From Amanita rubescens (taxonomy: Eukaryota > Basidiomycota > Agaricomycetes > Agaricales > Amanitaceae), in the NCBI GenBank assembly GCA_015039365.1, contig WION01000448.1, positions 1 to 43,124 of the forward strand: 43,124 nt of DNA, written 5' to 3'. The number at the start of each line of letters is the position of its first letter. Position 1 is the stretch's first letter. The position numbers were made by a program, and so were the translations under genes. Of this stretch, positions 1 to 43,124 are shown one piece after another. A model generated the notes under the pieces. It saw only the letters and a list, made by a program, of their open reading frames with translations, did no database searches and was not told where the DNA came from.

Positions 1-548
1 TTCTTTTTCGCTGCAGTAAGGTCGGTGAACAAACATGACCACATATCGCAACTAACTCGGAGAACACACCACGCGCTCTTCATGCTCCTTATCCTGTCCT
101 TTGGCTGGTGGTAAGGCTATGAGCAGACAAGACCGCATAAAGCCACTAAAATTTTTTCACCAGCTCCACGATCTTTCCTGCACTCTTGTTCGCGCTCTTC
201 ATCTTGCCGAAGCTGCTCATCTTCAATAGCCGCGAGCTTCTCGACGGCTTTCATCAGCAATCCTGGGTATTGTTCCGGAACTTTCCGGAGTGCTCCAGAG
301 CAAGTGGAGCGCTGGAGTTACTGTAGCATGGGTCCTGGGTTACTGAGAGCTCCGGATTCAACCTATAATTCATGTATCACTCTGTATCACTCTGGAATAT
401 GATAGAATTCAATGTGCTGGCAGTAATACCTGCTTCAGCTTATGCAATCTGGAGCACTCCCGAGCAATTACCATAATTGGTATATCTCAACATTCATATT
501 ATGGTTACGACACAACGAAACAATTCCATTAAACAGCTAAATACAATA
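1..548. other. Non-coding flank, no gene recognised
   Basis: No convincing gene is visible here. The stretch contains a few small inverted repeats, for example GCTCCA at 292-297 pairing with TGGAGC at 305-310, just after two TTCCGGAA-like palindromes at about 272-288. The coding-like trace of the neighbouring Epl1-like pseudogene appears to stop at 549, so this is probably its 3' flank. Confidence 0.4.
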
Positions 549-1984
549 CTACTGAAGCACCGATTTGAGGTTCTGTACCTTGACCCTGCGTAAGCCGGTG
601 CGCTGACCGTAATGAGCAAATTCTGCTGGATTTGCTAGCACATGAGCGCCATACGTAAGCGGGCGATTGAGGCGAGCTGATAGTGTTGAACGGCAAATTG
701 ACCGGGACTTGATTTGTGACTTTGGTCGGGCCGGCGATCCATTAGCGAAGCTTCTTGCGTTTGTCCCCGTTTATCCGGCTGTGCAGCCGCGGCAACCGCC
801 ATTTACCAGACCACCATTCACATGATTATCTGACTTGAGGGCATCGACGTGCGGCATGTTAATAGGCAGCGCGACCCACGCCGTTCGTCACTGAAGGTGT
901 AGGATGGTGCATAACGGCTACCGGGGAACCTGCGGGTACCTGTGCAGTGGGAGTTGCTTGCAAGGCCGAGACAGCGGGGACTGGACGCATCCCACCGTTT
1001 GACGATATGCGCATTTGTGGCACACTAGTAGGCGGAGGCATTTTCTTCACCTGATGGAGGATACGTGACGCGCAGCACCATTCGGATCACAATGCAACAT
1101 TGCCATCATGCCTCATATGTAGGGGTATGATAGAGTCGTCCTTTGGGCGTCGGTACAGGATGGTGACTAAACTATGCTGTTCGCCTTCACCGAGCAGCTT
1201 CAATGAATGCTTCATGTATCTTGGGAGAAGATCAGAGCCAGGATTGACTCGACAAGATGAAAGGCTTACTTGGATTCATAGTCGTCTACCAACATTCTAT
1301 CTTGCTCGTCTGCACCTTGAGGTCCGAAGGCTGGTACGTCATCTGAGTCAAATCGCCATCGTTCTGTTAACCGCCGGATCTCATCTTCATCTTCATCATC
1401 TGACGCGATACTAGAAGGCAAAACAGACCGGCGCGGCGCTCGACGCGATAGGGCCCGATGTATGGAATGCCGACGATCAAAACGCATGCAACTGCCTCGT
1501 CCGATGCGAAGGCAAACGGGCCTGGGTTGCGGTTGCGGAGGATCTTCGTCTGAACCTGAAGATGCAGGTGGAACTTGAACAACCGCGCAGCGCGATCTTT
1601 TGGTCGCATCGCCACCTCGACGCGCGCAGGAGGTAAATATGCATCGTTTGTCCTGAGCTTGAGAGGTAAGAAACGGGTCAGAGAAAGTGGGAAAAGAAAT
1701 AAAGGAAAGACGAACGTTGTCTCTAGTCTCTTCTTGGGTGTTCTTTATCAATCAGAAGTTCTTTGTCGTTTTTGGTCGCCGAGCAAAGGACATTTCCTTT
1801 TCAGATCAGCCAAAGCAGCTCGCTTCTCCCAGATGACCTGTGATTGCTGTGCTAGCTCCTTAACCGTTTCGGACCCATGATGGCATATGGAAGGTGGGAG
1901 GGGCAATGAAAAGATTTCTTGATAGTCCGAAAAAGGAGGGAATGAACTCGCCGAAACTCGCCGTGGGCGCAATTTACTGCACAT
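549..1984 (-). pseudogene. Enhancer-of-polycomb-like (Epl1-type) gene, 3' fragment
   Basis: The minus strand reads as the last exons of an Epl1-like gene. Epl1 is a scaffold subunit of the NuA4 histone acetyltransferase complex in the nucleus. Visible pieces in order: a helical segment with IWEKRAALADLKRK (about 1760-1880), a basic RIGRG...RFDRR stretch (about 1470-1530), an acidic run followed by ERWRFDSDD and DEQDRMLVDDY (about 1270-1400), then after an intron QMRISSNGGMRP (about 970-1020). The frame stops at 859-861, but coding-like sequence (NMPHVDALKSDNHVNGG) resumes one base out of frame, which points to a one-base insertion near 862-866. A further coding-like trace ends at the stop at 549. 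The conserved N-terminal EPcA domain is absent; the Helitron lies on that side. Family assignment is from memory of fungal Epl1 C-termini. The truncation and frameshift are seen. Confidence 0.5.
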
Positions 1985-2278
1985 TGCAATTGGGGAAGTT
2001 GGAAATGCATGTTACCTAATAGTGCATCCGCTCCAGCCAGTGTGGTACTTGAAGTACTTGGCAGGTGTGGGCCACCAAGTGGCAGATCCGAGGCCGTTTT
2101 TTATTTATTTAAAAAAGGCCTGTATAATAGTATATATTTTTAAGCCTTCCAAGAAGCACAGTGTATGATGTAGACTCATTATTGATCTGAGTTTGAGGCA
2201 ATGGCACCACAGTCCATAAATTCAACTTGTTGACCTAACCTAACTCAAGTTTTCATTGATCATGCCACTCTTCCATGT
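1985..2278. other. Spacer between Epl1-like fragment and Helitron frame
   Basis: No gene is visible. The stretch is AT-rich around 2100-2150 with a small stem (AAGGC/GCCTT, about 2116-2147) and a GTACTTGAAGTACTT palindrome at about 2044-2058. The 3' terminus of the Helitron (CTRR preceded by a hairpin, read on the minus strand) should fall in or near this interval, but I could not fix it. Confidence 0.35.
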
Positions 2279-5200
2279 TCAAACTTTAACATAAATAGCC
2301 ACCAAGGCATTTTTACCCCTACATGTGTGTAATGGGTCACCAAAAGTTTGAATTGTACCTTCATATAATAAAGATTGACCAGTGGCTAACCCATCATGGA
2401 ACCATATTGTGCCATTATTGTGTACAACTCTTGCTGTAAAATGTGAATCCCCATAATAAATTATTCCCCTTAGTTCATATGCAACTTCTTCATTGTTAAT
2501 ATGTATACAGAAGGTTTGATCAATTCGAAGCAGCTTACTTGAGAAATCAAAGGCTATAAATGGCAATGGAAGAAGAAATTGATGAGTAATTGCCATCTTC
2601 TCTGGGCAGGAGGAACAAGTTAAGTTGGATTCCTCTTTCAATTCTTGTGTCCATTCTGAAACAGAACTAGACCTAGTTGAACCTATTGTAAGTTGACAGC
2701 AGGTATTGTTGGTCCTTCTTGTTGTTGAAATGTGGCCATTCTTGCATATAAAATCATTTTGTATTGCAGTGGTCGGCATTGTCAGCACATATTCAATAAG
2801 CATTGAAACTGAAGTAAATTGTCCCCATCTGAAATGGGAAGGAGCAAGTTGATGCAAATATCTTCTGGTATCATCCCTTGTGGACTCCAGTGTCTTGGCT
2901 CCAGAAGCATGCTTTATAAAGTTTAAAGCCAAATTTCTCAATATATCATTTAAGTTTCTGAATATTTCAGTGTAGACACTCTTATTGCTGGACCAAATTG
3001 AATGTATTATACATAGAACAGCATCATAGGCACAGCTATTTTGGTGCCAAACAGTTCCTATAGGAATCAAAGACTGTACATCCATGCTCACACTATCAGC
3101 ATGACTTTGAGCTTTTGTATTTGTCTTGTTTATCTTTGTTTTATGTTCTTTTTCTGGTGTGATCTCCTTCCTCTTACTGCTTTTGAGTGGAGTAGCAGGT
3201 GTTTCTTTAGACATTGAGCCAGTCTTAGATATTGAACTAGTTACAGTCTCTTTTGTCATGATCTTCCATGGCAAGTCACATGCAATTGGATCAAGCATAG
3301 GATCTTTTTTGCTCCATTTAATGGATGGATGCACTGTGCTTGGTACATAAGCCATCCCTTTATGCAGTCTGAATGTGTGTATAAGTGCATTGCGTCTATC
3401 TCCACTCACTGAACTTGGTAGTTTGCCTAAATACCGCAATTTTGTAATTTCATCAAGCAACTCAAGGTCACGAAATTCTTGTCTCAATGCACCTGAAGCT
3501 TTTCCTGTTATTTTTTTGGGATCAAATCCCTGTAGAATAACTGTACCCTGAGCTGTTGAACTTCGAGAAAGAGCAGTATAATATGCTTGGTGAGATCTGC
3601 AGTTGTTAATGTCTACTGGATTGTATGGTCTTGTCTTTCCTTGAGAAGCAAAGTCAGTCATAGCAAAGTTTGGTAAAACTTCAACTTGAGATCTAGAAAT
3701 GGATACTTGGCTACCATCTGGCAATTTACAAGATATAAATACAGTAGACCTTGTTAAGGGTACAACATTCTCAGGGAGCCCCTTTATCTGCACAGTCTTT
3801 GGTGGTGATTTCAGTTTCACAAACAAAACATCTAATATCTGTTGGCTAAATTGACCCACTGTAGATTGCCAGCCAACAACAGTGGCTTCCTGACCATTTG
3901 TAATGCATAATTCAGTAGCTACATTGCATTTGATCATGACAGGAAGTCCCAAGCAAATTGAGAGCTTACCAGGAACAGGCTTGTCAGCACTTGAATGTGA
4001 TAAGCTCCATAACATTTTTTGTTGCACAGCACTAAGCTTAGCCAACCTTTTCTTGGGTTTCCCATGTTTTTTGTTTCTTTCAAGTTCATCTGATGGCTTC
4101 AAGGAATCTTCTGAGAAAAACTCAACAAGTTGTTGTCCAGTATGTTGTGCATATGCTTGACAACCCAACCTATTTATTTCATCCTTCTGTGCATTTTTGG
4201 CAGTTATTATTGATACAAATTTGAATTTTTCATCAGTTATGGAACATTTACCTGGAACTTGAGAGGTGATGAGTGACCTGAGGAATTGTATATCAGCAAG
4301 AGTGCAGTCCTTATACCTCATATTGCTTAAGACTGTGCGCAGTTTATCATCATCCTTAGATTGAGTCTTTTGTCTCATATTCTGCCTAAGGATGACTACT
4401 ATAGTAACTTGGTGCCACAATGCTCTACCCATTGAACTCTCTTGTGCCTTTTTTGAAGTTCCACATTGGCCAACAGTCCTGCTATATAATGACACATTTT
4501 CACCCCCAACAGGGGGAGGCAGCTGAGCAAAGTCACCAGCAAAAAGGAAGTTTAATCCTCCAAATGGAAGTGTTGGTTCATTCATTACTTTGCACAACTG
4601 AGAACTTATTTTATACAAGTCATGGCAAGACAGCATTGAAACTTCATCCAAGAAGATATAATCTACTCCTAGTAACCTTAATCGAACCTGTGCCAATGCC
4701 TTAGTAGCTTGTGCATCACTACTCATATCATTTATTGCAAGGACAGAATGATAGGTTGATCCTGATAGCAATGCAGCTGCAGTTCCAGTTGGGGCCACTA
4801 TTGTGAATCTATATGCTTCATGTCTGCTTTCAAAGAAGCTTGAAACTGCCTTGAGTACCTGTGATTTTCCTGTACCACCCATGCCACCTATATACATCTT
4901 CAATGGCTCTGAATTTGGCAAGACAACATGATTTGCTATGATCCTGAAAGCCCTCTCTTGTTCTTCATTCAGCAAGTACTGCTGGCATATGATATCCATT
5001 GAATTGTTATGCTCTGTTGTATGAAATCTTTTCTCTAGGTAGGCTTTGTCAATCACTTTCACGACATTTGGTGTGAATGATTCAGTCACAGCATTCTTGT
5101 CTTTGAATGTTGGTTGCACTTTGTTTTCAAGGGCTCTTTGTTTCTGTTCTTGTAACATTGCTTTCCATGTTGAAGCAGGCAAATGGCTGGATGAGTTGAC

Positions 5201-8200
5201 TTCAATGATATTAGTACAAGGAATAACATTGAGTGTTTCATTCAACCATCCAGTTCTTTGCAAGATATCTCTGATTTCACCTGCTTCTTTTCGTCGATTC
5301 AATTCTGATTTGCATAGTTTTTGAATATCAGGTTCCTTAAATAGGTCTTCACTATTTGGATCAACATATGGATCATGATCACCAACCATTTCATTATCTA
5401 TTTCAATTCCATCAAAGCAATTGATAGGCCACTCATTAGAGGTGGTACCTGCTTTCATTTGAGCACGAAAATCATCACGAGCATCAAAGCATTCATACTT
5501 TATATTGAAATTTCTAATGAGTTGTTTCTCCCTTTTTGTGAACTCATGCTCATTAAATGTTTCATCCCATGACTTTTGCTCTATCTTTAGATGTAAGCCA
5601 GATCTCCAAGGTTTGAATAGTGCCAACATAGTAAGGCAGTAGAATTCTCTGTCACCCTGATCACATCTGGGAAGGATGCGTCCTATGAAATTAACAACAG
5701 CAGTGGGCTTCATGGGCCTGAGAAAGGCTATATGTGTTTCATAAAGGGGATGTTGTTTCTGAAACCTATACATATTTTTGGACACCTTATCTGCCATGAC
5801 ATCCTTCCCTAACATTACATTATCATTGTGATCCCCATCATCTACTTGCTCCTCATTTGTCATTTCAGGATCACTGTCACATGCTTCATCAGAACTGTTA
5901 TTGAGGCTGTCACCATTTTCCATTTCATTTTCATCAGTAGGGTCCATTTCATCTGTGGGCACAGTCTTAGAACTATCTTTTTGGTACTTTCTGCGCTCAC
6001 ACTGCAATACCCATTGATACAAGTTCATATGTTCAAGCTCTGATGGACGATAAATGTAGTCATATACAGGAGATATGCCAACAATTTTTTTCTTTGTCAG
6101 GACTAAAGTAACCTTTTCTGTGATTGTAGTAGAGTCAACCTTTTCCCATGCTTTTTGGGCCTCAAGCACAAAACTGTGCCAGTAAAATGGGACAAATGTG
6201 TGATTAGTGTAATGATCTGGATTGCCCAGAAGATACATGCAAACCATTGGTCCACCCATCTCTGTTTTTGTTGATAAAGTATTCACAATCTTATTGATGA
6301 GCTTCCTTGCTTTTTCTTTTTCAGACAGTGAGCTAGCTATTATGTCATGATGCTTGTCAAACACACTTCTCACTGCATCAAATATAACATGTGTCTTGAG
6401 ACCAGTCTTGGTAATGTAATCTGATACATATATAATAACAGCTTTCAAAGCAGTACCTGACCACAAGCAAGTCACATCTGTATTGCAGCGCATAACATAG
6501 GTAAGGATGGGGGTAAAGAAATTAATCCATGCTTCATGTTTCTTGATGTTTAATGCTCCTGTTTCAGGATCTACTTCTGTGCATTCAAAGATTGAACGTG
6601 GAAACCTTGCTTTGCATTTGCCAAATTTGTTGTCTTTGCATGATACATATCTCTTGCTTGCAGATCCATCTTTATTGGTACCTCTTTCACAATTATGTAT
6701 ATTAGATTTACTTACAAGATCATCAACCTCATTCTCAAAATAATTCCACCATTTGTTCATGTTGTCACATTTATTACAGGTTTCCTTCTGAGTATGCTTA
6801 GAGTCACACAGAGGGGGTGGTTGCTGTGGCAATCTTTCAGTGGGATCTTTGTATGATTCTTGCTTTGAGGATTCAGCGACACTGGCAAGAACTTCATCTT
6901 GCTTTCCTGTCATGAACTGTCCAATATGGCAACTTTCAAGCCAGTCTATTAAGCGTTTTTGCCAATTGGAGCTTTTATCCAAGATTCTTTCTCTCATTTC
7001 CTGTGGTGTCAGATTCCCAAGTAGCCATATAAGCATATGCAAATGTAGTGTCAATCTTCCTTGCTGTTCAACAGTACCATAGTAAGCTTTTGCAACTCCA
7101 TATAGACCTGCATCTTTTGCATCAATTCCTAAGATCTCAGAGATAAACAACTTGACCATGAAGTCAAAAAAGCGAGCACCTGCAACAGGATTCCTGCATA
7201 TTAACCTCATACGTTCATCATATGGTAATATTTCTACTGCAAATTTTTCATTCTTGTCAGCAAAGTATATACAAAGTGGATGCTTAACATCAGCAGGTGA
7301 GATTGTTATATACCAAAAAGGTGCACCTCTGTGATATATTAGAGACCAAATTTCATTTCTCATCCATTTTTTACTGGTATTTGAACCTTTCACTGGTCCA
7401 GCTACATAGTCAAGATCTCTGATTAGCTTGAAACATTTTTGTTCCTCTTCTGTTTCAGGCTTCACAAGTTCCTCTTTGCTCATCCGATCCACCAATGATT
7501 TCAAGACACTACTGTCAAGAGTCAGTATCCGCTGCTTGATATCATTAAATGCTTTTTTGTCAGCTAGTAAGTAACTTTGAGTTGATGCAGTTTTGATTTG
7601 CTCATGACTGAATGCTATGAAAGGAAAGTCTTGATCTGTTTGAAATCTTTTATCATGGTACATTAAAAGCCACTTCTTATGCTCTTTATCTGACAATCCT
7701 TTGATAGTTCCAACTCCACCAAAACCATATGGAAACAGCCAAGGAAACATTTGTGGATATAGCTGAGGATTATGCCAAATAGATTCAGGTTCAGCACTAT
7801 GCCCTATTGCTAAGAATTTCCCTTGCAAGTTCAAATGTTGTAATGCCTTCACCTTCACAGCATTAGTTGACATAATATTGAGCTCTTCACCTGTAAGACC
7901 ATGAACAGTGAAAGCACATTCTCCATCAGCAGTACCATCTTCTTCTTCCATATCATGCACACTAGTACCTTCAGGTGTTTTATTGTGCATCATTTGTTTA
8001 TATTCGATGCTTACAGGTGGCATATTCTCAGAATACTCATTAAGATTTTCCTCTGATATTGTGATATCTTCATAATCAGCATGATTTAAAATTAACCAGT
8101 TCAGAGCATTTTTCACATGATTGCGCCTCACAAGGAATGGAGTTCGCTTGAAATCACTTGGTGTGGGCTTGCAAGGACCAGTAAACATGATAGCAAGTAC

Positions 8201-10000
8201 TTCCTCTATGTCTGCTTTAGGAGGTGGAAGAATGTCATATACCTTAGGCAAAGGTTGTTGATAGGAAATGGCATGTGCTTTCATTTTTCTCATCCCTGAC
8301 GCAATTCTTATTGAACAATAACTATGCCTTACTTTGGCTACCAGCATCTTTTCCACATATCGCAAGCCTGATAGCACCTCTGGCACTTGCCCTAACCATA
8401 AACCTCTTGCCAATGCTAACTTGGGCACATTCCCTATGCGCACAGAAGCACGACAGGAATTACATATCTGTTGGCATGAATGATCTATGGCTTGTGGGAA
8501 CTCATGTATTTTATCAGAAGTTTTGTGCCTTTCTTGTCTGGTAAATCCTGGTGCTTCCAATATGTCCAGATATTTCTTTACAGCTGAAAGTCTGCTAAGA
8601 GAGGATACAGGAACAAGCTGTCCACATACTGCACAGCCTGCTTCCTCAAACAATGCTGGTTTAAGTTTTGAACAAGCAGCATTAAGGATTCTGTGGGAAA
8701 GATTCTTATCAACAGGAGGTGGTGGGAAAATAGAAGCAAGATCACAAATATCAAATTCTGTGTCATTTTTGTTAGAACGGTACTTAGAAACTCTTTGTCG
8801 TGTTTGTTCACGAATTTGCTGTTTTTCCACCATACTCTTTTTTGAGAGGCTATGCTGCTTGGACTTTTGTTTGTACTCATTAGCTGATGGCTGTGCAGAA
8901 ATGATGGCAACATGTGTATTACATATACTGCAATCCAAGTGATCTTCAAACAACAATTTCAATTTTTTAAGTGATGACTGTGACCCTGGTTCAATGTCAT
9001 GTATTTTTGCAAGCTGCCGGGCACACGTAAGTGGCACAAAAGAAATAAGCCTATGCATTGGCAGCTTCACTTTCAGGTAACATTCAGCAGAATATTGTTT
9101 AGTAACATTTGTACTATCAAGAACATACTCAATAAAACAAAACTTCATCAACTCAATGTCAGGGTATTTTAGGGTTTCACTATCACATATAAAGGCACTG
9201 ATATCATTATATTGCATAGTGTGAGTTCTATGACCACCCAGTTTTGCATCCAGTGCATTGTATGTGGGCATTGGCATCAGGCAAGGAATAATTGTACAAA
9301 AAGCAACTGCGATCAAAGCACCACCAATTATAAGTGAGGTGCCAATAAGGCAGATTGGAATGTTCAAGCAAGAACAATGCAGCTCACCAAAAGTGTCAGC
9401 TATATTATAAGCTACTAATTGCAAACAATGCATGGGCAGCAATATTGTGCACTCAAAAGAGGCATAAGCGGCTAATTGCAAGTGATGCACATTTATGCCA
9501 AGAGGCAGGTATATCGCACTCTCAAAAGAGGCATAGAGATAAAGAGCACCGGTGCATAATACCAAGATGCGAATGTAACCATAAGTTGGCAAGCGATGCA
9601 TATATACACCAAGAGGCAAATGCATTTCACTCTCAAAAGAGGCATAATGATTTATCAGCCAGACGAATAGAGTAGACGTGCATAACACCAAGATGCACAT
9701 GTAGCTACAAAACATTTGTAAGCAGAAAGGAAGTAAGAGAGGCGCACCGATACAGATTGCATGGAAACAAGTTGTAATTATCGCATATATATGTTGCCAA
9801 TCCCCCCTCAGGCTCCCCGAAATGGCGACAGGGATCGCAGTGAACATAACTAGAGCATACACACATACTGATACTGAGGTGCAAACATTCCCATAAATTA
9901 CTATCTGTAAGCAGAAAAACGGCAAGAGCAACGCACCGTTTCCAATTTCGTGGCAACAAGAAGTAATTATTGTGCACATATCTTGCCAATCTCCCTTCAT
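2279..10000 (-). CDS. Helitron Rep/PIF1-like helicase with C-terminal cysteine-protease-like domain
   Basis: A 2,573-codon frame. It would nick and join DNA for rolling-circle transposition (Rep) and unwind it (helicase). The middle has a Helitron_like_N region: PFWYITISPADVKHP (about 7280-7325), an HLH that fits the HUH metal site (RLTLHLHMLIW, about 7020-7062), and YVSDYITK, whose two tyrosines four residues apart fit a Y2 Rep (about 6400-6440). The helicase follows: Walker A GGMGGTGKS (about 4865-4891), Walker B FLDEVSML (about 4630-4660) and a C-terminal YYTALSRS. The last ~290 residues look like a USP-type peptidase: NSCAYDAV as Cys box (about 3020-3045), paired CxxC-like cysteines, and YYGDSHFTARV as His box (about 2425-2460). 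The first ~241 codons are encoded by leader repeats. ATG at 9277 is a more natural start and gives 2,332 residues. Confidence 0.85.
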   Translation of the reverse strand: MKGDWQDMCTIITSCCHEIGNGALLLPFFCLQIVIYGNVCTSVSVCVYALVMFTAIPVAISGSLRGDWQHIYAIITTCFHAICIGAPLLLPFCLQMFCSYMCILVLCTSTLFVWLINHYASFESEMHLPLGVYMHRLPTYGYIRILVLCTGALYLYASFESAIYLPLGINVHHLQLAAYASFECTILLPMHCLQLVAYNIADTFGELHCSCLNIPICLIGTSLIIGGALIAVAFCTIIPCLMPMPTYNALDAKLGGHRTHTMQYNDISAFICDSETLKYPDIELMKFCFIEYVLDSTNVTKQYSAECYLKVKLPMHRLISFVPLTCARQLAKIHDIEPGSQSSLKKLKLLFEDHLDCSICNTHVAIISAQPSANEYKQKSKQHSLSKKSMVEKQQIREQTRQRVSKYRSNKNDTEFDICDLASIFPPPPVDKNLSHRILNAACSKLKPALFEEAGCAVCGQLVPVSSLSRLSAVKKYLDILEAPGFTRQERHKTSDKIHEFPQAIDHSCQQICNSCRASVRIGNVPKLALARGLWLGQVPEVLSGLRYVEKMLVAKVRHSYCSIRIASGMRKMKAHAISYQQPLPKVYDILPPPKADIEEVLAIMFTGPCKPTPSDFKRTPFLVRRNHVKNALNWLILNHADYEDITISEENLNEYSENMPPVSIEYKQMMHNKTPEGTSVHDMEEEDGTADGECAFTVHGLTGEELNIMSTNAVKVKALQHLNLQGKFLAIGHSAEPESIWHNPQLYPQMFPWLFPYGFGGVGTIKGLSDKEHKKWLLMYHDKRFQTDQDFPFIAFSHEQIKTASTQSYLLADKKAFNDIKQRILTLDSSVLKSLVDRMSKEELVKPETEEEQKCFKLIRDLDYVAGPVKGSNTSKKWMRNEIWSLIYHRGAPFWYITISPADVKHPLCIYFADKNEKFAVEILPYDERMRLICRNPVAGARFFDFMVKLFISEILGIDAKDAGLYGVAKAYYGTVEQQGRLTLHLHMLIWLLGNLTPQEMRERILDKSSNWQKRLIDWLESCHIGQFMTGKQDEVLASVAESSKQESYKDPTERLPQQPPPLCDSKHTQKETCNKCDNMNKWWNYFENEVDDLVSKSNIHNCERGTNKDGSASKRYVSCKDNKFGKCKARFPRSIFECTEVDPETGALNIKKHEAWINFFTPILTYVMRCNTDVTCLWSGTALKAVIIYVSDYITKTGLKTHVIFDAVRSVFDKHHDIIASSLSEKEKARKLINKIVNTLSTKTEMGGPMVCMYLLGNPDHYTNHTFVPFYWHSFVLEAQKAWEKVDSTTITEKVTLVLTKKKIVGISPVYDYIYRPSELEHMNLYQWVLQCERRKYQKDSSKTVPTDEMDPTDENEMENGDSLNNSSDEACDSDPEMTNEEQVDDGDHNDNVMLGKDVMADKVSKNMYRFQKQHPLYETHIAFLRPMKPTAVVNFIGRILPRCDQGDREFYCLTMLALFKPWRSGLHLKIEQKSWDETFNEHEFTKREKQLIRNFNIKYECFDARDDFRAQMKAGTTSNEWPINCFDGIEIDNEMVGDHDPYVDPNSEDLFKEPDIQKLCKSELNRRKEAGEIRDILQRTGWLNETLNVIPCTNIIEVNSSSHLPASTWKAMLQEQKQRALENKVQPTFKDKNAVTESFTPNVVKVIDKAYLEKRFHTTEHNNSMDIICQQYLLNEEQERAFRIIANHVVLPNSEPLKMYIGGMGGTGKSQVLKAVSSFFESRHEAYRFTIVAPTGTAAALLSGSTYHSVLAINDMSSDAQATKALAQVRLRLLGVDYIFLDEVSMLSCHDLYKISSQLCKVMNEPTLPFGGLNFLFAGDFAQLPPPVGGENVSLYSRTVGQCGTSKKAQESSMGRALWHQVTIVVILRQNMRQKTQSKDDDKLRTVLSNMRYKDCTLADIQFLRSLITSQVPGKCSITDEKFKFVSIITAKNAQKDEINRLGCQAYAQHTGQQLVEFFSEDSLKPSDELERNKKHGKPKKRLAKLSAVQQKMLWSLSHSSADKPVPGKLSICLGLPVMIKCNVATELCITNGQEATVVGWQSTVGQFSQQILDVLFVKLKSPPKTVQIKGLPENVVPLTRSTVFISCKLPDGSQVSISRSQVEVLPNFAMTDFASQGKTRPYNPVDINNCRSHQAYYTALSRSSTAQGTVILQGFDPKKITGKASGALRQEFRDLELLDEITKLRYLGKLPSSVSGDRRNALIHTFRLHKGMAYVPSTVHPSIKWSKKDPMLDPIACDLPWKIMTKETVTSSISKTGSMSKETPATPLKSSKRKEITPEKEHKTKINKTNTKAQSHADSVSMDVQSLIPIGTVWHQNSCAYDAVLCIIHSIWSSNKSVYTEIFRNLNDILRNLALNFIKHASGAKTLESTRDDTRRYLHQLAPSHFRWGQFTSVSMLIEYVLTMPTTAIQNDFICKNGHISTTRRTNNTCCQLTIGSTRSSSVSEWTQELKEESNLTCSSCPEKMAITHQFLLPLPFIAFDFSSKLLRIDQTFCIHINNEEVAYELRGIIYYGDSHFTARVVHNNGTIWFHDGLATGQSLLYEGTIQTFGDPLHTCRGKNALVAIYVKV

Positions 10001-10040
10001 GCAAATGGTGTCGTGGATCGCACTAACTATAATTGTAGCA
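9440..10040. repeat. Helitron 5' leader repeats
   Basis: Two repeat families lie upstream of the likely start. A 15-bp core CTCAAAAGAGGCATA recurs at 9452, 9521 and 9632 with related flanks. A longer unit of about 85-90 bp (about 9718-9806 and 9908-9993) begins GTAAGCAGAAA and ends with TGCCAATC. Both families happen to be open in the helicase frame, which extends it artificially. Their position suggests promoter or 5'-terminal function, but this is inference. Confidence 0.6.
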
Positions 10041-10507
10041 ATGCGAGAGCAAAGGCACCTTAGAACAAAGGGACATTGCGCATGGCGGAGCTGTCATGTG
10101 TCGCACATTCGAAATTCAATGACCATTAACGACAAATTGACTTACAAAGATATGAAGTAATAGCAACGCGAGAAATATAGCACACAGAGTGCTACAGCTT
10201 GACACCGAGCGCAGTAGGCATGACTCGGATGCATGCAGTGCCAGCGATGATACGGGTAACGGTTGAGCAAACATCGATGTAATCTATCGAAAAGTTCATT
10301 TAGAATACTAGAATGAAAAATCTTAAATAAGTAAAACTTACAGACGAGGCAGCGCAGTTCATAACTTCGAAGTGTAGGTGAACCGCGGCAAGTGTGCGAT
10401 GGTAGAGGAACAACAATCTTCTGATTACATAAAACGATAGTGCTTCCGCAAAAGCCCAAAGTAACACGATCAACAAAGCAATGCAAGGCTCTACAATAAC
10501 AAGCTAT
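10041..10507. other. Spacer, no gene recognised
   Basis: No supported gene lies here. The interval separates the 5' side of the Helitron from the stop codon of the TET-like gene. A short open minus frame exists (10142-10486), but it has no recognisable motif and no splice continuity. Confidence 0.4.
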
Positions 10508-12011
10508 TTAATATATGATATCGTCGTCATTATAGACTGTAGTAATTGCTTCGGCTTTACTTATAAGCCCTGCTTGATAATCAATCCATGTCTTGGGCAA
10601 GCGATTTGGGGTTGCAATCGCTAATCCCCTTTGTATATAATCTGGGTTAGAGGCACTGGGATCGCAGAGTGGTAGGCTAGTCCCATGAAAGTCGACTGGC
10701 ATAAAGGCGATAAGTGTATTCGTTGCGTTTGCAACACGTACACCATATGCAGCGAGATAGAATGCGCCACCATAGGAATCGTCGCAGGTCCGCGCAGTAG
10801 TCCAAGACAACGCCCATTTGTGCGGCTGGTATTCGTGGTGGATAGCACTTTAGCAGTGTACGTGTAAGTTGCGGATACGATCAACAAAAAATAAACCCAC
10901 CGCGCGTAGTTTTGGGATACGACACCTGCAGGTGGTGCGAGGCGTGCATCAGTAAACTCAAACTCCAAGTCGCCTGCGACAATTGTATATTTTCCATCGA
11001 GTTTTCCGGTGCGCGAGTTGCCATCCATAGGGTAGATGCCGGTCGTCTCCATGAAATTGTCGATGTCATCGATGACAGGGTCAGGCAACCAAAAACGGCA
11101 TAAATTCCAAAACAAGGCGAACGCTGCACTGACATTGGCGTTTATTTCGCGCGAAACTTCGGGATCTGCATTCTTTGGAAGATTGCGGACCCAATCGAAT
11201 GCAGGTGCACTGCGGGACCCTGCGGAAAAACCGACCTGGACCATGGTTCCAGGATCGTCGAGCTGCAAAAGCCAGCATATTAGTAACGAATAGTAAACTT
11301 AGTACTTGTAGAGCAACATACGCGCGTCGGCAATCTATAATCAACTGCTTCTTGGACAATGTAATCGGCCCAAGCAAGGGGGTCGGGCAGGCATGAAAAG
11401 TTCCGTACAACGACACATATGAGCGCGCGCGTAGCAGCATCGTAAATGAATACATCTTGCCCAGGCAGCACATTTATCGCTAGGCGAGTATAATCTATAA
11501 TATGCATTGGGTGTCTGCCAGTGCGCTTATCGTGCAGCCGTCCGCACTGCAATTCGTATTCCCAACAAGAGCGGATAAGTTGCGAGTCAGCGACCCAATG
11601 ACCTCGGGGAGGATATGGGTCATGCAGCCTGGGAATGTAGATATGTGCTGCGGATGCGAAACGGGCAGCCTGTCGCGCAGCGCGCTTCGTTGATTTCCAG
11701 TTCAGGCCAAGAATATACACAATGCGCTTGTGCATTTTCGCGCGCTGTGCTCGGCGTGATAATCGCTCTTCGTTGGCATGCTTGAGTGGCCCGATAAGAT
11801 GCTGGTACCGGTCGCGACTGCAAAAAGATACGAAGTCCGAGAAGAGATCCTTGCAAAGAGGAAGAGGTGTGGCAGAAGCACGAGAAAGCCGCTCTTTGAG
11901 CACATCATTGAAGGTTGCTATGTCTTCTGAAGATACGGCATAGGCCAGCAACATGCAAAAAGCAGCATCGTTCGAGAGAGCTGGCACGATAGCGGCAAAT
12001 AAATTTTCCAT
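10508..12011 (-). CDS. TET/JBP-like 2OG-Fe(II) dioxygenase, three exons
   Basis: Exons 12011-11322, 11262-10901 and 10847-10508 join in phase through introns of 59 and 53 nt with GTATGT..TTGCAG and GTGGGT..AAAG ends, giving a 463-residue protein with no stop. TET/JBP enzymes oxidise 5-methylcytosine or thymine in DNA using Fe(II) and 2-oxoglutarate. The C-terminal part fits a double-stranded beta-helix: H354-x-E356 as the first iron ligands (the usual motif is HxD), GGAFYLAAYG, H405 in VDFHGTS, and R424 in QRGLAIATP as the 2-oxoglutarate arginine. The N-terminal 230 residues are helical and unassigned. Related genes are expanded in Agaricomycetes and often lie beside transposons, as here. The spliced structure is well supported. 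The enzyme class is a motif-level inference, and HxE in place of HxD leaves activity uncertain. Confidence 0.6.
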
Positions 12012-12089
12012 GCCGTGCGTGACAGAAATAGACGTTTGTTTGTCACATTACTGTAGCGGAACATGGAACAAACAAGCGTGCACAGTTTG

Positions 12090-12465
12090 TGCTGGACCCC
12101 ATTACCTTGGCCAGCGCCGGGTGAGCGCCGGGGCAAACCAGTTACACCGTGCGGCAAGGATGGACGCGGACCCGTTCACAGGAAATCCCAGGCAGTTGTC
12201 ACTGGACCCCATTGCCTTGGCCATCGCCGGGTGAGCGCCAGGGCAAACCAGTTACTACGCTGTGCGGCGAGGAAGGACTTGAACCTGCCCAAAGAAATGC
12301 CAGGCAGTCTGCGCTGGACCCCATTGCCTTGGCCATCGCCGGGTGAGTGCAGGGGCAAACCAGTTGCGCTGTGCGGCAAAAAAGGACCTGTTCAAAGAAA
12401 AGTCGAGGCAGAGCGCCAGGGCAAACTAGCTGCGCTCTGGGCAAGAAAAAAAGCCGTGATCCCAC
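12090..12465. repeat. Tandem repeat, about 111-bp unit
   Basis: The unit starting CTGGACCCCATT recurs at 12092, 12202 and 12314 (spacing 110 and 112), each followed by CCTTGGCCA and a GGGTGAGyGCCrGGGCAAAC segment. A fourth partial copy starts near 12410. It lies directly 5' of the TET-like gene on its upstream side. Open frames through it are repeat artefacts. Confidence 0.85.
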
Positions 12466-12966
12466 GACGCTAGGGCATAAGATTACTCTTTTGGTAGTGT
12501 ATTCGTACCAGACAACAATAGAAGATGCATGGCAACAGATATGATTCGAGCCGCGATCTAAGCACAGTACATGGAGTGCCACTATGTAAGGGTACTACTA
12601 GTATCGCAGGAAGCATAAGATGTTAGTGGTAACCATGGTCCATGGCATCATATAGGAATGTAAAATAACGTAAGGACAGATGGGATAGCGATGTATAGGA
12701 ATGTAGAGTGTAGGGACAGACAGGATAGTAGCGGGAACATGTAGGGACGGTCGGGTTGTATTTGTAGGGCCAACGAGGATAGTGGGAGAATGAGTAGGGG
12801 TAATTGAGAACCGGGATGGCGAGATTATGTAGGCCCAACCGGAATTCGGGTAGCAAGAGGATGCAGTTGTTGGGGATAATCGGGGACTTGAAGTATGACG
12901 CGTGCCGCAGACATCGACACGGATATGTTGGAAAGATCGATATGCTGGAAAGATAATGGCGATGGG
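12466..12966. other. Spacer with degenerate GTAGGG-type repeats
   Basis: No gene is visible. From about 12650 to 12850 the plus strand has loosely repeated AATGTAG / GTAGGGACAG segments, apparently an older and more decayed minisatellite. Long open minus frames here reflect repeat composition. Confidence 0.4.
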
Positions 12967-13208
12967 TGGTATGTTGACAAGAGCGAACAGCGGTAGCGAT
13001 AATAGCGATGATCAACATCGATATGTTGGCAAGAGCGGGCAGTGGTAACGATAATGGCAAGAATGTCGATATGTTGACAAGAGGGGGCAGTGGTAACGAT
13101 AATGGCAAGAATGTCGATATGTTGACAAGAGGGGGCAGTGGTAACGATAATGGCAAGAATGTCGATATGTTGACAAGAGGGGGCAGTGGTAACGTTAATG
13201 GCAAGAAT
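12967..13208. repeat. 48-bp minisatellite, four near-identical copies
   Basis: Copies occupy 13017-13064, 13065-13112, 13113-13160 and 13161-13208, built on GATATGTTGACAAGAGG followed by GGCAGTGGTAACGATAATGG. A degenerate copy precedes them (about 12968-13013). The copies are adjacent with no spacers, so this is not a CRISPR. Because 48 is divisible by three, both strands show repetitive open frames. Confidence 0.9.
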
Positions 13209-13292
13209 ATGGGAGCACGGTCAAGACATGTAGAACCATGTACAGTTGGAGCAAAATTTGCGATCTGGGCCAAGATATCTGCAAGAAAAAGA

Positions 13293-15920
13293 TCATGCAC
13301 ACGGGGCTAGGCGCTCAGAAAGGTCATCCAGCAGCGGCCTATCCAGATCCCCGATAACGATGACGAAGAGTACATTATGCGAGGCTACAGGCGAGCCATA
13401 GTTTGCTGTGCTTATAGTGAAGGTGTACTCGCCGACAGCATAGCCCACGGTAACAAGAGAATCAGGAGGTGGGTCGGAAGCGCCACCCTTGTATAAAGGC
13501 AGCTGCGCGAGTTGCGCGATGTTAGCAGCAGTAAATGTCCAGTCGCTCTTCCCGCGCGCATCGTATATAGGTACTTGTAAACCAATCAGCTGCTAATTCG
13601 CCTGGTGTAGTAAGATGTGCATGACGTACCGGCCTCGTTGAACCCGCGAGAACCCGGATAAGTCGACGTAGCTTGCTGCCGCAACTTCAGCGCAGGGCGG
13701 CCACGGCGGGTCGGTGTCGCAGGGGTTGCTGCATAAGAAATATTAGAACAAGCAACAAGTACATTGAGATAAAAAGTGGCGAACATGTTGCCGCAGTGCT
13801 CCCGCCAGGCCCATCCCTCCTTGTCGAAAACGACACAACACCATTGTAAAGGGGACCAAGATAAGTCGCATGGTTGAGTACATTGCCGATAAAGGAAGCA
13901 GCACGCTGGTGTTCTGTATGCAATGGGTATATGCTGATACGGCGAGCCAAGTACGAAGTGCTGCTCCCAAAATAGCCTGGCGTGATAAGCTGACATTCGG
14001 TAACGACACCCGTCGTTAACAAGACAGCATTTTGGCATCGGTTGGCCGGCGCGCCTGTATTTGCGAGCACTATCCTACCGTTCTCGCGCGCGACAAGATC
14101 AGTGGATGCCCGCGCAGGATTGATATATGGCCCAGAGGATTGGAAGCGCACAGCATTCCGGAATCGTCTTTATAATACAATATTCAGTTATTTTAGAGAC
14201 CAGTTTGTAAATCGATTACCTGCGGCACAAAGGATCGTCCTCTGTTTTTAAAGCAGCCCAAACTGGCGTGTACATCTCAAGCTGGTGGTTATTCCCTGAC
14301 TGGTTCGTAGAATGCATCTCTGCATAACTATTATATATGACAATCAGTAGGCAATAGATAGGGAGAAATAAGCACATACACGAGGGGAGGAGCAGTAACA
14401 TAATCCAACCTTAACTTCATGTCTTGGAAGATCAAAGGCATTAAATCTGTATCTACCGGCTCAAAGTCATCCTCTTGATCGTCGTAATCCGAGTCAGCAG
14501 GAACGCGGAATTCGGCAGGGTACAGGATCCTGGTGTGTATCTCAGCAGAATGCCAAGAGTTAAGAAGGGAACTCACTGGCTGCGGCTGCGGCTCGCATTC
14601 GCTGCGCATTTCGCAGGCATAGATGGAGATGGGGAAGCATCCCCTGGAATACTAATGCACATTCAATGCAGTTCAACTTGCGAAAGAAGGTATATAACCC
14701 ACAGCTTGGGACGACGCGCAGATGCCATGGGCGTAAAAGGCGGTTCATCTTCAGACTCCCTGGCGCAAACACAAATTAGTGGGTAATAAAACTGGTAACG
14801 AAGCTGCTTACCGTTTTACCACTTTCGCCGGGCTCGGGAGTTGGTCAACAATATCAGAGACGTCGCCAGAATCGCTATCTTTTGCGGCATGAACAGGCGT
14901 AAGGGCTCGCCCTTTCCCTTTCCCATGCAAAACTGGTCGCCGGCGCTCAATGGTAGTCGCATAACTGTCGCTTTCGGCGCTGCCATCGGCATCCCCATCG
15001 TTTGTTGTATCTCTGTTAAAATGGTATTACAACCAGTGGTTTACTAAAGCTGAGGAAAAGACATACGGTGTGGCATCGTCAGTGTTCGGCAAACTAGTAG
15101 TCCTGCCTTTTTTTTCTCCTTTGGCAGCTTTGTGCACCGTGGTGCTAGCTTTTTCCGATCTGCAAGGCAGAAAGTCAGAACATCAAGGCAAAACGAGCAA
15201 GCACTACATACTTTGCTCCAGGCACAAGCTGCTTCCTAGTCGCCATAGACGAGCTACCCTTCGAAGAGCCAGAGAGCCCTTTGGTTCTGCAAAAACTTGT
15301 ACAGAGGAAAAGCGCAGGATAAGGAAGATACGCACGCAGGGGACATATATGCAGACTTGGTTGAAGGCCTGCGCCTAGGAGAAGCAGAGGTAAATAAAAG
15401 GATACCCGACCCAGATCAAAAAGCGCGACATACGATCGTTTTGGTGGTGGACTCGGAGATCCACCTTGGTCACCGTCATCACTTTCAAGAACGATGAGGG
15501 AAGCAGCCCGGGGACTTGGCTGCGGTGTAGCGACGCGCGGCTTTTTTATTTGATGGGAAAGCGGCACGTCGGGACTGCAGAAAGTTGTGTTAGAAGTGGG
15601 CACGAAATGGGCAGCTAAATTAGACGAACGAGGAATCACCATCTTGTACGATGGTGGTGCTCGACTTTCGTGTCTTGCGCTTAGCCGGTGTTGCTTTCGT
15701 AGGAGAACGACTGCAAGCGAATAGCAGTAAGTATATGACACCAAAAACGAGAAAGAGATGAAACGAACCTAGCAGCAGGATCGAGAGCCGATGGTTGCTC
15801 AGCATCTGAAAATCTACTATACGATCAGCTCAAGACTAGAAAAAAAAATCGGCCCACTTACTCGACGAAATCAGGCGATATAACTTTTTTTGGGGCGCGT
15901 TTTGTTACTCGGGGTGGCAT
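13293..15920 (-). pseudogene. Multi-exon disordered protein with AT-hook, frame-damaged
   Basis: At least eleven exons can be followed from ATG at 15918-15920 to TGA at 13293-13295. Supported exons include 15920-15862, 15813-15769, from 15710, 15159-15067, 15012-14812, 14759-14701, 14651-14577, 14529-14410, 14319-14220, 14167-13785, 13728-13630 and 13573-13293. The N-terminus is basic and disordered (MPPRVTKRAPKK) with acidic SDDGD and SDSGD stretches. The best conserved-looking block is in exon 14167-13785 (SSGPYINPARAS...NTGAPANRCQ...TECQLITPGYFG). An AT-hook core RRGRP follows in 13728-13630, so chromatin binding is plausible. Exon 14319-14220 needs a one-base deletion within GAATAACCACC to stay in frame, and the exon from 15710 runs into TAA near 15619. 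I recall similar unnamed Agaricomycete proteins but cannot name a function. Confidence 0.55.
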
Positions 15921-16138
15921 ACTGTGCACTAGGCTCCGGAAAATATGGCAGGGCGAGTATGAGACGCGAAGGAACAAACTGTCCAGGATGAATGAAGTTA
16001 TAAGAGCGCTCCGGAGCCATTCCACACCCCAAACTGCGATTGGTGGTACCGAGCGACATGGCAACTGGATCACAGTATGACTATGACTATATCCAGCAGA
16101 GAAGACTCGTGTTAACGGGTGGTGCCTGAGAAAATAAT
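15921..16138. promoter_or_regulatory. Shared divergent promoter region
   Basis: A 218-bp interval separates the start codons of the minus-strand AT-hook gene (15920) and the plus-strand gene (16139). Head-to-head spacing this short suggests a shared promoter. No TATA box or defined operator is obvious, so this is inferred from arrangement alone. Confidence 0.4.
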
Positions 16139-18479
16139 ATGACTCACGACAGGTACCCTAGAAATTTACGACATGGTACGTGGCAGCAAATGCGCTCCCA
16201 CGTCTTCTCAGATCTAGAGTTACGTCTACGCTCAAATCGTCCTTACACCTATCCTCAGTGGCATGCAAGGAACATGGTAACAATCATTGCACTGTTCTTG
16301 TCTACAACAACTTTCGTTCCGATTGGCAGCAAGAAGAACTCGAAGCGGTTGTTCACACTATGTGAACATATGATATGCCCTCTTAACGCATGACAGCAAG
16401 TGAGCCCACATCTTCCCCGAGCCACAGTCGCGTCTACAATCGATCGTCCCCTTTGATAGCATTGATTCTCGAGCAAAGAAGGAGATCAGCACAGTATATG
16501 CAAAGCATGACAGCGAACGCACCCGCATATCATTCTCAGAGCTGCAGCGGAAATAATCATTCAACCCCACTTTTAATCAATACGAAGGCGAGCGCTCATC
16601 ATAGAACCTCAGCGCCTTGATAGCCACGCACTCCGGCATCTAACTACAAAACGTCACGACAAGAACACATCGCCCTGATAATAGGCGCGTGCTAATGCTT
16701 CTGACTACAAATTGGCATCACAAGACCTACTGCTTCTGGAAATAGAACGAGAGGCCAAGCCTACACCCGAAGAAGTGGCAGGGAAGTTGCTGTTATCGAA
16801 ATATACCACATGGAGCAATGATAACAAACTGGCGAGTCGTGCACCCCTTACTATCTATCTAGTTAGGCAAACGATGCTACGAAGAATTCGGGTCGGCGCA
16901 TAACCATCGAGACGTGCGATGGGTGCACGGAGAAGATGCCGACTACAATAGCAGTAATAGACCGGGGAGAAGGCAGGCACTTTCGTTATAGATTGCGCCT
17001 TTGAAGACGAGCACCTGCAACACCCAGGGCTACGCGAACATGCAGAACAGTAACTTTGACACAAAAGCAGCAAGTCCGTGCATTTCCTACAGTCTGCGGC
17101 ATAAAAACTAATGTAGTGCTACAGGCGAGCGGCTTGAGCAGCTTGCCATCGAAAGAGCCGCATTCCGCCGCGCAGGCGTGCAACTAGCCGAGCTAACCAG
17201 GGTATGTTATGCATCCTGGCATCATCGTGTATATGTGGATTAACTCGATACTTCGTTAGCTTAAGGATTGGGCATCATCGTATAAAGTTTACCAATCCAA
17301 TACGGATAGCAAAACATGGCATATCGTACACAAGAAGGATAACATTGAAATGGTAGATCCTAAAGAGCTGGAAGAGCTTGTCGTCAGTATCCAGGGCATA
17401 ATTTGGAAGCAAGACTTACCCCCTTTCACGCAGGAAATCAGGTAAAATCAGTGAACATTAGAATAAAACCAAAACTGATAGGATTACATAGGCGACCAAC
17501 GCAAAATCGCAAGCGCTTCTTGCGTCAAAGTGTTACACTCACCGGCTGTGGCACGGACACATTCGAGCGAGGTCTCGAGACGATAATGGATGTCCAGGCC
17601 TTATTCGATCGGCACATAGCAGCAAATAAGATAGACGAATGCACGTTTATCGACAAATTCGACAATTATCTCGGCATACATTTAACTAATCGCTACTTTA
17701 CACCAAGGTGGGAATCGCCAGCAGAAGAAGCAGTGCCTTTTGCGCCGGGTGTCGATCCATCTGGCATTCTAGCTGCACTTGCTGGACATGAATTTTTTCA
17801 TGGGGAGCAGAACGTCGTAAAATACCATAATAGAAACGTAGTGCAAGGAGGCGCGGTAAAGTAGGTTCGCACAACGACTATCCTGGATACCGAAGCTGAT
17901 TGTCATGTTTGTGGCAGATACGAATCTATCTCGCCAGTTAGATTCCGTGTTGGCGACATCGTTGAAGCGAAGGCAACCCTGACGCTCGTTCCTATTCGGG
18001 AAGGCCGCTTCAAGCTGTCAGCAGTTCTGCGAAGTCTTACTCTTCTAGATCCATCATTTGCGCAGGTAAGAACACATGCACAGCAGTAGTAACATGGATA
18101 AATGAAAAAACAACAGACATCGGCACAAGCGTCGAACATGCGGATCAAGAAACTCATGCAAGCGCCGACCAGTCCGACGCTCAAGAGAACGATTACCTAC
18201 GTGGAGGAAGAAGAGATACCGACAGCGCCCAAGAAGAGGGCGACATCTTCCGGACTGGAAGGTAACGACTTAAACCCAGGTATGGACGAGCTTGTACACG
18301 TATTGCATAAAAGACAACATCCGATACAGGAAGTAGCAGCTCAACCACAACGGGCGCGGCGCCAGCATCACACACACAAGGAACTCAAGTGGCAGAAAAG
18401 GAGAAAGGGAAGAATGCGGATAGTGTTCAAGAAGAGAAAGAGAACGATGAACCGATGGCCATCGATGATTGATAAATAG
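16139..18479 (+). pseudogene. Broken multi-exon gene of an unnamed Agaricomycete family
   Basis: From ATG at 16139 a 14-nt exon splices (intron 16153-16211) to an exon reading CKEHGNNHCTVLVYN and EELEAVVHT. A short intron (16362-16400) leads to LILEQRRRSAQYMQSM. Later coding traces are ASQDLLLLEIEREAKPTPEE (about 16712-16830), VDPKELEELVVSIQG (about 17350-17400) and, after an intron, an exon with CTFIDKFDNYLGI and GHEFFHGEQN. That exon meets an in-frame TAG at 17862-17864, then continues CHVCGRYESISPVRFRVGDIVEA. A final intron leads to a basic lysine/arginine-rich tail ending at 18479. Stops between 16620 and 16710 also need explaining. The RVGDIVEA...VLRSLTLLD block matches a recurrent unnamed Agaricomycete protein as I remember it. 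Role unknown; the divergent neighbour may be its partner. Confidence 0.5.
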
Positions 18480-18636
18480 ATAATAGGTTACACAGAAAAG
18501 CAGCTAGTTATAGATGAAATTAGCACTTCTTGATCCATCAACCAAAGTGTGCAGTAGGACATTGTCGCTTGCTATAGCTAGTCATAACATCTTGATGAAA
18601 CAATCAAAGCGCGCGCTGTAGGAAAGCGAGGAGACG

Positions 18637-19146
18637 ATGGTGCGCACTGTGGTGGGATTTGTTTGTTTGTTCAAGCTTGGCAAGTCGCGGCTCGGCAATT
18701 GCCGTTGTCTTAGAATCGCGTTACAGAATCCCTGCCAGTCTGGGGTTATAAAACCGAGCCTCATATTCATTCGGCCTCGGAATACATATCACTACTCCAA
18801 CCACAGAGCAACAGACCAATTGTGTCGGGAGTGGTGCAATCCTGCCCCTATGAATGGTTCTGCTCCAAACCTGGTTATTGCAGGAAGAACAGCTGAGGGA
18901 GAGCTTTATTACAAGCGTGCCTTCAATACACAGGCATGTGAACAATTGAATGCCTGGCTAGGTGGTTATGAGCAAATACTGAAAAGGATGACTAGTGGCA
19001 ATTTTAACTGGTTCCTGCATACTATGCTTTTCTACCACACAAGACATGTCATCAACAATCAATTGAAGCAAGAAAAAAGTGGGCCACAGGTGGATGGTGA
19101 TGATGATGGTGGTGTTGGTATTGATGTAGATGATAGTTTTGAATAG
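18637..19146 (+). pseudogene. C-terminal fragment of a large transposase-like protein
   Basis: A 169-codon frame whose first ~45 codons look unrelated. From about 18770 it reads HYSNHRATDQLCREWCNPAP, then CEQLNAWLGGYEQILKRMT and NFNWFLHTMLFYHT, ending in an aspartate/glycine tail. The pattern is like C-termini of large basidiomycete transposase-type proteins (I considered the KDZ group), where an acidic residue in an EQxN context lies near the end of the catalytic fold. No upstream part is present, so this is a fragment. The assignment is weak. Confidence 0.35.
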
Positions 19147-19214
19147 TTTTGTAGTTATTGAGATTTGTTATGTAACATTATGTACTATAACAGACTTCTG
19201 TTGCCATTGTTGCA

Positions 19215-19556
19215 GTAATGAAAAGTGAGCAGGGAGTGAGCAGGGAGTGAGCAGGACCCCACAGGGACTCCTGTCCAGTCCTTGCAATTTTTACTTATGT
19301 ACTACTTTTTTGCTTGAACCAGGAGTGAGCAGGACTCCACAGGGACTCCTGGTCCACTCCTTGTGGGTTGACTCCTGGCATTTTTCGCTTTTTTGCAGCC
19401 AATGAGGAGTGAACAGGGAGTGAACAAGGAGTCCACAAGGAGTCCTTATCCACTCCTGGCATTTTATGTCAATTTATCAGGAATCTACAGGGAGTCCTGA
19501 GGAGTCCTGAGGAGTCCGGGAGTCCACAAGGAGTCTACAAGGACACGTGGGGGAGG
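19215..19556. repeat. Degenerate minisatellite rich in GGAGT/ACTCC
   Basis: Variants of GGAGTGAGCAGG, ACTCCACAGGGACTCC and GGAGTCCACAAGG repeat irregularly. Because GGAGT and ACTCC are complementary, the block can fold into many small stems. It abuts the truncated 3' side of the gag frame, as if at a recombination breakpoint. Confidence 0.65.
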
Positions 19557-20776
19557 GTAAAGTGTTGACATTTTGGTGCGTCCATCGTCCATCCCCTTAC
19601 TTCCCTCCTCTCTCTCTTTGGTTCCTTACAATCTCTCGATATATGTCCGAACCGATTGCAGTTATAACATTTAACCGGTCCCCTTCTGCGGTCTATTTGC
19701 ATGGCGTTCGGATCTGATCCCGATCCGGAAGGGGTTGCGGTTGAAACTGTCGCTCCTGTGGCGTTCGCAGTCGGTTTTGTCTCCTGTGGCGTTGACGTGG
19801 GATTTTGGAAGAACCTCGGTCTAAATATAGGTCGGGTCATCGTTCCGTATAATTTCTGTCCGTCCCTCCATGCTTTGTCTAGCGCCGTTGCTCGGTCGTA
19901 CCATAACTGTAAGTCCCCCGCCGTTGCTCCGTCACCAGGTGCTCCGTTCTCTACTATCTTCATTCCCAGTGGTGGGTTCAACCCTCCTTTGAACTGAGCG
20001 ATCAACGCGATTTCGTTGAAATTCGTCAGTTGTGCCCAGCTCTTGAAGTCGATGATATAGTCTTCCACCGGTCTCTTTCCTTGTTTCAACTCTCTCAGGT
20101 GTCTAATCGCTTCATCTCTCGTTTCCGTTGTCATGAAGAACGCCAGCGCTTTGGCTTCGAAGTCGTTCCAGTCATCGAACGGCGGTTGGTGGGTGAACGG
20201 TGCGATTCCTAGTTCCGCAGGTCTTGGGGCCACCACCATTTCTCCCGCTGGCGATACTACTCCCACTACTTCATCTCTCGGTGCTACTCCCGTTCTTAGC
20301 TGCGTCCATGTGTAATCTTTTGCTCTCGGCGTGTTTGTTATTTCGTCTATGAATTCCATAAATTCTTGGAGTTTAACTCCGGCCCAATTCTCCGCCCTAT
20401 TCGCCGTTCCTCCCTTTATCCGTTGGAGAGCGATAGCGATCATTTGGGTGCCGTTAAGTACCTCGGTCAACGCGAAGTACGTCCTCATCAATCTCAGCCA
20501 ATGCGCTATTTTTTCAGGCTTGCCTTCATACGCCTCCGGTGGATCGATTTTCATTTGTGGCCTGGGAGGTCTGGGCGGTTCTCTAAACGCTTCCCTTATT
20601 TCCCCTATCGCTCGGGCCACTCCATGTCCGGCGTTTCGTTGGTCTACTGGGGCCGCTGCCATCCAGAGCGCTCGTACTGCGGCCGGTGCTAACGACCCTA
20701 TTAACGCAGCTAACAATCCTACACAAGCTCCTATCAATGCCTCCGTCGGTGTATACGGCATTCTTCTTATCTTCAC
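19535..20776 (-). CDS. Gag of a Ty3/Gypsy-type element lacking pol
   Basis: A 413-codon minus frame. Residues ~1-60 are hydrophobic/alanine-rich, followed by a PPRPPRPQMKIDPPEAYEGKP linker and a capsid-like helical region (FDDWNDFEAKALAFF, then LKQGKRPVEDYIIDFK, a typical retrotransposon Gag block). A CCHC knuckle, CYNCNRFGHISRDC, sits at about residues 370-383. Gag packages the element RNA into virus-like particles. No protease, reverse transcriptase or integrase follows; the sequence runs directly into the GGAGT minisatellite. No LTR pair was found for it. This is therefore a 5' remnant even though the gag frame is intact. Confidence 0.75.
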   Translation of the reverse strand: MKIRRMPYTPTEALIGACVGLLAALIGSLAPAAVRALWMAAAPVDQRNAGHGVARAIGEIREAFREPPRPPRPQMKIDPPEAYEGKPEKIAHWLRLMRTYFALTEVLNGTQMIAIALQRIKGGTANRAENWAGVKLQEFMEFIDEITNTPRAKDYTWTQLRTGVAPRDEVVGVVSPAGEMVVAPRPAELGIAPFTHQPPFDDWNDFEAKALAFFMTTETRDEAIRHLRELKQGKRPVEDYIIDFKSWAQLTNFNEIALIAQFKGGLNPPLGMKIVENGAPGDGATAGDLQLWYDRATALDKAWRDGQKLYGTMTRPIFRPRFFQNPTSTPQETKPTANATGATVSTATPSGSGSDPNAMQIDRRRGPVKCYNCNRFGHISRDCKEPKRERREVRGWTMDAPKCQHFTLPHVSL

Positions 20777-21339
20777 AGGGACGAAGGGAGTTCTGGATAC
20801 TGTTCATTTGGTTCTAGTTTGTTTTCTCCTATGGATCGAATAGGTACGCCCAAACTCGAACGAATCGTAGTTTTACAAAGTCTGCAACTCTAAGTTTAGA
20901 GCAGTCCTTGTTCTATCTCGTTAACCCTCGAGTCCAGGTTTATCAAGCGGTAGTGGATACGCGCGATGTGCAGCGTGAGGAGGTAAGTGTATCTGAAGTG
21001 GGCTACTAGTGCTATCAAGCACAGTGACCGTCGAATAATTTGTACGTCCGTTGTGGGCAACGACGGACGGACGAGTGTGGTAGTAAGAGCCTTACGATTA
21101 TGTTAGGAGGTGATCCCTGACACAATCACTAAGACACTCGAGACTCAAACGCGAATGAGAGAATGAGACTAGATTGAGTCTATGGACGACAGAAACAATC
21201 GTAAGGCTAAGGAATACATAGGTAGACTTCCGTATATATACTCTGACTCGTTACTCCCACGCTGTCGTTCCGCGGAATCCTTATGTAAGCGTGGGAACTT
21301 CTTGTAAATAAAAAGAAAAGAAAAGGAAAAGAAAAGATA

Positions 21340-22850
21340 CTGAAATATCGACCGTTACAATATCTATCAGAAACTACTAAATCCGAGTTGACATACAACT
21401 CACCTAATTAATCAACTTAATCATTACGACAACGGAAACTCATCTCCGAACACTTAATCTACCTCTCTTCATTTGAAGGGGAAAAGACTTGGCGAGTCAA
21501 ACGCAATTCGCTTTAAAAATAATAAATCAACCGAGAGTTAAATCAAACTCTCTGAAAACATACGGAAGACTCACCATTAGGTCTTCCAACCGTTCATTGG
21601 ACATTCGTGTACTTGGGAATACCATATCTAGCATGTCCCGCAGTTAATAAAAGTACAGGAAAATGAAAGGAAGAAGACTTACCGGCTGGTAGTCTCTATC
21701 CCTTTCTCCTGCACTCGTGACCCCTTATTGCTCGATTTACACATGGTTGACAAACGAGAGGTCGATGCAAAGTCCTAACCTCGAGGCCAACATCTCGTCC
21801 AGGCCTTGGAAACACTCTTGAGGACCAGTATTAGTCCTCCCATCTAATCCGTCTACCTGAGAATCCACACCAACGTCATTGAGTTGTCAATACGAGGATG
21901 GAAAGCTGGAAGACGAGACTTACCTAGTCTCGAAAGTATCCCGCTCCCGTCTCCCTCTTAATTTCATCGACTGGTTTGACCGAATGATGGATAAAAGACG
22001 ATGCTATACCAACATCGTCAGTAACTCAACATCACCATTACGGATGTAGTAGGCTTACCTACTATGCTTGTACCCTCGGGAAACTATCCCGAGAATCCCA
22101 ACAGCCATCTCCACCGGAATTTCCTTTTCTGTGGGGAAGAGACTCGCGACAAGTCATAGTCGATCATTCGGGATCTCCAAAAGTGCTGGAGAGTTTCAAT
22201 GAACTCTCCAAAGCATATGAAAGACTCTAGCTCGAGCCTCCCCATTCACATCAGTCTGTTCAAGGTCTACTGTGCCTGTACGACAGCGTTACAAACAGTT
22301 AGCAAGAAAACGGAAGAATTAGATGAGGAAGGACTTACCATCCGAAGTCCTCATCCCTGTCCCGTCTCGCCCACTCCCATCCGTCGCTGGCATCCATCTA
22401 GCTCATTCCCCATTGAAGACAACACACGGGCTGTTGCTGAGCCCGTTCCGCTTCTGTCGAAACGCATGAGGGACCAAACCCTCGTGAAACAGCTGGTATG
22501 CACACCTATATGAAGAAATCAGTCACCGCGTCGACAGGAAAGATGCCTGGAACTCACCCGGCATCCAGACCACCCCATTCTCCCCAGAACACGTTCTGTG
22601 GGGGAGAATTCATCTAACTACTCGCGATCGAGTAGCGCACGTCGCCTACACGCCACCTCATCCCCTTTTCCTATCCACAGCGCGCTATCACATTGAAGTC
22701 ATCCAAGCCCTAGTATGAGTGTCATGGTCGGTCAGTGGCTCGGGAACGAAGAAGAAAGGAGCCTGGAGACGAGGAGCTTACCTTGCATACCCACTACACA
22801 CGGTCGCCCCGTCCCCCTCTCTCTCGTTCTCCCGATTTCAAACCGCGAAG
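21340..22850 (-). ncRNA. Candidate spliced non-coding RNA with hairpin-rich exons
   Basis: Nine consecutive minus-strand introns have good GT(A/G)AG(T/C) donors and TAG/CAG/AAG acceptors at fungal lengths: 22781-22710, 22557-22506, 22338-22276, 22058-22004, 21923-21857, 21682-21628, 21574-21511 and 21403-21340, with a likely continuation beyond. (That is eight fully mapped; the ninth donor examined is the 42901 site.) Exons between them are 53-217 nt. Exons 22709-22558 and 22275-22059 are closed by stops in all three frames, so the spliced product is unlikely to be a protein. Seven of the eight donors here lie in or beside a hairpin formed by exon end and intron start. Transcription start and end were not identified. 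It could instead be the leader of the gag-bearing element downstream, or a decayed gene. Confidence 0.4.
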
Positions 22851-24250
22851 GAATCCAGATGGCTCTTGTAGCCGTTACCGTATCGTCTGATGAGCTCCAG
22901 TCGGTTGGAGCTCCCTTCATCGCGGTTATCTCTGGGGAGACCCCTAGCGATAAACAGACTAGACGCGAGTCGCGTGTCACATGATCACCGACCTTCCAAA
23001 TCTGGAAGGCTCGTCAAAATCCCGACGCGCGCTGAGCGCTCGTCACGCCCAATTCTAGCGAGGCTTGGACCTCGCTCAGGCGGCTGGATGCTGCCAGAAG
23101 TTCACGTTGGGAAGCTCCCAACGCCCCTTCAACCATGTGCTGAAGTACAGCACACTACGACCATGAAGACCCAGGCAACCCGCGACCTTCCTTATCCGGA
23201 AGTCACACCGACGCCGACGCGCCCAAGCTTCAAACATTCTTATCGACCCACTGTTTTGATCTCAAGACTTCAACCTTGTTCTGAGTGAAGTCTATATACG
23301 AAGGCATCTCTCCACTAGTCGAAATCCCCATCTACGCCATTTGAGAATGCCTGCTGCCTCCCTCGAATTCTGGTCGGTCACACCCCGTCACGAACTTCCA
23401 AACATGGAAGGAACGTCGAATTTCGACGCGCACCCTCGTCAAAACGTTCAGAAGACTGGTTCTCGCTCACGCCACTGTAATGTATCGATTCCGGCTATGC
23501 TGGAATCGATACTGAAACCCTTCCGTCTTCCGGACTCGGACCTCCGACACCTCGGACCCCCAACCTCGGCATCGGATACGTCTCGGACCGAGTAGTGCAC
23601 GTAGTACATGAGGTACACAGTATATAGATTGTCGTAGTTAGTTCTTTATACATTCTTTTCCTCCCCCGCACTTCACTTCTATGTACGTTTCCGAGCCCCG
23701 AGAGTGAGACCGAACTCGGACGAGCACCTTTCGGTGCTGCCGAACTCGCTCAGCAAACACCGAGCCTCGGAGGTTGCACCCAACGCAACCTCCGTTTCGT
23801 TGTTACACCACGTCGGAAATGTTCGCTTTCGGAAGGAACAAACACCTATCACTACTCTACACCTCCGAGGATAGAAGAAGTAAATTCCTTCGACGATTTA
23901 CTGTCTCTCCACGGAAAATGGTGCCCCAAATTGAATTTTGCACGGAAATCTCTTCTCCCTTCAGTTCTACCTTCGCCCCGTACCTTGCGGCGAGTGGGGG
24001 AGGATGTGAGGGCTATACAATCACCTTGGGGAATTTTCTCGAGATGAATCAATGTCCTCAAGCCCAATTTTCGTTCACATCTGCATTTTCAATTGAAGAT
24101 CACTACATGATCTTGTGGGGGAGAGTGTAAGGAAGCTACAAGAGCATCCTGGAACCCAGATGGATATTCATGGATATGGAGATCCAGAGGATCTCCAAGC
24201 CTGAAGACCGGGGAGTTGTGGAACAACTCCCATAGATATATTGTATATAG

Positions 24251-24272
24251 ATCAAGTCACGCGTGACTTGAT
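24251..24272. repeat. 22-bp perfect palindrome
   Basis: The half-site ATCAAGTCACG is followed immediately by its reverse complement, with no spacer. It closes the hairpin array on the side of the hAT remnant. A dimeric protein-binding site or a cruciform-forming end are both possible. Confidence 0.8.
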
Positions 24273-24397
24273 ATTCACGTGTTGACACATTACATAATGA
24301 GCCCACTATTACTTCATCTACGCACACACTAGCACGGCTCACCCAATACATTTGGTCCTGTGCACTGTGCATTCGAACATATACAAGCTATCAACCT

Positions 24398-26905
24398 CTA
24401 TCCCAACCTACCCACTTTACATTCTGTGATCTCCTCACTAACTGCTCTCTCGATATTCTCTACATCATCCAACACATCAGGCTCTATGCCATCATCATCA
24501 CCATTGTCCATCTCCAACTCTTCCTTATCAAGATTTTTTGTGAGTTCATTGTCCGATTCGGAGTCCATCACTTCATCTTCATCCTCGTTCACAGGCCCTT
24601 TCTTTTTCTTGGATTTCAACTTCAGCACATCAAATTGACGCAGGATAACCTGAACGACAAGGTGTACAATGTGGGCCATGCATCGCACACAGTTGGCAGG
24701 GCCTGGGAACTCGGAAAGGATGCCACCAAGGACAGCGACCATTGTATCGTTGTTACTCGCATTGTCACACATTATGCCCAAAATCTATCGATTCAGTGAG
24801 TCATGGGTCTATGTTTAATTGATGACGAATGCTTACTTTGTGGTCTATCCCATAATCCTTCACAACTTTTGCAAAAGCTTTGGCGAGATTGAGCCTGGTA
24901 TGTGATTTTGCAAGCTCCACGATGTCCAGCAATAGGCTAACTTGTGTTCTGTTATCTTCAAAATGGACTGTAAGCGCAATGAAAGCTCTATGATTTGGAG
25001 AAGTCCAGGCATCGGTCACAAAGCTCAAACGACCATCATATTCCTTCCGAAATTGGTGAGTACTACTGTTGCATGACCATGATGAGTAACAGAATACCTG
25101 TAGCATCTGCCCAAGTTGTTCCTTCACCCGACAAAACACTACATGGACATCTTGTGCAACCATCCTTGAGTGAGGAATACGATAACCTGGACATCCTGAT
25201 TTCATCACCCGATGAAATCCGTGGCTGTCAACTATGCTCATGCTGAGCATCTCCTCGGAAACCCACTTTACACACTCCATGCTGAGTGTGGCAGCATTAG
25301 TAAGCTTCGCATTTGAGTACTAATCAGGTGTCTCACTGTGTTTCCAGAAATGTGAGCTGACGTGTTGAGTAGGTCTCCTTACCGCTCCCTTTTCTTGCAA
25401 ATGCTGCTGTTATCAACCCATCCTGCAACTCTTTTCCACTCAAGACCGCTGTGCAAAGCTGATCCATATCAGGACCGTCTCTGCTTTTGGCCATATCATC
25501 TGCATCCTCCAACCATTGCTTACCCCAACATTTTGTAGCGTGTTTTCGCATGTTGCTTGTCGACTTCCTATCTTCGGTATCAAGAAAGTGCCGGACTATA
25601 CGTGGCCTAGAGCCTTTGCCCAGGCAGTGAGGTGCATTGCATTTAAACTCATGGCAGCAGCGGCTCAAAAAGGCATATCATATACCTGCCATCCAGTCCC
25701 TAGCCAGCCGCTCTGTGAGGTAAGCCTGGTTACTGGATGCAATCTACCATTCCAATACTGACTACTCACCTAGTTGCTCTTCGGGATCCGAGTCTTCATC
25801 CGGCTTCTCAATCACTTCAATCTTGCCCTCTTTGGAATCAGCATCACTGTCATGCAATGATTGCCTTTGGAGTGTGTGTCCATCATGCGATGACAGAGTC
25901 TGCGCCAATCACTTTTGGGCTGTAGTCTTTCCAAGTTAGGTTAAGTTAAGTCGTGCAGCCCTAATGGCCATGACCGTGACTGAACTGGTCGCAGAATTTC
26001 TTTAATTTGCCATGACCACAACTGCGACCGACATGACCAGTCATATTTGGTCGTGAGCTGGGGGTTAGCGGTCGTGACTGGTTACAACCGGTTATGTGCG
26101 ACCAGTCATGACTGGTTATGATGTGTCACTTCTGCCAATCCTGATGCTGTGATCAGCGGAGTATTTTCTACTTTTATTGTAGATTATCCTGATATGTCAC
26201 CATCCCAATATTCAAAAAAATAGGAAAATACTCTGCCCATCCCAATGGTGTGATGGGCAGAGTATTTTTCTATTTTTATTGTAGATTATCCTGATATGTC
26301 ACCATCCCAATATTCAAAAAATGGGAAAACACTCCACCCATCCCAATGGTGTGATTGGCAGAGTATTTTTCCACCTTTATTGTGGATTATCCCAATATGT
26401 CACTGTCCCAATGATAGGGTTATTACAATTATTCTAAGGGTTATTACACTATATTCTAAGGGTTACAGGCATTTGGTGGGGTGGATGTATCAAAGTCATC
26501 TGGACCTTGAAATGACCGGTTATGACTGGTCACGACCGGTCATAACCAGTCGTGGAGATAGACCAATTTTGTATGACCATGACCGCAACTTTGTTCAACA
26601 AAGTGTGACCGCAACTGCAGTTGTGCCATGACTGCAGTCATGGTCGGTCGTGTGACCAGTTGTGACTGGTCATGTGACCTAACTTAGAAAGACTATTGGG
26701 CTGGGTACACACCACGTGATTTTGTTGTTGTCGTTTTCTTTTTGGAGTGTTTTTTTGCATTGCGGGGTAAATCAGAATCATCATCATCAGGGTTGGGGGA
26801 GTCTGCATAGGGATTGGCACAGGTCGGCTCAACCCGCGCAGGTCATGTACCCACACCCATAGTGGGTACGGGTAGCACTCTGTAGACCCGTGGTTGAACC
26901 TGAAC
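24398..26905 (-). pseudogene. hAT transposase, 3'-truncated and interrupted
   Basis: The N-terminal acidic/basic part (NAKKHSKKK..., about 26705-26790) is split from the rest by the 773-bp insertion. After it come an acidic EDSDPEEQL exon (about 25770-25860), then a BED-type zinc finger (FKCNAPH...STSNMRKHATKCWG, about 25520-25660). A coding trace with VKWVSEEM (about 25150-25270) splices to EYDGRLSFVTDAWTSPNHRAF, the typical hAT catalytic entry. A further intron (about 24788-24838) leads to IMCDNASNNDTMV and CVRCMAHIVHLVVQ. The frame ends at 24398 after an acidic stretch, so the C-terminal hATC dimerisation domain is missing. At least one stop (near 25333) breaks the frame. hAT enzymes cut and paste DNA with 8-bp target duplications. 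Not functional as it stands. Confidence 0.7.
25923..26695. mobile_element. Non-autonomous TIR element (MITE-like), 773 bp
   Basis: The ends TAGTCTTTCCAAGTTAGGT and ACCTAACTTAGAAAGACTA are inverted repeats with one mismatch. They are flanked by a perfect 8-bp duplication TTGGGCTG at 25915-25922 and 26696-26703. An 8-bp duplication fits the hAT superfamily. Inside are three ~101-bp tandem units (GTATTTT starts at about 26161, 26262 and 26363), a 17-bp hairpin (26225-26241/26252-26268), a 16-bp palindrome (26101-26116) and many ACCGGT/ACCAGTC inverted motifs. There is no coding capacity. It sits in the hAT pseudogene coding region. Confidence 0.85.
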
Positions 26906-27439
26906 CCGTGATGCAGGTTCAGGTAGGGCACATATACCCGTGCCTATACCCACTCCCAATTTGTGTGATACGCCTGATAGAATCTGCATGTGCAGTGGAG
27001 TTTGCATGGTGTGGTGTGGCGGAGTTGGCAGTGGTGGAGTGGGGTTTGCATTGTGTGGTGGAGTTTGTGTGGTGTGGAACAGGAAAATGTGCCAGAGGCC
27101 CAGCGAGGTGTGTTTAAGGCGGTGTTGGCGAGTGCGGCACGGTGTGTGTTTGGTGCAGCACATTTGCAGGTGGTGGTGGAGGGGTGTGGCAACTTGCAAG
27201 GTGGGCAAAGACGGGTGGAGCTCCGAGGGCCATTAGTTCACGAAATGCAGCAGGACAGGTCATCTCACCATGTAACCATTTCAGGGGGTGCAGTTGGGAC
27301 CATTCAGGTGCGGCAGGTGCAGTGGACATGTTGGAGGTGCAGCAGGGTCATCAAGGGTAGTGGCAAGGTCACTAGATTTGTTAGTAAACGAAAATAAGTG
27401 GCAGAGGGGGGCTTACCCGTGTGCGTGAACATCCAATCC
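26704..27439 (-). other. hAT 5' portion, low-complexity frames
   Basis: This is host hAT sequence between the MITE-like element and the Gypsy. At 26820-26960 a cluster of GGGTAC/GTACCC motifs occurs. From about 26980 to 27330 the sequence is TGG/TGGTG-rich and yields proline/histidine-rich open minus frames without domains. A likely splice donor (minus strand GTAAGC at about 27417) follows a cysteine exon whose other half lies beyond the Gypsy at 41.5-41.6 kb, so the Gypsy interrupted a 5' exon. Confidence 0.4.
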
Positions 27440-27514
27440 TGTTACAACACGGTACGGACTCCCGCATTATGCTTACATGATACGTCGGACATGTTTATTT
27501 TCTTTATGCATACC
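27440..27514 (+). repeat. 5' LTR of Gypsy, first part
   Basis: These 75 bp match the first 75 bp of the 3' LTR (from 41085). The LTR resumes at 33467 after the nested DNA element. Its last nine bases, ATGCATACC, are the duplicated target of that insertion. Confidence 0.95.
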
Positions 27515-27541
27515 TAGTCTCGTTCCCAGACGTTCTAGGGC
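27515..27541. repeat. Left terminal inverted repeat
   Basis: It begins TAGTCTCGTTCCCAGACG and pairs with the right end at 33431-33457, with about five mismatches over 27 bp and one length difference. Its inner part doubles as the left arm of the end hairpin. Confidence 0.85.
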
Positions 27542-27625
27542 AGCGGAGACAGCCGAGCGGAGCGTGAAGCGGGGGCAAATTTTTTGGCGCGACTTTTGAG
27601 CACGGCGCTGCCCTAGAACGTCTGG
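27526..27625. repeat. Left-end hairpin, 20-bp perfect stem
   Basis: CCAGACGTTCTAGGGCAGCG at 27526-27545 is perfectly complementary to 27606-27625, with a 60-nt GC-rich loop. The matching right-end structure suggests that both ends are recognised as folded or as paired binding sites. Confidence 0.9.
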
Positions 27626-27705
27626 TGCATTTCCCCTGGCAACACTGCGCTCGAGTCACGCTTGAGTCACCTTGCTTAGAAATTGTATTATATCATACGT
27701 ATCAC

Positions 27706-30459
27706 ATGACATTGTTTACCCCTAAACGCGTCGCGCGCTGGCTTCCTGCATCCCTGGATCCCTGGATCCCACGTATGTCACCGGCTCTAGAGCGTCACCG
27801 ACGTCATCAGAATCAAGCGCGAAATTCTGCGACAAACTTGGATCAGGCTCGGCAGCGGTCCGCCCAAGAAAATAGCTATTCTTCAACAGCTACACGCCGA
27901 AAGATCGAAGACGAGCTCTTCAATTGCACCAATGGATTAAAGGCTTATGAGTGGCAGGTAGACGTGGCTGAGGCCATTCTATTAGGCCTAGATTGTACTG
28001 TGATTGCGGGGACAGGGGCAGGAAAGACATTGCCATTCGTAATGCCCCTGTTCATTAAGCCCCAAAAGACAGTACTCATAATCTCGCCTCTGAATTCCCT
28101 GGAGGAGGATCAGGTAAGATATTTGAAGCACGTACTGCCAGTGCATTTAATCACAAACCGTTTGACAGGCTGCTCGCTTTCAAAAGATGGGGTTAACCGC
28201 TGTGGCTGTAAATGGTGAAACTTATTCATCTCAGCTTCATAAAGTGGGTCCCCCCCATACCTGATGAGCTTAAAATGACCATTGTTAGGATCTTGAAAGC
28301 GGAAAATATCAAGTAATACTCTCATCACCAGAGATGTGCTTGAAACATCCTGATTTCCGCCAATTGCTGAGTGTAGCCAAATTCTCACATGCAATGTGCT
28401 TAATTGTTGTCGATGAAGCACATTGTATTACACAGTGGGGACCCCAGTTCCGCCAGGAATATGCAGACCTAGGGGAAATCCGGGCATTTGCACCACAAGC
28501 TCCCGTTCTCTTAACATCTGCAACACTCACTCCATCATCACTAGATCATGCACGTAAAATCATGCTGGTAGACCCCTTATCCTCTTACCATGTCATGCTG
28601 GGTGTAGATAGACCCAATATTGCATGGTCAGTCAGGCATATGACACAAGGGAAAGACTTGGAAAGCTTAAAATTCATTATCCCTCCTCCTGACGTTGACA
28701 CAAACACGCCAGGACCATTCATTCCCACAATGATATTCTTTGATGACATTGCCTTGGCCATGTCAGCTATGGTCTATCTACGTCACCTGATGCCCCAAGC
28801 TCGTCACCAGGAAATCGCTGTATACCACTCACGCCGAACATCCCGAGCTAAAAAAATCGTCATGAAACAATTTCGCAACCAAGAGATCAAGATTCTACTC
28901 ACGACTGAAGCAGCCGGAATGGTACATCATTGTCTGGTGCATATTACGATTGTCTAACTAATGTTCTACGCTCAGGGATGTGATATATCACATGTTAAGC
29001 GGGTGATTCAATTCACTGTTCCAAAATCTCTGGATATTTGGTTACAGCGGGGTGGTCGAGCTGGTCATGATAGGACCATCCAGGCAGAGGCTATATTGCT
29101 CGTTCAGCCTTCAGTATTTCAGGAGATTTCAAGCAAAAAGGAAATTAGCTCACCAGAGATGGACGGTACTACTACAGACACTCCTCAATACCGGAAAGAG
29201 ATTCATGGTGGTCTGCGTCAATGGATCGAAGCAGCCGAATGTCGCCGCGATGTTGTTGATGAGTACTACGACTCCGGTGTGCCACGGTCGAGTAAGTTCG
29301 AATCGTCTATAACAAAGAAGACATCTACTTACACAGATAAGCGCCGCTCGGTATCTGTTGCGACAACTGTCAACGGAAGACCAATGAGACGACAATTGTG
29401 GATTTCTCGAACGTCGGCAATTTCGATGTGGTGAACTCAAAGGCCTGCTCGACGGCAGGACCTTCGAACGTCATAGAAAACGTCTCTATGGATGGACTAG
29501 GTGACACCACAGCAGATCAGCTTGAGGAATCAGACAAAGATATAGGAGACGATGTCACCTCCGATACAGGTATACCCAGGCCCTCAACCAAGCGTCGCGA
29601 TCCCTCTATTCTTCCCCAAAGGCGGCGAGGCGCACATCTGGCTGATGCCCAACGGTCGCTTGAGCGGTGGCGAGTAGAGACGTGGACAAATCTCTACAGT
29701 CAATGCCCGTGGAGTCCCGAAGTAATCCTGCCATCCCGAGTTATTTCCAATCTTGCGCAAAAGACATACATTCTGTCTGTTGATAATTTGGTCGAAATTG
29801 GAGGTTTGTCACGGCACCGTGCTCTTCGTCATGGCGAACAGATACTGTCTATCCTACACAAAGTTGACGAACGTGAGCGTAGTCGACGCTCGTCTGAAAA
29901 ACAAAAGAAATTGGACGAACGTTTGGAGCGTCAACGTATCGCAGCAGTCGCTAGGGAGGCGAAGAAAGTAGAGGCGAAGAGGCGAAGGGAAGAGGAACGG
30001 TCGAGAAGGCCTAAGAAACCGCGACTCTCACGAGCAAAGAAGCATGTCGCGCCAGCACACGTGGCCGCGGAGATGGGGGCTCAAGGTAAGGAAAACGTAC
30101 CCCTATCTCCGCCATCTGTATTACATCCGACGGGCTCGTGGTTTCCCATGGCTCCGTTCACCCCACCACGGTTCACGACGTCTGCGCCTTACTATTCGCC
30201 CTCATCGACGCCTTTCACGCCACTTACGGCTAGCCTCTGTGCACCGCCTTTCACGCCTCCCACGGCTAGCCCTACGACGTCTGCGCCTCACTATTCCACG
30301 GCTAGCCCTCCGCCTCTATCGTCTGCTCGCTTATGGGCATCACCCTATTATCTCGCGCCCTATCAAAATCCGATGCAACCTGCACCGCCCGTCCAGCCAC
30401 ATCCTACGTTTTCCCAGTACGACTTCAACGCGATGGGACCATTTCAGAACCCCAAATAA
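27706..30459 (+). CDS. RecQ-like DEAH helicase with basic, proline-rich C-terminal tail
   Basis: Exons end at 28113, then 28169-28243, 28289-28921, 28976-29291 and 29342-30459; introns are 45-55 nt. Possible starts are ATG 27706 or 27775 (826 residues from the latter, used below). Motifs: GTGAGKT Walker A (79-85), DEAH plus the RecQ-specific ITQWGPQF loop (180-193), LLTSAT (motif III) and QRGGRAG (motif VI, 373-379). A zinc-binding region has a cysteine at about 438 and CCDNC at 460-464. The enzyme should unwind DNA 3'-5'. The ~360-residue tail has an arginine/glutamate coiled coil (ERQRIAAVAREAKKVEAKRR) and FTPPTAS-type proline/threonine repeats, but no typical RecQ HRDC domain. It lies inside the transposon and ends facing the DUF6589 gene. 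All exons stay in frame, so it looks intact. Confidence 0.88.
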
Positions 30460-30588
30460 CTTTATACAAGAATACCGTGCTAGTGTACCTTGAAGTGAGT
30501 ATATTTTTATTCAATATAAGTTATACTTGACCAATTTCGAATGATAGAATATTTGTATTTACGCGATGAAATGCAATACCATTATATC
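30460..30588. terminator. Convergent 3' region of helicase and DUF6589 genes
   Basis: The 129 bp between the two stop codons is AT-rich with ATATAAGTTATAC and AATACCATTATATC segments. Both transcripts must end here or overlap. No canonical AATAAA is present on the plus strand. Confidence 0.4.
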
Positions 30589-33205
30589 TCAACCATCCCA
30601 TGTCTCCTTGGTCGAGCGCTCGAAGTGACGAGCTTTCCACCACTTGTTGACAGTATCTCCATTTTCTAAGGCATCAACACCGGAGGTGATATAATCTGCA
30701 ACACGTATACTGCCGTCCTTTGGTTTGCGCCCGGGCTGGTCCGAATACAGTTTGGCCAATCCATAATGGTCTGTCAATGTTTTGACATCTAAATCCTTAC
30801 TGACGTCACCGTGCTTTGACCCTCGAGTGATTGTTTCAAACTGTTGCTCGAAATGCCGCTGAACGGCACGTAAAGTTGGAATAGCGGGCGAGATGGTCTG
30901 AAGATAATTCCAAGTGGCTCCGGGTCCAAATGACCTGTAAGTGACTTTGATATCTTTAATATTGTGCTCTTGAGCTTGGTCAACGGCTAGAAATGTATTT
31001 CGTCGACCTTCTCTATTGACAACCCAGCAGTGGTCCCGCACGTAGTCCCGCACCTCCGGAGGCCATTCGCAATGCAATCCTTGGAGCATTTCAAGAAGTT
31101 CGACGGTGTACTTAAAGTTCCCGCCACCTGCAAAACGGAACAGGATCACGGGTATCAAGTCTTCCATTCGGCCCACATCCCCTTCCTTTATGGCTGCAGT
31201 CAACTCCAGGTATGGCAATATGTCTTTATTCCACATAATACTGTTTTCTTGAACTAGATCCGGTTTGTCGGAAGGCATTCGTTCTTGAAGTTCAACTAAT
31301 GCAGCCATTGATGCGTAACGGTCAAGAATCTGACCGGCATATGCATGCAGTTCTTCTGGTCTCTTTTTTACCAGATCATCCAATGTTTTTGCGCCTGTAA
31401 GTTGACACCAACTCGTGCGAAAATGTGCTTCGCTAATATGACGAAGGGCTTCGTCTAGGTCGTTCCAAAATGGACCCTTGCTTGCGGGTGACATCTTCTT
31501 TTTATGTAACAGGTCAAATGCATGGCGCAGCAGTCCAACGGAGTTCGATGTCCCGTAATATTGCTTGTATAATGATAACGCAAATGCCATCACCAGGTGG
31601 AACCATCCTGGAGACAATACGAGGTAGTCCATGCGATCAAACGAATTAAAGTCCTCGTGGCGATATTTATACAAGCCCCGAAGACGATCCATCGTCAATT
31701 GATCACCACAACAAACTAAGACTCGGTCAAGCCCGGTTTGTTTTTGTTCTACTTCCGAATCAAGTTGTAATTGACGGAACCATTCAGCAACGACCTTATC
31801 GTTTCCGTCATAACTGGCCTCCTCAATAGGTGCGGTTTCTAGCATGTATTGAATGTTCCTAGCATTTTCACCAACAGGGAGCTCGTGGACAGGAGCAGGA
31901 GGGGCGAGACATTCATGGTTCCGGTGAGTGGCAGGGTATGCTCGGAATTCCGGTGAATTTAGAAGCACTGACAATATATGATAGATATACGAGGCTCTCA
32001 GACGCTTCGCAGCTGCTGGAATGCCATCGATTAGAGGTGTTATATCGAACATGGTAGCAGCGCGACGGGTTTCTTGTAGAGCACGGTTTATCCGTGGAAC
32101 GAGTGCCTTTTCAATAGGTAATGTCCACACCGTACCAGCACATCCACTTTGAAAATGACTCTGGTTGTGTAGACGTTGAGAAAACACCCGAAGCGGAACA
32201 TTTACATTGTCGTATGACACAAAGAAAGGTTGGGATTTGACCATTTGACGGACCTCGTCCATAGCCTTCTTGGAAAGTGTCCGGAAAGCCTCGGCCGTCC
32301 ATTTATGACTCATGGTGAGTCCGAGCGAGTGGATGGCGTCGAAAGCACGAGCTGACATTCCACATGCTTTTAAATATATTGCCCAGGCTTTCGCCAACCT
32401 GCTGCGTCGGAAAGACCGTGTATACTGACACTGGGATATCATGGAAAGAACTATCTGAAGAGTCCAAAGTTAATTTTCTGCTATATTTTAAAATCGGAAG
32501 ACTGACCATATCGGGATTTTTATGAGTGTTATGTTTTTCCTGCTCAACGGTATATGCAGCTTTCCGAAACAAACTCCATGTTATTGGCGCTAGTGTCCGG
32601 CACTCCGCCATTATGACGTTAAAGTTAAGATTTAGTAGATGCTCCTTCGAAAGGAGCTCGGAATTTGAAAGGAAAGACTTTGCTGTGAGTTTCATTTCAC
32701 GATCCATTTGCTTGTTGACTATTTTTTGTGCAAAGTTGACGAGAACTTTCTTGGCAGCCAATGGCCGTTGCCCCCGGTAACCTTGACCTCGGCTGGGGGC
32801 TTGATACCATCGCTCCAACAGTATAGGCAGCTCATCGCTAACCATAAGGGCGGTCCGCTGGTATTGTATAGCTGCATCATTATGACATGCGGCATCTCCA
32901 TAAAAAACGGCATCCAAGAACAACGGTAAGTTCAGCCCCTCGGATTGCATGCAGTTGAAGATTCTCTTTACTTTCGACAGAATATCTGCCGCATCCAGCC
33001 TAGCTTTGAGATGCATCGTGTTCTGGTAAGCAATTGGTGCGTCCGCAGGTGTTTCTTCCTCTTCTAACATCGGCTCATCCAATTCTTCGGGCTCGTCATA
33101 AGTGAAGTCTACAAGTTCATCAATGTCGAACAAGTCTTCCTCGTCTTCTTCAAGCACAACTATATCCGAGGGAGCTTCTTCTTCCCCTTCAAGATTTGGA
33201 TCCAT
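30589..33205 (-). CDS. DUF6589 protein, candidate DDE transposase
   Basis: Exons 33205-32507 and 32454-30589 join in phase over a 52-nt intron, giving 854 residues with no stop. The N-terminus (~1-60) is strongly acidic. The rest fits the DUF6589 family of Agaricomycetes: SQCQYTRSFRRSRLAKAWAI after the junction, then three spaced acidic sites, SYDN (D315), CCGDQLT (D484) and AVDQAQEHN (E729). An aspartate at the end of a hydrophobic strand, a second in GDQ(L)T, and a late glutamate in a helix is the pattern of RNase H-fold DDE enzymes with a long insertion between D and E. The gene fills the right half of a TIR element with a clean target duplication, so it is the best candidate for the transposase. 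DUF6589 is recognised; the catalytic role is inference. Confidence 0.8.
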
Positions 33206-33350
33206 TGTTTATTACCATCTAGCTAGATACATAGTATACGAATTGCAACGACGCATAATGGTTTAGGAGGTGTTTGCTATATTGAGAATAGCCGGAGACA
33301 TCACGTGAATGTGACCGTAACATCAAGCGCAGTATTTGGGGGGAATTGCA

Positions 33351-33446
33351 CCAGATGTTCTAGGGAGGAGCCTGGCGCGAAACTTTCCCCAAAGTTTTCG
33401 CCTCCGCTTCAGGCTCCGCCCGGGTACCGGCCCGTAGAAAATCTGG
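33351..33446. repeat. Right-end hairpin
   Basis: CCAGATGTTCTAGGG at 33351-33365 pairs with 33431-33446 (one bulge, one mismatch). A second inner stem GGAGCCTG/CAGGCTCC lies at about 33367-33374/33410-33417. It mirrors the left-end hairpin and shares its CCAGA(C/T)GTTCTAGGG arm. Confidence 0.8.
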
Positions 33447-33457
33447 GTACGAGATTA
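33431..33457. repeat. Right terminal inverted repeat
   Basis: The element ends ...ATCTGGGTACGAGATTA, the imperfect complement of the left end. It is followed directly by the duplicated ATGCATACC at 33458-33466. Confidence 0.85.
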
Positions 33458-33466
33458 ATGCATACC

Positions 33467-33843
33467 TTACTCGTCGCTCCCCTTATGCTCGATTCATACG
33501 GACTAACTCGTTTACTTGTTTATACCATCCCTTGTTCCACATATGACGCCGTCCTTATACTTACTTCTGTACTTACCATTGTTCATTAATTAGTACGTCT
33601 CTTTGTACTTGCTAGTATAAATACCGCATGTATTCTAGAGTCGAACCCTAAGTTCGACTTAGCTGTTTATTGTCGTCTGGCAATATAACCTTACTCTTAA
33701 CTCATTTACCACAATCGTCCTCAGATCCTAAGTCAACATCTTGACTTAGTATTGAACTTATAATCTTAACGTTTGACTTAAGACTTGTAATCGTGACTAG
33801 AGTTGCCGTTGCAACTTAGGTTGAGATTAACGAGTTCGTAACA
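33467..33843 (+). repeat. 5' LTR of Gypsy, second part
   Basis: These 377 bp continue the LTR from 27514. A TATAAATA box is at 33616-33623. Three tight hairpins follow it: 33639-33646/33652-33659 (8 bp), 33728-33736/33741-33749 (9 bp) and 33801-33806/33811-33816 (6 bp, CGTT loop). They lie in what should be the transcribed R/U5 part. The LTR ends GTAACA at 33843. Confidence 0.93.
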
Positions 33844-33934
33844 ATTAAGTCGAACTTATCAATAAGCCTGAACATCGATTCATTGGCATTTGATAACATA
33901 CACTTCGACGAACTTCCGGAAAGCCAGCCCGTAG

Positions 33935-35677
33935 GTTACTGGCCACGTTGTCAAAACGGATTGGAGAGCTCCACCAAATAGAGCTACACGAGATCGTAAA
34001 GGGAACTACGTTCTTGACGGATACTACGTCAGACTAAACGGTGCAAAACAAATCTGGGAAGATTTAGGAGGAAATCCAGTTAAAGAACAAGAATTCTGGA
34101 TACCACAAAAAGAAACTAGACCTCCGAACGAATCATACTATTATTTCGCAGATCTATATCTTCAGGAACAGCACATCAGATTCGATCACCTCACAGAACG
34201 TTGGATAGCATCCGAAACACAAGACTTCGTCCCTAACGAATACTTCAACACCCCTACTTGGATAAAAGGGACTGTTGACGCTCTACCAGAGAACTTAAGA
34301 CCAAGAACTCTCCTTTCCACATCAACAACTACAAAAGGCAAAAAGAAAGCAAACTTTGGCCTAAACGATAGTGAATCCGAGAAAGAAGGAGATACAGATC
34401 AAGAACCCGATCTATCCCTTGATTTTCTCAGTGACCTTTCAGTTGGAACGACACCAACACCTGCCCAACAACCGACCAATCCCGAATCAGGTCCTTCGAA
34501 CCTTAAAAAAGAAAAGGACAACAAAGACCCGTTTGACTCTGACAGAATCGAAGTAGACGAACCTAAACCCGACCCAACTCCACCACGCAGAGATCCATCA
34601 CCCCCACCATCACCAAGAATGTCTGGAGGAAGTACAGACCCTATACCCAACCCACGAACCCCTAGTCTCATCGGAGATCTTCCTGAATTCAAAGGGAAGC
34701 GAAAGGATGCCAATACATTCATAGAAGACATTGAAATTTTCTTTGACATGAATCCTGAGCGGATGAATACCGACCGCTTAAAAATCCTTGCCGCCCTGAA
34801 TAAGATCTCAGATGGAGCTAGACAGTGGAAAAAGAATAAATTAGCAGAACTACGAAAATCTCGCGCCACCACTGAAGGAGGCATCACGAGACCTGCTTTA
34901 TTTGACGATTGGGAAGCATTTAAACTGTCATTCTTGACAGATTGGGGAGAAGTTGATCCAAGTGGAAACGCATACACGAAAATTCTCAATCTACAGAACA
35001 GATCGTCTATGAAAGGAAAGAAACAGATGACCCTACCTAATTACGTAAATCAGTTCAAGGAACAAATCACAAAAGCCGGAATCGAAGGAGAAGCAGCATT
35101 CCATATGTTCGGAAAAGGACTTACAGCACCAGAGTTCGAAAAAGCAATGCTCATGAACCCAAAAACGTTACAAGACTGGTACGACATTGCTATCAAACTC
35201 GACAATATCCGAACCCGTTCATATGCCTATTCACCTCGATCTGGAAACGGTCATTCATCATCCTCCCACAACGACGAATCTTGGGCAATGCAGATTGATC
35301 ACAAATATCTAGAAAAAGATGAAGATCCAGAATTGGAACTTATGATCAGATCTATGACCAAAGAAGAAAGAGAACGCTATATTAGAGACGGGTTATGTTT
35401 CATCTGCGGAATCAAAGGACACATGTCAGGGCAATGCCCAAAGAAGAAAAGAAACAAAGGGAAAGGCCGATTTAAAGGAGGAAAGAAGAGAGGATTCACG
35501 CCCAAACGTCACATTCGAGCCACATCAGATGATGGTGATGGAAATTGGGAAGAAGAAGAAGTCCGAGAGTCTAAACCAAATTACACCAAGAACATCCGAG
35601 CGCTGATGAAAGGGATGTCAATCGACGAAAAGAATGATCTACTACTATCTCTTGCCGAAGATAACGAGGATTTTTAA
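33935..35677 (+). CDS. Gypsy Gag
   Basis: The frame is open from 33935 (after a TAG at 33932-33934), but the first ATG is at 34619, giving 352 residues. The upstream open part reads as real protein (DRKGNYVLDGYYVRLNGAK, then EFWIPQKE and an acidic/proline-rich stretch), so translation may begin earlier through a non-AUG codon, a short intron, or a lost frame link at 33920-33935. The core has a retrotransposon capsid block (IGDLPEFKGKRKDANTFIEDI ... ALFDDWEAFKLSF) and a CCHC zinc knuckle CFICGIKGHMSGQC near 35395-35440, followed by a lysine-rich tail. It packages element RNA into particles. It ends GAT TTT TAA at 35669-35677, where pol begins in the -1 frame. Confidence 0.85.
   Translation, partial: VTGHVVKTDWRAPPNRATRDRKGNYVLDGYYVRLNGAKQIWEDLGGNPVKEQEFWIPQKETRPPNESYYYFADLYLQEQHIRFDHLTERWIASETQDFVPNEYFNTPTWIKGTVDALPENLRPRTLLSTSTTTKGKKKANFGLNDSESEKEGDTDQEPDLSLDFLSDLSVGTTPTPAQQPTNPESGPSNLKKEKDNKDPFDSDRIEVDEPKPDPTPPRRDPSPPPSPRMSGGSTDPIPNPRTPSLIGDLPEFKGKRKDANTFIEDIEIFFDMNPERMNTDRLKILAALNKISDGARQWKKNKLAELRKSRATTEGGITRPALFDDWEAFKLSFLTDWGEVDPSGNAYTKILNLQNRSSMKGKKQMTLPNYVNQFKEQITKAGIEGEAAFHMFGKGLTAPEFEKAMLMNPKTLQDWYDIAIKLDNIRTRSYAYSPRSGNGHSSSSHNDESWAMQIDHKYLEKDEDPELELMIRSMTKEERERYIRDGLCFICGIKGHMSGQCPKKKRNKGKGRFKGGKKRGFTPKRHIRATSDDGDGNWEEEEVRESKPNYTKNIRALMKGMSIDEKNDLLLSLAEDNEDF
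35671..35677 (+). promoter_or_regulatory. Candidate -1 frameshift site at gag stop
   Basis: Gag ends GAT TTT TAA with five consecutive T residues (35671-35675). A peptidyl-tRNA on TTT can slip back one base onto another TTT, and the next codon is then TTA in the pol frame, which is open from just before this point. It is not a textbook X XXY YYZ heptamer, but slippage directly at a stop codon is plausible. Confidence 0.45.
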
Positions 35678-35679
35678 CA

Positions 35680-38600
35680 GTGGGACTCATAACAGTGGAT
35701 GAAGTTCCAGAAACATCAGATCCAACTCTCGATATATCTTATGTAACAGTACAATCTATTTCAAAACGAAGATTATCTGTCCCTATCAAAGTTGAAACTG
35801 AAAACGACACTGAAAACCTCATTGCCCTTATCGACTGCGGAGCCGAAGGGATATTCATCGACAAAAAGATAGCACACAAATGGAGAAAACGAAAAACTCC
35901 ACGACCAATCAGAGTCTACAACGTTGATGGCACCATAAACAAAGAAGGAGAAATTGATGAACAATGTCTAATCACCTTCGAAATGAACGGAAAACGCATG
36001 ACCGAATGGTTTTACGTATCAGCAATAGGAAAACAAACGATTATACTGGGGCTTCCTTGGCTAGAGAAGCATAACCCTGATGTAAACTGGAGAGAAAAGA
36101 CTCTAGAGTTCCGAAACTCTGAACAGGACAAGATCAAGGCATCACTTCGGAGCATCTGTCAACAGATTGACAGAATAGCTATGCCTGAATGGGAAGAAGA
36201 TCTCGTCATCGGATATTTGATGTCACACAAAGGATCACAGACGACAGATCACGGATGGAACGCGCATACATTTGAGGATATAGGAAGCTGGTCAGAAGAT
36301 GAATACGACCAAGTAACTATCGCACGATATACACCAGCTCAACAAATGGAACACAAATACCATCAAACAGAGGAGGTTTACACGCTCCCTCCTGAATACT
36401 CGGCATGGAAAGATGTATTTGAGAAAAAAGCAAGTGAACGATTCCCAGAAAGCCGATCTTGGGATCACCAGATAGAACTTCGCGATGATTTCATACCAAA
36501 AAGAGGAAAAATCTATCCCTTATCTCCGAAACAGCAGAACACACTGGATGAATGGATCAAAGAACACGTCGAAAAAGGCTACATCAGACCATCGAAATCA
36601 CCGCAGGCATCACCTTTCTTCTTCGTAGAAAAGAAAGAAGCACAAAAATTACGACCCTGCCAAGATTATCGATATTTGAACGAATATACTAAACCAAACG
36701 CATATCCGCTACCTCTTATCTCCGATCTTATGATCAAACTCAAAGATTCGGAATACTTTACGAAATTGGATATCCGATGGGGATATAATAACGTTCAAAT
36801 CAAGGAATCTGACAGATGGAAAGCCGCCTTTATCACCAATCGAGGTTTATTTGAACCTAACGTCATGTTTTTTGGATTACGAAATTCACCAGCAACGTTT
36901 CAAGCTATGATGGACGATTATTTCAGGGATTTTACAGAAAAAGGATGGCTCGTCATCTACATGGATGACATGCTAATACACGCGCGCACTAAAGAAGAAC
37001 TCGAGACTCGAACAAAACAAGTACTTGAACGATTACAGAAACACGATCTTTACCTCAAGCTTGAAAAGTGTAAATTCGCTGCCAAAGAAGTTGATTTTCT
37101 AGGCACCGTCATATCCAAAAACACAATAAAAATGGACCCGATCAAACTTGCCGGAATCAGGGACTGGCCAACCCCTTCTACCGTTAAACAAGTTAGATCC
37201 TTTTTAGGATTCGGAAATTACTATCGAAGGTTTATTTTTGGATTTGCCCACCTTGCACGACCCCTGCACGACCTAACGAAGAAAAACAAATTATGGACAT
37301 GGACCGCAGAATGCCAAGTCGCATTTGATCTATTAAAAGAACGCTTCACATCCGCACCTGTCTTAATGATGCCCGATGTCAACAAACCTTTTATTCTACA
37401 AACGGATGCATCAGACCGCGCTATCGGAGCAGTTCTCATGCAGAAAGATGACAATGGCGACTTACACCCATGTGGATACCTATCCCACGCCTTAACACCG
37501 ACTGAAACACGATGGCAAATCTACGACCGAGAATTATTCGCCATTTACTACGCTCTTTACAATGAATGGAGATACCTACTTGAAGGAGCAGAACACCCTG
37601 TCATTATTCATTGCGACCACAAGAATTTACTCTACTATTGAGAACCACAACGTCTTACGAACCGCCAAGCACGATGGTGGAACGACTTGTCTCGATTTAA
37701 TATTAAATTAACCCACGTCCCTGGAGCAAAACTAATAATAGCGGATACCCTATCCCGCCGACCCGATCATATGACAAAAGACGAACCAGAAGAGTTAATA
37801 ACGATGCTCCCAAAAGAACTCTTTGTTCGCACAATCGCCAAAGATCTCCGTGACAGAGCAATAGAAATAACTGTCAAAGACGAATTTGCTCAATCAATCA
37901 AGAAATGTCTAAAAGAAAAAGGAACACCACCTTTACACACTGCCCTTTCTGATTGGACCCTTGACGATGAATTAATCCTGTACAAAGGGAAATCCTTTAT
38001 TCCCCCTGACGCCGATCTTCGCCGAGATATTATTAGAGATTTTCATGAATCACCAACAAGCGGACACCCCGGTTTCTTCAAAACACTCGCCTTATTAAAG
38101 GAATATTACTGGTGGCCATTGATGTCTAAAATGGTTAAACAGTTCATTGATGGATGCACGGCATGTCAACAAATGAAATCAAATACACATCCTACTGCTG
38201 CACCTCTAATGCCAATCAAGTCTCATGCTCACCGACCCTTTCAACAAATAACTATGGATTTCATAACCAATTTACCCACAAGTAACGGCTTTGATTCTAT
38301 CTTTATCGTGGTCGATCAAGGACTTACAAAGGGAGTAATTCTCATGCCTTGTAATAAAACTATCACCGCTGACGAAACCGCCGACCTCTACATTCGGAAT
38401 GTATTCAAAAACTTCGGTTTACCCGACATCATGATCTCCGATCGAGGACCACAGTTCGCATCACATGTCTTTAACGGCATAATGGACTCATTAAAGATCA
38501 AACACAAAATGAGTACCGCCTTCCATCCACAGACTGATGGACAAACGGAGCGATATAACGCCGAATTAGAAGCTTATCTTCGGATATTCTGTGCCTATGA

Positions 38601-39285
38601 ACCAGATACTTGGAACAAGATGATACCAATAGCACAATTCGCGCATAATTCACGCACTCATGAAGCATTGAAACAATCGCCCTTTCAATTGATGTATGGA
38701 ACATCCCCGGTTGCACTTCCCCTTGTCTCAAAAAAGACAAATACACCAACCGCCGATAACCGCATCAACTCCTTGTTCCGCGCACGAGAAGAAGCACTCG
38801 CCGCACATGATCTAGCCCGAGCTAAGATGATGGAGAGAACAACGAGAAAGACTAAACCGTTCAAAGTCAATGACAAAGTATGGTTAGAGTCTAGGAACCT
38901 GAAGATTCCTTATCAGAGCAGAAAGCTCGCACCTAAACGAGAAGGTCCCTTTTCCATTAAAGAAGTCTTAGGACCAGTGACATATCGTCTCACGCTACCA
39001 AGACAATGGAAAATTCATAACGTATTCCACGCTGCCTTACTAACGCCGTTCAAAGAAACTTCCTTTCATGGAACAACGGAAACAAGGCCCCCTCCCGATC
39101 TGATCGAAGGAGAACAAGAATACGAAGTAGAAGCACTGCTTGCACATCGCAAGTTTAGAGGAAAATTACAATTTCTTGTAAAGTGGAAAGGCTATGATAC
39201 CAGCGAAAACACATGGGAACCAGAAAATAACTTGACGCATATGGAAGACCTCCTTCTAGAATATAAAAGACGAAGGAAACTCTGA
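35680..39285 (+). pseudogene. Gypsy Pol: protease, RT, RNase H, integrase, chromodomain; one internal stop
   Basis: A single frame runs 35680-39285 except for TGA at 37639-37641. Domains in order: aspartic protease with LIDCGAEG (Cys in place of the usual Thr/Ser; ~residue 52), reverse transcriptase with YMDD (about 36958-36970), RNase H (LQTDASDRAIGAV, DRELFAIYY, HCDHKN), integrase HHCC finger (HESPTSGHPG...CTACQQMK), and catalytic D (38257), D (38440) and E (38548), the last two separated by 35 residues. A chromodomain (LQFLVKWKGYDTSENTWEPE) closes the protein at about 39118-39282 and would target histone-marked chromatin. The stop lies between NLLYY and EPQRLTNRQARWW, where relatives normally read on; CGA to TGA is the likely change. 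No frameshift is seen. Unless read through, the element cannot make integrase. Confidence 0.9.
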
Positions 39286-39286
39286 G

Positions 39287-41044
39287 ATGTCATTCACATA
39301 CCAAGTTACTATGCAGAATGGAAACGACACCACCGACGCCGTTCAGCACTTCCCCTGGTCCGAATTTTATGCTGGAGAGACCATCAACACTCGATTCACC
39401 ACCTCCGCTGGGCCCCACCGACCTCGACTTGTTCTTCATACCACCAACACCGACGAAGAAGACGCTGACCCGAACGACTTCGTTGATGTTCCCCACGGAC
39501 CTCCCGATCAAACCCCGTCTCAGACGATCCCGATCACTCCCACCGAAACCCAGGAAACCCACCACAGAACATCAGAAACTCTGGCTGTACCTGGACGAAT
39601 TACGGAAGATCGCAATAGCCGACCAATCCCACCTAGAAACGCTGAAGACATTAGCGTTACCATACATAGAGAGACGGCACTTACCGGTCACGCTTCGACT
39701 CAATCTCATAACGAACCTATTCGAGGCAATGACCAGAGTCACGGTACAGATGGGACTAACCGCGATATGGCTGGCCCCATCATACGAACCACCCCCGATC
39801 TCTATCTCAGTTATCACGGAATTACTACTTACACCAAGGTTAGAGACCGCGTCACTCTGATCTGTAACGCCGCTAGATTACAGGTCGACATCTTTGACCA
39901 AGAAAGGATAGCTCGAGTCTGGCGACTCCTCATGGATTTCCGAACCGCCACTACCCTTGCCGGTCAAGCCCGAGATCAATACAACTATCACTGTGCCGAT
40001 TTAATCGAAACGTTTGTGAACATTACGTCATTATACTGGGAAGACGTTCATCCGAAAGGAGGAAATCTAGATCAACTGGCGATAGATCTATTACGACGCC
40101 TTCTCACAGCTGACGTCGAGCGCTATATCATCCTTGCTATAGAAAGCATCGACGATCAAAGGTTTGGACTAAAGATACAGTCTCACGATCAGAATAACCA
40201 CATCGCTGTCAACCATTGGTTTCGCGCTACCGAAGCTACACCCGACCGACACCGAGCAACTAGATGCATTATGGAGACAGATCGTAAATCGAGAGAAATC
40301 TGGTGCCTCACCGGAAAAATCCGAGATCTCTTATCCAGTATCCAAGGAGACACGGAATGGACCACAGCCGAATTCGCAGATGGAGTTCCCTTGCATCAAC
40401 TCACTAGCGACCACATTGCGCAGATCAATAATGCGATCAGCGATCTCGATCTTCATCGCCGAATCCGTACAACAGGCGATCTCATTGAGGAAGAACCGAA
40501 ACGAGATAAGAAGACTCCTTCTCCTCCTCGATCCGCATCACCCCCAACCACCACCGTTATTTGCCACGGAGTCTGGAATATTCCTGTCCCCACTACTCGA
40601 CGAAACGACACTCCGCCTTCTCGACGACCTACGACCTGCAGTATGACTAATGCCGCCAATCAACGCCCCCATCGTTACAACCGCTGCATTCACTGCCGAG
40701 GTAAACATGCCTCTGAGGATCACCATCTCGCTACTACAATTCCTCCTGTGTCTACTCTATCTACACGCGCTCCCACGCGCCGACGCGATCCGACGCCCGG
40801 TCCTTCCACTAAGAAGAAAGGACGTTCTCGAACTACCACAGATACCGCCAATACCCCCGCTTCCACTAGCCGCCGCCCTCATCAGCCGAAGAAGAAGGGA
40901 AAGAAGAAGGCACACCACGCGTCACAGTGTCAGGCATGCGTCAATGGACGACAGTGCGACGGAGCTGATGACGATGCCTGCAACTTTTACGGTGACTACG
41001 GCTATCAGCACGACGACGTCGCCATGCACAACATGAATACTTGA
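39287..41044 (+). CDS. Extra 3' frame of the Gypsy element (ORF3)
   Basis: A 585-codon frame starting one base after the pol stop (TGAGATG), so it could be reached by termination-reinitiation. It begins with a short conserved-looking module (TYQVTMQNGN...HFPWSEFY), passes through a charged low-complexity part, then a helical region (about 39830-40450: RVWRLLMDFRTATTLAGQA, LDQLAIDLLRRLLTADVER), and ends in a proline/arginine/lysine-rich tail with cysteine clusters (CIHCRGKH, CQACVNGRQC). No enzyme motif is visible. Similar accessory frames follow the chromodomain in some basidiomycete Gypsy elements, as I recall. A nucleic-acid-binding or structural role is possible. The frame overlaps another open frame at 39318-39860. 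Confidence 0.65.
   Translation: MSFTYQVTMQNGNDTTDAVQHFPWSEFYAGETINTRFTTSAGPHRPRLVLHTTNTDEEDADPNDFVDVPHGPPDQTPSQTIPITPTETQETHHRTSETLAVPGRITEDRNSRPIPPRNAEDISVTIHRETALTGHASTQSHNEPIRGNDQSHGTDGTNRDMAGPIIRTTPDLYLSYHGITTYTKVRDRVTLICNAARLQVDIFDQERIARVWRLLMDFRTATTLAGQARDQYNYHCADLIETFVNITSLYWEDVHPKGGNLDQLAIDLLRRLLTADVERYIILAIESIDDQRFGLKIQSHDQNNHIAVNHWFRATEATPDRHRATRCIMETDRKSREIWCLTGKIRDLLSSIQGDTEWTTAEFADGVPLHQLTSDHIAQINNAISDLDLHRRIRTTGDLIEEEPKRDKKTPSPPRSASPPTTTVICHGVWNIPVPTTRRNDTPPSRRPTTCSMTNAANQRPHRYNRCIHCRGKHASEDHHLATTIPPVSTLSTRAPTRRRDPTPGPSTKKKGRSRTTTDTANTPASTSRRPHQPKKKGKKKAHHASQCQACVNGRQCDGADDDACNFYGDYGYQHDDVAMHNMNT
39318..39860 (+). CDS. Overlapping frame inside ORF3
   Basis: A 180-codon frame, offset by one base from ORF3. 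It has a proline-rich start (LDSPPPLGPTDLDLFF) and a helical end (LWLYLDELRKIAIADQSHL, YIERRHLPVTLRLNLITNLF), and it looks at least as protein-like as the ORF3 frame beneath it, which is polar and low-complexity in the same span. Either the element uses both frames, or ORF3 carries two compensating indels and this is its true middle. Not resolvable from one copy. Confidence 0.4.
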   Translation: METTPPTPFSTSPGPNFMLERPSTLDSPPPLGPTDLDLFFIPPTPTKKTLTRTTSLMFPTDLPIKPRLRRSRSLPPKPRKPTTEHQKLWLYLDELRKIAIADQSHLETLKTLALPYIERRHLPVTLRLNLITNLFEAMTRVTVQMGLTAIWLAPSYEPPPISISVITELLLTPRLETASL

Positions 41045-41070
41045 ATGTTTTGTTGTTGCAGTCAACAACA

Positions 41071-41084
41071 TAGGGGAGAGCTAG
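41071..41084 (+). promoter_or_regulatory. Polypurine tract of Gypsy
   Basis: TAGGGGAGAGCTAG lies immediately upstream of the TG of the 3' LTR at 41085. A purine-rich run in this place primes plus-strand DNA synthesis in LTR retrotransposons. Confidence 0.65.
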
Positions 41085-41536
41085 TGTTACAACACGGTAC
41101 GGACTCCCGCATTATGCTTACATGATACGTCGGACATGTTTATTTTCTTTATGCATACCTTACTCGTCGCTCCCCTTATGCTCGATTCATACGGACTAAC
41201 TCGTTTACTTGTTTATACCATCCCTTGTTCCACATATGACGCCGTCCTTATACTTACTTCTGTACTTACCATTGTTCATTAATTAGTACGTCTCTTTGTA
41301 CTTGCTAGTATAAATACCACATGTATTCTAGAGTCGAACCCTAAGTTCGACTTAGCTGTTTATTGTCGTCTGGCAATATAACCTTACTCTTAACTCATTT
41401 ACCACAATCGTCCTCAGATCCTAAGTCAACATCTTGACTTAGTATTGAACTTATAATCTTAACGTTTGACTTAAGACTTGTAAACGTGACTAGAGTTGCC
41501 GTTGCAACTTAGGTTGAGATTAACGAGTTCGTAACA
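41085..41536 (+). repeat. 3' LTR of Gypsy
   Basis: An intact 452-bp LTR, TGTTAC...GTAACA, with TATAAATA at 41309-41316. It contains the uninterrupted ATGCATACC target sequence and so acts as the empty-site reference for the nested transposon. The flanking AATCC is at 41537-41541. Confidence 0.95.
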
Positions 41537-42431
41537 AATCCAACAGCCAGAATGGGATCTTTCCACCACTTCCTTGTCACACCATCTGCAGACAATTTTT
41601 GGCCATGGCTGAACTTGGGGAGCAGCTGCATTTATTGGCTCATTGCGGACAACAGCTATGGTCAGGTGACTTGGTTGTGGTCTCATTATGCTTTATACCT
41701 GTTTGGCAACAGACTTGGCTGAATCCTTGGCCTCCGAATCCATGCACACTCAATGGTATGCTGCCCTTGTGGGTACAACCCGTGCGGGTACAGGTACAGG
41801 TAGGAGGTTGGGTCCGGGTCCAGGTCAAGTTATCTTGTACCCGCATCCAAACCCATACCCTGGCTACGGGTCCGGGTATGTCACGGGGTCTGGGTCTGGG
41901 TATGCACCTGGATACCCAAGGGTATACCCAAGCCAATCCCTAAGTCTGCATGGCCATCCAAGTCATCTTCATGGTGTGTACCCCCATCTTCATTTTGTTC
42001 GTCAGAGTATGACTGATTTTCTGATTCAATAGTCTTTCATAGGCATTTTACTGTGTCTGCCTTATTGGCAGAGCCATTGTCCTCATTTGTAGCATAAGAG
42101 GAAATCTTGCGCTTGCATCGTTCAGTGAGAATAAGGGATGGATCAACTTCATCGTGTGCCATGACAGCACCAGGGAGACTCAACACACAGAGTGGACAAT
42201 ATTTTTATTATCTACATACACGACTTGGTACTGCACAGTTGTGACCACGGGCGCTGGCACCCATAACATGCCACCCTAATCCCAATTGCAGCATACCCGC
42301 CCATACGGGTATGGGTTTCTGTGGGTGTGGGTAAGGGGTATATGCGGGTACTGAGCTTGTGACCCTGACCTGTACCCAACATACCCATATTACTTTACCC
42401 AACGGGTATGCCATACCCATGTCAAACACTA
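41537..42431 (-). pseudogene. 5' end of the interrupted hAT element
   Basis: Directly beyond the Gypsy the minus strand reads WPKIVCRWCDKEVVERSHSGC (about 41545-41615), a zinc-finger-like exon that continues, across the Gypsy target site, into 27439-27418 and then a splice donor. Further out are clusters of GGGTAC/GTACCC and CCCATAC motifs (41760-41940, 42290-42420), similar to the cluster at 26820-26960. The block ends, on the minus strand, with TAGTGTTTGACATGGGTATG (ending at about 42431), which resembles a hAT terminus. The partner terminus was not found near 24.4 kb, consistent with truncation there. Confidence 0.5.
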
Positions 42432-43124
42432 ATTGATTGCGTGTACCACCCACAATGGGATGTCAGCACATCGTTTATACTAGAAGTTGCTATTTACGAG
42501 CCATATTGTATATATAAAGACTCTAAGGGTCTTATGATGGTATAGTGTGCAATAATACCCCAGTCACATCATGGTGCACAAGCACGAATACACCATGAGG
42601 GCCGACATTGCCATGCCAGTGTCGAGAAACATAGGTATACCCTTATCCCTGGGTGTCAAAGAGATCCCCCTAAAGCCCTAGGTCCAGGCACATGTCATTA
42701 GCACATATGCCAATCAAGGATGAGTATAACCAGAGATGATAAGACCATATCAGGCTCGCTGCAATACTATACCAGTGGGACATCTTGTCAAGCGATGAGC
42801 GATGTGGGTCCTGGCAATATTGACAGCAGGGCCCATAACCTGATGAAGAAGACAGGTCATGCAAGAGCATGTCCACAGCATGAGCAGGTGCAATAGCTTA
42901 CCTATTGCGATATGGTCTTAGCACTACCCTTTGGTGTAGTAGTGATAGTAAGAGGAAGAGAATGGATTGTCCTATTCTACAATACAGGACAGGTTTACTA
43001 TATACTAAGAGAGAACAAATATGTGTCTACATATGTGTAAGCATATAGTATAGATGGGAAGATATGGCGTGCTAAGCACACCATAAGGTGCGATCATGAG
43101 TCTATCATGATATCACTATGATGT
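42432..43124 (-). other. Hairpin-rich non-coding flank with one hairpin-held intron
   Basis: No supported protein gene. Distinct short hairpins recur: 42517-42521/42529-42533, 42858-42862/42867-42871, 42890-42896/42902-42908, 42968-42973/42986-42991 and 43093-43099/43105-43111. A minus-strand intron (42901-42840, GTAAGC..ATCAG, 62 nt) has its donor exactly in the loop of the 42890-42908 stem, repeating the pattern of the 21-23 kb array. A 68-codon open minus frame (42670-42876) overlaps this and has no recognisable domain. Confidence 0.4.

What the first reader, a model, noticed from the sequence alone, without database searches (positions are those of the whole stretch)
27515..33457. Helicase plus DUF6589 DNA transposon with a clean empty site
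A 5,943-bp element with imperfect terminal inverted repeats has duplicated ATGCATACC within a Gypsy LTR, and the other LTR shows the unoccupied site. It carries just two intact, convergent genes: a RecQ-like DEAH helicase and a DUF6589 protein. Both gene families are common in Agaricomycete genomes as orphan hypotheticals; here their mobility as one unit is visible at base-pair level. I know of no named superfamily with this pair.
Basis: partly seen in the sequence, partly recalled or inferred. Interest (0 to 1): 0.92.

Follow-up and report, generated by a model that had tools for sequence, protein, structure and literature searches.

The report
Helicase-carrying mushroom DNA transposon, likely AcademH
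A 5.9-kb mobile DNA element in a mushroom genome (most likely Amanita rubescens) has inserted cleanly into another transposon and carries two genes, a RecQ-like helicase and a DUF6589 protein that is predicted to be its transposase; it likely belongs to the already named AcademH group, and the main gain is a probable function for a protein family listed as unknown.

Summary
27515-33457 (5,943 bp) has imperfect inverted ends, a 9-bp duplication (ATGCATACC), and the unoccupied site in the other Gypsy LTR. It holds two convergent genes with intact predicted frames: a RecQ-like DEAH helicase (826 aa, 5 predicted exons) and a DUF6589 protein (854 aa, 2 predicted exons).

It is not a chance composite. 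The same genome has near-identical and diverged copies at other sites with their own 9-bp duplications (6 of 7 insertions with both ends in hand), small non-autonomous relatives, and an empty allele matching over 400 bases at 100 percent. Of 27 DUF6589 loci, 25 have such a helicase within 6 kb and 22 are convergent. One end motif occurs 173 times against 0 for its reversed control. In 14 other species the two genes lie on contigs of equal length.

DUF6589 is predicted to fold as a DDE transposase (nearest Hermes, P element, ISCth4, RAG1, Transib) with nearly invariant DN, GDQ and glutamate positions. "No named superfamily" is probably wrong: AcademH (Kojima 2020) is a helicase-encoding DNA transposon of fungi with 9-10-bp duplications. 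No Academ transposase sequence was available, so that homology is untested. New member of a known kind; the DUF6589 assignment is the useful part.

The parts
27515..33457 (.). whole element, 5,943 bp
   Evidence: exact boundaries from empty-site alignment and unique TIR+TSD hit
27506..27514 (+). target-site duplication, left copy ATGCATACC
33458..33466 (+). target-site duplication, right copy ATGCATACC
41151..41159 (+). same 9 bp once, in the uninterrupted other LTR (unoccupied site)
27515..27541 (+). left terminal inverted repeat (helicase side), TAGTCTCGTTCCCAG...
   Evidence: 21 of 27 bases match the other end ungapped; motif enriched genome-wide
33431..33457 (-). right terminal inverted repeat (DUF6589 side), TAATCTCGTACCCAG...
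27526..27625 (+). subterminal inverted pair (20 bp perfect, 27526-27545 / 27606-27625) that can form a hairpin 11 bases from the tip
   Evidence: z -4.6
33351..33446 (-). equivalent subterminal inverted pair at the other end (15 bp, 2 mismatches)
   Evidence: z -3.9
27775..30459 (+). RecQ-like DEAH helicase gene, 826 aa; predicted exons 27775-28113, 28169-28243, 28289-28921, 28976-29291, 29342-30459
   Evidence: gene model; Pfam DEAD, Helicase_C; RecQ/WRN chains, best E 1e-39
30589..33205 (-). DUF6589 gene, 854 aa, predicted DDE transposase; predicted exons 33205-32507 and 32454-30589
   Evidence: Pfam E 4.4e-125; gene model; fold
32209..32211 (-). codon of the candidate first catalytic aspartate (DN motif)
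   Evidence: D82 of the exon-2 protein, nearly invariant; D330 in P0002 numbering 55 of 57
31702..31704 (-). codon of the candidate second catalytic aspartate (GDQ motif)
   Evidence: D251 of the exon-2 protein; D499 in P0002 numbering 57 of 57
31090..31101 (-). codons of the two candidate third acids (E452, E455 of the exon-2 protein), not resolved between them
   Evidence: E701 57 of 58, E704 56 of 58 in P0002 numbering
27440..41537 (+). host Gypsy retrotransposon that received the insertion (context; outer LTR limits as aligned)
   Evidence: LTR pair; RT, integrase, chromodomain

Best explanation
This is a two-gene DNA transposon, flanked by a 9-bp target-site duplication, whose DUF6589 protein is predicted to be a DDE (RNase H-fold) transposase and whose second gene encodes a RecQ-like helicase; it likely belongs to the known AcademH lineage. 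Shown: the unit lies between terminal inverted repeats with 9-bp duplications at several sites; the two genes are carried together; both genes are conserved at the protein level between two families. Predicted: DUF6589 binds the ends, probably through the inverted CCAG boxes 11 bases from each tip, and uses a DN/GDQ/E active site to cut and to join to staggered target positions 9 bp apart. Inferred and untested: the helicase opens or remodels the long staggered gap or the ends during excision or repair. Short copies with the same ends and no transposase gene would be moved in trans.
Confidence: 0.83

Rival explanations
1. A DNA transposon of a superfamily separate from Academ: the same element, with DUF6589 as transposase, but AcademH has a different transposase and the helicase was acquired independently.
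For: The Academ transposase could not be compared. Helicases have been recruited more than once: KolobokH carries RecQ in fungi, and a red-alga Kolobok carries RecQ on the opposite strand. The nearest solved folds are hAT and P element. DUF6589 occurs in 0 papers of the library.
Against: AcademH shares helicase, duplication length (9 or 10 bp) and fungal host range.
Confidence: 0.12
2. KolobokH or a KDZ element (Kyakuja, Dileera, Zisupton).
For: KolobokH is fungal and encodes a RecQ helicase; KDZ elements are prominent in one mushroom genome, Marasmius oreades.
Against: Kolobok makes TTAA duplications; Zisupton makes 8 bp, and the two characterised Kyakuja families make 7 bp and have no inverted repeats. 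Here the six duplications found are 9 bp of varied sequence with inverted ends.
Confidence: 0.02
3. Chance composite: two unrelated orphan genes trapped between repeats in a repeat-rich region.
For: The region is nested transposons, and both gene families are multicopy.
Against: 25 of 27 co-located against a random mean of 0.28; same ends and 9-bp duplications elsewhere; shared contig lengths in 14 other species.
Confidence: 0.01
4. Non-autonomous passenger: the ends are moved by another transposase and DUF6589 is cargo.
For: No biochemical activity of DUF6589 is known here; short copies without it exist, one of them with a 9-bp duplication.
Against: No other transposase domain was found in the element's two proteins; DUF6589 has a DDE-transposase-like predicted fold with conserved acids and is constrained (dN 0.135, dS about 2.5).
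Confidence: 0.02

Closest known systems
AcademH (lineage of the Academ superfamily; Kojima 2020, Mob DNA 11:15, paper itself not read)
   Same: Helicase in a DNA transposon, 9-10-bp duplications (passage in PMC10045372), present in Basidiomycota (passage in PMC10799480)
   Different: Nothing shown to differ; transposase homology, gene order and end sequence could not be compared
AcademX (Academ with an XPG nuclease)
   Same: Would share the transposase superfamily if the element is Academ
   Different: 3 or 4-bp duplications and a nuclease instead of a helicase (passage; the name XPG is recalled)
KolobokH
   Same: Fungal DNA transposon with a RecQ helicase (passage)
   Different: Kolobok duplicates TTAA (passage); here 9 bp of varied sequence
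hAT (Hermes) and P element transposases
   Same: Nearest solved folds to DUF6589; RNase H core with a large helical insertion is recalled for these enzymes and fits the model's strand and helix order
   Different: hAT usually makes 8-bp duplications (passage); identity only 6-10 percent; a helicase partner is not recalled for them
Helitron (one lies at 2279-10093 in this window)
   Same: Carries a helicase
   Different: HUH/Y1 transposase with single-stranded transposition (passage); no such domain here; the absence of duplications in Helitrons is recalled

Membership tests
AcademH | encodes a helicase | tested here: met
   RecQ-like, DEAD and Helicase_C domains, RecQ/WRN chains best E 1e-39
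AcademH | 9 or 10-bp target-site duplication | tested here: met
   9 bp in 6 of 7 distinct insertions with both ends and flanks in hand
AcademH | DDD/E transposase | tested here: met
   by prediction only: fold nearest to DDE transposases and conserved D, D, E
AcademH | transposase homologous to other Academ transposases | not testable with these tools
   paper not held; no protein named Academ surfaced or 49
AcademH | host range including Basidiomycota | tested here: met
   proteins on contigs of the same lengths as C97 and C373 are named Amanita rubescens, a basidiomycete; relatives in other mushrooms
KolobokH | TTAA target-site duplication | tested here: not met
   9-bp duplications of varied sequence; Kolobok rule
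KDZ (Zisupton, Kyakuja) | 8-bp duplication (Zisupton), or 7-bp without inverted repeats (two characterised Kyakuja families) | tested here: not met
   9-bp duplications with inverted ends; rules
hAT | usually 8-bp duplication (5, 6 and 7-bp variants known) | tested here: not met
   9 bp; hAT rule
hAT | recognisable hAT transposase sequence | tested here: inconclusive
   no hAT family among the Pfam matches shown for DUF6589, although Hermes is the nearest fold
Helitron | HUH (Y1) transposase | tested here: not met
   no Helitron domain in either protein

The most novel reading that the evidence does not exclude
DUF6589-helicase elements are their own superfamily of DDE transposons, widespread in mushrooms, in which a RecQ-like helicase is a fixed partner of a hAT/P/RAG-like transposase and sets the unusually long 9-bp stagger; the ends carry paired inverted CCAG boxes that place a hairpin-forming stretch 11 bases from each tip.
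Probability: 0.12. Interest if true: 0.65.

Novelty: new member of a known kind. Interest (0 to 1): 0.45.

Why it matters
It gives a probable function, DDE transposase, to a protein family annotated as unknown (DUF6589), and a probable mobile origin to many 'hypothetical' mushroom genes. It also bears on helicase-domain genes, which a fungal survey already names as the most common transposon-derived domains. Near-identical copies, short derivatives and an empty allele in one genome make it a good system for asking why some transposons carry a helicase, and whether the partner enzyme sets the length of the target duplication.

Tried and rejected
Chance composite: rejected by co-location and shared ends. 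KolobokH, KDZ and Helitron: rejected on duplication rules and domains. Sequence search of the PDB with the DUF6589 profile gave nothing meaningful (two beta-glucosidase rows, E 1.2). The viral structure library gave no match under 0.001. A Pfam scan of 59 DUF6589 proteins showed no second transposase family among the 25 of 29 families displayed. A profile search for distant relatives listed 63 proteins, 61 of them with DUF6589. A test for termini in C585, C451, C289 and C168 gave palindromic and nested repeats that could not be read as one element. Helicase loci at C331:1455661 and C693:93039 and the C385 locus gave single end motifs only. Paper searches: DUF6589 returned 0 papers.

The count '6 of 7' leaves out loci with only one recognisable end or one end in hand: C71, C501/C13, C212, C365, C770/C195/C179, C5, C3, C257, C760, C321, C385, C693, C331. 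The 27 DUF6589 loci (merged from 45 matches) are not independent: C46 and C383 are the same insertion, as are C97 and C141; C135/C189, C321/C605, C585/C451/C289 and C760/C236/C385 look like repeated copies of one region (judged from coordinates and scores). The contig-sharing count (17 of 61 named DUF6589 contigs, 14 species) rests on equal contig length and equal species name, uses the 120 of 1,008 helicase rows that were shown, leaves out rows without an organism name, and for long contigs shows the same contig, not adjacency. The 33-pair count used the first 100 of 173 places.

Limits: introns were chosen by eye from GT-AG signals and homology to RecQ motifs. No count was corrected for relatedness between copies; the subterminal-box shuffles treat related ends as separate (15 of 16 ends have their best box at position 12; 10 of 16 beat all 100 shuffles). 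Ungapped comparison of the left flanks gave only 764 of 1,500 for C46 against the window and 924 of 1,500 for C97 against C141, which I take as small shifts: a 501-base stretch of the window's left flank matches C46 at 100 percent as rounded, and the 200 bases beside the insertion match C97 and C141 at 100 and 99 percent.

Full report
Observation. The finding's coordinates are exact. The element 27515-33457 (5,943 bp) interrupts the 5' LTR of a Gypsy retrotransposon. With the element left out, this LTR aligns to the 3' LTR over 453 paired bases with 2 mismatches and a single 9-bp gap, which is the duplicated ATGCATACC. Within up to 4 kb of the two genes, only this pair of positions combines inverted ends with an 8-10-bp duplication.

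Genes. On the + strand a helicase of 826 aa can be read through four short GT-AG introns (27775-30459), and on the - strand a DUF6589 protein of 854 aa through one 52-bp intron (33205-30589); both are open from ATG to stop. These models are predicted. The helicase carries DEAD (E 6.3e-23) and Helicase_C (E 3e-15) and matches RecQ and WRN chains (best E 1e-39); an HRDC match is below its cut-off. DUF6589 matches at E 4.4e-125.

Host. The window is contig 383 of an unnamed 75.7-Mb assembly. Two DUF6589 proteins named Amanita rubescens lie on contigs of 107,281 and 44,124 bases, the lengths of C97 and C373, and a helicase so named lies on one of 1,500,439, the length of C331, so the host is most likely that species.

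Copies. C46 holds an identical element (5,943 of 5,943) with the same duplication, and 1,400 of 1,400 right-flank bases are the same, so it is the same insertion seen twice, an allele or a duplicate. C97 and C141 share one other insertion (duplication CTTTTTTCT); C97 differs from the window copy at 2 of 5,609 bases and lacks 334 bp of the DUF6589 gene, and C141 has further 1-2-base gaps. C373 is a diverged family member (74 percent over query bases 1-584) with duplication GTGTACCGA. A 128-bp relative at C355 is flanked by GGATCTTGG; a 188-bp one at C114 has no duplication. Two elements with a second type of end (CAGACTCCTACCCAGTC) have duplications ACGCCATCG (C25, 2,531 bp) and AACAACGTC (C651). 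In all, 6 of 7 distinct insertions with both ends and flanks in hand have a 9-bp duplication.

Empty alleles. Joined flanks of the C373 insertion match C775:18982-19381 over 400 of 400 bases at 100 percent. C373 and C775 also each carry the same 76-percent relative of this flank about 10 kb away, which fits two alleles, so this copy appears present and absent within one assembly. For C97 the best uninterrupted sites are 97 and 96 percent identical (C108, C607); more distant relatives of this flank exist too (85-88 percent), so these could be alleles or related loci. Precise excision and never-occupied cannot be told apart.

Ends. The motif YARWCTCSTWCCCAG occurs 250 times against 23 for the reversed pattern; CAGACTCCTWCCCAGTC occurs 173 times against 0. 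Among the first 100 listed of these 173, 33 neighbouring pairs under 10 kb face inward and 1 does not; 5 of the 33 enclose both genes, 6 a helicase only, and 13 form a class of 810-828 bp. At 15 of 16 ends examined the best inner inverted box begins at position 12 (CCAG...), and 10 of 16 beat all 100 shuffles. As single strands both window ends fold into a hairpin that leaves the outer 11 bases free (z -4.6 and -3.9). That these boxes bind the transposase is inference.

Co-location. The genome has 27 DUF6589 loci after merging; 25 have a helicase match within 6 kb and 22 are convergent; random placement, with a more lenient 8-kb limit, gave a mean of 0.28 and at most 4 in 20,000 draws. The loci include repeated copies of the same regions, so the effective number is smaller. 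The three non-convergent cases (C236, C385, C760) look like repeats of one arrangement; in each an end motif lies between the two genes, so they may be two adjacent elements. Helicase loci without DUF6589 are 24 of 49; some of these may be host RecQ genes. In other mushrooms, 17 of 61 named DUF6589-bearing contigs have the same length and species as a contig bearing the helicase, 14 species in all; one contig is only 5,312 bases long (Agrocybe pediades), but most are long.

Selection. Between the window copy and C373, DUF6589 exon 2 is 485 of 620 identical with dN 0.135 and dS about 2.5; helicase exon 3 is 169 of 211 with dN 0.119 and saturated dS; exon 4 is 83 of 105 with dN 0.146 and dS 1.6; the helicase tail (exon 5) is looser, 163 of 314, dN 0.41. 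Both proteins are therefore kept, which fits both being used.

Known systems. [quoted passage not shown] the paper is not held). A later paper, PMC10045372, states that AcademH generates 9 or 10-bp duplications and AcademX 3 or 4, and links the difference to helicase versus nuclease (passage). A fungal survey places AcademH in Basidiomycota, Ascomycota and Mucoromycota (passage of PMC10799480), and a mushroom genome paper reports putative non-autonomous Academ elements, citing the AcademH paper (passages of PMC8290104). The element here fits the stated features. The missing test is homology between DUF6589 and the Academ transposase. DUF6589 appears in none of the 5.39 million papers searched, so the link of this Pfam family to a transposase may be unreported; subscription papers and transposon databases were not searched.

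Mechanism. Shown: a unit with shared ends and 9-bp duplications at several sites, joint carriage of the genes, recent copies. Predicted: DDE chemistry by DUF6589. Inferred: end recognition through paired boxes; a helicase step in opening or repairing the intermediate; mobilisation of short copies in trans.

Verdict. A real, well-delimited and recently mobile element; most likely a fungal AcademH transposon.

Noticed in passing
window 2279-10093 (-): One uninterrupted 2,604-aa frame with DUF6570, Helitron_like_N and PIF1 domains: a Helitron Rep-helicase.
   Followed up: no
window 35665-39285 (+): The host Gypsy polyprotein frame is interrupted by a stop at 37639-37641 between reverse transcriptase/RNase H and integrase.
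   Followed up: no
window 39260-41044 (+): A 594-aa open frame downstream of the Gypsy pol frame, without a Pfam match.
   Followed up: no
window 26131-26412: A 101-bp unit repeated 2.8 times, about 1 kb upstream of the Gypsy element.
   Followed up: no
G000 contigs 10, 13, 72, 79, 105, 124, 175, 182, 197, 223, 235, 278, 285: A class of 13 end pairs 810-828 bp apart with CAGACTCC ends, probably a non-autonomous family.
   Followed up: partly
L052-L055 (C585, C451, C289, C168): DUF6589 loci embedded in nested ~380-bp inverted repeats (TGTTGAATATTGAGTG...), not explained by the end motif.
   Followed up: partly
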